The translations under genes were made by a program, and so were the position numbers. The notes beneath the pieces were generated by a model. That model was given only the letters and a program-made list of their open reading frames with translations, searched no databases and had not been told where the DNA came from. Positions 1-46,364 of a stretch of DNA of 46,364 nucleotides are shown piece by piece. Within the stretch, counting starts at the first letter, position 1, and every line of letters starts with the position of its first letter. The DNA is taken from NCBI GenBank assembly GCA_026996295.1, contig JALWLL010000053.1:1-46364 (forward strand), read 5' to 3'. Source of the DNA: Sulfurimonas sp. (GTDB lineage Bacteria > Campylobacterota > Campylobacteria > Campylobacterales > Sulfurimonadaceae).

Positions 1-563
1 TTACGGTGATTTACATAGGGTTTGGGCTTCTTGTCGCCATTATCGGTGGTTTTGTCATAGGAAAGATGAAGCTTGAAAAGTATATCTTGCTTGATGTAAA
101 ACCGATGGAGGGTGAACTTGAAGAGGTGGAGCTCAAACTCACACAAAAGCAGCGTGTTAAAGAGGCATGGGACTACACGTATGATATCTTTAAAAAGATA
201 TGGCTTTATGTGCTCCTTGGTGTAGGTGTGGGTGCTTTGATCCACGGCTATGTTCCTGCAGATTTCATTGCCAAATATGCCGGTGGTGACAACTGGTACG
301 GTGTGCCTTTGGCGGTTATTTTTGGAATTCCGATGTACTCTAACGCAGCGGGTGTTATGCCGCTTGTGGAGGTGTTAACAGATAAAGGGATGCTCCTGGG
401 AACTGCACTGAGCTTTATGATGGCGATCACTGCACTCTCTTTGCCTGAGGCGATGATACTTAAAAAAATTCTACATGTAAGACTTATCGGTATTTTTTTT
501 GGTACTGTTGGGATTGGAATTATTTGTATAGGGTATCTTTTTAATTATTTGATTGGTGCATAA
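1..563 (+). CDS. DUF318/YraQ-type permease, C-terminal part (cut by window edge)
   Basis: This is the C-terminal 186 or so residues of a polytopic inner-membrane permease resembling the DUF318/YraQ/ArsP family. The frame is open to the left edge, and the first possible start (GTG at 6) lies inside the protein. A hydrophobic helix at the very start is followed by a charged loop (ELEEVELKLTQKQRVKEAWD) and about four more membrane helices. The segment PMYSNAAGVMPLVEVL followed by a long Ala/Ser-rich helix is typical of the second half of these permeases. Family members are often called arsenic or metal-related exporters, but the substrate here cannot be read. The gene ends in TAA and a 160-bp spacer follows. 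Confidence 0.7.
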   Translation, partial: TVIYIGFGLLVAIIGGFVIGKMKLEKYILLDVKPMEGELEEVELKLTQKQRVKEAWDYTYDIFKKIWLYVLLGVGVGALIHGYVPADFIAKYAGGDNWYGVPLAVIFGIPMYSNAAGVMPLVEVLTDKGMLLGTALSFMMAITALSLPEAMILKKILHVRLIGIFFGTVGIGIICIGYLFNYLIGA

Positions 564-689
564 AACGTTTTTCCTACCTTCTTGTTTTTTGTTGTCTATA
601 CGCTTCATAAGAGTGTTGAAAAGTTGACAAAAGCTGCTTTGACGGTGTAAAAACATTTATACTGAAATATCTTTGTAGCACAAATATGT

Positions 690-695
690 TATGAT
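690..695 (+). promoter_or_regulatory. possible -10 element upstream of the ATP-grasp gene
   Basis: TATGAT lies about 28 bp before the ATG at 723, in an AT-rich stretch without a clear -35 box. This is normal for sigma70 promoters in Campylobacterota. The rest of the 564-722 spacer shows no gene. Confidence 0.3.
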
Positions 696-722
696 GCATG
701 TACTACTTTTACAGGGGGAAAA

Positions 723-2156
723 ATGGGACTGAGCAATAAAAAATTACCGAAACTTGGGTTTTTATATCTTGATTATGTATTGAGGTTTTTTGATCATTCA
801 AACTTTAAGGGATGGCCAAACAAAATAGAGACGGTGACGTACCACTGGAAGAATGATAAAGAGCGTTTTATTAAAGAGGTAAAAAGAAAAAAGATCGATG
901 TTCTTATAGGTAATATACCTGCAACAGCGTATGAAACCTTTCGGGAGATTGCAAGGGAGTTGCCTCATGTTCGCTTTATTCCATCTATGGATACGCAGTT
1001 CTCTAACAAATCTAAAGAGAACGTTACGCGATTTGCATGGAAATATAACTTGCCTATTCCAAAAACATATATTTACTATAACCATAAAAATGCATATAAA
1101 TTTTTAGAAAAATGTGAATATCCGAAGATCGTTAAAAAATCGTACGGACCATCGAACTACGGCGGGTATTTTGTGCACAAAGTAGATAACTTCAAAGAGG
1201 CAAAAGATCTTTTTGCAGAGCGTAAGTACCATCCTATGTATTTTCAAGACTTTGTTCCTATGGAAGCAGATATCCGCGTGATGCTTATAGGGCATAAGCC
1301 CGTATGTGCCTTTTGGAGACGTGCACCGGAGGGTGAATGGCTTACAAACACTTCTCAGGGTGGAAGTATGGACTATATGGATGTTCCAAAGTCGGTACTT
1401 GATCTTGCGGTAAAAGTTTCTAAAGCTGCAAAAGCGGAGTACTGGGCGTGTGATGTAGCCTATGGTAAAGATGGTAAGGTTCGCATACTTGAGTGTGCGA
1501 CTGCGTTTGCGGCATTTCCTTACATTAGAGACTGGATTGGTCAGTATATTATGTGGAGTTTAAGTGAGGGACGTTTTAAAAAACCACATGCACCTATGTT
1601 TAACTGGGAAGAGCTTGGAAAAATGGATAGCTCTATACTCAGAACACTCAGACATATAACATTTGGGAAGTTCTCTCCTAGTTATGACGGTGCTTATTTT
1701 GGCAAAAAGAAAAAGCTTTACGGCAATAAAAAAGTATATCTCCACGAACTTGATGAGGTTTATAAAATGTATGATGTCAAAGCACGTACTTGTGAGGAGT
1801 GGCCAAGTGAACAATGGAACTATCAAGATAAACTTGCTTTAAAAACATTAAAAAATCTCAAAAGTAAAGATCTTAAAACTAAAGATATCCCAAACCCGAC
1901 TGGCGATGAGGCTGCCGAGTCCGTGCAGGAGCAAACGCAAAGCTATTCAAAAGAGGAGTTGAGTGATTTTTTTAGCTCCATTGAGGGTATAGGGAAGAAA
2001 AAACTTGCCAAGATCTTTGAATATTTTGGAAGCCCTCAAGAAGTCGTAGGGGCATTGGAGCAAAACCCTTCCATGTTCAGTGATGTCAAGGGAATTAACG
2101 AAAAAATAGCTCAAAAAATAGTCAAAAATTGGAAAAAACTTAAGAAAAAGAATTAG
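723..2156 (+). CDS. ATP-grasp (RimK-like) protein with C-terminal helix-hairpin-helix pair
   Basis: A 477-residue protein with two parts. Residues 1-300 or so form an ATP-grasp fold of the RimK type: nucleotide-binding stretch YPKIVKKSYGPSNYGGYFV, then FQDFVPMEADIRVMLIG, a Trp/Asn/Gly-Gly segment (EGEWLTNTSQGGS) and ACDVAYGKDGKVRILEC. The final acidic metal site normally reads E-x-N but here reads ECAT, so the usual Asn is missing. After a basic linker, residues 405-477 form two helix-hairpin-helix motifs (IEGIGKKKLAKIFEYFG and VKGINEKIAQKIVKNW), as in the UvrC C-terminus. The ribosome-binding site AGGGGGA supports the ATG at 723. It probably ligates or modifies an unknown substrate; the HhH tail suggests nucleic-acid binding. 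The function is not known to me. Confidence 0.8.
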   Translation: MGLSNKKLPKLGFLYLDYVLRFFDHSNFKGWPNKIETVTYHWKNDKERFIKEVKRKKIDVLIGNIPATAYETFREIARELPHVRFIPSMDTQFSNKSKENVTRFAWKYNLPIPKTYIYYNHKNAYKFLEKCEYPKIVKKSYGPSNYGGYFVHKVDNFKEAKDLFAERKYHPMYFQDFVPMEADIRVMLIGHKPVCAFWRRAPEGEWLTNTSQGGSMDYMDVPKSVLDLAVKVSKAAKAEYWACDVAYGKDGKVRILECATAFAAFPYIRDWIGQYIMWSLSEGRFKKPHAPMFNWEELGKMDSSILRTLRHITFGKFSPSYDGAYFGKKKKLYGNKKVYLHELDEVYKMYDVKARTCEEWPSEQWNYQDKLALKTLKNLKSKDLKTKDIPNPTGDEAAESVQEQTQSYSKEELSDFFSSIEGIGKKKLAKIFEYFGSPQEVVGALEQNPSMFSDVKGINEKIAQKIVKNWKKLKKKN

Positions 2157-2203
2157 TTAAAAACATAAATGAGTTAAATATGTGATATCTCGAATAATTT
2201 AAG

Positions 2204-2209
2204 TATAAT
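2204..2209 (+). promoter_or_regulatory. putative -10 box of the coiled-coil membrane gene
   Basis: A perfect TATAAT lies 30 bp before the ATG at 2239. This suggests the downstream gene has its own promoter instead of depending on the ATP-grasp gene. Confidence 0.5.
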
Positions 2210-2238
2210 TTCGCACTAAATTATTTGGGGTGTTAAAA

Positions 2239-3702
2239 ATGGGGAATCCAAAACTGTACAATGTCGGCGTTAAGCTAGTTAAATTTGCATGGGCTATAGA
2301 GATTATAGCTGTCATGATAGGTTTTTTAATTTCAATTATTGTTGCATATTCGGCTTATGCGGCGATTAATCATATCGATAAAGAGATGACGTTTGGGGAC
2401 TACTCATCTATTTTGGTATCTGGTCTGCCTTTTTTACTTGTTGCAGTTGTAGAAGCAACTAAAATCCCAATAGCGACAGCTCTTATGTACGCAAAGCACA
2501 CTTCGTGGAGGATTATACTCTTTACAGGTGTTCTACTCCTTGTTACCATAACATTTGAAACCATGATGAATGGTTTTGAGAGAAACTTCTCTAACCTGAC
2601 TTTTGCCATCAATGAACGTAAGAATGAAGCACAGTTATTACAAGATAAGATAGATGATCTCATTGAGAAGAAAAAAGTTATTGATGTTATCAATTCAGAA
2701 GTGGTGGAGGCTGAATATACTCAAACCATTGCAAGAGCAAATCAAAATTTCAATCAGCAGGTAAAGCGTCAAAGTGAGTATATTGAGAGACAGCTGAGCA
2801 ATATGGATAACAGCTATAAGGAGAAGATTGATGCCGAGCTGAACTCTTTGTATGACAAAGAGGGCAAAATATATGAAGCATGGGATAAAGAGCGTGATGA
2901 TATGCAAAAACGCCTTAGAGATTTGCTGAATCAAAATCTAAAAGGTGCCTCTTCTGATAAAGAAAAACTCACCGCAGAGCTTGAAAAACTCAAAGCTGAA
3001 ATGAAAGTAGAGATGGAAGATGCAAACTTTCTGACAAGACCGGCGGTTGAAAAAAAATACAGGGATCTTATAGCAAAAAAAGAGAAAAGACTTTATGCTG
3101 TTTCTGATTTTGCAACAGGCTCAAAAGCACTCGATCAGCAAACAGGAACCGAAAAACAGTTACAAAAACAGCTGGCTGTTATCGGTGAGAATTATCAAAA
3201 GCGTATCGATACAGTACGTGCAAGGATTGACTACCTGAATCAACAGCTAAAAGAGCAGCAAAAATCGCAAGAGTTATTACAAAAAAAGTATCGTCAGGAG
3301 CTTGCCTCATTTACTGCAAATGCGTCTAAGAATAAGTCGAGTATTATTAGAAGAGCGAGTGAAGAGAAGAGGAAGCTTTTTAATGAACATCAAGATATTC
3401 AAAAGAGGTTAAAAGTTGTAGATGCTGAGATCTTTGAGCTGAAAAAGAAACAGACTGAGGTGAATTATGAGGTCAATAAGATGGTCAATCAAAACCAAAT
3501 TTATCGTATAGCAGCATATATAAGTGATAAGGAAAATGGCTTGGATGTACCAAAAAGCACAGTTGGACTGGTAGCTCTTGTGTGGTTTGCATCACTGGCG
3601 TTTATCAGTGCAGTAACAGGTGTTTTCCTTGCTATTGCCGGTATGTATATTCAAAAGTGCTATGATCCTGAACTCTCAAGTATAAAGACAAAAAAAGAGT
3701 AA
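2239..3702 (+). CDS. membrane-anchored coiled-coil protein of unknown function
   Basis: A 487-residue protein that I cannot assign with confidence. Three hydrophobic helices lie in the first 120 residues (around AIEIIAVMIGFLISIIVAYS, SGLPFLLVAVVEATKIP and IILFTGVLLLVTITF). A long heptad-rich, Lys/Glu/Gln-rich coiled coil of about 300 residues follows, and a final helix (VALVWFASLAFISAVTGVFL) lies near the C-terminus. It could span the membrane at both ends with a long rod between them. The layout is reminiscent of DUF4407-like proteins, but that is a guess. The ATG at 2239 sits 8 nt after GGGG and is preferred over the in-frame GTG at 2230. It points toward the convergent c-di-GMP operon. Confidence 0.7.
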   Translation: MGNPKLYNVGVKLVKFAWAIEIIAVMIGFLISIIVAYSAYAAINHIDKEMTFGDYSSILVSGLPFLLVAVVEATKIPIATALMYAKHTSWRIILFTGVLLLVTITFETMMNGFERNFSNLTFAINERKNEAQLLQDKIDDLIEKKKVIDVINSEVVEAEYTQTIARANQNFNQQVKRQSEYIERQLSNMDNSYKEKIDAELNSLYDKEGKIYEAWDKERDDMQKRLRDLLNQNLKGASSDKEKLTAELEKLKAEMKVEMEDANFLTRPAVEKKYRDLIAKKEKRLYAVSDFATGSKALDQQTGTEKQLQKQLAVIGENYQKRIDTVRARIDYLNQQLKEQQKSQELLQKKYRQELASFTANASKNKSSIIRRASEEKRKLFNEHQDIQKRLKVVDAEIFELKKKQTEVNYEVNKMVNQNQIYRIAAYISDKENGLDVPKSTVGLVALVWFASLAFISAVTGVFLAIAGMYIQKCYDPELSSIKTKKE

Positions 3703-3717
3703 GTGTAAAAGCTTACT
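3690..3717 (-). terminator. probable terminator of the cytochrome/diguanylate cyclase operon
   Basis: Read on the minus strand, AGTAAG-loop-CTTACT (3698-3717) is followed by C and seven T residues (3690-3696). The stem has only 6 bp, and it covers the stop codons of the two converging genes. Confidence 0.45.
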
Positions 3718-4984
3718 TCTCTTTTATTTGATGAAGTATGACAGTATCTTTCCCTCTGGACTTTGCCTCATAAAGAGCATCATCTGAGACCTTCAACATC
3801 TCATCTATATCATCACTCCTGCCATAGGATATACCGATAGAAACCGTATAGTTGACAATAATATCTTTGAGCTCAATATCATTAAATTTAAAGTTCTTTC
3901 GTAGTTTGTCAAAAAGAGTCAGTGTATTTTCAAGTGATATATCTTCAAGTAAGATACAAAACTCTTCTCCACCAAAACGCGCAACAAGGTCTGATTTTCT
4001 AAGGCTTTTGTGAAGCACTGTAACAACTTCTTTGATGGCAATATCACCGATATCATGCCCATAAGTATCATTGATGTTTTTAAAATTATCAATATCAATG
4101 GTTGCAACGGCAATGGGGGTATTTTTTCTATGATTCTTGTTGAGTATGGCACTGCTTGCTTCAAAAAAGTAACGTCTGTTATAAGCACCTGTTAAAAAAT
4201 CTCTGTTGGCAAGGTTTTTAGCTTCTTTGAAAAGTTCCAAAACATCAAGGTTGGCATTGATTCTGACATTGAGCTCTTCAAACTGATGGGGCTTTGAGAT
4301 AAAGTCATTTGCTCCGGCTTTTATAAATTGTGTCAGGGCATCTACATCTTCTGTTGCGCTGATGGCAATGATCGCTAAAGTGTCTTTTTGAAATCGCTCT
4401 CGGAGTCTCATGGTAAGTTCAATACCGTCCATATTTGGCATATTATAGTCAGTGAGTACAACTGAGATGCTCTCACCCTGTGGCGATGCCATAATATCAA
4501 AAGCCTCTCTCCCGTCAATAGCTTCTATGACATTAAACTGTAGTTTATGCAGGTCATTTTTAAAAGCATCTCTAAAAAGTTTAGAATCATCAACGAGCAA
4601 AACACTCTCTTTGTAATTTCGAAGGACTTTTTTTACAAAATCGACTGCATAGGCGATGAAGTTTGGATTGGTAGTAGAAATGTGGTCTAAGATATTTTTC
4701 TTTGTCATAAGATGTTTTAAGACATTGTTTTCATTTTTACTAAGGACAATACTCGCAATATCGTGTGAGCTTGTCAACATAGCACCCTGTCCCTCTTCAC
4801 AATCGGGAAGTTCTATATTGATTACGGCTGCAGAAATTTGATTTTGATTATGTCTTATGATATTGTTCGCTTCTCTGTAGGTAGATGCTGCCAATATCTC
4901 CGTATTGCTCATATGTCGTTTTATCTCTATAGTTAAAGCAGATAAAGTTGCCGGACTTTCATCAACAAGCAATATTTTTTTCAT
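3713..4984 (-). CDS. double-receiver response regulator diguanylate cyclase (REC-REC-GGDEF)
   Basis: A 423-residue cytosolic protein with PleD-like architecture. Receiver 1 spans about residues 2-117, receiver 2 about 126-245 and GGDEF about 260-420. Receiver 2 looks competent for phosphorylation (VDDS 131-134, acceptor D179 in TDYNMP, K231 in SKP). In receiver 1 the acceptor position holds N56 (INIELP), so it is probably an adaptor. The cyclase site reads GGEEF at 338-342, with the product-inhibition I-site R329-K-S-D332 exactly five residues before it. The protein should therefore make c-di-GMP from two GTP and be feedback-inhibited. It is the last gene of an operon behind a membrane diguanylate cyclase (10-nt gap) and a cytochrome. 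No cognate histidine kinase is adjacent. Confidence 0.92.
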   Translation of the reverse strand: MKKILLVDESPATLSALTIEIKRHMSNTEILAASTYREANNIIRHNQNQISAAVINIELPDCEEGQGAMLTSSHDIASIVLSKNENNVLKHLMTKKNILDHISTTNPNFIAYAVDFVKKVLRNYKESVLLVDDSKLFRDAFKNDLHKLQFNVIEAIDGREAFDIMASPQGESISVVLTDYNMPNMDGIELTMRLRERFQKDTLAIIAISATEDVDALTQFIKAGANDFISKPHQFEELNVRINANLDVLELFKEAKNLANRDFLTGAYNRRYFFEASSAILNKNHRKNTPIAVATIDIDNFKNINDTYGHDIGDIAIKEVVTVLHKSLRKSDLVARFGGEEFCILLEDISLENTLTLFDKLRKNFKFNDIELKDIIVNYTVSIGISYGRSDDIDEMLKVSDDALYEAKSRGKDTVILHQIKEK

Positions 4985-4994
4985 TGTCTATTCC

Positions 4995-6548
4995 TTACTC
5001 TATTTCTGATTCTTTTTTGGTGTGATCATAAACTTCGATGCGGTTACGTCCGTTTTCTTTGGCGACATAAAGAGCTTCATCGGCTTCGGCAAAGACTTTA
5101 AGATGATCTGTATGATCTTTTCTTAAACAGCTCATACCGATACTTGCTGTAGTCTCAATACTTTGCGATTCAAAAACAACAGGTTTGCTTGAAATAGTTT
5201 CAAGTATGATATTTGCGACCTTTATGGCAACATGAAGTGTTGTCATTGGGAGTATAACGACGAGCTCTTCTCCTCCATAACGGCCAATAAAGTCAGTTTC
5301 TCTTAAACAACTGGTGATGCGGGAGCTGATCTCTCGAAGTACTTCATCTCCCGCCATGTGCCCATAGGTATCATTGACGTTTTTGAAGTGATCAAGATCG
5401 ATGATCATTATGGATATATCGAAGTTATGGCGTCTGGCACGCTTGAACTCCATCTCTAGCATCTCTTCGAGGTAGCGTCTGTTCCAAAGGCCTGTGAGGG
5501 CATCTGTTTTACTCAGTATCTCTATGGCTCTTGTTCTCTCTTTTACCAACATCTCCAAACGTTCTTTTTCTTTACGTGACTGCTCAATCGCAGAGAAGTA
5601 AATACTTCTGGTTGTAAACAGGGCAAACAGTAAAGCGATAAAAGTGGTGACAGAGGCGGTACGTATAAGTTGAAACTCATGGTTTGAGTATGCAGTAGCA
5701 TCTGTTATGAGTAAAAGTTTTAAGTTTTCATGACCATTTTTACTGATATCTGTTGTCACAAGGGTACGATAAAGCGGACGTTCATCTGAGAGCGTAAGGA
5801 AGCCCGGCGGTGGCAGTTCTTTGTTTGATAGTACGGTTCCTATGATATTTTTATTGCTACTGACATGTACTTTATTTTGTGAATCGAGTAAAGAGATCTC
5901 CAAAATATTTTTTGTAGATTGAATATAGTTGTACAAAAACTCATTAATATCTGTTTTTGCCGATACATCAAGGGAGTTTTTAATAGAGCCTTCAATGGAT
6001 TTTAAAAGATTTATAATATCTGATTGACGGCGAAGTACCGAAAAGTTCTCATTGGAATTATCTAATACTTTATATTCGGATATATCTACAGCCAGATCAA
6101 TAAGGCCGATAAGCTCATTGTCTTTGTAGATAGGGTAGTAGATGGCCATAACATCTACATAGTCCCGAACTTCAAAAAAGAACTGCTTAATTTTTTGCTC
6201 TCCCTGCATTGTACGTACATAACTCTTGTTTGTATAGACCTTACCGATCTCATCTTGAAACATAGAGTTTCTGATGGTTCCATCGGGTTCTAAAAATCTA
6301 AATTCAAATATTTCCAAGCCAAATGAAACATCCTTCACCAGTTTTTGAAGGTTCATCGTTGATTTAATAGCATCAAAGCGATTAATTGCGGCTGTAACAG
6401 AACTGACAATATTGAGAGAGTTGTTATGCATTTGTGTCAGTAAAAGGTTCTTTTGAATTTTATAGTTGTAGTAGGAAAGGTAAGCTATACCCAGTACAAG
6501 CATGAGCAGTACAATCGGTATTTTGTATCTTCTAATTAATGTTGCCAT
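4995..6548 (-). CDS. membrane diguanylate cyclase with periplasmic sensor domain
   Basis: A 517-residue protein. One membrane helix lies at residues 9-27, and a periplasmic region of about 265 residues with the look of a Cache-type sensor follows (for example YPIYKDNELIGLIDLAVDIS). A second helix lies at about 294-316, then a short coiled coil (EQSRKEKERLEMLVKERTRA), then GGDEF at about 340-505. The active site is GGEEL (424-428), with an I-site R415-E-T-D418 at the canonical distance, so activity with product inhibition is expected. The gene begins 4 nt after the stop of a tetraheme cytochrome. Such spacing implies translational coupling and hints that the periplasmic sensor and the cytochrome serve one signalling unit. 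The ligand is unknown. Confidence 0.92.
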   Translation of the reverse strand: MATLIRRYKIPIVLLMLVLGIAYLSYYNYKIQKNLLLTQMHNNSLNIVSSVTAAINRFDAIKSTMNLQKLVKDVSFGLEIFEFRFLEPDGTIRNSMFQDEIGKVYTNKSYVRTMQGEQKIKQFFFEVRDYVDVMAIYYPIYKDNELIGLIDLAVDISEYKVLDNSNENFSVLRRQSDIINLLKSIEGSIKNSLDVSAKTDINEFLYNYIQSTKNILEISLLDSQNKVHVSSNKNIIGTVLSNKELPPPGFLTLSDERPLYRTLVTTDISKNGHENLKLLLITDATAYSNHEFQLIRTASVTTFIALLFALFTTRSIYFSAIEQSRKEKERLEMLVKERTRAIEILSKTDALTGLWNRRYLEEMLEMEFKRARRHNFDISIMIIDLDHFKNVNDTYGHMAGDEVLREISSRITSCLRETDFIGRYGGEELVVILPMTTLHVAIKVANIILETISSKPVVFESQSIETTASIGMSCLRKDHTDHLKVFAEADEALYVAKENGRNRIEVYDHTKKESEIE

Positions 6549-6552
6549 CTGC

Positions 6553-7182
6553 TTACCTATATCTTCTCTTTGAGTTTGGATCTGCTTTTTTGTATTTGTT
6601 ATATGCTTTATCTAGATTATGATATGATCTGTCCCAGCGCTCATTATGGCAGCTTATGCACATTTTTTTTAAAACTTCTGGTCTGTCTGTACCGGCTAAA
6701 AAACCTCCAGAATGAAAAGAGTCTCTTTCTCTTTTTGCCATTTTTATATGTATATTACCGGGACCATGGCACCCTTCACACTGAACATTGGAAAGGCGAG
6801 GTGTTTTTTCAAGACTAATAAAACCTGTCGGTGTACCAAAACCGGTCGCATGACAGATGAGACATTTTGGATTGTTCTCATAACCTTTTTTTTCAAGACT
6901 CTTCATTGCATAATCATGAGGGTCTTTTTTTCTTCCTAGGAAAAATTTTCTGTGGCACAAACGACATTTGGAGTTACCGACATATCTGTACTTTCCTGAG
7001 CCGATGGCATCATTGTATGCTTCTTCTCCAAGAGCATCTTTGAGGGGGATATTATGTAGTTCGGATTCCATCTCTGCATTGACGCGAGGATTATCGCCTG
7101 CCACAAGAGTTAATGGCATAAAAGATATAAAAATTAAAAATATTTTGAAAAAAGAAGTGTTGCTATTTTTGCTATTATTCAT
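6553..7182 (-). CDS. periplasmic tetraheme c-type cytochrome (cytochrome c554-like)
   Basis: A 209-residue exported protein. Residues 10-28 or so form a signal peptide ending near LTLVAGDN. Four CXXCH haem-binding motifs are present: CRLCH, CLICH, CEGCH and CISCH. The stretches YVGNSKCRLCHRKFF, CLICHATGFGTPTGF and NVQCEGCHGPG match the cytochrome c554-type multihaem family. The mature protein should carry four covalent haems and move electrons in the periplasm. A purine-rich site (AAAGAGAC) precedes the ATG at 7182. It is the first gene of an operon with two diguanylate cyclases and has no oxidoreductase partner nearby. That makes a redox-sensing role worth considering, though an ordinary electron carrier is equally possible. 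Confidence 0.88.
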   Translation of the reverse strand: MNNSKNSNTSFFKIFLIFISFMPLTLVAGDNPRVNAEMESELHNIPLKDALGEEAYNDAIGSGKYRYVGNSKCRLCHRKFFLGRKKDPHDYAMKSLEKKGYENNPKCLICHATGFGTPTGFISLEKTPRLSNVQCEGCHGPGNIHIKMAKRERDSFHSGGFLAGTDRPEVLKKMCISCHNERWDRSYHNLDKAYNKYKKADPNSKRRYR

Positions 7183-7232
7183 TTAGTCTCTTTATTGTTT
7201 ATAAAAATGCCCTTACTGCATTTGGCAATTTT

Positions 7233-7238
7233 ATTATA
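7233..7238 (-). promoter_or_regulatory. putative -10 box of the cytochrome/diguanylate cyclase operon
   Basis: TATAAT on the minus strand lies about 50 bp before the cytochrome ATG. The surrounding 7183-7414 spacer is very AT-rich and contains no other recognisable feature beyond the two divergent promoters. Confidence 0.4.
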
Positions 7239-7390
7239 GTTATCAATTAAAACATAACTCATTAAAATAAAAAATATAACTATGACAGTAATGTATAAAA
7301 TTAATCTCTATATTATACAGAGTAAAACTTAAATGTTTATAGCTAAATTAACCAAAAAGAAACGGAATTTTTATTTTTACTGATATTTGA

Positions 7391-7396
7391 TATAAT
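7391..7396 (+). promoter_or_regulatory. putative -10 box of the small membrane protein gene
   Basis: TATAAT lies 19 bp before the ATG at 7415, which would give a very short leader. Confidence 0.45.
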
Positions 7397-7414
7397 GTTT
7401 AAAAAAGTGATGAG

Positions 7415-7864
7415 ATGGAAATAACTTTACTTGTAAAATCTATATTGGGGCTTGTAGTTGTTTTAGGTCTGTTGATCTTTTTGTTGATACTTCCCGGTAA
7501 AACAAAAAAGACTCAAAAAAAATCTGGAGAAAAAACTCTAAAAACACCTGTTACTAAAGAGTTGGAGCCAACACTTGAGGATTTGCGTAAAGTTATAAAA
7601 AATAAAAAATCTACCGAAGCCGAGCTCAAAGAAGCTTTAGAGACGGTTATTAAAAAATATGGAAAAGTACATAAAAAGTTAGGTTTAAGAGCACATCCTG
7701 ATTTTGATATCTATATGGATATGCTCTTTACAATCTGCCGTCATCCAAATACCAATAAAGATATCATTGTTCAATTTGACAGAGATCTTGGAAGACTCAA
7801 TCCGGAATACAAAAAAGAGATCAATGAAGCGATCACAAAAGGTCTAAATTCCCGAGGTATCTAA
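7415..7864 (+). CDS. small membrane-anchored hypothetical protein
   Basis: A 149-residue protein of unknown function. One strongly hydrophobic N-terminal helix (residues 5-27) is followed by a Lys/Thr-rich linker (GKTKKTQKKSGEKTLKTP) and a compact helical domain of about 95 residues (DLRKVIKNKKSTEAELKEAL, then YMDMLFTICRHP, then FDRDLGRLNPEYKKEINEAI). It looks like a single-pass protein with a cytosolic helical domain. Its last 21 nt overlap the 3' end of lapD on the opposite strand, so the two transcripts converge. No catalytic motif is visible. The start is set by the promoter-like box just upstream; the ribosome-binding site is weak. Confidence 0.7.
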   Translation: MEITLLVKSILGLVVVLGLLIFLLILPGKTKKTQKKSGEKTLKTPVTKELEPTLEDLRKVIKNKKSTEAELKEALETVIKKYGKVHKKLGLRAHPDFDIYMDMLFTICRHPNTNKDIIVQFDRDLGRLNPEYKKEINEAITKGLNSRGI

Positions 7865-9790
7865 CCCTTCAAAGTTTGTAACTTCTGTGATCTTTCCTTG
7901 AACTATGAGTATATCTTTTCTCAGTAGTTTTGGCAGTGCATCTTGCGTGTTTACCCCAGTGGCTATAAGAGAGATCCCTACCGTATCTGTTATAAGCCTT
8001 AGTGCAGAGAGTGCCTGTTCACTTTGTGTGAGAAAGTAATCGGCTTCCCCTTTTATGTAGCTTGGTCGCAACTCCTGAAGATACCTGTAGTCTTCACTCT
8101 CTCCTATAAATTCATACACACCCATATCGATATGATACTTCTCAAAAAGCTTTTTATAAAGTTTTGCAAGTTTTAGATGTTTATGTAAGATTCTGTCAGG
8201 CATCTCAATGATGATCTTAAACGGAAGCTTGCTTGCATATGTGGCGAAGAGTTTTGAGAGTTCATCATATGTTGAAGAGAGTTTTAAATACTCACAAGAG
8301 AGTCTGAGTGAACAGATGGAGCCCTTTAAAGCTTGATCGGGTGTTTTAAACACTTTTTGTATAATAACTTTATATACTTTTTCGCCAAGTCCCGTTTGAT
8401 TCGCAAGAGCCATAAACTGTCCGTAGGAGTATGTATTGCCATCGTGTGCATGCATGGAGATGCTGAGTACATTGTGTGCGACTTTTTTTGTCTTTATCTC
8501 TATGGCTTTGTAGGCAACGAATGAAAAACTGTTTGTGTCAATAGCTTCTAGTATTGTTTTTCTCCATGCGTCTTTTCCCATGATCTCTTTATCATCTTCT
8601 AAAGGCTCAAGGTGTATATGAACATTGTGGAATTTGGCTTGGGCAAGAGCGTTGTCGGATAACGATAACAATTGACTAACGCTTTGTTTGTAGTTATACT
8701 CGCAAATACCTATGGATATAAAGGTTATATCACTACTGAGTTTATGAGATGTGATAGTGTTATTGACAGAGTCATAGATATTTTGTGCAAGTTGTGTCGC
8801 TTTTTCATTGGAGCACTCCGGAAGTAAGATGGCAAATTCAGTACCGTTCATTCTTGCAACTATAGAGTTATGAAACTCTTGTGCACAGAGAGTGAAGATA
8901 TTTGCGATCTCTATGAAAAGTTCATCTACATTTTTGTGGCCAATTTGCTCATTGGCTTCTATAACACCACTGAGTGAGATCATCATATTGATTCCCCCCT
9001 TGGAGGAAGCATCACTTTTGAGATAGGCAGGTAGTTTGTCTATAAGGTATTTACGGTTTTTGAGTCTGGTGGTTTGATCTATATACTCCATCTCTTTATG
9101 TCTTTTAAGCTCCTCATTCCCTTTATCAAACATAGCTTTGACCTTTTTAACCATACTGTTCATACCGAGTACCACATCTCTGAACTCTTTTGTATAGGGG
9201 ATCTCCTCTTGGATGATAAACTCATTTCTTATGACGGCTTCAGCCTGTTGCTGTACCCTTTTGAGCGGTTTTAAAATGATATGTAAAAGCAGACCAAGAA
9301 GCACAAGAGCACAAATCGCTAAAATACTAAACGAAATAGTAAGACCCTTTAAGATACTATAGAGCTGATTGTATGCGTAGGTGGTGTCGCTTTGTACATC
9401 CAAAATCCCAATAGGACTCCAACCTGCAGATACATTTGCAGATGCTATGGGTGCATCTATATCCACGATATCCAAAAACCATTTTGGCACATCACTGTGC
9501 TCACTCTCATTTTTGCGTTCATATACGATATTGCCGTCTATATCGCTCAGTGATATATAATGGTAGTTCCCACTGTCAAAATTCGCATTGATCATAGTTG
9601 ACATCATAGAGATGTCACCATTGGCACTTCCAAGGGATAAACTCAACGAAGTAGCAGTGTTCTTGGCATCTTCATAGAGCCTTTCCTGCACAGAATGATT
9701 TGCACTTTTAAAGTTCAATGTTAAGACCGTTGTGAGTAAAATGATTAAAAATATTGATAGCAAAAGTGCTATTTGTCTGAAGAGTGTCAT
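7844..9790 (-). CDS. lapD: LapD-type inner-membrane c-di-GMP receptor
   Basis: A 648-residue protein with every LapD hallmark: a membrane helix at 5-25, a periplasmic output domain to about 148, a second helix at about 150-171, HAMP to about 220, then GGDEF-like and EAL-like domains. The periplasmic domain carries the family motif G-W-x-x-x-G-x-L (GWSPIGIL, 123-130), whose Trp inserts into LapG in known systems. Both catalytic domains are degenerate: GGDEF reads NGTEF (315-319) and EAL reads NVL (440-442). It should therefore bind c-di-GMP without making or degrading it. In characterised systems c-di-GMP-bound LapD holds the LapG protease, so surface adhesin is retained. The ATG overlaps the lapG stop (ATGA), which fits translational coupling. 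Confidence 0.93.
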   Translation of the reverse strand: MTLFRQIALLLSIFLIILLTTVLTLNFKSANHSVQERLYEDAKNTATSLSLSLGSANGDISMMSTMINANFDSGNYHYISLSDIDGNIVYERKNESEHSDVPKWFLDIVDIDAPIASANVSAGWSPIGILDVQSDTTYAYNQLYSILKGLTISFSILAICALVLLGLLLHIILKPLKRVQQQAEAVIRNEFIIQEEIPYTKEFRDVVLGMNSMVKKVKAMFDKGNEELKRHKEMEYIDQTTRLKNRKYLIDKLPAYLKSDASSKGGINMMISLSGVIEANEQIGHKNVDELFIEIANIFTLCAQEFHNSIVARMNGTEFAILLPECSNEKATQLAQNIYDSVNNTITSHKLSSDITFISIGICEYNYKQSVSQLLSLSDNALAQAKFHNVHIHLEPLEDDKEIMGKDAWRKTILEAIDTNSFSFVAYKAIEIKTKKVAHNVLSISMHAHDGNTYSYGQFMALANQTGLGEKVYKVIIQKVFKTPDQALKGSICSLRLSCEYLKLSSTYDELSKLFATYASKLPFKIIIEMPDRILHKHLKLAKLYKKLFEKYHIDMGVYEFIGESEDYRYLQELRPSYIKGEADYFLTQSEQALSALRLITDTVGISLIATGVNTQDALPKLLRKDILIVQGKITEVTNFEGLDTSGI

Positions 9791-10428
9791 ATCTTTTTCC
9801 TTTTCATGTTGAGTTTAAGTTCATCCCATTTTTTATGAGATTTGTGTTGTTTTATCTTTTTGCCTGCACCTGATTTTTCTGCCCTGTAGAGACTTTCACC
9901 ATTAAAGTTATAGATAGGGATCAGATCTTTTCTTTGTGATGCCGGAAAGATCTTTTTGTTGTTATTGTCTAAAATAAGCGGTTCGCTGCGGGGTGTTTTA
10001 AAGTATGTTAAGACCATGTGGGGCGCTTTGAATTTTCTAGAGCGAACATAGGTAAAGAAAAGCTTTTTTGAGTCGATCCCCAGATACAAAAGCGCAAAAT
10101 ATTTACTGATGACATAATCTTCACAATCACCCATATCTTTACCCAAAAACTCCCACGGTGTCGCCCAGTAGTCTTTTTTGTTATAAACTTTCATGTCAGA
10201 TGCGTACTTGACATCATTAAAAAAATCATTGACCGCTTTAAGCTTTTGCAGATCTGTTGCTTGTTTGGCATCATCAAGTACTGCTTGAAGATACAGAAAT
10301 CTTTTTTTTGCATATAGAGTATATTTTTTGGTTATTTTCTTTAGTAGGTCACTCTCCACATAAGGGGTATCGGCATGAACAATATTTGTACATAATAAAA
10401 GCAATAAAAGTATTTTAGAGATATACAT
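9787..10428 (-). CDS. lapG: LapG-type periplasmic cysteine protease
   Basis: A 213-residue exported transglutaminase-like protease of the LapG family. From the ATG at 10428 a clean signal peptide reads MYISKILLLLLLCTNIVHA. The conserved block WATPWEFLGKDMGDCEDY supplies the catalytic Cys102 and nearby acidic calcium ligands; His137 (APHMVLTY) and Asp154 (LILDNNN) complete the triad with family-like spacing. It is predicted to cleave the N-terminal region of a large LapA-type adhesin unless LapD sequesters it. An upstream in-frame ATG at 10482 is rejected because a TATAAT box lies between the two. No adhesin or type I secretion gene lies in this window, so the substrate must be elsewhere. Confidence 0.92.
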   Translation of the reverse strand: MYISKILLLLLLCTNIVHADTPYVESDLLKKITKKYTLYAKKRFLYLQAVLDDAKQATDLQKLKAVNDFFNDVKYASDMKVYNKKDYWATPWEFLGKDMGDCEDYVISKYFALLYLGIDSKKLFFTYVRSRKFKAPHMVLTYFKTPRSEPLILDNNNKKIFPASQRKDLIPIYNFNGESLYRAEKSGAGKKIKQHKSHKKWDELKLNMKRKKI

Positions 10429-10456
10429 AATGTTCTTTGTGAATGTTTTTGCAATG

Positions 10457-10462
10457 ATTATA
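10457..10462 (-). promoter_or_regulatory. putative -10 box of the lapG-lapD operon
   Basis: A perfect TATAAT on the minus strand lies 29 bp before the preferred lapG ATG. It argues against the longer lapG reading that starts at 10482. Confidence 0.5.
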
Positions 10463-10494
10463 CTAAAAATATAGTACCACATAGGTTAAAATTT

Positions 10495-11994
10495 TTAGAG
10501 TTGTCTTTTGTTAAAACCTGAGCTTCCCGATTTTGCCTTGATGCGAAACTCTTTGGCATAAGGTTTTAAGTAGCTTGGGATCGCTCTGCCTTTGAGTTTC
10601 ATCATATCTTCTAGCATCTTCGAAGCAACAAGCTCTTTTGGAAGTTTCTTTATTTGGGTTAGATACGTAAAGAGCAACTCCCCAAGTCTTTGCAGGGAGA
10701 TCTTGTATGTTGATTGTGTTTGTTCATATATCCAAAGACTCAAGGCATAAAAGTTTTTGTACACACTCTCATTTTCCCATAGAAGTACGATGCTTTGTTT
10801 AAAATTTCCACTGTTATAAGTAAGATCCCAAAATCTTGCAAAGCGTTTCATTGTTTGGATATCTAAAAAAGAGAGCTCATTGTTTTGTAAGATATCATAA
10901 GGGGGTATGTCACTGTGGAGCATACCATACTCTATGTCATGACGGCTTATATGGGTGCCTGAGAGTTTTTTGAGTATCCCTATTTGGATTTCACAGCTAC
11001 TTAAACCTACAAGCTCATCGAGGTTTGCTCCAAAACTCTCCAGACTCTCACCCGGAAGTCCTACAATAAGATCAAGGTGCATATGTGCCTGTGTTTGATG
11101 CTCCAAAAACAGGATGTTTTCTTTGATTTTTTCAAGCTTAAGGGGTCTTGAGATATTGTTGGCGATTTTTGGATTGAGTGTTTGAATACCTATCTCAAGC
11201 TGCAGTGCTCCATGAGGAAACCGGGCAATTTTCTCTTTTATGGATGATGGAAAATGATCGGGAATAACCTCAAAGTGTGCAAAATAGGGAGGCTCTTTAG
11301 AGAGAAAAAAGTCAAGTATTTTGTTGGCTGTTTTCATGTTGAGGTTAAAGGTTCTGTCTATGAACTTAAAACTTCTCACCCCTTTGCTCCATAATTGTTC
11401 AAACTCTTCAAGGATAGCATCAAGGTCAAATGCTCTAACCCTCTCATCCATGGAGGAGAGACAAAATTCACACTCAAAAGGGCAGCCGCGTGAGACCTCT
11501 ACATAGATATAACGGTTTTGTATATCGTTTTGTGTGTAGTATTTATAGGGTGTTTTTATATCTTTAAGAGAGGGAGCACTCATTTTTATGATTTTTTCTT
11601 TTGGAGGTCTGTTTTGCTCTATCTCTTTACAAAGTTGATAAAAAGCAAGATCACCCTCTCCTTGAATGATATAATCAGCATCATCAAAATTGACACGAAA
11701 CGGCAGGTAGGTAACTTCGGGGCCACCAAGAACTATGAGTATATCCGGTGCGATTTTTTTTAAGATATGGATAAGCTCTGCACATTCACTCGCGTTCCAG
11801 ATATAGACACCGATACCTATGAGCTCTGCTTCACTCAGAAGTAGCTTCTCAGCGATTGTTTGTATAGGATCATTGATACTAAATTCCAAAAGAGTTGTAG
11901 AGCTTTGAAACTCTTGCAAGTTTGCATAGATATATCTAAGACCGATGGAGCTGTGAGTATATCTGGCATTGAGTGTTGTAAGAGTGATATTCAT
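10495..11994 (-). CDS. B12-binding-domain radical SAM protein (DUF4080-like)
   Basis: About 499 residues. The N-terminal 130 residues form a cobalamin-binding-type Rossmann domain (LTTLNARYTHSSIGLRYIYA, then LIGIGVYIWNASE, then IVLGGPEVTYLP). A radical SAM core follows with the cluster motif C-P-F-E-C-E-F-C (SRGCPFECEFCLSS), and a DUF4080-like C-terminal region ends the protein. Members probably use a 4Fe-4S cluster, SAM and possibly cobalamin for a methyl transfer or rearrangement; the substrate is unknown. The longest frame starts at a TTG (12015), with an ATG at 12009. The ATG at 11994 (MNITLTTLNARYTH) fits the family N-terminus best, though no start has a good ribosome-binding site. Confidence 0.85.
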   Translation of the reverse strand: MNITLTTLNARYTHSSIGLRYIYANLQEFQSSTTLLEFSINDPIQTIAEKLLLSEAELIGIGVYIWNASECAELIHILKKIAPDILIVLGGPEVTYLPFRVNFDDADYIIQGEGDLAFYQLCKEIEQNRPPKEKIIKMSAPSLKDIKTPYKYYTQNDIQNRYIYVEVSRGCPFECEFCLSSMDERVRAFDLDAILEEFEQLWSKGVRSFKFIDRTFNLNMKTANKILDFFLSKEPPYFAHFEVIPDHFPSSIKEKIARFPHGALQLEIGIQTLNPKIANNISRPLKLEKIKENILFLEHQTQAHMHLDLIVGLPGESLESFGANLDELVGLSSCEIQIGILKKLSGTHISRHDIEYGMLHSDIPPYDILQNNELSFLDIQTMKRFARFWDLTYNSGNFKQSIVLLWENESVYKNFYALSLWIYEQTQSTYKISLQRLGELLFTYLTQIKKLPKELVASKMLEDMMKLKGRAIPSYLKPYAKEFRIKAKSGSSGFNKRQL

Positions 11995-12012
11995 GTGGTA
12001 TTTTAGCATAAA

Positions 12013-12052
12013 CAAGCCAAGCTAAAAAGGAGGGGAGAAAAGCTTTGGCTTG
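12013..12052. repeat. imperfect inverted repeat (hairpin) upstream of the radical SAM gene
   Basis: CAAGCCAAGCT (12013-12023) pairs with AGCTTTGGCTTG (12041-12052) with one bulged T. The 17-nt loop is purine-rich on the plus strand. On the minus strand only three T residues follow, so it is at best a weak terminator of the upstream transducer transcript. It may also affect initiation of the next gene. Confidence 0.5.
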
Positions 12053-12153
12053 ATTGTCTAAATAGTTGTTAATAGTATCTTTTTCTCATTTATGAAAGGG
12101 GGGAAAACATAATTGAGATACCGAAAGTATATTCATTCTAAGTAAATACTAGG

Positions 12154-12191
12154 TAAACATATAACAATTACTAAAAATTGTTATATGTTTA
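12154..12191. repeat. perfect 16-bp AT-rich inverted repeat after the transducer gene
   Basis: TAAACATATAACAATT (12154-12169) and its exact complement (12176-12191) flank a 6-nt loop. The hairpin starts 2 nt beyond the transducer stop codon. No U-tract follows on the minus strand, so it is not a classical intrinsic terminator. It could stabilise the mRNA 3' end or bind a protein. Confidence 0.7.
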
Positions 12192-12193
12192 AA

Positions 12194-13630
12194 TTATATG
12201 GTTTTGTTGTATTCATCAAGCATAGCATTGAGCTTTTTATAAAGCTCCCCAGAAGCTTCTTCCATCACTTGGAAGTTCTCGACAATATGTTTAGGGTTAT
12301 CATATTTTAACGTAGAGTCATCTTTGACATATTCAAAGTTTTTAAATACAGAGTTGTGCACCAGAGCATGAGGTGCGTCAAGCTCTTTAAATGATTTTGT
12401 ATGACCAAAACGTTCTTTACCGACACCAAGGTACCATTTACCCATACGGCAATTTTTGTGATCACTGATAAGGGCATCTTTATTGGACTCTAAAATAGTT
12501 GAATATGCTTGAGATTTAAAGATGATGTGATCAACTTTGACAAGTGTTGTAAAAAGCCTGTTTTGCACTTTAACAGCGGCGATGGAAGACTCTTTTGCAA
12601 GAGAGTTAAGTTGTGTAAATGTATTTTCAAACTCATGGATCACATCGTTTGAATCTTGTGCGATCTTAGAGATGTTTTCAGAGTTGCTTCGCATATCGTT
12701 GGCATCTTGTTGCAGGGTGGAGATATTGATCTCGATCTCATTCGTTGCTTTTTGTGTACGCTCTGCTAGTTTTCTCACCTCATCAGCTACAACGGCAAAG
12801 CCTCGTCCATGTTCACCTGCACGTGCAGCTTCTATGGCTGCATTAAGGGCAAGAAGGTTTGTTTGATCCGCGATATCCTTGATAAGACTGACAACTTCTG
12901 AGATCTCGTTGGAGCGTTGCTCAAGACTTACAATACCCTCATGGCTTGATTGGATAAGATCTACCAAGTGGTTGAGCTTTTGAGCGATATCGACAACACT
13001 TTGCAAACTTTTTGATGATTCCTCGGCTGTCTTTTGCGCTACATCAGCGATCTCTTCAGCGTCATTTTGTGTTGTGTTGATATCATCTTGAATAACAACA
13101 AGCCCTGCACCTACACCGCCTCCTAATGTACTGAGATTGTGGGAGAGTTCACCCCTTATTTTTGTTTCATACCCACTGGCTATAGAGGCTATAGCTTTAT
13201 TGAGATCATTGGCGGTGGAGTGAAAAATACCATGAAGTCCGGCAGGAAAAGTACGTCTGTATGTTTTTCCTGTGGAAGCATTTTCTATGGTTGTATGGAT
13301 ATCTCTCATAAAGGCTTCTAGTTGATCGAGTACATCATTTATATTCCAAGCAAGTCTAGAGAGCTCAGAGTCGTTATCCGGTATGTGAGTGATTCTATCT
13401 TCAAGATCACCCTGTGCAGATTTTTGTAAAACCCTGTGAATGGAGCTTTTTATGATAGCATCATTTGGCGACTCAGAGTTCTCCGGTATAAAAACGGAGA
13501 GGATGACAACCAAAAAACTTACGGCTGTCAAAAGATACTGCGTAGAAATAAGACCATATATACCAATAGCTATAAGCGTGATGAAAAGTAGTATTGTTCT
13601 TTTACTCTTGAATAGAGATGATAAATTCAT
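12194..13630 (-). CDS. methyl-accepting chemotaxis transducer with CZB zinc-binding domain
   Basis: A 478-residue receptor. Two close membrane helices (about 12-30 and 32-48) leave no periplasmic sensor, as in Aer-type energy-taxis transducers. A HAMP-like region (60-150) leads into the signalling coiled coil, whose tip carries [20 protein letters not shown] (252-271) and [19 protein letters not shown]. The C-terminus has a CZB domain with the expected three-His one-Cys zinc ligands: H368, C394 (CRMGKWY), H421 and H425 (APHALVH). It should signal to CheA/CheW, which are not in this window. Its start lies 29 nt inside the upstream Aer-type PAS gene, so the pair probably forms one two-protein receptor, comparable to Campylobacter CetA/CetB. 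Confidence 0.92.
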
Positions 13631-14087
13631 CGTAACCCACTCCTTTTTCTTCTAAAATATCTGTTAAAATCTTAAATGAGGCATCTACACCACTGCTTTT
13701 TTCAACCTCTAACATCTTTGCATAAAGAGGTTTGATGGTCTCAAGGGCCTTTTGGTTTGGTTGGCGCCGTACGGAGTAATATCCTACAAGATTGCCCCTT
13801 TCATCAAGTGAAGCGGTAATATTTGCAAAAACCCAGTACTCGTTGTCATTTTTTGTTTTATTGAGCACATAAGCAAATACCTCCTCTTGTTTAACAATAG
13901 TATCCCAAAGGTATGTAAAAACTGCCTTGGGCATTTGAGGATGGCGGATAATATTATGGGGCGCCCCTAAAAGCTCCTCTTCTGAGTACTCTGCCATCTC
14001 CATAAAAATTTTATTAACGTAGGTTATTTTTCCTTTTAAATCGGTTTTAGAGACTATAAAATCGTTCTCATTCATATGTTTTTCCAT
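13602..14087 (-). CDS. Aer-type PAS domain protein (CetB-like redox sensor)
   Basis: A 161-residue soluble protein consisting of one PAS domain plus a short C-terminal helix. The segment [20 protein letters not shown] (45-64) followed by [11 protein letters not shown] and GYYSVRR closely matches the FAD-binding PAS domain of the aerotaxis receptor Aer. It probably binds FAD and reports redox or respiratory state. It has no transmembrane or signalling domain of its own; the overlapping downstream transducer would provide those. GAGGA lies a few nt before the ATG at 14087. I avoid a gene symbol because orthology to cetB cannot be shown by eye. Confidence 0.88.
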
Positions 14088-14128
14088 AGTTCCTCTTTTT
14101 AATTAATATAGTTTATTAGCAGAAAATA

Positions 14129-14134
14129 ATTATA
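14129..14134 (-). promoter_or_regulatory. putative -10 box of the PAS/transducer operon
   Basis: TATAAT on the minus strand lies about 42 bp before the PAS ATG, in the divergent spacer 14088-14183. Confidence 0.45.
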
Positions 14135-14148
14135 CCATATAGTTGTGT

Positions 14149-14154
14149 TATAAT
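14149..14154 (+). promoter_or_regulatory. putative -10 box of the MFS transporter gene
   Basis: TATAAT lies 29 bp before the ATG at 14184 and is back to back with the PAS operon promoter. Confidence 0.45.
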
Positions 14155-14183
14155 TTTGATATGATACTTAGAATTATTGATAT

Positions 14184-15296
14184 ATGTCAACACTTTTAGC
14201 GACATTTTACTTTTTTTATTTTGCAATTGTCGGGGTGTATATTATATTTATGCCAAAAGTACTTTCTATGGCGGGCTACAGTGCAAGCGAGATAGGGATC
14301 ATTTTTGCGGCAGGACCTTTGGTTCGTTTTGTACTCCCTTTTGCCTTTGCAAAAGGCTTAAAGCTTAATGGAAAAAACTTTAATGCAGCACTTCTCATTA
14401 TGCTTGTGAGTGCCGTCGCATTTGCCCTTTCACTTGAGCATTTTTACAGGCTCTTACTAGCCAATATATGTTTTGGAATAGGGCTCAGTATAGTGCTTCC
14501 ATATATTGAACTGATCTCTTTGGAGTCTTTGGGCAAAGAGCGTTACGGGAAGATAAGACTTTTTGGCTCTGTCGGATTTGTTTTAGTAGCTTTGGTTTTG
14601 GTGAAGTTTTTAGACTCAGCGGATGTGGCACTCATATATCTTGTATCGCTTACCTTTTTAACAACTCTCGTTGCATTTGTGATCGCACGTAATTCCCATG
14701 ACACCATAAACAAAGCAAAAGATATTCAAAATGACATCAGTTTGCTGAGAGATTGGAAGTTATGGCTGGGACTCACTTTGATGCAGGTAAGTTTTGGTGC
14801 TTTTTATAATTTTTTTACTATTTATGAAACAGATCATGGAGTGGGTCTTGATATGACCATATATCTTTGGAGCTTTGGTGTGTTGGCTGAGATCTTGATG
14901 TTGTACTTTCAGGGTAGATTTTTAAGAAGTAACCTTTTAATTATTTTGCAGATCACTACATTTGCAAGTGCTTTTCGATGGTTTTTGATCTTTTTGTTCC
15001 CTCAAAATCTCCCCGTACTCTTTTTTGCACAAAGTTTACATGCGCTAAGTTTTGCACTGTTTCACTCAGCGGCTATCAGTTATCTGTTTCATTTGTATAA
15101 ACACAGATCACTTGCACAGCAGTTTTTCTCGGGTATCACCTATGGGTTTGGCGGATTTGTCGGAGCTCTGTTGGCAGGGTATGTTTATGAGTTGTTCCCT
15201 GCATATCTGTTTTTGAGCTCATCAGCTATTGCGTTTGCTGCATTTGTCTCTCTTTATCTGTGGCATCAAAACTCAAAAATAAAAGCGGTTTCCTGA
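14184..15296 (+). CDS. MFS transporter, HcaT/MFS_1-like family
   Basis: A 370-residue polytopic carrier with about 11-12 hydrophobic helices and very short loops. Features of the 3-phenylpropionate/nucleoside-symporter-like MFS branch are visible: YFFYFAIVGVYIIFMPKVLS at the start, PFAFAKGLKL after the second helix and ERYGKIRLFGSVGFVLVALV in the first half. It should sit in the inner membrane and move a small solute, probably with protons; the substrate cannot be read. It is a single gene whose last 31 nt overlap the 3' end of a convergent outer-membrane protein gene. Confidence 0.8.
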   Translation: MSTLLATFYFFYFAIVGVYIIFMPKVLSMAGYSASEIGIIFAAGPLVRFVLPFAFAKGLKLNGKNFNAALLIMLVSAVAFALSLEHFYRLLLANICFGIGLSIVLPYIELISLESLGKERYGKIRLFGSVGFVLVALVLVKFLDSADVALIYLVSLTFLTTLVAFVIARNSHDTINKAKDIQNDISLLRDWKLWLGLTLMQVSFGAFYNFFTIYETDHGVGLDMTIYLWSFGVLAEILMLYFQGRFLRSNLLIILQITTFASAFRWFLIFLFPQNLPVLFFAQSLHALSFALFHSAAISYLFHLYKHRSLAQQFFSGITYGFGGFVGALLAGYVYELFPAYLFLSSSAIAFAAFVSLYLWHQNSKIKAVS

Positions 15297-16012
15297 TAAA
15301 AATCATACTTCTGTATGTTTTGTGGGGGTACAGAATCATACTCATAAGAGAGTTTAAAGCTTAAATAAAGCCTTTCATAAATATTGAGTTTGAGTTGAAG
15401 TTTATGTGATTGGATATAGTCTGCAACGTGAGAGATCATCGGCTGGTAGTAAAATGTATAGGTAAAGAGCGCACCGTTTTGAAATTTCCTTGTGTAGGCA
15501 AGATAGGTATTTAAGATAATATTGTTTTCAACGGGGTCGTTGGAGGTGTAGCTGATGTGTTCATAAAAACTACCGATACCAAAGTAACCTTTAGCATTTT
15601 GCTCAGTATCAAAAACTTTAAACCGTAATCCGGCACCTGCCAATGTTCTTTCTCTGATAAGTTTAAATTTGTTGTTTTGAACCTGCCCAAGCAGCTCTGT
15701 ACGGATGTTTTCTTTTGTCAGAGCGTGTATGTAACGAATGTGCATAAAAAGCTTGTTCGTGTTTTCTATGCTGTTGGATTTGCCGTATTCTCCGGAGAGT
15801 TCACCCCATGTAACATAGGTTTTGTTGTTATCATAAGAGAGTCTTGCCCCTGCTTTATAGTTGTCTCTGTCGGTGTTACCTCTTTTTGTCTCAAGTGAAG
15901 CGTTTATTTTCGTATGAAGACCCGGATTTTCCCCTATCTCTACGGGTGTTATCGAGATGAGGGCAAAGAGGTACTGGGTTGTAAGTAGTAAAAATACAAA
16001 TATGGTTTTCAT
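15266..16012 (-). CDS. outer-membrane beta-barrel protein, DUF481-like
   Basis: A 248-residue exported protein. A signal peptide (MKTIFVFLLLTTQYLFALIS) is followed by alternating amphipathic strands (TKINASLETKRGNTDRDNYK, then KTYVTWGELSGEYGKS, later KLQLKLNIYERLYLSFKLSY). The last residue is Phe, as expected for recognition by the BAM complex. It resembles the DUF481 (YdiY-type) barrels and may be a distant paralogue of the next gene on this strand. The function is unknown. The ATG at 16012 lies just after the terminator of the upstream mscS operon, so it must have its own promoter; TATACT at 16020-16025 on this strand would give almost no leader. Confidence 0.75.
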   Translation of the reverse strand: MKTIFVFLLLTTQYLFALISITPVEIGENPGLHTKINASLETKRGNTDRDNYKAGARLSYDNNKTYVTWGELSGEYGKSNSIENTNKLFMHIRYIHALTKENIRTELLGQVQNNKFKLIRERTLAGAGLRFKVFDTEQNAKGYFGIGSFYEHISYTSNDPVENNIILNTYLAYTRKFQNGALFTYTFYYQPMISHVADYIQSHKLQLKLNIYERLYLSFKLSYEYDSVPPQNIQKYDFYQETAFIFEF

Positions 16013-16028
16013 GTTTGCAAGTATATCA

Positions 16029-16065
16029 AAAAAGTTGTTGCTATCGGGTATTTTCCCCGATAGCA
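16029..16065 (-). terminator. intrinsic terminator of the mscS-DUF481 operon
   Basis: A perfect 10-bp stem, TGCTATCGGG/CCCGATAGCA (16039-16065), has a 7-nt loop. On the minus strand it is followed by ACAAC and a run of six T. It lies 12 nt beyond the stop of the DUF481 gene. Confidence 0.85.
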
Positions 16066-16077
16066 GGAGATCACTGA

Positions 16078-16791
16078 TTAGTAGTCAATGATTAGGTTGG
16101 CAGTAAAAGTTCTGTCTGTATATTCCTTGGTTGGTGCAGGAGTATTGACATAATCCACTTTGTAGCTAAGACCTGCCGAAAGTACATCAGAGAGCTTACT
16201 TGTTAGTGAGGTTTTTGAATACGCAAAGTAGTTTTCAGAGTCACTTAAGTCTGCTCTATAGTTTAGTTCTTGGAAGAACTTCAAGTTTTTGAGAAGTTGT
16301 TTATCATAAAAAGCAGCTACTCTGTATGCTGTGTATTCGTTTGTGTCTTTAGAAATTTTGAACTTGTCTTTTGCATATAAAATATTCGCTTCAAAGTTTA
16401 AGTTTTGTTCTGCTGACTTCATCGCTGTATATTTTACAGCCGGACCTGTATAGAGTTGGTAGTCATAACTTGAGAACCTGTCTTGCTTGAATCCTATCAG
16501 GTAACCAAATGCAAGTTTTGGTGTGATAGAATAATCATAGTTGAGTTCTGCAGTGTACTTGTTTTTGTTTTCAATATCATCATTTGTCGCATACTGCGCA
16601 TCTACAGTAAAGGAAAACATATGTTTTCCCCAGTTCTTTTTTGCTGAAGCATCAAGGTTGAACGTTTGTGTTCTTGTGTTTCCCTGAGTATCAATAAATC
16701 CCAACTCTGTATGTGTTACAAGTTTACTTTCCGGCGCAGCGGCCATAACGACTGAAGATGCTACAAGAGCACTGAGTAAAATTTTTTTCAT
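16078..16791 (-). CDS. DUF481 family outer-membrane protein
   Basis: A 237-residue exported beta-barrel. From the ATG at 16791 the signal peptide reads MKKILLSALVASSVVMAAAP, with AAGGA at a normal distance upstream; a longer frame running into mscS is rejected. The mature part shows the DUF481 pattern: THTELGFIDTQGNTRTQTFN near the start, repeated strand-turn-strand pairs and the C-terminal aromatic (LIIDY). The role is unknown; some relatives are salt- or envelope-stress-linked. It follows mscS by 13 nt in the same transcript, which would fit an osmotic or envelope theme, and a strong terminator follows it. Confidence 0.8.
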   Translation of the reverse strand: MKKILLSALVASSVVMAAAPESKLVTHTELGFIDTQGNTRTQTFNLDASAKKNWGKHMFSFTVDAQYATNDDIENKNKYTAELNYDYSITPKLAFGYLIGFKQDRFSSYDYQLYTGPAVKYTAMKSAEQNLNFEANILYAKDKFKISKDTNEYTAYRVAAFYDKQLLKNLKFFQELNYRADLSDSENYFAYSKTSLTSKLSDVLSAGLSYKVDYVNTPAPTKEYTDRTFTANLIIDY

Positions 16792-16804
16792 CTTTTTTTT
16801 CCTT

Positions 16805-17626
16805 TTATTTTGATTCAATTTGATTTGTGTGAACATCCATTTGAGGGTAAGGGATAGAGATACCTTTTTCATCAAATGTGAGTTTTACTTTTTCTATGAG
16901 GTCAAAGTGAACACCCCAATAGTCTTCACTTTTAACCCATGCACGACTTACAAAGTTTACACTTGAGTCAGCAAGTTCGCTCACTGCAACAAAAGGTGCA
17001 GGATCTTTTAGAATTCTATCGTCTGCTTCTAAAATCTGCATTAAAGTTTCTTTTGCAAGTTTAAGATCATCATCATAACCGATACCAAATACATGATCAA
17101 CTCTTCTTGTATCTTTAGTAGAGTAGTTTGTGATATTTCCACCGATGATAGCTGAGTTAGGCACAATGATGGTGCGGTTGTCTATAGGGGAGATGATGGT
17201 TGAGAAAAGATTAATATCTTCAACAGTACCCGTAGCGCCGCCGGCATCTACAAAATCACCGATCTTAAAGGGACGAAACAAGATGATAAGAACTGCTGCT
17301 CCAATATTTGCCAAAGAACCTTGCAGTGCAAGACCAATAGCAAGAGATGCTGCACCAAATACTGCAATGAACGATGTTGTGTTGACACCAATTGCGTTTA
17401 ATGAAGCAAGAATTACCATAAGTAACAGCATAAAGTAAACTATACTTTCTGCAAACTCTGTCAGTGTTCGATCTACTTCTGCTTTTAGCATCATCTTCTT
17501 AACTAAAAGACTGAGTTTTTTTGTTATCCATTTACCTATTACAAAAATAAGTATGGCAGCAATGATTTTTAGACCGTACTCACTGGCATACATAACAGCC
17601 AGATCTGTGTATTTTTCTACATCCAT
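16805..17626 (-). CDS. mscS: small-conductance mechanosensitive channel
   Basis: A 273-residue MscS-family channel, close to the 286 residues of the E. coli protein. Three membrane helices lie in the first 125 residues. The pore-lining third helix (FGAASLAIGLALQGSLANIG) has the Ala/Gly pattern of the family, followed by FRPFKIGDFVDAGGATGTVEDI and NRTIIVPNSAIIGGNITNYS. It releases solutes on hypo-osmotic shock by opening under membrane tension. A TATAAT box and AAGGAA precede the ATG at 17626. It is cotranscribed with the DUF481 barrel gene. Confidence 0.93.
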   Translation of the reverse strand: MDVEKYTDLAVMYASEYGLKIIAAILIFVIGKWITKKLSLLVKKMMLKAEVDRTLTEFAESIVYFMLLLMVILASLNAIGVNTTSFIAVFGAASLAIGLALQGSLANIGAAVLIILFRPFKIGDFVDAGGATGTVEDINLFSTIISPIDNRTIIVPNSAIIGGNITNYSTKDTRRVDHVFGIGYDDDLKLAKETLMQILEADDRILKDPAPFVAVSELADSSVNFVSRAWVKSEDYWGVHFDLIEKVKLTFDEKGISIPYPQMDVHTNQIESK

Positions 17627-17638
17627 GGTTTTTCCTTG

Positions 17639-17662
17639 TTTTTTTGAATTATATCAAAAAAA
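17639..17662. promoter_or_regulatory. palindrome centred on the mscS -10 box
   Basis: TTTTTTTGA (17639-17647) and TCAAAAAAA (17654-17662) are perfect inverted arms around ATTATA. On the minus strand the centre forms TATAAT (17648-17653), 22 bp before mscS. It may be an operator or just the A/T-tract pattern common near promoters in this group. Confidence 0.4.
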
Positions 17663-17706
17663 CTCTAAAGGGTATCTTTGAAAGTAGAAAAGTCTTTGAT
17701 GTGTCT

Positions 17707-20208
17707 TTAATCACAAAAAGTACATACTTTATTGTTTGTAAGGAGTGCAACAAACTGCTCATTCGGCAGAGGTTTGGAGCAGATGTAGCCTTGACCCTCG
17801 TTACATTCAAGTCTTTGAAGAAAGTGTATCTGTTCTTGAGTCTCTATCCCCTCTGCAGTGATCTCTAGTCCCATAACTTTTGCAAGGGCTATAATAACTT
17901 TTGTGATCTCAACATCATCATCATTGTGAGGTATGTCATCTATAAAAGATTTGTCAATTTTAAGACGTGATAACGGAAGTTGTTTCAGATAACTCATGGA
18001 AGAGTAGCCTGTACCAAAGTCATCCATGGCGATATCTATACCTATCTCACGAATTTTATGAAGAACCTCAAGTGCCTTGTTGCTGTTCTCATACACATAA
18101 CTTTCTGTCATTTCAATCTCAAGAGACTGTGGTTTGATACCGGCATTTTTGATAGCATTTTGTAAAGTTCTTATGATATTGTGCTGGGAAAATTGTACAT
18201 TGGAGACATTGACACTTACTTGAGAGATGCAAAGATCCAATTCTTCCCACATCGCAAAATCTTTACACGCCTGCTCAATCACCCATGCCCCGATGTTTAT
18301 GATCTCTCCACTCTCTTCTGCAAGCGGTATAAACTGATCGGGTGTGACAAAGCCAAGTGTTGGGTTTTCCCAGCGAATAAGTGCTTCTGCCGCATAGATC
18401 TCTCCACTTTCAAGTGAGAATTTTGGTTGATAATAGAGTTTAAACTCATTTTTGCTGAGTGCTTCTTTGAGCTCTTTAAGCATTTTTGTACGGTTCTCAA
18501 GGGAAACGCTTAGCTCTTGAGAGAAAAATTGATAGCGGTTCTTCCCATTATCTTTTGCATTGTACATTGCAATATCGGCATTTTTAAGAAGTGTCATGGA
18601 ATCTCTTGCATCATCAGGATAGATGGCGATACCGATACTTCCCGTGATATGCATTCGGTTGTCATCAATGACAAGTGCAAGATTCATTTGCTCGATCATC
18701 TTGTGTGCGATCTCCTCTGCTGTAACGGCTGAGTCTAAATCTTCTATGAGAATATTGAACTCATCACCGCCGATGCGCGCTAAAAGATCATTTCTTCTCA
18801 TCACATGAGAGAGATTGTGTGCTACTTTTATAAGAAGTTTGTCCCCTACGTTGTGACCCAGAGTATCGTTGATACTTTTAAATTCGTCAAGATCAAGAAA
18901 AAATACCGCCAATTTTGTTTTGTTTCGTTTAGCTCTATTGATCGCATTTTCCAAACTTGTTAAAAACATAGCTCTGTTTGGCATTTTTGTAAGCACATCA
19001 TAGTGGGCAAGTTCATCAAGCTGAGACTCACGCTCTTTAATGGTTTGAGCCATTTTATTGAACTCTTGAGAGATAAGTCCAAGCTCATCATTGTTTTTAA
19101 TGGAGATCTTGTGTGAGTAATCCCCTTTGGTAATGATGCCAATTCCATCAAGAAGACGCTTGAGAGGTACAGAAAGAAGACTGTTGAGTAAAATAAGACT
19201 TATAATAAGTGTAACAATAACAATAGCGGCAATACTTGTAAGAAGCATACTTTTACTCTGCATTAAAGCACGTTGCAGTTCAGATTTGTTAATGTTTGCC
19301 GTTAAGAGCAGAAAGTCACTTTGCAAGGGGATTTTTACTGCACTAAAAAAGTAGTGCTCATTACTTCCCAAATGGAGATCTTGATAATGAAACTTAGAAC
19401 ATAGAGTTGGTAAAGATCCAAACTCTTTGATGCTAGATGTGTGCATATGATTGTCATGCTGTACTTTGATAGCGTCATGCTCAAAATAATAGTTTAAGAT
19501 CAAATTGTCAATATCTACGAGCTTATTAAGATCATCGATAGAAAGGTTTCTGTTGGCTTCTATATAGCCGACAATCTCACTCGCAGTATCTTTTGGATCT
19601 CTGTAAATCGGTTGAACAGAGACCATATTGAGTTTATTGTTGGAGTTCTCATTAAATACACCACTGCTGTGATTTTTTTGGAGTTTTGTATCAATATCAT
19701 GAGGCTTCTTACCAATACGAAAAAAATCTTCTTTTGTATCTTTTGCAAAATAGAGAGGTTTTGCATTTTGGTACGAAACATACCCAATGACATCCTCTTC
19801 TCTGTCAACAAAAGCAACAAGCTCCCGTTTGGTATTATAGATCGCTATATGATCACTTGTAGAGTATTTGCCTTCAAGACCTAAAATATCAATAATTCTT
19901 TTTTTCTCTTCATCAAAAATAGAATTTTGATAATTGTAGGTGTTCTCATAGTTTTTAATAAGATTGAGTGACGCGATAATGTCTTCATTTTCAGAGATAA
20001 AAAATGAACTCTCAAGTAAACCGGTTTTTATGGACTGCAGTTGTGTTTTTGTATTTACAAATGCTTCATAAAGTTTCTTTTTTGCATTTTTGTTAAAATA
20101 GTCATGCAGGTAGTTGTTACTGATAAGACCGATAGTGCTCATAGAAGCTATGGTTAAAAAAAGAGTATAAAGTACAAGCTTGAACTTAAGTGAAAAGAAG
20201 TGTTTCAA
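17707..20208 (-). CDS. membrane c-di-GMP enzyme with sensor, HAMP, GGDEF and EAL domains
   Basis: An 833-residue receptor. A membrane helix at about 10-30, a large periplasmic double-Cache-like sensor and a second helix (TSIAAIVIVTLIISLILLNS) precede HAMP, GGDEF and EAL. GGDEF is intact (about residue 479), with an RRND inhibitory site before it. The EAL domain keeps its motif set: EAL (about 607), the NVSN Asn, EMTES, DDFGTG, the Lys of KIDKSF and AEGIET. So it looks like an active phosphodiesterase with possible cyclase activity. The start is TTG at 20208 behind a good AAGGAG. It follows a periplasmic binding protein by 14 nt, which probably presents a ligand to the sensor. Confidence 0.92.
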   Translation of the reverse strand: MKHFFSLKFKLVLYTLFLTIASMSTIGLISNNYLHDYFNKNAKKKLYEAFVNTKTQLQSIKTGLLESSFFISENEDIIASLNLIKNYENTYNYQNSIFDEEKKRIIDILGLEGKYSTSDHIAIYNTKRELVAFVDREEDVIGYVSYQNAKPLYFAKDTKEDFFRIGKKPHDIDTKLQKNHSSGVFNENSNNKLNMVSVQPIYRDPKDTASEIVGYIEANRNLSIDDLNKLVDIDNLILNYYFEHDAIKVQHDNHMHTSSIKEFGSLPTLCSKFHYQDLHLGSNEHYFFSAVKIPLQSDFLLLTANINKSELQRALMQSKSMLLTSIAAIVIVTLIISLILLNSLLSVPLKRLLDGIGIITKGDYSHKISIKNNDELGLISQEFNKMAQTIKERESQLDELAHYDVLTKMPNRAMFLTSLENAINRAKRNKTKLAVFFLDLDEFKSINDTLGHNVGDKLLIKVAHNLSHVMRRNDLLARIGGDEFNILIEDLDSAVTAEEIAHKMIEQMNLALVIDDNRMHITGSIGIAIYPDDARDSMTLLKNADIAMYNAKDNGKNRYQFFSQELSVSLENRTKMLKELKEALSKNEFKLYYQPKFSLESGEIYAAEALIRWENPTLGFVTPDQFIPLAEESGEIINIGAWVIEQACKDFAMWEELDLCISQVSVNVSNVQFSQHNIIRTLQNAIKNAGIKPQSLEIEMTESYVYENSNKALEVLHKIREIGIDIAMDDFGTGYSSMSYLKQLPLSRLKIDKSFIDDIPHNDDDVEITKVIIALAKVMGLEITAEGIETQEQIHFLQRLECNEGQGYICSKPLPNEQFVALLTNNKVCTFCD

Positions 20209-20222
20209 CCTATACTCCTTGA

Positions 20223-21140
20223 TTAAAATATTGGTTTGATCTCATTAACATTGTCCTTGGTTACCTGAATGGTATCTAATATGATCTCTTTGGGAAGTTT
20301 TTTGCCTGAGAGTATCTCTATGGCTGCCTTTGCACTCTCTTTTGCACTGAGAGAATACACGAAACTGCTGTCTTGATAACCGTATTCAATAGCTTTTTTT
20401 GCAAAGGAGGTATAATCGATTCCAACACTTATGATAGAAGCAGGGTCAATGTTGTGCGCTCTTAAAGCCATTCTCGCTCCCACCAGCATACTGTCACTTT
20501 GAGACATTATAGCATCAAAATGTTTTTTTTCTTTGAGAAGCTTCTCAACACCGATAATTGCATCGCGCCCTAAGTAGTTCGCTGTATACTCTATCACCTG
20601 TATCTTTGGATACCGTTTGATAACTTCGTAAAATCCTCTGGTTCTTTTTCTTGTAACATCCGCCTTTGGGGTTCCTTTTAGTAAAAGGATCGTTCCTTTA
20701 TGGTTCATTTTTTTTACAAGATACATTGCAGCGTTTTGAGCGATCTTTTCATTGTCGGGATGTATATAGGTCGTGAAATCATCGCCTTTGATACTGCGCT
20801 CAACCATGATGACGGGTATGCCAAGTTTATATGCTTTTGAGATGATGGCCGCTGTTATCTCTTCATCGTAGGGGCTTGCCATAAGCAGATCGATATCTTG
20901 GCTTATAAAGTCCTCGATCTGTTTGACCTGCAATGCCCCGTTTGATTTTGCATTGCTGTAAAGAAAATGGATATTGGGGTATTGTGCAAGTGTGTCCTCA
21001 ACAACTCTAAGCTGTTTGAGGCGAAAAGAGTTATCAAGGGTGCCTTGGGAAAATGCGATAGTATAAATCTTCTCTTTTTGCAGAGTACTAGAGAGTACAA
21101 GAGTACAAAACAATGATAGTAACAGCAAGGATTTTAACAT
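20223..21140 (-). CDS. periplasmic solute-binding protein (sugar-type fold), likely sensor partner
   Basis: A 305-residue exported protein. The signal peptide is MLKSLLLLSLFCTLVLSS; the mature part has the type I periplasmic binding fold: YTIAFSQGTLDNSFR, then LLMASPYDEEITAAI, then GIPVIMVERSIKGDDFTTYI, then GTILLLKGTPKADVTRKRTR. It resembles ribose- and LacI-type binders (Peripla_BP_4) and TorT-like accessory sensors. No ABC permease or ATPase is nearby. Instead the gene directly precedes a GGDEF-EAL membrane receptor, so a ligand-sensing role controlling c-di-GMP is more likely than transport. The ligand is unknown. Confidence 0.87.
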   Translation of the reverse strand: MLKSLLLLSLFCTLVLSSTLQKEKIYTIAFSQGTLDNSFRLKQLRVVEDTLAQYPNIHFLYSNAKSNGALQVKQIEDFISQDIDLLMASPYDEEITAAIISKAYKLGIPVIMVERSIKGDDFTTYIHPDNEKIAQNAAMYLVKKMNHKGTILLLKGTPKADVTRKRTRGFYEVIKRYPKIQVIEYTANYLGRDAIIGVEKLLKEKKHFDAIMSQSDSMLVGARMALRAHNIDPASIISVGIDYTSFAKKAIEYGYQDSSFVYSLSAKESAKAAIEILSGKKLPKEIILDTIQVTKDNVNEIKPIF

Positions 21141-21228
21141 TTTTATCCACTTCCAAGAGATTTTAGAGATTAGTATAACACAATTGTATCACATCAATCA
21201 ATGAAAGTGGGTAATTAGTTTTTAATTT

Positions 21229-21585
21229 TTATTTGTTTTTATTATTTTTGAGTAAAACAAGTTGAGTATTATAACTCTCAAGGTATCTTGCAATTGCGTG
21301 GTAGCGGTTAAGGTGCGGTGATGAAATTTTATAAAGAAGTGTTCTGTATTTTAAGTAGTTTTTCCACACTTTTTTAGAGGAATCTGCTCTGCCACGTTTG
21401 AGAAGTTCAAAAGAAACCGCTGCATTGATAAAGCCTTTGAGAAGTTTTATCTCATTATCCGCTTCAAATCGTCTTGGAAACCAGATACGCTCCAGACTTT
21501 CATGTGCGTCATAAAATCTTTGCTCCTGTATGCACTCTATGAACTCATCTAAAAGCTCTTTATGTATCTTGTATGTCATCTTCAT
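21229..21585 (-). CDS. DUF309 family protein
   Basis: A 118-residue all-helical protein. The DUF309 signature is present: ECIQEQRFYDAHESLERIW near the N-terminus and LLKGFINAAVSFELLKRGR in the middle. The biochemical role of the family is unknown. Its start overlaps the end of the upstream rhodanese gene by 26 nt, so they are cotranslated. A second ATG at 21579 has a better-spaced GGAT site and may be the true start. Confidence 0.85.
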   Translation of the reverse strand: MKMTYKIHKELLDEFIECIQEQRFYDAHESLERIWFPRRFEADNEIKLLKGFINAAVSFELLKRGRADSSKKVWKNYLKYRTLLYKISSPHLNRYHAIARYLESYNTQLVLLKNNKNK

Positions 21586-21889
21586 CCAGTAGCATCATGT
21601 TCTTTCTCCAGTATCCGCGACCCCCTTTAAGGGAGACACAGTGGTGTTTTGGGAATTTTTTTCTGTATTCTTGAAGTCTTTGAAGTGTCGCTTTTCCACT
21701 GTCGCAGTAAAAAACAAACACACTGCCCTCCGGTTCATTTTGAAGTGTATAAGGGTTGTAAACAATAGAGTCTGCTTTTTCAATGGGGGAGAGTATGGTA
21801 TCTATCAAAAGTACTTTTATTCCCTGCTGTTCAAGCTTTTTTTTATTTTGCAAAAACTCTTTTTGTGTCCATTCATCTGCAAAATGCAT
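21560..21889 (-). CDS. single-domain rhodanese-like protein
   Basis: A 109-residue protein with a rhodanese fold: KVLLIDTILSPIEKADSIVY as the edge strand, then VFVFYCDSGKA carrying the active-site Cys62 in a six-residue loop, and VSLKGGRGYW as the closing GG-x-x-x-W motif. The loop length suggests a sulfurtransferase and not a phosphatase. It may carry persulfide sulfur in the cytosol, since no signal peptide is seen. The partner gene encodes a DUF309 protein. A TATAAT box lies 28 bp upstream. The domain assignment is good; the physiological acceptor is unknown. Confidence 0.78.
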   Translation of the reverse strand: MHFADEWTQKEFLQNKKKLEQQGIKVLLIDTILSPIEKADSIVYNPYTLQNEPEGSVFVFYCDSGKATLQRLQEYRKKFPKHHCVSLKGGRGYWRKNMMLLDEDDIQDT

Positions 21890-21916
21890 CTATGGCTATC
21901 CTCATCTTTTTTGCAA

Positions 21917-21922
21917 ATTATA
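21917..21922 (-). promoter_or_regulatory. putative -10 box of the rhodanese-DUF309 operon
   Basis: TATAAT on the minus strand lies 28 bp before the ATG at 21889, in the divergent spacer toward the helicase gene. Confidence 0.4.
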
Positions 21923-22005
21923 ATCTAAGAGTTTTACAGTGACGTTAAGTTTTTCATCTACTCTTTTGGCTACAATTGCGTATGCAATTTTAAGGTAGTG
22001 TGTGG

Positions 22006-24810
22006 ATGTCAAAAAAAAACAAAAAAAACTCTAAAATAAACCAGAGAATACGGAAGTATTTTGATGATGACCCTTTTGATACAGGGGTGCAAAGGGTTCC
22101 TACAGAAACTTTGAGCGAGCTGTTTCACACCCTTGGTATTTATGATGTTGAACATAACAAAAAGATGCTTCTCAAAGCGATTCGCACTCTATGGTCAGAA
22201 GCCGACAGTGGTATCAGAAGTGATATTTTAAACTTTTTTAAGGCAAACGGCACCATTTACATCTCAAACACACCAAAAGAAGTAAACCTTGAGAGAAGTG
22301 AAAAAATAGAGTCTATCCTTCAAGAGCTTGATGTAAACTCTCAAGAAGCAGCCCTTTTGTATGATGCTTTTATAGAGGTGCGTGCTAAAAAGATCACAAT
22401 TGAGAAGATGGAGTCAAAACTCAAACATATCCGTTTTGAACTCAAAAAGAGTGAGCTTCAAAAAGCACTTGATGGTATTTTTGATATCGATGACAGTCTC
22501 GAATTCAATGCCTCACTCAAGTACGAGATATACGGGGAGTTTTTTCATAAGATTCTCACCCTCAACACAAAACCCTATGCGTATGAGTTTTTAGAGACGA
22601 CACCGCTAGAGCAGATCATCCAAAAGATCCAAAAAGACAAAGAGGAGGTGATCGCGAACAAGCAGGAGAGTATCGATCATTTTATACGCTCCATAAAAGA
22701 GGATCATCCATACTTGACACACAAGCAGATCATCACCGCATTGCGATCTTCTCCCCCAAAAACAAAACTGAATTTTCCACATTTGAGCAAGAATATTTTG
22801 GAGAGTATCATAAAGAGATATCTCGATATTATCTATATTGAATTGCATCACGAGGAGTTGCTTGTAAAGATCGAAGAGAGGTTCACTCTTCCCTATTCCG
22901 ACATCGAGATTGTGTATGATCTTGAACTGCATATAGAGCTTGCGTCTTTGCTTGGTGATATTTGGAGTGGTGAAGAGCTTGATTTTGAAGATGTTGTGCA
23001 AGAGGCAAAGCGGGAGCATGAGAGCCACTTTTTGGCAGATCTTGAGTATTTGGTGAATGAGTGCAAAAAATTTACAAGAGTGCTTCATTTAAGCGAGGAG
23101 GATCTGCACCAAAAACTCTACCGATACACGCAGAGCTATATACCTCGCTCCTTGGTGCTTTTACCAAAAACAGTTCGCAAAATGTCCAAGGTGTTTTTAC
23201 ACCATATACATGACGATATCATCAAGCAGCAGCGTCAAGCCCTTCTTGCAAGAACCATAAGGGATTTTAAAAACCTCTTTCCACTTGCAAGGGATCTCAG
23301 AAGAAAGCTTATTTTGCATATTGGACCCACCAACAGCGGCAAGACTTATGAAGCGATGAAAAAGCTTAAAGAAGCAGATACAGGGTACTATTTGGCTCCA
23401 CTGAGACTTCTGGCGTTAGAGGGGTATGAAGATATGAAACAAGAAGGTATCGATACATCCCTTATCACCGGAGAGGAACAGCTGCTTAATGATGATGCCA
23501 CACATATAAGTTCAACCATTGAGATGCTCAACTTTGAGGTTGATGTTGATGTATGCGTTATCGATGAGGTACAGATGTTAGATGACCGTGATCGTGGTTG
23601 GGCATGGGCAAATGCGATCATTGGCGCTCCTGCAAAAGAGGTGATTATGACGGGTTCAGAGAACTCCAAAGAGGCTATTGTCGCTTTGGCGGAGTATCTG
23701 GGGGAAGAGCTGCAGATCGTTGAGTTTGAGAGAAAGAATCCATTGACTCTTTTAGAGCATCCAATACACGTCAAAGATGTAGAGCAAGCAACGGCCGTTA
23801 TCGCTTTTAGTCGTAAAGATGTTTTGAAACTCAAACAAAATTTTGCAAGATTTTTTAGTGTAAGTGTCGTATATGGAAATCTCTCCCCCGAAGTCAGACG
23901 TGAAGAAGCGAGACGTTTTAGAGAAAAAGAGACACAAATACTCATAGCCACCGATGCCATAGCGATGGGGATGAACCTGCCCATAAAAACACTGCTCTTC
24001 TCAAAGGCGCAAAAATTTGACGGGGTCTCTCAACGGGATCTTCTCCCTAGTGAGATACATCAAATAGCGGGACGTGCGGGGCGTTTTGGACTCAATGAAG
24101 AGGGTTTTGTCGGAGCACTGAGCGGTGATGTTTTAAAGATCATTAAAAAGAACTTCCATAAAGAGGATAAGAAAATAACCATACCTTTTAAAGTGATGGC
24201 AAATCTGGAGCACATCAAACTTGTGGGCAATATTTTGCAAGAAAACTCTTTAAGTGAAATACTGAAATTTTTTGTAAAAAATATGAAGTTTGACGGACCT
24301 TTTGAAGCCTATAATCTTGATGATATGCTCGAAGTTGCCACCATAGTGGATAGTTATGAGCTTGATATCGCTACGAAGTATCATTTGGCGTGTGCACCTC
24401 TTACGCTGAAGTCCCCTTATATAGTGACAGCTTTTGAGAGCTATGTGCTGGCACTGGAAAAAAAGATGCCTATCCCTTACAATCCACCGGCACTTGTTGG
24501 AAGTTTTGCACAAACTACCGAAGAGCTTTTGCGTGCCGAAGATATGGTCAAAGAGATCTCTCTTTATTTATGGCTTAGTTACCGTTTTGAGGAGTACTTT
24601 AGAGATGCTCCAAAAGCAAGACAGTATAGAGGGGTGTTAAACAAGTTTATAGAGGAGTCTTTGCAGCAAAGCCATTTTGTTCCCCGATGTAGAATCTGCC
24701 ATGCTCCATTGCCGATGAACTCAAAATATACCATATGTCAGAGCTGCTTTAAAAAGCACTATACAGGCAAACATGCCCGTGGTGCGGGAGGAAAAAGAAG
24801 AGGCTCTTAA
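22006..24810 (+). CDS. SUV3-type DExH RNA helicase with C-terminal zinc ribbon
   Basis: About 934 residues. An N-terminal region of about 430 residues, helical and without an obvious domain, precedes a helicase core of the mitochondrial SUV3 type. The core shows HIGPTNSGKTYEA (Walker A, around 440), YLAPLRLLALEGYE, the Walker B box VIDEVQMLDD (around 518) and TGSE. The second RecA domain follows with VYGNLSPEVRREEA, LIATDAIAMGMNLP and QIAGRAGRFG. The C-terminus has a four-cysteine zinc ribbon (CRICH, then CQSCF, near 897-920) and a basic Gly-Arg tail. It probably unwinds RNA in turnover or ribosome-related work. The ATG at 22006 follows AAGG and is preferred over the in-frame GTG at 22000. 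It is a single-gene unit. Confidence 0.9.
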   Translation: MSKKNKKNSKINQRIRKYFDDDPFDTGVQRVPTETLSELFHTLGIYDVEHNKKMLLKAIRTLWSEADSGIRSDILNFFKANGTIYISNTPKEVNLERSEKIESILQELDVNSQEAALLYDAFIEVRAKKITIEKMESKLKHIRFELKKSELQKALDGIFDIDDSLEFNASLKYEIYGEFFHKILTLNTKPYAYEFLETTPLEQIIQKIQKDKEEVIANKQESIDHFIRSIKEDHPYLTHKQIITALRSSPPKTKLNFPHLSKNILESIIKRYLDIIYIELHHEELLVKIEERFTLPYSDIEIVYDLELHIELASLLGDIWSGEELDFEDVVQEAKREHESHFLADLEYLVNECKKFTRVLHLSEEDLHQKLYRYTQSYIPRSLVLLPKTVRKMSKVFLHHIHDDIIKQQRQALLARTIRDFKNLFPLARDLRRKLILHIGPTNSGKTYEAMKKLKEADTGYYLAPLRLLALEGYEDMKQEGIDTSLITGEEQLLNDDATHISSTIEMLNFEVDVDVCVIDEVQMLDDRDRGWAWANAIIGAPAKEVIMTGSENSKEAIVALAEYLGEELQIVEFERKNPLTLLEHPIHVKDVEQATAVIAFSRKDVLKLKQNFARFFSVSVVYGNLSPEVRREEARRFREKETQILIATDAIAMGMNLPIKTLLFSKAQKFDGVSQRDLLPSEIHQIAGRAGRFGLNEEGFVGALSGDVLKIIKKNFHKEDKKITIPFKVMANLEHIKLVGNILQENSLSEILKFFVKNMKFDGPFEAYNLDDMLEVATIVDSYELDIATKYHLACAPLTLKSPYIVTAFESYVLALEKKMPIPYNPPALVGSFAQTTEELLRAEDMVKEISLYLWLSYRFEEYFRDAPKARQYRGVLNKFIEESLQQSHFVPRCRICHAPLPMNSKYTICQSCFKKHYTGKHARGAGGKRRGS

Positions 24811-24819
24811 CTTCCATGG

Positions 24820-25875
24820 CTACATGGTGTATAAGATATATTCTATTTGTTCTAGAAGTTCTTTGTTGCTTAGCTTATTTGCCGAGGCGTAGCTAAGCGC
24901 GCCACCGGCTCCAACACCCTCTTTGGCTTCCCCCTCATCATATTTGTGTAAAACAGCGATAGAGGCTTCAGCAAAAGAAAAAGGGCAATAAAGAGCGTGA
25001 GGTGTATAACTTAAAAGTGAGAGAATATGGGCAATATTTGAGTTGTTGTCATGAGCGACCCAGCCTGTTGTAGCGAGTGTTATATTGTCATGTTTGACCC
25101 GCATAAGCAGATCTTCTTTCAGTTTGTCGGCGATTAAAAGAACAGCCGCCATCTGTGTGCCACCTGCTAAAACAACATGAAATCTTTTAGAGGCTTCAAG
25201 CAAAAAGCCGGCACAAAACACAAGCATATTATCACTGACGATAGAGAGCTTCTCAAAGGTAGTTGCATCTTCATGAATGAGTGCAAGTGCCTTGTTGATG
25301 GTTGTGTTTTTAATATCTTGAGGCACATGCAAGAAGCTTGATGAAAAATCATCTCTACAATCATACCCGAGTGCCAAAGCGCTTGCAGTTGCAGTTGTTG
25401 TACCTGCGGGTGTGCTCTCCCCAAGGATAAGGTAGGAGCCTTTGAGCTCATAGTTTCTTCCAAAGTGCATCCCTTTTTCAAAGATAGATTTGGCATCTAT
25501 GGAAGCCCCCTTGTCTATCGACTCAGAAGGGGTGATGTCAAAGTTGTGCAGCACGCAGTTCTTGGGTGTTTGCTCAAGTCCGAGGTTTAAAATTTCTATA
25601 CTTGCAAAAGGGTGCAGGTTATGTACGGCTCTTGTGATGATTGCCGGAGTAGGTACCCCTTTTGGTGTTTCGGCGAGTTCAGTGAGTGAAAACACCTTCT
25701 CGTTTGTTATAAATTCAGCATCTAGCGTAGGTGTCAGGGGTATCATCCCGGGGATACCTGCTTGGGTGATCCCCTCTATCTCGCAGGTTTTGCTTACAGA
25801 AGCAGCGAGAAGAAAGTCGGCTTTTGCTTTTGGAAGTGAGTCTTGTGTGTTTGTAAAAATGTTATAGCTTTGCAT
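24820..25875 (-). CDS. cobT: nicotinate-nucleotide phosphoribosyltransferase, CobT-type
   Basis: 351 residues from the ATG at 25875 (MQSYNIFTN); a longer frame that runs into the upstream gene is rejected. The protein matches the TIGR00303-type CobT family: ITQAGIPGMIPLTPTLDAEF, the loop LGESTPAGTTTATASALALG and VLAGGTQMAAVLLIAD. It activates the lower-ligand base by transferring phosphoribose from nicotinate mononucleotide, making the alpha-ribotide for cobamide assembly. Its start overlaps the glycerophosphodiesterase gene by 14 nt, so they are coupled. It lies about 2 kb from the main cobalamin block and shares its strand. Confidence 0.85.
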   Translation of the reverse strand: MQSYNIFTNTQDSLPKAKADFLLAASVSKTCEIEGITQAGIPGMIPLTPTLDAEFITNEKVFSLTELAETPKGVPTPAIITRAVHNLHPFASIEILNLGLEQTPKNCVLHNFDITPSESIDKGASIDAKSIFEKGMHFGRNYELKGSYLILGESTPAGTTTATASALALGYDCRDDFSSSFLHVPQDIKNTTINKALALIHEDATTFEKLSIVSDNMLVFCAGFLLEASKRFHVVLAGGTQMAAVLLIADKLKEDLLMRVKHDNITLATTGWVAHDNNSNIAHILSLLSYTPHALYCPFSFAEASIAVLHKYDEGEAKEGVGAGGALSYASANKLSNKELLEQIEYILYTM

Positions 25876-26641
25876 CGTCGTATCTTTTTGATGCCATTTT
25901 ATCCAAATCATCTGTAAAAATTCCATTAACTCCCATGCTAAAAAGCTCTTTGGCTTCATTTGGATCATTGAGCGTGTAGATATTGATAAAAAAACCACGC
26001 TCTCTTAAGTGTTTGATCTTTGTTTCACATACAAGCTTTTTGTTGAAGTGGTAAGCATCAACTTTGAGCTTTTTTAAATAGTGCACAAGGTTGTGTGGGT
26101 GTTTGTTCTCCACAAGCGCGGCAGTTGGAAGTGGCTTGCACAGTTTTAGGTATTGATGTCTGAATGAGGAGATAAGCAGTTGCTGATGGGTATCTGTTTC
26201 GTGGATCTCCCGCATAAGGGTTTGAATAACCTGTGTATCTTCAAATGTGTTGTGCATATCTTTGATCTCAAGGTTAAGAAAAAGCTTGTTTTGTTTGATA
26301 AATCTCAGGGCTTGATGGAGCGTTAAAAGAGGTTCAGGCACCCCCTTAAACCAAGTTCCATAGTCGAGTTTTTCGAGCTCTTTGAGGGTAAAGTCACATA
26401 CTCTAAAAGGCTTTTTATGTGCAAACTCCTTGAGCTTGGTAACATTAGTGGTTCTCTCAAGCGTTGCATCGTGCATAATGATGGCGATACCATCTTTGCT
26501 CAGTTGTGTATCGATCTCTATAAAGTTACATCTGTTTTTTGCACCCTCAAGAGCACTGAGGGTATTTTCGGCAAAATGTACCCTGTCGCCTCTGTGTGCA
26601 CCGATAAGTGATTGTTTTTCAAAAAGATCTAAAAAGTTCAT
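25862..26641 (-). CDS. ugpQ: glycerophosphodiester phosphodiesterase
   Basis: A 259-residue cytosolic GDPD-family TIM barrel. Catalytic and metal residues are visible: HRGDRVHFAENT at 16-27, FIEIDTQLSKDG with the Glu and Asp ligands, and MHDATLERTT with the second His. LNLEIKD and VNGIFTDDLD close the barrel. It hydrolyses glycerophosphodiesters from phospholipid turnover to glycerol 3-phosphate and an alcohol. It has no signal peptide. No ribosome-binding site precedes the ATG at 26641, so the transcript may be nearly leaderless. The coupling to cobT has no obvious metabolic reason. Confidence 0.9.
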   Translation of the reverse strand: MNFLDLFEKQSLIGAHRGDRVHFAENTLSALEGAKNRCNFIEIDTQLSKDGIAIIMHDATLERTTNVTKLKEFAHKKPFRVCDFTLKELEKLDYGTWFKGVPEPLLTLHQALRFIKQNKLFLNLEIKDMHNTFEDTQVIQTLMREIHETDTHQQLLISSFRHQYLKLCKPLPTAALVENKHPHNLVHYLKKLKVDAYHFNKKLVCETKIKHLRERGFFINIYTLNDPNEAKELFSMGVNGIFTDDLDKMASKRYDDAKL

Positions 26642-26680
26642 AATATGATTTTACCATAGAAGTTGTGCTAAAATTATTTT

Positions 26681-27949
26681 ATGAAAGATAAAAAAAGCAT
26701 CTACTCCTGGGCACTGTATGATTGGGCAAACTCGGCGTATGCCACTACGGTTATGGCGGGTTTTTTCCCACTTTTTTTCAAATCCTACTACAGTGCTGAT
26801 GTAGATGTAACCATGAGCACGGCGCAGCTTGGTTTTGCAAACTCCCTCTCAAGTTTTGTTATTGTGCTCTTGGCACCACTTCTTGGAGCCATAGCAGATG
26901 TATCTTCGCTGAGAAAGCGTTTTTTGTTTTTGTTTGCATTTTTGGGGATCCTAATGAGCGCCTCTTTGGCACTTGTAGGCAGGGGAGAGTGGGAGTTGGC
27001 AGTATTTGTATATGTGCTTGCCAACATAGGCTTTATGGGCTCAAACACTTTCTATGACGGTTTGCTGCCCTCGGTTTCTAGTGAAAAAAATGTTGATTAT
27101 GTCTCAGGGCTCGGCTTCGCATTGGGCTATCTTGGCGGAGGTGTTTTGTTTGGGCTGAATGTTTTTATGCTGCAAAAACCGGAGTTTTTTGGCTTTAGCT
27201 CAGAAGTGGAGGCTATTAAAGCCTCTTTTGTAAGTGTTGCGCTTTGGTGGGCTGTTTTTTCTCTCCCTTTGCTTGTGTTTGTGAAAGAGAAAAAGGTTGC
27301 AAGTCTTGGAAGTAAAGGCTCGTTTCTTGCAGGCTATACCCAGCTGAAGAGAACTTTTTCAAAAATAGCACAACTCAAAGGCCTGCTTTTGTTTCTTGTG
27401 GCGTACTGGCTGTATATAGATGGGGTCGATACCGTTATCCGTATGGCGGTTGACTATGGAATGGCTTTGGGGTTTGATACCCACAATCTTATACTCTCTT
27501 TGCTCATCGTGCAGTTTGTGGGCTTTCCGGCGACACTGCTTTTTGCAAAACTCTCTTATGTGTGGGATACAAAAAAAGCAATTTTTCTCGCCATAGCTAT
27601 GTATCTGTGCATTATTGTATGGGCAGCGATGATGGAGGCGGTGTATGAGTTTTATCTGCTTGCCGTGATGATCGCTTTGGTACAAGGGGGGATACAGGCA
27701 CTGAGTCGCTCATACTATGCCAAAATGATACCTCAAAAGAACTCCGCGGAATTTTTTGGTTTTTACAATCTCCTTGGGAAGTTTGCCGTGATTTTGGGTC
27801 CTATGGTGGTTGGTGTTATGGCTGTGCTGAGTGAAAGCTCCCGTATCGGTATCGCTTCTGTGAGTATCTTTTTTATAGTCGGGGCAATTTTACTCTATTT
27901 TGTAGATGAGAAAAAAGTTGCCAAAGATGTGAAAGAGGCTTTATCTTAA
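26681..27949 (+). CDS. UMF1/Atg22-like MFS transporter
   Basis: A 422-residue carrier with about 12 membrane helices. The N-terminus SIYSWALYDWANSAYATTVM is the hallmark of the UMF1 (Atg22-like) branch of the major facilitator superfamily, and ALSRSYYAKMIPQKNSAEFF matches the second-half signature. Relatives include vacuolar amino-acid effluxers in yeast; bacterial substrates are not established. The gene stands alone on the plus strand between two cobalamin-related blocks. Its stop codon overlaps that of the convergent acyltransferase in the shared palindrome TTAA. Confidence 0.88.
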   Translation: MKDKKSIYSWALYDWANSAYATTVMAGFFPLFFKSYYSADVDVTMSTAQLGFANSLSSFVIVLLAPLLGAIADVSSLRKRFLFLFAFLGILMSASLALVGRGEWELAVFVYVLANIGFMGSNTFYDGLLPSVSSEKNVDYVSGLGFALGYLGGGVLFGLNVFMLQKPEFFGFSSEVEAIKASFVSVALWWAVFSLPLLVFVKEKKVASLGSKGSFLAGYTQLKRTFSKIAQLKGLLLFLVAYWLYIDGVDTVIRMAVDYGMALGFDTHNLILSLLIVQFVGFPATLLFAKLSYVWDTKKAIFLAIAMYLCIIVWAAMMEAVYEFYLLAVMIALVQGGIQALSRSYYAKMIPQKNSAEFFGFYNLLGKFAVILGPMVVGVMAVLSESSRIGIASVSIFFIVGAILLYFVDEKKVAKDVKEALS

Positions 27950-29154
27950 GCCCTTAGCTCAGCTGCAATGGCATCTTTTGTTTTTTGTGCGATCTGCTCA
28001 TAAGAAAGGGCATCAGGGTAGATGGGCTTGAGGTAGGAGAGTTTGATCTTTTTTGGTTTTGGAAGCAGAGTGCCGCTTGGTAGTGCCTCAAAGCTGCCAT
28101 CTATCATGATGGGTACCACAGGGATGTTGTACTCTTTGCTGAGCATTGCAAAAAAGGGCTTGAAAGGGAGAAGTTTTCTGTCTCTTGTTCGTGCTCCCTC
28201 AGGAAAGATCACCAAAGAGTTTTTCTCCTTTAGTACCTGAGCACACAGAAGCATAGAGTGGAGCAGATCTTCATTGGCATCTATAAGGATGGTCTGTCCG
28301 TGTTTGGCTATGGGTTCAAGCACAGAGGTTCCAAACACCTGTTTATAGGCAAGAAAAAAACTGTGTTTTAAGATCTGGTAAGGCAAGCTCGCTTCTACTA
28401 AAAAGCCATCAAGCATACTCTGGTGTGAAGGTGCAAAAATACAAGGACTCGAGGGTATATTTTCTCTCCCTTGTATCTCAAACCGGAAGTAAAGTTTAAA
28501 CAGAGGCAGCAGCAGAGTTTTGTAGGTGTACATGATGTATGGTGAGTAGATGAGCTTTTGCCCAATATCCTTTTTGAGAAGTTCTTTGTATGTGATCTTG
28601 GCAGGTTTGACATATTTTTTGTGGGTTTTGACATACTCATAGAGTTTGTTGAGGTTCATCATTTGGGAGAAAATAGCCTCATCTATAAAAACACCGAAAC
28701 TCTCCTCTACAAAGCTGAAAAGCTCAACATAGCTGAGTGAATCAAGCCCGAGATCAAGCTCAAGATGTGCAGTGAAAAACAGATCACAATGGCAAAGTGA
28801 CGCTATAAAGTTTTTGAGAGCAAGGTAGATCTCATCTTGGGGCTCTTTGGTGTGGGTGATATGTTTTGTGTGAAGCGTTTGTATGAGTGTATCGTAATCC
28901 TTGGTAGTTGTTTTAAAACTGTAAGGAACTATTACAAAGCCCCTTATCTTCTCATCTTCTTTGGCGTGAAGGTTGTAAAGCTCCACCGCATACCATCGAA
29001 TCTCTTCACGTATGTTGATAATATGGGACTCTCTAAGCTTGTCAAAATCGGGAAATATAAGCGCAAACGCAGCAGAATCGCGTATAACAACTTTGATCTC
29101 TTTGACATAGGGGGAGAGCCGCATAACTTCTTGCTCAATCTTTTCAAGATCCAT
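27946..29154 (-). CDS. acyl carrier domain plus PlsC acyltransferase with an AMP-ligase remnant
   Basis: 402 residues in three parts. Residues 1-90 resemble the C-terminal subdomain of an acyl-AMP ligase (DLEKIEQEVMRLSPYVKEIK, then FALIFPDFD, then GFVIVPYSFKTTTKD), but the large adenylating domain is absent. Residues 105-180 form an acyl carrier domain with attachment site Ser139 in LGLDSLSYVEL. Residues 230-395 form a PlsC acyltransferase with HQSMLDG and IFPEGARTRD. It probably acylates a lysophospholipid or glycerophosphate from its own carrier domain. The ATG at 29154, 8 nt after AAGG, is preferred over the GTG at 29163. It follows cbiB by 28 nt and may be the last gene of the cobalamin transcript. 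Confidence 0.85.
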   Translation of the reverse strand: MDLEKIEQEVMRLSPYVKEIKVVIRDSAAFALIFPDFDKLRESHIINIREEIRWYAVELYNLHAKEDEKIRGFVIVPYSFKTTTKDYDTLIQTLHTKHITHTKEPQDEIYLALKNFIASLCHCDLFFTAHLELDLGLDSLSYVELFSFVEESFGVFIDEAIFSQMMNLNKLYEYVKTHKKYVKPAKITYKELLKKDIGQKLIYSPYIMYTYKTLLLPLFKLYFRFEIQGRENIPSSPCIFAPSHQSMLDGFLVEASLPYQILKHSFFLAYKQVFGTSVLEPIAKHGQTILIDANEDLLHSMLLCAQVLKEKNSLVIFPEGARTRDRKLLPFKPFFAMLSKEYNIPVVPIMIDGSFEALPSGTLLPKPKKIKLSYLKPIYPDALSYEQIAQKTKDAIAAELRA

Positions 29155-29182
29155 CACACTCACCTTTTAAATGTTTTGAGTA

Positions 29183-30094
29183 TTATGATACCCAAAGAGT
29201 TAAGAAGAGATAAACTGTGCCAAAAATTGCTATAACAGCGGTATCGATTTTATATCTAAGTGTTAAAGCCTTGTGCAAGTCGCTCGCCGTGATGATCTTA
29301 CCTCCAGTGCCAAAATAGGGTTTTTTCTTGATACTTCCAAAGTAGGAGGTGTCACCACCGAGTGCGACACCAAGAAAGAGTGCCATGGCAGTGATGGGGT
29401 GTCCTGCATTTGGGCTTTCATGTTTTTGTCCATCTTTGTAAAAGGCAAAGGGTTTTTGTTGTTGTGTGAGTAACATTATCAAAACAGCTGTTATGCGTGA
29501 TGGTATGAAGTTAGCCACATCATCAAGCTTTGCGGCAACTTTTCCAAACTTCTCATAGCGCATATTTTTGTATCCGAGCATAGAGTCCATAGTGTTGATG
29601 GTTTTGTAGATAATGATACCGGGAAGAGAAAAAAGCAGCAGATAAAAAAGCGGTGCGATAACACCATCGCTTAGATTTTCTGCATAGGTCTCAATAGCGG
29701 CTTTATAGATATCGCTCTCCTCCATCGTTGCAACATCTCTACTGACGAGTTGAGCAAGGGCTGTTTTTTTATCTTGGGTAGAGAGTAGCTCCAAAACACT
29801 ATCGTAGAGCATCTTATGAGCTAAAAACATAGCGCTTATGAATGAGCTGCAGAGTATGTAAAGGGTATAGGGTAACGCTGTAAGCAAGGCCTCAAGCAAA
29901 AAGCTTATGCTAGTGACAACAGCTAACACAAACATAACAAGTAACAAACCATTCAAAACAGTGTTGTTATAGAGTTTTTTCTCTGCAAAAGAGATAAGCT
30001 CCCCTATGATGATAATGGGATGTTTGATAAAACGAAATTCACCAAAGATTTTGTCAATGATGTAAGCTAAAAGGGCAATAAGCAAATTACTCAT
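29183..30094 (-). CDS. cbiB: adenosylcobinamide-phosphate synthase CbiB
   Basis: A 303-residue membrane protein of the CbiB/CobD amide-synthase family, close to the usual length. LIALLAYIIDKIFGEF with HPIIIIGELISFAEKKLYN at the start, ETYAENLSDGVIAPLFYLLL in the middle and SPNAGHPITAMALFLGVALG are family motifs. It joins cobyric acid to (R)-1-aminopropan-2-ol phosphate or ethanolamine phosphate with ATP. The aminoalcohol phosphate comes from the decarboxylase encoded two genes upstream. It overlaps the cobQ stop by 8 nt. Confidence 0.93.
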   Translation of the reverse strand: MSNLLIALLAYIIDKIFGEFRFIKHPIIIIGELISFAEKKLYNNTVLNGLLLVMFVLAVVTSISFLLEALLTALPYTLYILCSSFISAMFLAHKMLYDSVLELLSTQDKKTALAQLVSRDVATMEESDIYKAAIETYAENLSDGVIAPLFYLLLFSLPGIIIYKTINTMDSMLGYKNMRYEKFGKVAAKLDDVANFIPSRITAVLIMLLTQQQKPFAFYKDGQKHESPNAGHPITAMALFLGVALGGDTSYFGSIKKKPYFGTGGKIITASDLHKALTLRYKIDTAVIAIFGTVYLFLTLWVS

Positions 30095-31472
30095 GCAACA
30101 TTTTCTCTATATGATCCATATCTATATGCTTATCTATATGCATAGCAAATGTTTCTATCGCTTTTGCTTTGTAGGTTTGAAAAGAGTAGCCTTTGTAGTT
30201 TGGGTTTATGGAGCTAAAGAGTTTGTAGCGAAACGCATCACTCTCAAAGAGGGCATGGACAAAGGTTCCATAAAGATTTTTTTTCTTTTTTGCTCTTTTT
30301 GTTGCAACGGCGTTATGTATCTCATACCCATCGACAATAGTGCCAAAGAGGTTATAGGTGCCTTTTTTGAGAATCTTTTCTTTTTGAAATGTAACAGACC
30401 CTTTAAAACGCCCAAATCCCTGTACCTCTTTTTCATCAGATTCTATCATGAGGGGGTCAAAAATCTTCTCAAACATCATCTCATAACCGCCGCAAATAGC
30501 GACAATAACCTTCTCTTTTGAACTCAGAAGTGACTCAAAACCTCGCTCTTTTAACCATGCAAGATCATCCACAACCCTTTTGCTCCCAGGCACAACAACA
30601 ACATCGCACAGACTTGCTTCACTGAGTGAACTTACAAAAGTAAGCTCCACTTGTGCATCTGCAACAAGGGGCTCAAAGTCGGTAAAGTTTGAGATATGGG
30701 GTAATCTCACAACACCCACTTTGATGATGGCATCTGTTGTATCTTGCCTGTAGTTCATAAGGGATTGAGCATCTTCAAAGCCGAGGTTAAAAGGGCAAAA
30801 CGGTACAACACCGAGCACTTTGATGCCAAAACGCTCCTGTATGATCTTGACCCCCTCATCAAAGAGTGTCATATCCCCTTGAAACTTGTTGATGATAACC
30901 CCTATGAGATTTTTGCGAAGTTTTTTTGGAAGTAGTTTATACACACCGTATATGGAAGCAAAGACTCCGCCTTTTTGTATGTCGGCTACAAGTATGATTT
31001 TGGTGTTGAACTCATCGGCTATGAAAATATTGGAGAGGTCTTTTTGCATCAGATTCAGCTCAACCGGGCTTCCAGCACCCTCGGCAACTATGCACTCATA
31101 TGTTTTTCGTAATGTTTCAAAGGCCTCTTTTGCAAAAGGTTTGAGTGTATCGATATCTCGGTAATAGCTCCATACATCTTTGTTGCCGATATTTTTACCG
31201 TTGATAATGATATGCGCGCAGGAGTTGCCTCCCGATTTGAGAAGTACGGGGTTCATAGATACCGAGGTTTTCACCCCGATGGACTCTGCTGCAAAGTGTT
31301 GGGGGATCGCTATCTCGCCGCCGTCATCACTGACCTGAGAGTTGTTTGAGACATTTTGTGCTTTAAAAGGGGCAACTTTGATACCGCGATGGTGAAGGAG
31401 GTAGGTGATGGCAAAAGCAAGCGTTGATTTGCCGGCATCACTACTTGTTCCAAAAATACTAAGTGAATGCAT
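30087..31472 (-). CDS. cobQ: cobyric acid synthase CobQ
   Basis: 461 residues from the ATG at 31472; the open frame reaches 31664 but those residues would lie inside cobD and have no family match. The N-terminal synthetase domain shows SIFGTSSDAGKSTLAFAITY and APFKAQNVSNNSQVSDDGGE. The C-terminal glutamine amidotransferase domain shows VVVPGSKRVVDDL, the nucleophile Cys in VAICGGYEMM and the catalytic His in GTFVHALFE. It amidates adenosylcobyrinic acid diamide side chains to cobyric acid. It starts 14 nt inside the upstream cobD and overlaps cbiB downstream, so the three are coupled. Confidence 0.94.
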   Translation of the reverse strand: MHSLSIFGTSSDAGKSTLAFAITYLLHHRGIKVAPFKAQNVSNNSQVSDDGGEIAIPQHFAAESIGVKTSVSMNPVLLKSGGNSCAHIIINGKNIGNKDVWSYYRDIDTLKPFAKEAFETLRKTYECIVAEGAGSPVELNLMQKDLSNIFIADEFNTKIILVADIQKGGVFASIYGVYKLLPKKLRKNLIGVIINKFQGDMTLFDEGVKIIQERFGIKVLGVVPFCPFNLGFEDAQSLMNYRQDTTDAIIKVGVVRLPHISNFTDFEPLVADAQVELTFVSSLSEASLCDVVVVPGSKRVVDDLAWLKERGFESLLSSKEKVIVAICGGYEMMFEKIFDPLMIESDEKEVQGFGRFKGSVTFQKEKILKKGTYNLFGTIVDGYEIHNAVATKRAKKKKNLYGTFVHALFESDAFRYKLFSSINPNYKGYSFQTYKAKAIETFAMHIDKHIDMDHIEKMLHE

Positions 31473-32457
31473 GGAGCGCCTTTTGAAGTTTTTTATGTGC
31501 CTTTGTATCTTTGAGTGCAAAGCGAATATGCTTATGCGTAAGAAAATCAAAGCTTGTACAAACTCTCGTGAGTATTTTGTTGTTATAGAGATATTTATGA
31601 AGCTTTTTGGCATGTTTGGAGTGGGTGAGAAAAAAGTTGGCATCACTCGCATAAATGGTGTCAAATACGTTGGAGTCTTCTAAGATACGATAGAGTTCCT
31701 GTTTTCTCTTTTGGTGTATTTTTCTGCTTTTTTTTATAAACTCTGCATCGCTGAGCCTTTTTTGTAAAAATACGGCATCAAAAGAGGAGATACTCCATAG
31801 CGGAGCGTGAAGTTTTTGCACACTTTTTGTGTTGGTAAACACTGCACCTATGCGTACGCCCGCACAGCTGTAAAATTTTGAAAATGACTGCACTATAAAG
31901 AGCTTTTCATACTCTGCGATTCTGAAGCGTTGAGAGGGAAGAGCTTCAAACTCTAAAAAAGATTCATCAAGAATGATGGTGCAGTTTTGCTCCTGCCACA
32001 TAGCAAAAAGTTTATCGAGCTTATAAAACTTTCCCTCCGGGGTTGAGGGGTTGACAAAAACAACGATGGAGTTTTTTTTGACTCGCTTGTCTATGTTGCT
32101 CAAGCGATTTATCTTGAAAATGTTTTTGTTGTATTTTTTGGCAGCTTTTTCATACTCACCATAGAGTGGAGCATAGAGATAGACACGTTTTTCTTCCAAG
32201 CTCTCAAAGAGCTTGAAAATGGCGGTGGTAGCACCACTGTGAAGCGAGATCTGTGTAGGTTTGAGTGCGTAAGATTTTGCGATGGTTTTTTTGAGTTCTG
32301 TGTAGTTTGCATCGGCATAGGGAATGAGCATCGCATTTGTCGGGGTTATGTCTGTTTTTGGATGGTAGCAGTTGATGTTTGAGGAGAAATCTATGATCTG
32401 CTCAGGTAGGCAGCGAAGTTTTTTTGCTGCCTTGTAGATATTGCCGCCGTGTTTCAT
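31459..32457 (-). CDS. cobD: threonine-phosphate decarboxylase (CobD), PLP-dependent
   Basis: A 332-residue fold-type I aminotransferase-like enzyme. MKHGGNIYKAAKKL, then IIDFSSNINC, then NPSTPEG (136-142), then LDESF and the PLP lysine K194 in QSFSKFYSCAGVRIG identify the CobD family. It decarboxylates L-threonine 3-phosphate to aminopropanol phosphate, or L-serine phosphate to ethanolamine phosphate when a norcobamide is made; the choice cannot be read by eye. Its ATG overlaps the stop of a small upstream gene (ATGA). The substrate requires an amino-acid kinase, and no PduX-type kinase is seen here. Confidence 0.9.
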   Translation of the reverse strand: MKHGGNIYKAAKKLRCLPEQIIDFSSNINCYHPKTDITPTNAMLIPYADANYTELKKTIAKSYALKPTQISLHSGATTAIFKLFESLEEKRVYLYAPLYGEYEKAAKKYNKNIFKINRLSNIDKRVKKNSIVVFVNPSTPEGKFYKLDKLFAMWQEQNCTIILDESFLEFEALPSQRFRIAEYEKLFIVQSFSKFYSCAGVRIGAVFTNTKSVQKLHAPLWSISSFDAVFLQKRLSDAEFIKKSRKIHQKRKQELYRILEDSNVFDTIYASDANFFLTHSKHAKKLHKYLYNNKILTRVCTSFDFLTHKHIRFALKDTKAHKKLQKALHAFT

Positions 32458-32660
32458 ATATCGACATCATCCCAAAACTCGTTGAAGTCGAGGTTTGTCA
32501 TAGCGTTTTCATCTTCAAGGTTTTTCTCTAAAAGCTTTTTTTGCTCCTTCTCAAAATACTCCTCAAGCGCCTCGTTGATGATGGTGCTTGGATCTTTTTT
32601 GAGAAGTTCACTAAAGGTTTGCAGGTTTTGCATGTTGTATTGATCTATTGTTATTTGCAT
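32454..32660 (-). CDS. small acidic protein in the cobalamin operon, ribbon-helix-helix-like
   Basis: A 68-residue protein. The N-terminal strand MQITIDQYNMQNLQTF and the helix LLKKDPSTIINEALEEYFEK look like a ribbon-helix-helix fold (strand, then a helix with a polar turn), followed by a very acidic Asp/Glu tail (ENLED region, then FNEFWDDVDI). It could be a small DNA-binding regulator or an antitoxin-like protein, but no toxin gene is next to it. It is coupled to cobD by an ATGA overlap and lies 12 nt after the kinase gene. The function is unassigned. Confidence 0.65.
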   Translation of the reverse strand: MQITIDQYNMQNLQTFSELLKKDPSTIINEALEEYFEKEQKKLLEKNLEDENAMTNLDFNEFWDDVDI

Positions 32661-32672
32661 AGGGGATTTTAC

Positions 32673-33458
32673 CTAAATTTTACTAAGAAGCTCTTTGGCT
32701 CGTTTGGTATTTTTGTAGTGCTGTATCCGCAAAAGCGCGTAAAGATGTGCCGCTTTTTGCATACTGTGAAGCAGCTCCCCTTTGCTTAGTTTTTTAACAG
32801 CTCTTTGGTTGTATGTTTTGAGAAAAAGGTTGAGAAAACAGGGTGTGTGTTTGTTCGCATCAAAGGCTGTAAGTGCCACCGCCGCATCAAATACAAAAGC
32901 GCCGCTTCCACCATCGATAAAATCAAAAACAGCGATTTGCTCACCATGAAAAAGGGTGTTGTCTTTAAAGATATCTCCGTGAATAAAACCATCGTTTACA
33001 AGTTTGTAACCCTTGAGGTGTTGCAGTTTTTTGTAGTAAAAAAAATGATGCCTTTTGCAATAGTGTAACATATCATCGATACTGTAGTTCTCAAGAAAGT
33101 GTGTTTCACAAACCATGCGGTGGCTGAGGGCATGAAACTTTGAGAGAAACCTTGCAAGAGCCTGAATATGGTAGGTTTGTATGGTGTGTGGCTCTGAACC
33201 TGTGAGCTTCTCATAGAGGTGCCATTGCCTGTTTGAGGAGAGATGTCTGGGAACACGCAGCCCTTGTTTGTGAAAGAGCTTGAGACGTTGTGCATCGTGT
33301 GTAACATTACACTCTCTTTCATACTTTTTAAGAACATAATGCTCGGTGATGTAGGTTGTATCAACAACCCCTGATGTTGTAGGGGTAAGGGTGTTGATAG
33401 CAAAATCGGGAAAAAGTTTTTGTACCTCTTTGAGATCTATAGATGTTTTGACACCCAT
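32673..33458 (-). CDS. APH/choline-kinase-fold phosphotransferase, candidate L-threonine/L-serine kinase
   Basis: 261 residues from the ATG at 33458, which overlaps the upstream stop as TAATG; an in-frame ATG at 33491 lies deep inside the previous gene. The aminoglycoside-phosphotransferase fold is clear: K44 region YVLKKYE, Brenner motif FIHGDIFKDN (158-167) with catalytic Asp162, and the metal-binding VFDFIDGGSG. HSMQKAAHLYALLRIQHY closes the C-terminus. The fold phosphorylates small hydroxyl compounds. Encoded immediately before the CobD decarboxylase, it is a good candidate for the kinase that makes L-threonine phosphate in place of PduX. That role is inference from context; homoserine-kinase-like activity is the main alternative. 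Confidence 0.82.
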   Translation of the reverse strand: MGVKTSIDLKEVQKLFPDFAINTLTPTTSGVVDTTYITEHYVLKKYERECNVTHDAQRLKLFHKQGLRVPRHLSSNRQWHLYEKLTGSEPHTIQTYHIQALARFLSKFHALSHRMVCETHFLENYSIDDMLHYCKRHHFFYYKKLQHLKGYKLVNDGFIHGDIFKDNTLFHGEQIAVFDFIDGGSGAFVFDAAVALTAFDANKHTPCFLNLFLKTYNQRAVKKLSKGELLHSMQKAAHLYALLRIQHYKNTKRAKELLSKI

Positions 33459-33883
33459 TAAAGAGGACACTTTTTCATAATTTGGCTCCACTCAAACTCA
33501 AAATGTTTGCGTACATACTCTCGTGTGTGTGGTACTTGACATAGTGAGCAGTCTTGATGGATCTTGTTTGCGTACACTCCTGCTCTGCCGTCTTTCGAGT
33601 CGATGGCACAAAAACTGTACTTGGTTTTGCCTTGTATCTGCTCAATACCCTCATCGTTAAACCTAAAGTTTGGACAGGCACAAAGGTAGCAGTTGAGAGA
33701 GCTCATCTCATGACATTTTTGGTTTTTGGCATAAAGCGGGCAGAACTCAGGCTCTTTTTGCACCATGTTCTCAAAGTCAAAATACTCGATAACAGCCTCT
33801 TTGCCATAACCCTCTTTGAGAAGTTTTTTTACTATTGTTTGATGTTTGTTTGCATGTGTTTGAAACCATGAAGCATAACCCAT
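33458..33883 (-). CDS. cysteine-rich metal-binding protein (zf-like, PF04071 type)
   Basis: A 141-residue cytosolic protein with eleven cysteines. The cluster CPLYAKNQKCHEMSSLNC, continuing as YLCACPNFRF, resembles the Cys-rich small domain PF04071 that occurs in archaeal cobalamin proteins; two further pairs follow (KYSFCAID and QDCSLCQVPH). The cysteines could hold zinc or an iron-sulfur cluster. Its stop overlaps the kinase start (TAATG) and it lies 10 nt after btuC. From memory, a methanogen CobD that carries a Cys-rich region is reported as a bifunctional threonine kinase/decarboxylase. Here the equivalent parts may be separate genes. Confidence 0.75.
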   Translation of the reverse strand: MGYASWFQTHANKHQTIVKKLLKEGYGKEAVIEYFDFENMVQKEPEFCPLYAKNQKCHEMSSLNCYLCACPNFRFNDEGIEQIQGKTKYSFCAIDSKDGRAGVYANKIHQDCSLCQVPHTREYVRKHFEFEWSQIMKKCPL

Positions 33884-33893
33884 ACAGCCTCCC

Positions 33894-34859
33894 TTACTTT
33901 TTGTTTCTGCTGATAATAAGATAGATAAAAAACGGACCGCCTATAAATGCAGTCACTATCCCTATGGGAAGCTCACTTTGGGTATCGAGTACACGGGTGA
34001 GCGTGTCACAGGCTATAAGAAAAAGCCCGCCAAAAAGTGCCGTTTTGAGTATGCGCTTGTCCACACTGCTTGGGTAGAGCTTGGATACCATATGGGGGAT
34101 GATCAGCCCCACAAAGCCTATGGGACCGCTTATGCTTACAAGTGTACCGATGGCAAATGATGAGACGATGAGTAAAAAGAGGGTAAGTCTTTTTGTATGA
34201 ACCCCTTTAAGAGACGCGCTCTCATCAGAGATGCTCAGAAGCTGCAGTTCAAACCTAAAAAGGTAGATGCTCAGGATCAAAATGAGTGTGACCACTACAA
34301 GTACCAAGGGGTAAAACCACCCAATAACTGAGAGAGAACCCATAGTAAAGCGTATGAGCATATCGTTTTGGAGTGTATCTCCGAGGTAAAACAGCACCAT
34401 CAGTGCAGCGGAGTAAAAGAGTGAGAGGGCAATCCCTAAAAGTAACAGTGACTCTTGTTGTGAATTGCGTAAAAAGCGTGCAAGATACACAAGCAAAAAA
34501 ACAGTGAACATAGCACCCAAAAACCCAAAGATACTCATAGCCCCAAGACCAAAAAACAAGCTTGTAAGACCAAGCTTTATGGCTATCCCCGCCCCTAAAA
34601 CTGCACCGCTTGAGATCCCAAGCGTGTAGGGTGTCATAAGAGCATTTCTAAAAAGTGTCTGAAATAAAAGACCACTGAGAGCTAAAATGGCACCCGCTAA
34701 AAAGGCAAATGTGACGCGGGGAAGTCGAAGCTCAAAAAATATGCTTGAGCTGAGCGAATCAAAATGCAAAAGCTCGTTGATATTTATGGAAGCAGCACCC
34801 ACAAAGGGAGAGAGAAGCGCAATAGATACAAGAGTAAACCAGATAACAAACCTACTCAT
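33894..34859 (-). CDS. btuC: cobalamin-type ABC transporter permease (FecCD family)
   Basis: 321 residues from the ATG at 34859 (MSRFVIWFTLV), with about 9-10 membrane helices; the upstream extension of the frame overlaps the ATPase gene and is not supported. Family motifs include ELRLPRVTFAFLAGAILALS, then LMTPYTLGISSGAVLGAG, and GPIGFVGLIIPHMV. It forms the membrane channel for an iron-siderophore or cobalamin importer; its setting with TonB receptor, binding protein, ATPase and cobalamin synthesis genes favours corrinoids. The start overlaps the end of the ATPase gene by 8 nt. Confidence 0.88.
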   Translation of the reverse strand: MSRFVIWFTLVSIALLSPFVGAASININELLHFDSLSSSIFFELRLPRVTFAFLAGAILALSGLLFQTLFRNALMTPYTLGISSGAVLGAGIAIKLGLTSLFFGLGAMSIFGFLGAMFTVFLLVYLARFLRNSQQESLLLLGIALSLFYSAALMVLFYLGDTLQNDMLIRFTMGSLSVIGWFYPLVLVVVTLILILSIYLFRFELQLLSISDESASLKGVHTKRLTLFLLIVSSFAIGTLVSISGPIGFVGLIIPHMVSKLYPSSVDKRILKTALFGGLFLIACDTLTRVLDTQSELPIGIVTAFIGGPFFIYLIISRNKK

Positions 34860-35577
34860 ACTTGACCGCCAGATTGTCAAACTCAACCCCATAGAGCTTA
34901 TGAAGTACACTGTTTTGAAAAAAATTGTTTTTGTAAAAATCTGCTTTGGCGTCTTTGAAAAAAAGTACAGCAGAGTTGACAAATGCAGCAAGGTGCAGAT
35001 CATGCGTTATCAGTATGACCTGATGCGATCTTTGCAGTGCTTTGATGTGTTGTGCTATCACCCGAGAGTTGTAAGGATCAAGGTTCGCTGTAGGCTCATC
35101 AAGTATGATGATATCACTCTCTTGAGAAAGAGCACTTGCTATAAGTGCGAGTTGTTGCTCTCCTGAGCTTAAAGAGTGCAGGGTGTGGTTTTTTAGATGC
35201 TCAATATTGAGAAGTCGTAGATATTTCAGTGCGATCTGCCGATCTTGGTGTGTGTATTCAAAAAAACTTTTTTTGTAAGCAAATCTACCTAGAAGTACAA
35301 ACTCAAACAACTCTATGTAAGGATCGTAAACTTCCAGTTTTGCAGGTATATAAGAGATCAGTTTTGCTCTTTGTTTGTGTGAAATCTCTTTTATGTCATG
35401 GGAGTTAAGGTGTATGCTTCCTTGAAACTCTACAAGGTTGCAGAGTGATTTTGCAAAGGTGCTTTTACCCGAACCGTTTGCTCCAAGTATGCTCAAATGA
35501 GAGTCTATACGTAAAGAGATGTTCTCAAGAACACTTGTTCCATCAAAACGGCAACTCAGAGAATCGATCTCAATCAT
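34852..35577 (-). CDS. btuD: cobalamin-type ABC transporter ATPase
   Basis: About 241 residues. Walker A is GANGSGKST, the signature motif is LSSGEQQLALIASAL and Walker B is IIILDEPTANLD, followed by the switch His in LITHDLHLAA. It powers the FecCD-family importer encoded just downstream. The ATG at 35577 is preferred over an in-frame GTG at 35580; either way the start lies inside the end of the binding-protein gene. Assignment to corrinoids rather than iron rests on context. Confidence 0.88.
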   Translation of the reverse strand: MIEIDSLSCRFDGTSVLENISLRIDSHLSILGANGSGKSTFAKSLCNLVEFQGSIHLNSHDIKEISHKQRAKLISYIPAKLEVYDPYIELFEFVLLGRFAYKKSFFEYTHQDRQIALKYLRLLNIEHLKNHTLHSLSSGEQQLALIASALSQESDIIILDEPTANLDPYNSRVIAQHIKALQRSHQVILITHDLHLAAFVNSAVLFFKDAKADFYKNNFFQNSVLHKLYGVEFDNLAVKYE

Positions 35578-36400
35578 CACTCATCTCTTGAGAGAGTCTT
35601 TGTATGGTAAGGGCTATTCTGTGTGAAGGGATATGGATATACTCCTCATCAACGATACTGATCTTTTTGTTTTTTGAAGCGTTTATGGGCAGCGCATACC
35701 AGCTTTGAAGCGCTTTTTTGATATCGGTGTTTGGATGGCTTTTTTTTGAATGGAGTATGATCACCTGATCAGGATTGAGTGCTATGATATTTTCATAACT
35801 TAAAACAGGCTGTTGTGTGTTGTCGCTTGTGTAAGCGTTTGTGTTGCCACTCAGTTTAATGATCTCATCAAAAAAGATGTTGTTACCTGCGATATATGTT
35901 CTGCTTCTGAGATCATCTCTGAGTCCGTACACAATCATAACGCTATGGGGTGTTTTTGTTTTTTTTATAGAGTCTATTGCAGTTGTTATGTTATGGAGGA
36001 GCTGTTGCTCTTTTGATTCTTGTGCGTTGAGAGCACTTGAAATTTTTTGTATAGAGTTTTGGATATCTCGGATGCTTTGAAGACGTACCATAAGTGTTTT
36101 GATATGAAATTTTTTTAGTTTTTGAAGTGTCCGAAAGTTAAATGTCTGTCCAATGACCAAAGTGGGGGAGAGTGCTAAGATCTTTTCTATATTTGGCTGT
36201 GTGTAACCCCCTATAACCGGAAGTTTGAGTGCCTCTTTTGGATAAAGGGAGTAAGAACTTGTTCCAACAAGCGTATCCCCCTTTTCAAGTGCAAAAACGA
36301 TCTCTGTTATGGAGGGACTCAGGGAGACAACCCTCTCTTGAGCCACAGCACCGAGGCTTAGTACAAAAAGGAGAATGAATGAAAAGATTTTTGTACCCAC
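35570..36400 (-). CDS. btuF: periplasmic cobalamin-type binding protein
   Basis: A 276-residue exported protein of the FecB/BtuF family. GTG at 36400 lies 8 nt after AAAGG and opens a signal peptide (KIFSFILLFVLSLGAVAQ). The mature part begins RVVSLSPSITEIVFALEKGD, then VGTSSYSLYPKEALKLPVIG, GGYTQPNIEKILALSPTLVI and a long backbone helix. It should deliver a corrinoid from the outer-membrane receptor to the BtuCD importer. It lies 26 nt behind the receptor gene and overlaps btuD. Confidence 0.86.
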   Translation of the reverse strand: MGTKIFSFILLFVLSLGAVAQERVVSLSPSITEIVFALEKGDTLVGTSSYSLYPKEALKLPVIGGYTQPNIEKILALSPTLVIGQTFNFRTLQKLKKFHIKTLMVRLQSIRDIQNSIQKISSALNAQESKEQQLLHNITTAIDSIKKTKTPHSVMIVYGLRDDLRSRTYIAGNNIFFDEIIKLSGNTNAYTSDNTQQPVLSYENIIALNPDQVIILHSKKSHPNTDIKKALQSWYALPINASKNKKISIVDEEYIHIPSHRIALTIQRLSQEMSDD

Positions 36401-36426
36401 GGCAGAGACCTTTTTTGTGTATTGTA

Positions 36427-38259
36427 TTAAAATTTAGCTTTGATTCCTACATAACCACTTCTAGGAGCTGTAGCATAGCCGTCTATTACCTGATAGTATC
36501 TGTTTGTGATATTGTCAAGTTTTGCATATACCTGAAATTGTTTGTTCACATCATAGTTTATAACACCGTTAGCTACAAGGTACTCACCTGTTTGTGCTCC
36601 CTGATTATCTGCTGAGTCGTATCTTTTACCGATATACTGGGCACTAAGAGCAAAGTGAACTTTTTCAAAACCATAATAATCAACACTTACATTGAGTGTA
36701 GAGAGTGCACGTCTTGCCAGTGCTATGCCATTGTTGTCCTCAGCTTTTAGAAGGCGGGTGTAGTTTGCACTTACAAGTGTGTCTTGAAGGAGTTCATCGC
36801 TGTACTCAAGCTCATAACCGTTGATAGTTGAGGTGCCACTAAGGTTATTGTACTTTCCTGCAATAGGTCCACTCCATCCATCAGGGTCATAGTAGTCGAT
36901 CATATCTTTGATATCACTGTTAAAGTAAGTGACCTTCCATGCTTTGTAGCCTACTGAGATATCATAAGAGAGAGTGCTCTCCGGAGTAAGATCTTTATTT
37001 CCGTATGTTGGATCATAAAGGTTGTAGAGTGTCGGTACATTGTAAGCGGTACCGATATTTGCTGTTGCATAAAGCCCTTTGAACTTAGAAGCGATATGTT
37101 TGATACCGATTTTGCCTGTTAGTTTGTTATCAAACTCATCGTAGGTATCATATCGAAGTGATTGTGTAAATATTGTTTTTCCACCGATGAGACCTTCAAA
37201 GCTGTTGGAGTTTGTCAAAAATCCTGCTGTATTGTTATAACGCTCATTAAGATCATTTTTATGCTTAAACACTTTATGATCAATACCCCATACCAAAAAG
37301 TCTTCCTCTGCGTAAGATATTTTAGATTTGAGACCATACTCACGTACTGTTCCGTCATACTCTCCATAAGCGTACTCTCTTGAGAACACAGAGTGCTTGG
37401 TATATATGTCAAGTTCGTTGAAGCTGTCTATGTGATGGAAGTTGATCTTGCTGAACGTATCGCGTGTAGTGCTTAAAGCATTACCATCCGGATCACCATA
37501 GGTGTCATAGTGATTTGTAGCATCGATAAGGGTGTGTTCGATATCTATTGTGTTTGTATCGTTGAAGTTGAAGCCCGCTTTGATCGTGGAGGTGGTGTTG
37601 ACATAACCATCTGTTTCATAGTTGTCTATATCTTCTCCCCTTGGGGCTTGTGCTGTAAAACCATCTGTTGTAAGCTTTGAAGAAGCAAGATCAATATAAT
37701 AGTTATCCGCTTTATAAGAGGCTCTTGCACCATATTTTCTTGTTTTAAAACTTCCAACTTCCAAGTGTGCAGAAGCGTGAAGCCCTTTTTGGGCACTTTT
37801 AGTGATGATGTTGATCACACCCGCACTTGCATCTGCGCCCCATACACCCGACTGAGCACCTTTAATCACCTCGATCTGCTCAATATCATTGATCATCAAA
37901 TGCTCAAATGGGGCACCGTTGAGACCTGTTATATCGTTATAACGGATACCGTCTATAAGTACAAGTACACGTTTTGAGTTCATCCCTCTTACATAAACAG
38001 AAGTGCTCTTACCAAGCCCACCGTTACTTGTAACGTTAATACCCGGGAGTGTGTTGAGCGCTTCTGTAACGGTGGTGTATTTTTTTTCCTCTATCTCTGC
38101 TGCTGTTATGATGTTGACATCAGCAGTGACATCTTGAAGCGGTTGAGAAGTTTTAGAAGCACTGTAAACAGTGACAGGAGCCAGCTCTAGTGCATCAGCG
38201 GCATTGAGTGAAGTGAGTAAAACACCACAGAGAAGTGAAAGTTTTATTGTTTGTTGCAT
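36427..38259 (-). CDS. btuB: TonB-dependent outer-membrane receptor, BtuB-like
   Basis: A 610-residue receptor, close to E. coli BtuB length. A signal peptide (about 1-20) leads to a TonB-box-like strand APVTVYSASKT, then the plug domain: DVNIITAAEIEEKKYTTVTE, LNTLPGINVT, SVYVRGMNSKRVLVLIDGIR, EVIKGAQSGVWGADASAGVI. A 22-strand-type barrel follows and ends in GYVGIKAKF with terminal Phe. It should import corrinoids across the outer membrane with energy from TonB-ExbBD, which are not in this window. It heads a minus-strand run of ten or eleven genes. Cobalamin specificity is inferred from its neighbours. Confidence 0.88.
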   Translation of the reverse strand: MQQTIKLSLLCGVLLTSLNAADALELAPVTVYSASKTSQPLQDVTADVNIITAAEIEEKKYTTVTEALNTLPGINVTSNGGLGKSTSVYVRGMNSKRVLVLIDGIRYNDITGLNGAPFEHLMINDIEQIEVIKGAQSGVWGADASAGVINIITKSAQKGLHASAHLEVGSFKTRKYGARASYKADNYYIDLASSKLTTDGFTAQAPRGEDIDNYETDGYVNTTSTIKAGFNFNDTNTIDIEHTLIDATNHYDTYGDPDGNALSTTRDTFSKINFHHIDSFNELDIYTKHSVFSREYAYGEYDGTVREYGLKSKISYAEEDFLVWGIDHKVFKHKNDLNERYNNTAGFLTNSNSFEGLIGGKTIFTQSLRYDTYDEFDNKLTGKIGIKHIASKFKGLYATANIGTAYNVPTLYNLYDPTYGNKDLTPESTLSYDISVGYKAWKVTYFNSDIKDMIDYYDPDGWSGPIAGKYNNLSGTSTINGYELEYSDELLQDTLVSANYTRLLKAEDNNGIALARRALSTLNVSVDYYGFEKVHFALSAQYIGKRYDSADNQGAQTGEYLVANGVINYDVNKQFQVYAKLDNITNRYYQVIDGYATAPRSGYVGIKAKF

Positions 38260-38317
38260 AGGTATATTCCTTGTATTTGTTGTTTTTGTGTTTGTTAGTT
38301 TGTTGTTATCTTAGAAG

Positions 38318-38407
38318 TTAGTGATCTGGAGGGGAGTTGATTTTGAGTCGAAGGGGTTTTCCATCAAGTGTGCATAAAGAAGCACTCAAAGCTACAAGTT
38401 TTTGCAT
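38318..38407 (-). CDS. possible 29-residue leader peptide before btuB
   Basis: A small frame from ATG (38407) to TAA encodes MQKLVALSASLCTLDGKPLR followed by nine residues ending in PPDH. It ends 58 nt before btuB. The ribosome-binding site is poor and no regulatory codon run is visible. It could be a leader peptide, a gene remnant or chance; I have no homologue in mind. Confidence 0.25.
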   Translation of the reverse strand: MQKLVALSASLCTLDGKPLRLKINSPPDH

Positions 38408-38435
38408 AGATATATATGCTTGAATAGCTGTTAAT

Positions 38436-38451
38436 GTAAAATAATTTTTAC
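38436..38451. promoter_or_regulatory. perfect palindrome, possible operator
   Basis: GTAAAATAATTTTTAC is an inverted repeat with 6-bp arms around TAAT. It lies about 30 bp upstream of the possible leader frame and within TTAATGTAAAAT, which partly recurs at 38521. Confidence 0.35.
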
Positions 38452-38522
38452 CAAAACCTTTAGGAAGACGCACATAAACTCTTTTTGAAAAATATTTTCG
38501 TAATTGTAGCGATATAGCTTTA

Positions 38523-38536
38523 ATGTAATTTTACAT
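38523..38536. promoter_or_regulatory. second palindrome in the btuB/NFACT spacer
   Basis: ATGTAATTTTACAT has 6-bp arms ATGTAA/TTACAT around TT. It is about 85 bp from the first palindrome and nearer the NFACT gene. Confidence 0.35.
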
Positions 38537-38608
38537 ACTTTGTCACACCTAAGAGTTTCTTTTTCTGTGATACAATCATAGATACAAAAATAAACAACGT
38601 TGGAACAG

Positions 38609-39943
38609 ATGAAGCTTTCACACCTAAGACAGATAGTAACATATCTGCAAAATTTTAAAAAGATTTCTGCCATACATAGAGTTTCAGACACTATACTCAA
38701 AATAGTGTTTGATAAGGATGAGAGTATCTATTTTGAGATGCAGCGTTCAAACTCAAGCATATTTAAGTGTAACTCCTATGCCCGCTCAAAAGTCTATAAT
38801 GCCCCTTTTGATGTTGTATTGGCAAAGCGTTTGAACCGCTCCAATATCTTAGAAGTTACGCTGCTTAACAACGACAAAATTATAAGGTTTACAACCTCCA
38901 TAGCCTCCGCGTATAAAAAAGAGATCACCTACTTGCAGTTTGAGTTTACCGGCAAGTACACAAATGTCATTATACTTGATGAAAACGAGATCGTTTTAGA
39001 AGCTCTTCGCCATATTGATCTTTTTTCATCGTTTCGTGAAGTGCGTGTCGGACAAAAACTTCTGGATATTCCGAGTGCACCTTTTGTAGCAAAAGAGTAT
39101 CAGATTGAGGATATAGAGGCTTTTTTATATGAGCAGTTTGCAAAAGAGCAACAACAAAAACTCGCATCACTCAAAAAACAAAAGATTGCACTTTTACATA
39201 AAAAGCTTAAACGTCTGCAAAAACTTTATGATGCACTTGAAAATGAAGAAGAGCTTTTAAAAGAGGCGCAGAAGTATGAGCACTATGGAAATCTCGTGCT
39301 CTCCCAAATGCATACGATAAAGCCTTATGAAAAGGTGCTGCATCTTAAAGAGTATGATGGTTCCACCAAAACACTCGAGCTGGCAAAAACATACCCGAGT
39401 GTGGCGCTTGTGGCAAATGATCTTTTCTCAAAAAGTAAAAAAGCAAAGCAAAAAGCAAAAAATCTTCACATAGAAAAAGACTCACTCTCTTCAAAGATAG
39501 AGCATATAAAACACTTTATACATATAGTTGAGCAAGCAAAGGATGTCGCAAAGATAGCACTGCTTTTTCCTAAAAAGATCCAAGGTAAAAAAAACAAACA
39601 CAACGATGCCATAGAGGTTTTTTGGATAGAGGGTTATAAAGTGCAACTTGGCAAAAGTGAAAAAGGCAATATTGAACTTCTTAAAAATGCGCGTGCACGT
39701 GATATATGGATCCATATGAAAGAGCGTCCCTCAGCACATGTGATCATTACAACGGATAAGCAAAACCTTCCTCAACATATCATAGAATCTGCCGCAAGGT
39801 TGTGTGTGGAGTTTACTATGTTTGAGAAAGGGCGCTATTTGGTCGATTATACTCCTAGAAGAGAGGTCAGTATCCAAGAGGGTGCCAATGTGCTTTATAA
39901 CAAATATAAAACCATAGAAGTAGATACAAGAGATGAACGCTAA
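38609..39943 (+). CDS. NFACT family protein (FbpA/RqcH-like)
   Basis: About 444 residues. The N-terminal NFACT-N domain (MKLSHLRQIVTYLQNFKKIS, then RVSDTILKIVFDK, then LQFEFTGKYTNVIILDE) is followed by a coiled coil of about 130 residues (QKIALLHKKLKRLQKLYDAL). The C-terminal NFACT-R/DUF814 domain carries ARDIWIHMKERPSAHVIITT. Relatives bind 60S/50S ribosomal subunits with peptidyl-tRNA and, in Bacillus, add alanine tails in ribosome quality control; whether this short Campylobacterota version does so is not known to me. The ATG at 38609 fits the family start; an in-frame TTG at 38600 is less likely. Confidence 0.85.
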   Translation: MKLSHLRQIVTYLQNFKKISAIHRVSDTILKIVFDKDESIYFEMQRSNSSIFKCNSYARSKVYNAPFDVVLAKRLNRSNILEVTLLNNDKIIRFTTSIASAYKKEITYLQFEFTGKYTNVIILDENEIVLEALRHIDLFSSFREVRVGQKLLDIPSAPFVAKEYQIEDIEAFLYEQFAKEQQQKLASLKKQKIALLHKKLKRLQKLYDALENEEELLKEAQKYEHYGNLVLSQMHTIKPYEKVLHLKEYDGSTKTLELAKTYPSVALVANDLFSKSKKAKQKAKNLHIEKDSLSSKIEHIKHFIHIVEQAKDVAKIALLFPKKIQGKKNKHNDAIEVFWIEGYKVQLGKSEKGNIELLKNARARDIWIHMKERPSAHVIITTDKQNLPQHIIESAARLCVEFTMFEKGRYLVDYTPRREVSIQEGANVLYNKYKTIEVDTRDER

Positions 39944-39964
39944 AACAATGCAAAGGAGACGGCT

Positions 39965-40270
39965 ATGTTAGGTCCGGTAGAAAACACCATCTATGTCAAT
40001 CAGCAAACAGCGAGCATAGCATCTGTAAAAGGGAACCAGATAAACCGTTTTGATTTGCAAAATGTAGCTGCTCAGGCTATTGTGAATGAGAAAGAGAAAG
40101 AGGTTTTAGAAGTGCGTCCCGCAGAGGAAAACCATGAGATCGATCCTGAGCGTGAGCATGAGAAAAACGGAGCCGACCAGGAAAATAAAAGAGATCGAAA
40201 AAAGAAAAAAGGGGAGCAAGAGGAGCAGGGGAGTGAATCCCATCTGTATAAGTTAGATATTAAAGTGTGA
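39965..40270 (+). CDS. small charged hypothetical protein
   Basis: A 101-residue protein. A short ordered start (GPVENTIYVNQQTASIASVK) and an amphipathic helix (FDLQNVAAQAIVNEKEKE) lead into a highly charged Glu/Lys/Arg tail (EHEKNGADQENKRDRKKKK), ending in HLYKLDIKV. It has no signal peptide or membrane helix. AAGGAGA lies before the ATG at 39965, 21 nt after the NFACT gene, so the two are probably cotranscribed. I recall similar proteins in related bacteria but no function. Confidence 0.75.
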   Translation: MLGPVENTIYVNQQTASIASVKGNQINRFDLQNVAAQAIVNEKEKEVLEVRPAEENHEIDPEREHEKNGADQENKRDRKKKKGEQEEQGSESHLYKLDIKV

Positions 40271-40276
40271 ATTAGG

Positions 40277-40282
40277 TATAAT
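40277..40282 (+). promoter_or_regulatory. putative -10 box of the cdsA operon
   Basis: TATAAT lies 40 bp before the cdsA ATG and just after the stop of the charged small protein. It probably starts the cdsA-dxr-kinase-tsaD transcript. Confidence 0.5.
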
Positions 40283-40322
40283 CTCCCATTCGTTTTTCAC
40301 TAGAAACATTCAAGGGATACTC

Positions 40323-41078
40323 ATGGGCATTTTTGCAAAACATAAACAAAGAATAGTAACAGGAGTGGCTCTTGTTGTCGCTGTTTTACTCATAGGTCTT
40401 ATAGATAACTTCTTTTTAATGTGGCTTGTTTTTGGAGCCGTTTATCTCCTTGCCTTTCATGAAGCGGTCAAACTTTTTGGTGTTGAGAACAATTCCCTTT
40501 ATTTTTATGCTCTTGTTCTTTGGGTATTTGCAGGTATCTACCCCTATGGTGATGATCTGTTTGTACTAGCGGGTATTGTGTATGCGAGTGCTGTTGCTTA
40601 TAACAAAGAGATGCAGTGGAGAAACTTTTTACCTTTTCTCTACCCGACTGCCGGGATGCTTTTTATGTTCACCATGTATCAGGAGTATGGCACCTTGGCA
40701 CTTTTATGGCTGTTGGTCGTAGTTGCCATGACCGATGTGGGTGCGTATGCAGTTGGCAAAAGTATAGGCAAAACCCGTTTTTGTGAGACAAGCCCCAACA
40801 AAACCATGGAGGGTGTGATCGGCGGCATAGTCGTTGCAACACTGAGTGGTATGTTTATAGGGCTTACTTTTGTTGATCTTTGGATCTCTTTTGTGATCTC
40901 TTTTGTGGTTGCAACAAGTTCCATTTTTGGAGATCTTTTTGAGAGTTCGCTCAAACGCAAAGCCGGTGTCAAAGACAGCGGCGACATACTTCCGGGGCAC
41001 GGCGGTGTTCTTGATCGTATTGATGGTTACCTTTTTGGCTCTGTAGTGATGCTTGTACTTCTTAGAGGCTTGGTCTAA
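40323..41078 (+). CDS. cdsA: phosphatidate cytidylyltransferase
   Basis: A 251-residue inner-membrane enzyme with about 7-8 helices. The C-terminal CDP-diglyceride synthase signature is complete: SSIFGDLFESSLKRKAGVKD, then SGDILPGHGGVLDRIDGYLF. Earlier, MTDVGAYAVGKSIGKTRFCE and SPNKTMEGVIGG match the family. It makes CDP-diacylglycerol from phosphatidate and CTP, the precursor of all phospholipids. The TAA stop is followed after one nucleotide by the TTG start of dxr. Confidence 0.95.
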   Translation: MGIFAKHKQRIVTGVALVVAVLLIGLIDNFFLMWLVFGAVYLLAFHEAVKLFGVENNSLYFYALVLWVFAGIYPYGDDLFVLAGIVYASAVAYNKEMQWRNFLPFLYPTAGMLFMFTMYQEYGTLALLWLLVVVAMTDVGAYAVGKSIGKTRFCETSPNKTMEGVIGGIVVATLSGMFIGLTFVDLWISFVISFVVATSSIFGDLFESSLKRKAGVKDSGDILPGHGGVLDRIDGYLFGSVVMLVLLRGLV

Positions 41079-41079
41079 T

Positions 41080-42147
41080 TTGATACTTCTAGGATCAACC
41101 GGCTCTATAGGGGTAAATACTCTTGAGATTGCAAAGAAGTTTTCTATAGATGTAGAGGTCTTGGTTGCGGGGAAAAATATAGAGCTTTTAAACCGACAGA
41201 TCGCTGAGCATTCTCCAAAAGTTGTCGTTATTGCCGATAAAGAGGATCTTCATAAGGTAGAGCACAGTAGGGTTTACTATGGTGAAAATGCTATTGTAGA
41301 AGTGATCCAAGATGCCAAAAGCAGCCTGCTGGTGAATGCTCTTGTAGGTTTTTTGGGTCTTCGTCCTACGCTTAAAGCACTTGAGTGTGGTAAAAAGATC
41401 GCTTTGGCAAACAAAGAATCCCTGGTCGCCTGTGGTGCATTTATAGATATAAGTAAAATTCAGCCCATAGACAGTGAGCATTTTGGTTTATGGTATTTGA
41501 TGCAAAACAGACCTGTTAGCAAGATGATCATCACTGCAAGCGGTGGGGCATTTCGTGATTGGGAAATCGCAAAATTACACACGGCAACACTAAAAGACAC
41601 TCAAAAACACCCAAACTGGTCGATGGGACAAAAGATAACCATAGACTCTGCAACCATGGTAAACAAGCTCTTTGAGCTACTAGAAGCAAGATGGCTTTTT
41701 GGTCCCGGAAAATATGATGCTATAATAGAGACAAAGTCTTTGATACACGCCCTCATAGATTTTAAAGACGGTTCAACCACGGCACATTTTGCCCATGCAA
41801 GTATGCAACTTCCAATAGCGTATGCTCTTGATGCAGATATGCAGGAAAATATTTTAGAACATGTTGATCTTCTTGAGGTGGGTTCTTTGGAGTTTCGAGA
41901 GATAACGAGTGATCGTTATCCTGTTTGGCAGATCAAAAAGGATCTATTACAAAATCCTGAGCGTGGCGTTGTCGTCAATGCTGCCAATGAGGCGGCCATA
42001 GAGAAGTTTATAGCGCGTGAGATAGGTTTTATGGATATAAGTAAACATATTATCAACGCGTATGAGAAGTTTCATAGACTTCCAAAAGATGTAGAGGATG
42101 TGTTTGCAATGGACACAGAAGTAAGGGACTTTGTAAGGCATATATGA
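41080..42147 (+). CDS. dxr: 1-deoxy-D-xylulose 5-phosphate reductoisomerase
   Basis: 355 residues from a TTG start at 41080, which gives the family N-terminus MILLGSTGSIGVNTLEIAKK (NADPH site). An upstream TTG at 41053 would lie inside cdsA and adds residues without a family match. Catalytic landmarks are LANKESLVACG, DSEHFGLW, SGGAFRDW and IDSATMVNKLFELLEARWLF. It performs the committed step of the non-mevalonate isoprenoid pathway, forming methylerythritol phosphate. AGAGG lies about 11 nt before the TTG. Start and stop positions show coupling to cdsA and to the histidine kinase. Confidence 0.94.
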   Translation: MILLGSTGSIGVNTLEIAKKFSIDVEVLVAGKNIELLNRQIAEHSPKVVVIADKEDLHKVEHSRVYYGENAIVEVIQDAKSSLLVNALVGFLGLRPTLKALECGKKIALANKESLVACGAFIDISKIQPIDSEHFGLWYLMQNRPVSKMIITASGGAFRDWEIAKLHTATLKDTQKHPNWSMGQKITIDSATMVNKLFELLEARWLFGPGKYDAIIETKSLIHALIDFKDGSTTAHFAHASMQLPIAYALDADMQENILEHVDLLEVGSLEFREITSDRYPVWQIKKDLLQNPERGVVVNAANEAAIEKFIAREIGFMDISKHIINAYEKFHRLPKDVEDVFAMDTEVRDFVRHI

Positions 42148-43184
42148 TGAAAGAGCAGAAACTATTTGACATTGTTGTTGACTCCATTACCCAGAGGCTC
42201 TCTACATGCTCTGTTAGGTGTATTGTCATTCGTTTAGGTTTATTTGTTCTAGTTTTGCCTATACTCCTTGTTTATCTGTGCACGCTCCTCTTTTGTGATA
42301 GCTTTTCGGCATTGTTATTTCGTTACTCCCTTATCCTTTCTGCTTTATTTACCCCGCTTTTTATTATTGTGCTTCTTGGGTTTGTAAAACGAACAAGGGA
42401 GCTAAAGGAGCAACTGCTCAAAGAGAGAGAAAAAAGCAAACAAAAAGACATTATGCTCTTTGAGCAGGCACGTTTTGTGCTCATGGGGGAGATGATGGCC
42501 AATATTTCGCATCAGTGGAAACAGCCCCTCAACACTATAAATTTGGCAATACTAACAGCAAAAACCTCCACAAAAAGCGATGCTGAGCTTGAAAAATATT
42601 TTGATATTATGGAAGATAACGTCACCTATTTGGCTACGACTATTGATGATTTTATCTCCTTTTTTGATAAAAAAACCTACTCTAAGATGAGAGAATTGGA
42701 CCTTATTATAAAAGAGATCAGAAGCATTATAGATGCACATATAAAAAACAGATATATTACACTTACTATCGAGGTTGAAGTAAACAACGGCGAAGTATTG
42801 ATAGCATCTTCCATATCACAGGTAGTTCTCAACTTGTTAAATAACGCAAAAGATGCTTTTGATGATAATATGGAAGAAAAAACCATAAACCTCAAGTTTA
42901 CGACCCTGTATGATGGCTTGAGAATAGAGTGTTGTGATAACGGAAGAGGGATCCCTTTGGAGATTCAAGATAAAATCTTTGACCCTTACTTCACTACAAA
43001 AGAGAAAACTCAAGGTACGGGTATAGGTTTGTATATGTCCAAACAAATAATAGAGCAAATTTTTAACGGTAGTATAGAGCTAAGTAACTCATGCAGTATG
43101 GGTGATGTTTGCAGAACAAATACATGCTTTAAGATAACCCTTCCTTATTCGAAAAACTGCACATTAAAAGAGGTCAAACAATGA
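42144..43184 (+). CDS. orphan membrane histidine kinase
   Basis: A 346-residue kinase. Two membrane helices (about 30-50 and 58-80) are almost back to back, leaving hardly any periplasmic sensor. A coiled coil leads to the phosphorylation site H123 in [18 protein letters not shown], and the ATPase domain has [10 protein letters not shown] (N box), CDNGRGIP (G1), FDPYFTTK and [10 protein letters not shown] (G2). It should autophosphorylate and pass phosphate to a receiver protein, but no response regulator is adjacent. The ATG overlaps the dxr stop and its own stop overlaps tsaD (ATGA). It could sense membrane state; this is speculation. Confidence 0.9.
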
Positions 43185-44164
43185 TACTGAGCATAGAGAG
43201 CTCTTGTGATGACAGCGCCATAGCGATCACTGAGATAGCAAGTAAAAAGCTGCTTTTTCATAAAAAAATCTCTCAGGAGCTTGAGCACTCCGTATATGGC
43301 GGTGTTGTCCCTGAACTCGCGGCACGACTTCATGCTGAAGCATTGCCAAAGATCTTACAGGAGTGTGAACCCTATTTTGATAAGCTCAAAGCGGTTGCTG
43401 TAACATCTACTCCGGGACTTGCGGTAACGCTCGTGGAGGGGGTAAGTATGGCAAAGGCGATAGCGGTGTCGCTTGGTATTGAGCTTATCGGTGTGAACCA
43501 TCTTATAGGGCATATCTACTCACTCTTTATAGAAAAAGAGACCACCTTTCCTTTAACGGTGTTGTTGGTCTCAGGGGGCCATACGCAGGTGATGGAGGTG
43601 AAAGGTCTTTGTGAGATCACCACTGTGGCTAAAAGTATGGATGACAGTTTTGGTGAGAGTTTTGATAAGGTTGCAAAAATGATGGGACTTGGCTATCCCG
43701 GAGGTCCTCTCATAGAAAAACTTGCCAAAGAGGGTAACAGGAAAGCCTATAACTTTACCGTACCGCTGCATCAGTCTCCACTCATAGCATTTTCCTACTC
43801 AGGACTTAAAAACGCAGTACGTTTGGCAGTGGAAGCTGCCGGTGAAGATAAAACAAAATACAGTGATATCGCAGCTTCTTTTGAGCATATTGCTACCAAA
43901 CATCTGACTATGAAGCTAAAAAAGTACTTTAAAACACATCCTCCAAAGAATTTTGCCATAGTGGGTGGTGCAAGTGCAAACCTTTATTTGCGCGCTCAAG
44001 TAGAGGAGTTGTTGCAGCCTTATGGTGCAAAGTTGCTTGTGAGTGAACTTCAATATTGTTCAGATAATGCCGCAATGATAGGCAGGGTCGCTATAGAGAT
44101 GTATGAGAAAAAACAGTTTTGCTCTTTAGATGAGCTAGAGATTGTTCCAAAAAGTAAACTTTAA
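43181..44164 (+). CDS. tsaD: tRNA N6-adenosine threonylcarbamoyltransferase subunit TsaD
   Basis: A 327-residue Kae1/TsaD ATPase-fold protein, about the usual length. [19 protein letters not shown], metal-binding H107 and H111 ([10 protein letters not shown]), [31 protein letters not shown] and [12 protein letters not shown] are the family motifs. With TsaB and TsaE it transfers the threonylcarbamoyl group to A37 of ANN-decoding tRNAs; partners are not in this window. The start overlaps the kinase stop by 4 nt. About 110 bp of AT-rich DNA follows before tpx. Confidence 0.96.
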
Positions 44165-44229
44165 ACTTAAAAATAGCTTATGTGATAACAGCTCTTTTCT
44201 AATTAAGAGTAAAATTATCCGATTTAAAA

Positions 44230-44235
44230 TATACT
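44230..44235 (+). promoter_or_regulatory. possible -10 box of tpx
   Basis: TATACT lies 39 bp before the tpx ATG in AT-rich DNA; a TAAAAT overlaps it. Confidence 0.3.
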
Positions 44236-44274
44236 TCTGTTAACAAAACAAAAATATAAAAATAAGGAGCCAAA

Positions 44275-44778
44275 ATGGCAACTACAAAATTTAAAGGTAC
44301 AGACGTAGAGTTATTAGGAAATGAAGTAAATGTTGGTGACAAAGCACCAGAGGTTACAGTTGTAAACTCTGATGGTTTAGGTGATGTTACAGTTGGTGGC
44401 GCTCAAGGCGTTAAACAACTTATCATTGTTGTTCCTTCACTAGATACAGGTGTATGTGCTACTGAAACTCGTAACTTCAATGCAAAAGCTTCTAACTTAG
44501 AAGGTGTTAAAACTACTGTTGTTTCTATGGACCTTCCATTTGCTGCAGGTAGATTCTGTTCAGCTGAGGGGATCGACAAGTTAACTGTTGCTTCTGACTT
44601 TAGAAACAAAGATTTCGCTAACGCTTATGGTGTACTTCTTGGTGGTTCTGTTCTTGCAGGTGTTACTTGTAGAGCAATCTTCGCTATCGATGAAAACGGA
44701 ATAGTAACTTACAAAGAGATCGTTCCAGAGATCACTGAAGAGCCTAAATACGACGAAGCTATCGCTGCAGTTAGCTAA
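44275..44778 (+). CDS. tpx: thiol peroxidase
   Basis: A 167-residue atypical two-Cys peroxiredoxin with family length. The peroxidatic Cys61 sits in VPSLDTGVCATETRNF and the resolving Cys95 in GRFCSAEG, the same positions as in E. coli Tpx. It reduces hydrogen peroxide and organic peroxides with thioredoxin electrons, in cytosol or periplasm; no signal peptide is seen, so cytosol is likely. A strong AAGGAG precedes the ATG. Codon use (GTT, GCT, ACT rich) differs from its neighbours in the way typical of highly expressed genes. It is a single-gene unit ended by a hairpin. Confidence 0.97.
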   Translation: MATTKFKGTDVELLGNEVNVGDKAPEVTVVNSDGLGDVTVGGAQGVKQLIIVVPSLDTGVCATETRNFNAKASNLEGVKTTVVSMDLPFAAGRFCSAEGIDKLTVASDFRNKDFANAYGVLLGGSVLAGVTCRAIFAIDENGIVTYKEIVPEITEEPKYDEAIAAVS

Positions 44779-44803
44779 GCCAAAACAAAAAGCTTATTCA
44801 AAT

Positions 44804-44840
44804 CGCCGCCTATTTTGTGGGTGGCGTAACTTGAGTTTTT
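44804..44840 (+). terminator. probable tpx terminator
   Basis: CGCCGCC (44804-44810) pairs with GGTGGCG (44820-44826), with one G-T pair and a 9-nt loop. A run of five T ends at 44840 after a 9-nt gap, so termination may be imperfect. Confidence 0.5.
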
Positions 44841-44881
44841 AAGGTGTCCACTTAGAACTCATTTTATTTTTCCTCCTATTT

Positions 44882-44907
44882 ATTAGGGCTTTGTCCCTAA
44901 TTTATTT
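44882..44907 (+). terminator. second hairpin between tpx and the outer-membrane gene
   Basis: ATTAGGG/CCCTAAT is a perfect 7-bp stem with loop CTTTGT, followed by TTATTTCC. It may be a backup terminator of tpx. Confidence 0.4.
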
Positions 44908-44936
44908 CCTTAAGTTTACCTCATAAATCACTTAGC

Positions 44937-44942
44937 TATAAT
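44937..44942 (+). promoter_or_regulatory. putative -10 box of the outer-membrane barrel gene
   Basis: TATAAT lies 26 bp before the ATG at 44969. Confidence 0.5.
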
Positions 44943-44968
44943 ACACCATATCTATTTTGGAGTATTTT

Positions 44969-45718
44969 ATGAAAAAAATGTTATCTACTTTAGTGTGTGC
45001 TACGCTTTTAGCTACAACAACACTCAGTGCTGATTTTTTAAGAGTTGAACTTGGAGCAGGTATGTGGGGGCAAACACCAAGTGGTGAGATGAGCTATACA
45101 ACTTCAGGTGTAACCGCAACGGATATATCTGATGAAACACAAGATGCTCAGCCGTATGTGTGGATATTTATTAAACATCCGGTTCCGATTATTCCAAACT
45201 TTCGCTTGGAATATTCAAATGTTTACAATACAGGTTCTGCTACCGGTACGTTTAAAGATTTTAGCATCCCTGCAGGGCAGACTTCTCAAACAACTTTGGA
45301 GATGACTCAGTATGATATTACTCCGTATTACAATATTTTAGACAATACATTTTGGATCACACTTGATCTTGGAGTGAATCTTAAAGCTCTAAACACTGAC
45401 TATACAGCAAAACCAACACTTGGGTTTGCCGGTTATTCAGATAGTTCTTCAGTCGTTGTTCCAATGCTTTATGTAAGAACAAGGGTTCAGATTCCTACAA
45501 CAGATCTTGGTCTTGAAGCGGATGTAAAATATATCTCCTATGACGGCTCAACACTGTATGATGCCAGAGCGAAGGTTGATTATACTTTGGATTTTATCCC
45601 TCTTATTCAGCCTGCTTTAGAGGTGGGTTACAGAGTACAAAAAGTGTATATTGATGATGATGTCAAAGTGGACTTTGATTTTGCCGGTGTATATGCCGGT
45701 TTGATGCTTCGTTTTTAA
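44969..45718 (+). CDS. TIGR04219-like outer-membrane beta-barrel protein
   Basis: About 249 residues. The signal peptide is MKKMLSTLVCATLLATTTLS, with TTGGAG six nt before the ATG; an in-frame TTG at 44957 would lie in that site. The mature start FLRVELGAGMWGQTPSGEMS and the strand-rich body with FIKHPVPIIPNFRLEYSNV and YDITPYYNILDNTFWITLDL match the TIGR04219 outer-membrane family; the protein ends in LMLRF with terminal Phe. The function is unknown. It stands alone with its own promoter and converges on murB. Confidence 0.82.
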   Translation: MKKMLSTLVCATLLATTTLSADFLRVELGAGMWGQTPSGEMSYTTSGVTATDISDETQDAQPYVWIFIKHPVPIIPNFRLEYSNVYNTGSATGTFKDFSIPAGQTSQTTLEMTQYDITPYYNILDNTFWITLDLGVNLKALNTDYTAKPTLGFAGYSDSSSVVVPMLYVRTRVQIPTTDLGLEADVKYISYDGSTLYDARAKVDYTLDFIPLIQPALEVGYRVQKVYIDDDVKVDFDFAGVYAGLMLRF

Positions 45719-45726
45719 GAGCTTTT

Positions 45727-46364
45727 TTATACTTTTTTGGGTTTTGTAAGTGGTGAGTCTTCACCCATAAACCCCTCTTCTAAAACAACAATTTCACACT
45801 CAAGCCATATATCAAAAGCTTTATAAACCCTTTTTTGTGCCTCTTGAATCAGCCATAGTGCATCTCTAAATGTTCCACCGCCGGTATTTACCAAAAAATT
45901 TGCATGTTCTTTGCTAAAACACATGGCTCCTCGCATATAACCTTTGAGCCCGACCGCCTCTATGAGTCTGCCGGCATAATCATTTTTTGGATTTTTAAAA
46001 CAGCTTCCAGCCGAGGGAGTGGAGGGTTGATTGGCGCGCATCTTCTTAAAAAGACCAACTTGTGCCTCATCAAACCCATACGCAAGAGAAAAGCTCGCTT
46101 GCAAAACAGGTTCTTTTATATCGGTATATCTGTACCCATATTCAATGGCATCTTTTGTTTGTACGCCAGAAGGTGTTGTAATACTGTAGAGGTGGTTACA
46201 TATCTCATGCTCTTTCATCCCTGCATTCATAGATACGAGTCCTCCGAGTTTGCCCGGCAGGTGGGAAAGAAACTCAAAGTTTGCTATATTGTTTTTTTTA
46301 CAAAAGGAGGCGATCTTTCCAGATGGTGTCGCTCCTCCTATTTTTAAAAGGGTATCTTCTATGT
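45727..46364 (-). CDS. murB: UDP-N-acetylenolpyruvoylglucosamine reductase, N-terminus beyond the window
   Basis: The frame stays open to the right edge: upstream of the ATG at 46230 it still encodes family sequence (LLKIGGATPSGK, then FEFLSHLPGKLGGLVSMNAG), so that ATG is internal and the gene is cut. About 211 residues are visible. The FAD-domain motif PGKLGGLVSMNAG, the catalytic Ser in STPSAGSCFKNP and the proton-donor Glu in LECEIVVLEE identify MurB. It reduces the enolpyruvyl group to UDP-MurNAc with NADPH during peptidoglycan precursor synthesis in the cytosol. It converges with the barrel gene, leaving 8 nt between the stops. Confidence 0.93.
   Translation of the reverse strand, partial: IEDTLLKIGGATPSGKIASFCKKNNIANFEFLSHLPGKLGGLVSMNAGMKEHEICNHLYSITTPSGVQTKDAIEYGYRYTDIKEPVLQASFSLAYGFDEAQVGLFKKMRANQPSTPSAGSCFKNPKNDYAGRLIEAVGLKGYMRGAMCFSKEHANFLVNTGGGTFRDALWLIQEAQKRVYKAFDIWLECEIVVLEEGFMGEDSPLTKPKKV

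Follow-up and report, generated by a model that had tools for sequence, protein, structure and literature searches.

Among the closest described systems, HmsC and HmsD of Yersinia (hmsCDE operon) are a periplasmic redox-sensitive protein and the diguanylate cyclase (DGC) with which it associates, the latter having a periplasmic domain (PMC8846402, PMC5550408), and TorC of Escherichia coli is a pentahaem protein with a role in respiration, where it is coupled to TorA (PMC11727998). The sCache_heme domain (DUF3365), common in Campylobacterota, is a Cache fold carrying a covalent c-type haem (PMC12889525); GcbC of P. fluorescens is a DGC that senses citrate and both binds LapD and feeds it (PMC8846402); and IsmP, a c-di-GMP enzyme of the membrane in its own right, uses iron to control the DGC ImcA (PMC10904736). 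The oxygen and redox table of a c-di-GMP census comprises haem-PAS, globin, hemerythrin, flavin and disulfide sensors, and the word 'cytochrome' occurs nowhere in its main text (PMC8846402). No pairing of a soluble multihaem cytochrome with a DGC was found in the literature searched, whose coverage leaves subscription journals mostly outside, and such an arrangement seems to be undescribed so far.

The locus analyzed here encodes a cytochrome (CYT) and two cyclases (DGC1 and DGC2). It lies in a window of 46,364 nucleotides (the whole stretch of Sulfurimonas DNA analyzed), together with the following neighbours:

3713..4984, minus strand: DGC2, an accessory response-regulator cyclase of REC-REC-GGDEF architecture (423 aa; Pfam, locus comparison)
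4995..6548, minus strand: DGC1, a transmembrane segment (TM), a periplasmic tandem PAS/Cache-like sensor (~aa 31-305), a second TM and a GGDEF domain (517 aa; Pfam, model, motifs)
6553..7182, minus strand: CYT, a secreted tetrahaem c-type cytochrome of the c554 family (209 aa; four CXXCH; Pfam C554; profile match to PDB 1bvb)
7415..7864, plus strand: DUF4446-like membrane protein, divergent from CYT (DUF4446 20.5 bits, below the cut-off of 27.4)
7844..9790, minus strand: LapD-like c-di-GMP receptor (LapD_MoxY_N 117.7 bits, with GGDEF and EAL)
9787..10482, minus strand: LapG-like periplasmic protease (Peptidase_C93 61.4 bits, cut-off 27)

The ORF list bears out the preliminary description of CYT, DGC1 and DGC2 as three consecutive frames, which lie on the minus strand and are separated by 4 and 10 nt. 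No oxidoreductase is among the neighbours examined, which encode LapD, LapG, the DUF4446-like protein, a radical SAM protein, an uncharacterized convergent protein, an ATP-grasp protein and a permease.

CYT and DGC1 would resemble HmsC-HmsD in that a DGC has an operon-encoded, redox-sensitive periplasmic partner, but HmsC has cysteine pairs, whereas CYT has haem cysteines only and the DGC1 sensor none; the eight cysteines of the haem motifs are the only aligned cysteine columns of CYT, leaving no pair for a disulfide switch of the HmsCD type. The likeness to TorC-TorS would be that of a multihaem c-type cytochrome acting on a sensor through its periplasmic region; however, TorS is a histidine kinase and DGC1 a DGC, and TorC is respiratory. 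Cache fold and c-type haem are likewise combined in sCache_heme, but here the haems sit in a separate tetrahaem protein, and no CXXCH motif lies inside the Cache-like sensor, which is free of cysteine in 25/25 sequences. Finally, a LapD gene near the pair in the window recalls GcbC-LapD, although GcbC senses citrate itself, without a cytochrome partner.

DGC1 lies directly downstream of CYT in 26 of 27 distinct loci, more often than chance would give, each contig being counted once (L028 and L037 belong to a single contig, as do L033 and L098); the spacing is -20 to +14 nt when the earliest possible start codon is used. Only L035 departs from this, a stand-alone CYT paralogue that is additional to the pair in its genome. 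Fusions of CYT to GGDEF are absent among the close CYT matches (open frames of at most 248 aa). The recurrence elsewhere of the three-gene order, proposed in the preliminary description as a check, therefore holds for CYT-DGC1, while the full CYT-DGC1-DGC2 order occurs in only 3/27 loci.

The 26 loci fall into seven kinds of neighbourhood: rplM-rpsI/nuclease (11), flavoreductase (5), modABC-yaaA/tuf (3), Lap (3), mviN-cysS (2), and one each represented by L044 and L097, neighbour names (including ccsBA below) having been assigned by eye from ORF starts. The Lap kind consists of the window, L033 and L092; the contig of L033 ends inside CYT, its Lap side lying beyond the contig, and it was grouped with the window because its remaining sequence is 96-98% identical. 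No respiratory enzyme or oxidoreductase recurs beside the pair across the seven kinds. The cytochrome thus goes with the cyclase; a predominant association with respiratory genes elsewhere, which the preliminary description had named as a refutation of its reading, was not seen. Individual loci contain further CXXCH-bearing frames: in L097 a frame with eight motifs lies nearby and a ccsBA-like frame (by eye) two genes upstream of CYT, in L039 a frame with two motifs lies ~7 kb from the pair, and in the flavoreductase group a frame with one motif lies downstream. Promoter-like sites were uninformative (16 vs 14.7 expected).

The distribution of the two genes among genomes gives the same picture. 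When 397 genomes of the class were searched with CYT, matches were obtained in 16, close in 11 (12 loci, E below 1e-60) and weak only in 5, and a search with the periplasmic region of DGC1 (aa 30-305) yielded matches in 12 (11 close, 1 weak); close CYT and close sensor occur in the identical 11 genomes, which span three families and five genera of the sample. The chance of such a coincidence under random placement is ~1e-21, a value that overstates its significance because the genomes are related. Within the genus (135 genomes), 15 carry a close CYT and one more a contig-end fragment (a 49-aa frame in G459), and 25 gave weak matches only. A scan of named genomes, which reaches close relatives only and which distant versions outside Campylobacterota could escape, returned seven loci, all titled Campylobacterales, Helicobacteraceae, Hydrogenimonas or Sulfurimonas MAGs. 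Carriers of the pair are mostly deep-sea bacteria, and neither plasmids (searched with CYT and sensor) nor PHROGs gave a match. Every weak CYT match (E ~1e-6 to 1e-3) was excluded from the counts; the six that were inspected (L020-L024, L026) are proteins of ~440-490 aa with eight CXXCH, and the weak sensor match in G254 (L056) is a protein without CXXCH.

Distances between CYT sequences correlate with those between sensors (0.85 over 25 pairs, and 0.61 after removal of the share due to GGDEF), which fits co-evolution of the two proteins, though contact is not implied. A tree of the 25 joined CYT and DGC1 rows tracks family and neighbourhood, as would be expected for a pair kept together while its location changed.

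CYT carries four CXXCH motifs, as the preliminary description had it, and so do all 26 full-length CYT proteins; its signal peptide was judged by eye. It belongs to the Pfam family Cytochrome_C554 (PF13435, 54.4 bits, gathering cut-off 20.8), and its nearest solved sequence relative is cytochrome c554 of Nitrosomonas europaea (1bvb, E 3.7e-7 in a profile search of the PDB). The latter is the electron acceptor of hydroxylamine oxidoreductase; CYT lies far below the cut-off of the named family (model NF043010, 34.4 against a curated 400). A derivation from the UshA-like (seleno)protein NF041198 was considered and rejected: only the C-terminal cytochrome half of that model matches CYT (positions 354-516, 84 bits vs 275), and none of the 397 class genomes exceeds its full-length cut-off.

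Six histidines are invariant in 25/25 CYT sequences, namely the four of the haem motifs, H89 and H145; H188 is His in 17/25, M174 Met in 21/25 and M93 Met in 22/25. The four CXXCH motifs, H89 and H145 all align with N. europaea c554, where H89 and H145 fall on histidines. As just two invariant histidines exist beyond those of the haem motifs, two haems have no obvious conserved His partner and may have a weak or open sixth position, so that both redox and ligand sensing would be possible. The AlphaFold model of CYT (7 sequences, pLDDT 41) is too low in confidence to place haem ligands, and no consistent opposite charge was seen between CYT and the sensor, whose pI ranges from 4.8 to 9.4.

DGC1 has its GGDEF domain (169 bits, Pfam) C-terminal to the membrane and periplasmic half, with catalytic motif GGEE and I-site RETD in the window, and all 25 DGC1 sequences combine GGEE with an RxTD I-site. 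The sensor (aa 31-305) contains neither cysteine nor a haem motif of its own, and thus lacks both the disulfide and the CXXCH by which periplasmic redox or haem sensors are known; a redox input would therefore need a partner. Its AlphaFold model (8 sequences, pLDDT 71, pTM 0.48), adequate for fold class only, consists of two PAS/Cache-like modules (~80-155 and ~215-283) separated by a long helix. The best structural matches are Cache/PAS sensors, among them the tandem Cache of PscC (Z 11.8, 104 residues, rmsd 2.3) and the proline-bound dCache of an Aeromonas DGC (7k5n; Z 10.4 over 104 residues, rmsd 3.2). At the sequence level, Pfam Cache_WalK reaches 25.0 bits against a cut-off of 27, and a search of the PDB gave nothing useful (best E 0.61). 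Module 1 has 32/101 invariant residues and module 2 only 8/101 (25 sequences), which makes module 1 the likely working end of the sensor, either as a dock for CYT or as a ligand pocket.

DGC2 is recognized by Pfam as Response_reg (98.7 bits) and GGDEF (144 bits), the second REC alone being detected, and scores 201 bits against the 474 of the PleD model NF007135. The acceptor Asp of this second REC (DYNMP or DYYMP) is kept in 7/7 aligned sequences, and in the window and L033 an Asn occupies the corresponding site of the first REC. Matches to the receiver half were found in 220/220 genomes of the family (E<=0.001), as receivers are common. DGC2 follows the pair only in the window, L033/L098 and L092; its best full relatives outside this trio (G506, G333, G487, G397; 51-55% over the receiver half) have no CYT nearby, and in G397 (L114) DGC2 stands by DUF4446 and radical-SAM genes, without LapG, LapD, CYT or DGC1. 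The two cyclases thus do not form one conserved unit as first supposed, and DGC2 is accessory to the CYT-DGC1 pair.

Seen from CYT, the LapD-like and LapG-like genes (7844-10482) lie beyond the divergent DUF4446-like gene; this side of the locus was absent from the preliminary description. In locus L092 (genome G446) the complete block rSAM-LapG-LapD-DUF4446-CYT-DGC1-DGC2 recurs, 61-79% identical, with the DUF4446-like gene in the same position, and this retention suggests that LapD/LapG are likely the local output of the pair in the window. The order LapD_MoxY_N-GGDEF-EAL is present in the LapD-like protein, which scores 302 bits against the LapD model NF045673 (cut-off 1020), and the LapG-like protein scores 184.6 bits against the named LapG model (cut-off 320). 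The pair adjoins LapD/LapG only in the window and L092. Among 41 chosen genomes, LapG (E<=0.001) was detected in 17/21 with the pair vs 11/20 of the same genus without it, the latter being the first listed and not a random draw; within the genus, at E<=1e-70, a cut-off chosen after the table was seen, the counts are 15/16 vs 7/20 (Fisher p 4e-4, uncorrected for kinship). LapG was not found in four of the 21 pair genomes (G311, G053, G057, G199), and a Lap output is not universal among carriers. In the genome of the window itself, no LapA-type adhesin or retention module scored above cut-off (best 29.5 bits).

The preliminary reading of the locus as a redox-to-c-di-GMP switch thus holds in kind for CYT and DGC1, errs in making DGC2 a conserved member, and does not extend to the output side. 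Because CYT stands beside DGC1 in almost every copy, it is probably the sensor part of DGC1. The genes, the conservation of the pair, the cysteine-free sensor and the intact catalytic and I-site motifs are established by the sequences, while export and haem loading, docking, redox as the signal and LapD as reader are inferred; the more specific proposal, that CYT is a dedicated periplasmic input subunit reporting the redox state of its haems, has in our estimate an even chance of being correct. In this proposal CYT would be exported, loaded with four c-type haems and docked on the tandem PAS/Cache-like sensor that DGC1 exposes to the periplasm. The oxidation state of the CYT haems, which would depend on the electron donors and acceptors of the periplasm, would alter the docking or its geometry, and the change would pass via TM2 and a coiled coil to the GGDEF dimer, setting c-di-GMP synthesis. 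The c-di-GMP would probably be read by the neighbouring LapD, which would control the LapG protease and hence cell attachment, with DGC2 as a second, optional, receiver-type input. Counting against the proposal are the stand-alone paralogue L035, the inconsistent charges of CYT and sensor, the adjacency of LapD/LapG to the pair in the window and L092 alone, and the four pair genomes in which LapG was not found; a small-molecule pocket in the sensor is also conceivable, since the folds nearest to it are ligand-binding Cache domains.

CYT could also be an input subunit whose signal is a gas or small ligand (e.g., NO) at an open haem site instead of redox state, an alternative that we regard as unlikely. 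One haem of cytochrome c554 is five-coordinate. In CYT, H89 and H145 are the sole invariant extra histidines, which leaves two haems with no obvious conserved His partner, but Met174 or another residue could complete these haems. Cache-haem sensors fused to signalling parts show NO-sensor properties (PMC12889525). Alternatively, the DGC1 sensor might bind a small molecule of its own, as the ligand-binding Cache domains nearest in fold, the proline-bound 7k5n included, would allow, and CYT might be an ordinary electron carrier merely co-expressed with it, to which the ccsBA-like and 8-CXXCH frames of L097 and the 2-CXXCH frame of L039 would lend some colour. However, the presence of DGC1 at 26/27 CYT loci, the 11/11 co-occurrence and the lack of a recurring oxidoreductase argue against a mere carrier and make it decidedly doubtful.

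The precedent of TorC, whose apo form binds the periplasmic region of TorS and thereby inhibits it (PMC8534201), raises the possibility that CYT is a reporter of its own maturation. Apo-CYT would then bind the sensor, and the pair would sense how cytochrome assembly proceeds or how much haem is supplied; in L097 the ccsBA-like gene (by eye) stands close to CYT. The level of TorC, however, has a use because TorC also donates electrons to TorA (PMC11727998), whereas CYT here has no such coupled enzyme, and we consider this explanation improbable.

Returning to CYT as the input subunit of DGC1, the locus may, at balanced probability, exemplify a soluble multihaem cytochrome recruited as the dedicated sensing subunit of a membrane DGC, a two-gene module of Campylobacterota that would convert periplasmic redox state or a haem ligand into the decision to attach or leave, via LapD/LapG in the window. 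The pair is directly testable. If true, it would add a new input class to the c-di-GMP census and link electron flow in the periplasm directly to attachment, through haems and not thiols or flavins, in bacteria that live across steep redox gradients and must choose when to attach.

The cytochrome gene of the window, which encodes a secreted tetrahaem c-type protein of the c554 family, lies near LapD-like and LapG-like genes, and further gene groups follow along the contig:

7844-10482, LapD-like and LapG-like genes
12194-14087, tandem genes for a PAS protein and a methyl-accepting protein (by eye)
17707-21140, sugar-type periplasmic binding protein (305 aa) and, directly downstream, large membrane GGDEF-EAL protein (833 aa) (names by eye)
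29183-38259, biosynthesis enzymes, TonB receptor and ABC importer (by eye)

The entire block (radical SAM-LapG-LapD-DUF4446-cytochrome-DGC1-DGC2, the last two being diguanylate cyclases), including the LapD-like and LapG-like genes, is retained at locus L092, and LapG is commoner among genomes carrying the cytochrome-DGC1 pair. At L114:3973-7205 (genome G397, the remainder partly syntenic) the order is radical SAM-DUF4446-DGC2, with LapG, LapD, cytochrome and DGC1 absent.

A cytochrome paralogue with all four haem motifs (CXXCH) stands alone at L035:9276-9902; its genome carries the cytochrome-DGC1 pair as well. Proteins of ~440-490 aa with eight such motifs, weakly related to the cytochrome, occur in other genomes of the class (L020-L024, L026).

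By eye, the biosynthesis and transport genes read like a cobalamin salvage and uptake set, and the PAS/methyl-accepting tandem like an Aer-type receptor for redox/energy taxis in split form. The binding protein and GGDEF-EAL protein possibly represent a second pairing of a periplasmic partner with a c-di-GMP enzyme.

Follow-up and report, generated by a model that had tools for sequence, protein, structure and literature searches.

A candidate L-threonine kinase of the APH fold, encoded with CobD in the cobamide loci of Campylobacterota

An APH-fold kinase encoded in a corrinoid operon of Sulfurimonas sp. is probably the L-threonine kinase that feeds CobD and replaces PduX in Campylobacterota. 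The DNA analysed (46,364 nucleotides of contig JALWLL010000053.1, here called the window) comes from a sulfur-oxidizing sea bacterium whose relatives also carry the kinase within B12 genes. The fold of the kinase, its homology, its catalytic residues, its co-occurrence with CobD, its operon linkage and the absence of PduX have been established by observation. Substrate and reaction we infer: a small hydroxy-amino acid would receive the gamma-phosphate of ATP on its side-chain hydroxyl, and this amino acid is most likely L-threonine, with L-serine a less likely substrate in its place. The product would be L-threonine-O-3-phosphate, which CobD would convert to (R)-1-amino-2-propanol O-2-phosphate and CbiB would join to adenosylcobyric acid. 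An earlier note on this DNA had proposed such a non-orthologous replacement of PduX, and the proposal holds up in that the kinase follows CobD, lies in cobamide loci, stands apart from homoserine kinase and occurs where PduX is absent.

The gene order is btuB, btuF, btuD, btuC, the gene of a Cys-rich protein, the kinase, a ribbon-helix-helix (RHH)-like ORF, cobD, cobQ and cbiB, and all features described here are on the minus strand. The uptake genes encode a BtuB-like TonB-dependent receptor (36427..38259) and a BtuF-like periplasmic corrinoid-binding protein (35570..36400), both named from ORF and operon position, a BtuD-like ABC ATPase (34852..35580), named from its sequence and its position beside BtuC and BtuF, and a BtuC-like B12 transporter permease (33894..34904; FecCD PF01032, E=2.9e-78). 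They are followed by the Cys-rich protein (141 amino acids, 33458..33883), the kinase (261 amino acids, 32673..33458) and the RHH-like ORF (68 amino acids, 32454..32660), which matches RHH_3 with E=0.12, below the cut-off. CobD (332 amino acids, 31459..32457) belongs to the PLP-dependent L-threonine-O-3-phosphate decarboxylase family (TIGR01140, E=1.2e-65); its 221.8 bits fall under the equivalog cut-off of 290.55, a value exceeded in none of 200 sampled genomes, in which CobD scores separate from those of HisC paralogues. The CobQ/CbiP cobyric acid synthase (30087..31472; NF001989, 453 bits against a cut-off of 273) shares 14 nt with the end of cobD, and CbiB, which joins the CobD product to cobyric acid, lies at 29183..30094 (PF03186, E=1.1e-85; TIGR00380 over cut-off). 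An archaeal-type CobT phosphoribosyltransferase is encoded nearby (24820..25998; NF003372, 342.7 bits against a cut-off of 306). The placing of CobD in a cobalamin operon, made earlier from the sequence, is thus borne out by BtuB, BtuF, BtuD, BtuC, CobQ and CbiB around it. No Rfam match to a B12 riboswitch was found within the 46-kb window.

The coupling of these genes by TAATG and ATGA overlaps, also described earlier, stands in part. The TAATG junction joins the Cys-rich ORF to the kinase at 33460-33456, whereas a direct overlap of kinase and CobD is ruled out by the RHH-like ORF, previously missed, that lies between them. This ORF, 12 nt past the stop codon of the kinase gene, is also the one that shares the ATGA overlap with CobD. 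The RHH-like ORF recurs in several Sulfurimonas cob loci. It is probably outside the enzyme step, and both it and the Cys-rich protein would be neighbours only, with no partner role assigned.

The kinase scores 53.5 bits against PF01636 (curated cut-off 23.2; E=3.8e-14), which places it in the APH phosphotransferase superfamily. The catalytic HxDxxxxN and the distal D of that superfamily are present, the Brenner motif reads HGDxxxDN...DF and is intact as had been noted, and H160, D162, D166, N167 and D179 are invariant in an alignment of 15 homologues. All 15 match the APH-type homoserine kinase family (ThrB2), and the best NCBIfam match of the kinase is the homoserine kinase NF003558, at 61.8 bits against a cut-off of 271. 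The AlphaFold model (pLDDT 90) has as its closest solved fold the homoserine kinase 2PPQ (Z 22.9, rmsd 2.7, 253 aligned; next 20.0), which is the nearest solved structure by sequence, Foldseek and VIA-align alike. ThrB2 (NF003558, 2PPQ), as best match in sequence and structure, shares with the kinase the fold, the catalytic motif and likely the class of amino-acid substrate; the kinase differs in lying far under the family cut-off, in its cob-locus context, in forming its own clade and in the loss of ThrB2 residues. Altered in the kinase family are N33, N197, R220, E225, R239 and W241, conservation having been scored on 29 proteobacterial ThrB2 rows, in which N33, N197, R220 and E225 reach 100%; Y216 and R244 are kept, together with the five catalytic residues. 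In the phylogenetic tree the family forms a Campylobacterota clade sister to proteobacterial ThrB2, with a split support of 100/100. These sequence comparisons support an origin of the kinase within the ThrB2 lineage and its distinctness from homoserine kinase. That it is a second ThrB2 homoserine kinase is exceedingly improbable: the closest curated family and structure are indeed of that activity, and copies from genomes without CobD, included in a 12-row subgroup of the tree, may be such enzymes, but the genome has a GHMP ThrB above cut-off, and the low NF003558 score, the lost ThrB2 residues and the cob linkage all argue against it.

The distribution of the family ties it to CobD. Among 397 genomes it is present in 42 of the 57 that have CobD and in 1 of the 340 that do not (raw counts, phylogeny ignored), as the association anticipated in the earlier note would have it; within the genus of the window the corresponding figures are 13 of 14 and 0 of 18. 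Nor does the family lie mostly outside cobalamin loci, a distribution that would have spoken against the proposal: cobamide or B12-uptake (cob/btu) genes are found in 52 of 62 kinase-family loci and are directly adjacent in 46, and none of 29 proteobacterial ThrB2 control loci holds a cob gene. CobD is the commonest direct neighbour of the kinase (27 of 67 loci, before duplicate removal). Four unlinked kinase copies are in genomes with CobD and three others in CobD-less genomes. Co-occurrence and linkage with CobD are expected, though not defining, traits of L-threonine kinase (EC 2.7.1.177), and since the kinase is almost never found without CobD, it probably makes the CobD substrate, phosphorylated threonine. 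A salvage kinase for cobinamide, aminopropanol or ethanolamine would suit the adjoining btu uptake genes and a fold shared with choline/ethanolamine kinases. It is very improbable, as CobU, the cobinamide kinase/guanylyltransferase (PF02283), is already present in 30 of 67 kinase loci, and phosphorylation of aminopropanol would circumvent CobD, which is at odds with a kinase that is nearly confined to genomes with CobD.

PduX is a GHMP-family enzyme, and the APH-fold kinase does not have the GHMP fold. The search for GHMP kinases in the genome of the window returned only IspE and ThrB, each above its curated cut-off, and because there is no third, the absence of PduX reported earlier is upheld for this genome. 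Fifteen of the 57 CobD genomes lack the kinase family. No PduX was seen in them by PF00288, hits being judged by size and number; each has two matches, except for G219 with three. The extra GHMP copies of two genomes of a first sample of 16 CobD genomes (G010 and G122) are 336-338 amino acids long, that of G010 having an HddA-like N-terminus. No substitute kinase was seen beside CobD in the kinase-less loci, where the neighbours inspected were CobS, CobU, MarC-like and transglutaminase-like genes, and in one genome (G009) the locus is otherwise intact, with the kinase gene gone from its place between the Cys-rich ORF and the RHH ORF. As these 15 genomes have CobD with neither the kinase nor a visible PduX, CobD can dispense with the kinase in some lineages, which weighs against the proposed role.

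A Sulfurospirillum-type genome (G056) has a cob cluster, a CobD of the SmCobD/6OUX type and no kinase homologue. This contrast speaks for the L-threonine reading and bears on the possibility that the kinase acts on L-serine, CobD then turning L-serine phosphate into ethanolamine phosphate, with norcobamides as the outcome. Fold and chemistry would serve serine equally, and norcobamides are known in this class, the SmCobD type of CobD being reported to serve their synthesis (PMC4585668, PMC7755780). An L-serine kinase is nevertheless unlikely: the genome with that type of CobD has no kinase homologue, and the CobD of the window is nearer by phmmer to that of S. enterica (1LC5, 77.3 bits) than to SmCobD (6OUX, 61.4 bits). 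L-serine phosphate is, moreover, already an intermediate of serine synthesis, so that a dedicated kinase would not be needed.

Of 37 kinase loci, 22 have BluB close by, and none of 13 kinase-less genomes has it close to CobD, a distribution that fits a split between cobalamin and norcobamide. It also makes possible a role in making the lower ligand, such as the phosphorylation of alpha-ribazole, in which BluB and CobT would be the functional neighbours of the kinase; the kinase adjoins BluB in 20 loci and CobT in 12. Such a role is decidedly unlikely, however: no BluB was found in 15 of the 37 kinase loci or anywhere in the 46-kb window, the kinase of Sulfurimonas mostly adjoins cobD, and homoserine is the substrate of its nearest relatives. 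CobT, furthermore, forms alpha-ribazole phosphate with no kinase required.

The Cys-rich protein had been credited with eleven cysteines and with helping the kinase or the decarboxylase, and neither claim survives. Its cysteines number nine, of which eight are invariant across 11 homologues. Its match to PF04071 (17.2 bits, below the cut-off of 27; E=0.0049) and the weak matches of 11 of 11 homologues (best E 1.1e-4) make a distant relationship to this zf-like family likely; a sequence search for relatives of solved structure returned none, and the AlphaFold model is poor (pLDDT 68). Of 397 genomes, 129 have the family, 74 of them without CobD; it is often beside BtuBCDF and is also retained in kinase-less cob loci. 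A dedicated partnership with the kinase or CobD is rejected on this distribution, and the protein belongs to corrinoid loci in general.

Surveys that look for cobamide makers in genomes omit pduX and cobD from the rules used for prediction, since the majority of verified producers are without them (PMC6461909). A kinase family that stands in for the missing pduX in a phylum as widespread as this one would make the step predictable and assayable, and the linker type may become readable from genomes through it.

The proposed reaction and pathway position are those of PduX, the L-threonine kinase of Salmonella, from which the kinase differs in family. In Methanosarcina mazei a Cys-rich region reportedly accompanies CobD. 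This protein, MM2060, is a bifunctional kinase/decarboxylase CobD, according to a title cited in PMC6461909 and PMC9986279, and solves the same missing-kinase problem, whereas in the window the kinase is a separate protein and CobD is without a C-terminal Cys-rich extension. The cluster of Sulfurospirillum multivorans, of the same class, likewise pairs a CobD (SMUL_1544, SmCobD) with a Cys-rich PF04071 protein (SMUL_1548; PMC7755780 Table A5), and differs in having no kinase gene and in its norcobamide product. BluE of Rhodobacterales has been shown to be an L-threonine kinase (PMC6249242), the reaction proposed here. Literature searches of incomplete coverage found no APH-type cobamide threonine kinase. 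A parallel is CbiU of Dehalobacter (Dehre_1608), also a homoserine-kinase-family protein in a cob operon that was proposed as an L-threonine kinase replacing PduX (PMC4285132); it belongs to another family, TIGR02535, annotated as phosphoglycerate mutase-like or archaeal-type homoserine kinase, and its role, too, is a proposed one. We tentatively suggest, with some doubt, that non-homologous homoserine kinase families may each have yielded a cobamide L-threonine kinase (GHMP, PduX; TIGR02535, the proposed CbiU; APH, the present kinase), and that the presence or absence of the kinase, together with BluB, may predict cobalamin with an aminopropanol linker as against norcobamide from L-serine phosphate.

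The minus strand of the window encodes, in series, btuB, btuF, btuD, btuC, the Cys-rich ORF (33458-33883, 141 amino acids), the APH-fold kinase (32673-33458, 261 amino acids), an RHH-like ORF of 68 amino acids (32454-32660), cobD (31459-32457, 332 amino acids), cobQ and cbiB; an archaeal-type cobT lies farther along, beyond cbiB. The span proposed in the earlier note does cover the Cys-rich, kinase and CobD genes, and its TAATG junction was confirmed, while the ATGA overlap assigned to kinase and CobD belongs to the small ORF in between. This RHH-like ORF is retained across several Sulfurimonas cob loci (e.g. L054, L056, L070, L073, L081). Several such loci also contain a PF00149 metallophosphoesterase gene with a Tat signal (L053 11176-12030 (-); L054, L060).

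The kinase matches PF01636 (APH) in Pfam (E=3.8e-14). Its top curated family is APH-type homoserine kinase, also matched by 15 of 15 aligned homologues, and the structure nearest to its AlphaFold model (pLDDT 90) is Agrobacterium homoserine kinase 2PPQ (Foldseek E=1.7e-12; VIA, Z 22.9, next structure 20.0). These matches place the kinase within the APH fold, on its homoserine-kinase side. By that family's own score test it is not a homoserine kinase (61.8 bits vs a cut-off of 271), and the genome possesses a GHMP ThrB scoring above its cut-off (279 bits). Twenty-nine rows of ThrB2, the proteobacterial APH-type homoserine kinase, share the catalytic residues, R244, Y216 and H109 with 66 rows from Campylobacterota; N33, N197, R220, E225, R239 and W241, conserved in ThrB2, are altered in the latter, which would fit a changed substrate.

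When species genomes were scanned once with the kinase family pattern, Campylobacterota loci came out on top and proteobacterial ThrB2 ranked lower. The two groups are split at 100/100 support in a tree of 95 rows, in which the named relatives nearest to the window's kinase mark the source as Sulfurimonas-like, within the Campylobacterota. Cob or btu genes are found in 52 of 62 distinct Campylobacterota-side loci, directly adjacent in 46, vs none of 29 ThrB2 control loci. Unlinked kinase copies occur in genomes with CobD elsewhere (four) and in genomes without CobD (three); the latter three belong to a subgroup of 12 rows, some of which may be true homoserine kinases. The kinase of G323, a Campylobacterota genome, recurs unchanged on a contig titled Desulfosporosinus (L093, L305), a record probably mislabelled.

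Strong CobD matches were found in 57 of 397 genomes of the class, with the thresholds for these counts chosen after score gaps had been seen. The kinase is present in 42 of these 57 vs 1 of the 340 others, a comparison that ignores shared ancestry. The pattern recurs inside several genera mixing CobD-positive and CobD-negative members; within the genus of the window, the kinase is found in 13/14 CobD genomes and 0/18 without CobD.

Fifteen CobD genomes lack the kinase. One, G009, belongs to the window's genus and has an otherwise complete locus; the remaining fourteen are mostly from one family (f7), whose kinase rows group with named Arcobacteraceae contigs in the kinase tree. MarC-like and transglutaminase-like genes are conserved around cobU, cobT and cobD in kinase-less CobD loci (L275, L277, L278 and similar). 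BluB is encoded in 22 of 37 kinase-bearing loci vs none of 13 from kinase-less genomes, and bluB adjoins the kinase gene in 20 loci (L057, L303, L305-L308 among examples). In the Sulfurospirillum-type genome G056, the cob cluster is ordered as published for S. multivorans (PMC7755780), CobD is near-identical by score to 6OUX/SmCobD (878.7 bits, full length), and the genome survey found no kinase homologue. SmCobD reportedly serves norpseudo-B12 synthesis, probably via ethanolamine phosphate (PMC4585668). This combination hints at a linker split, and one consistent story would assign threonine phosphate and cobalamin to kinase-bearing genomes and serine phosphate to kinase-less ones. The same BluB and kinase distributions are compatible with, and leave room for, a kinase acting in the lower-ligand branch.

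The Cys-rich protein possesses nine cysteines, not the eleven claimed earlier, eight of them invariant across homologues, and its sequence marks it as a putative distant zf-like (PF04071) member. A genuine PF04071 protein exists in the S. multivorans-type cluster; against it the window's family profile gave no significant match (E=0.26). The family of the window's Cys-rich protein occurs in 129 of 397 genomes; 74 of these lack CobD, and the other 55 are among the 57 CobD genomes. In CobD-less Sulfurimonas relatives its gene is frequently a neighbour of btuC or of other genes for B12 uptake, and it is retained in kinase-less cob loci, usually beside cbiB. The Cys-rich protein thus tracks corrinoid handling in general. 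In Arcobacteraceae-like genomes a divergent second CobD-like paralogue adjoins the Cys-rich gene (L297 9848-10783 (-); also L298, L304); Glu aligned at its PLP-lysine position suggests a catalytically dead copy. G103 has a gene with an SmCobD-like N-terminus outside any cob cluster (L384 9463-10638 (+)).

The genome of the window encodes two GHMP kinases, IspE and ThrB. Two are likewise found in nearly all of the 16 first-sample CobD genomes and the 15 kinase-less ones, with a third in three; no PduX was identified among the GHMP kinases of these genomes, part of the matches being classified individually. Comparative genomics and structure make the APH-fold kinase, with its predicted substrate, a credible candidate to fill the pduX gap. 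Non-orthologous replacement has precedents in BluE, MM2060 and, as proposed, CbiU of Dehalobacter (PMC4285132), and the kinase would thus add a variant to these known replacements.
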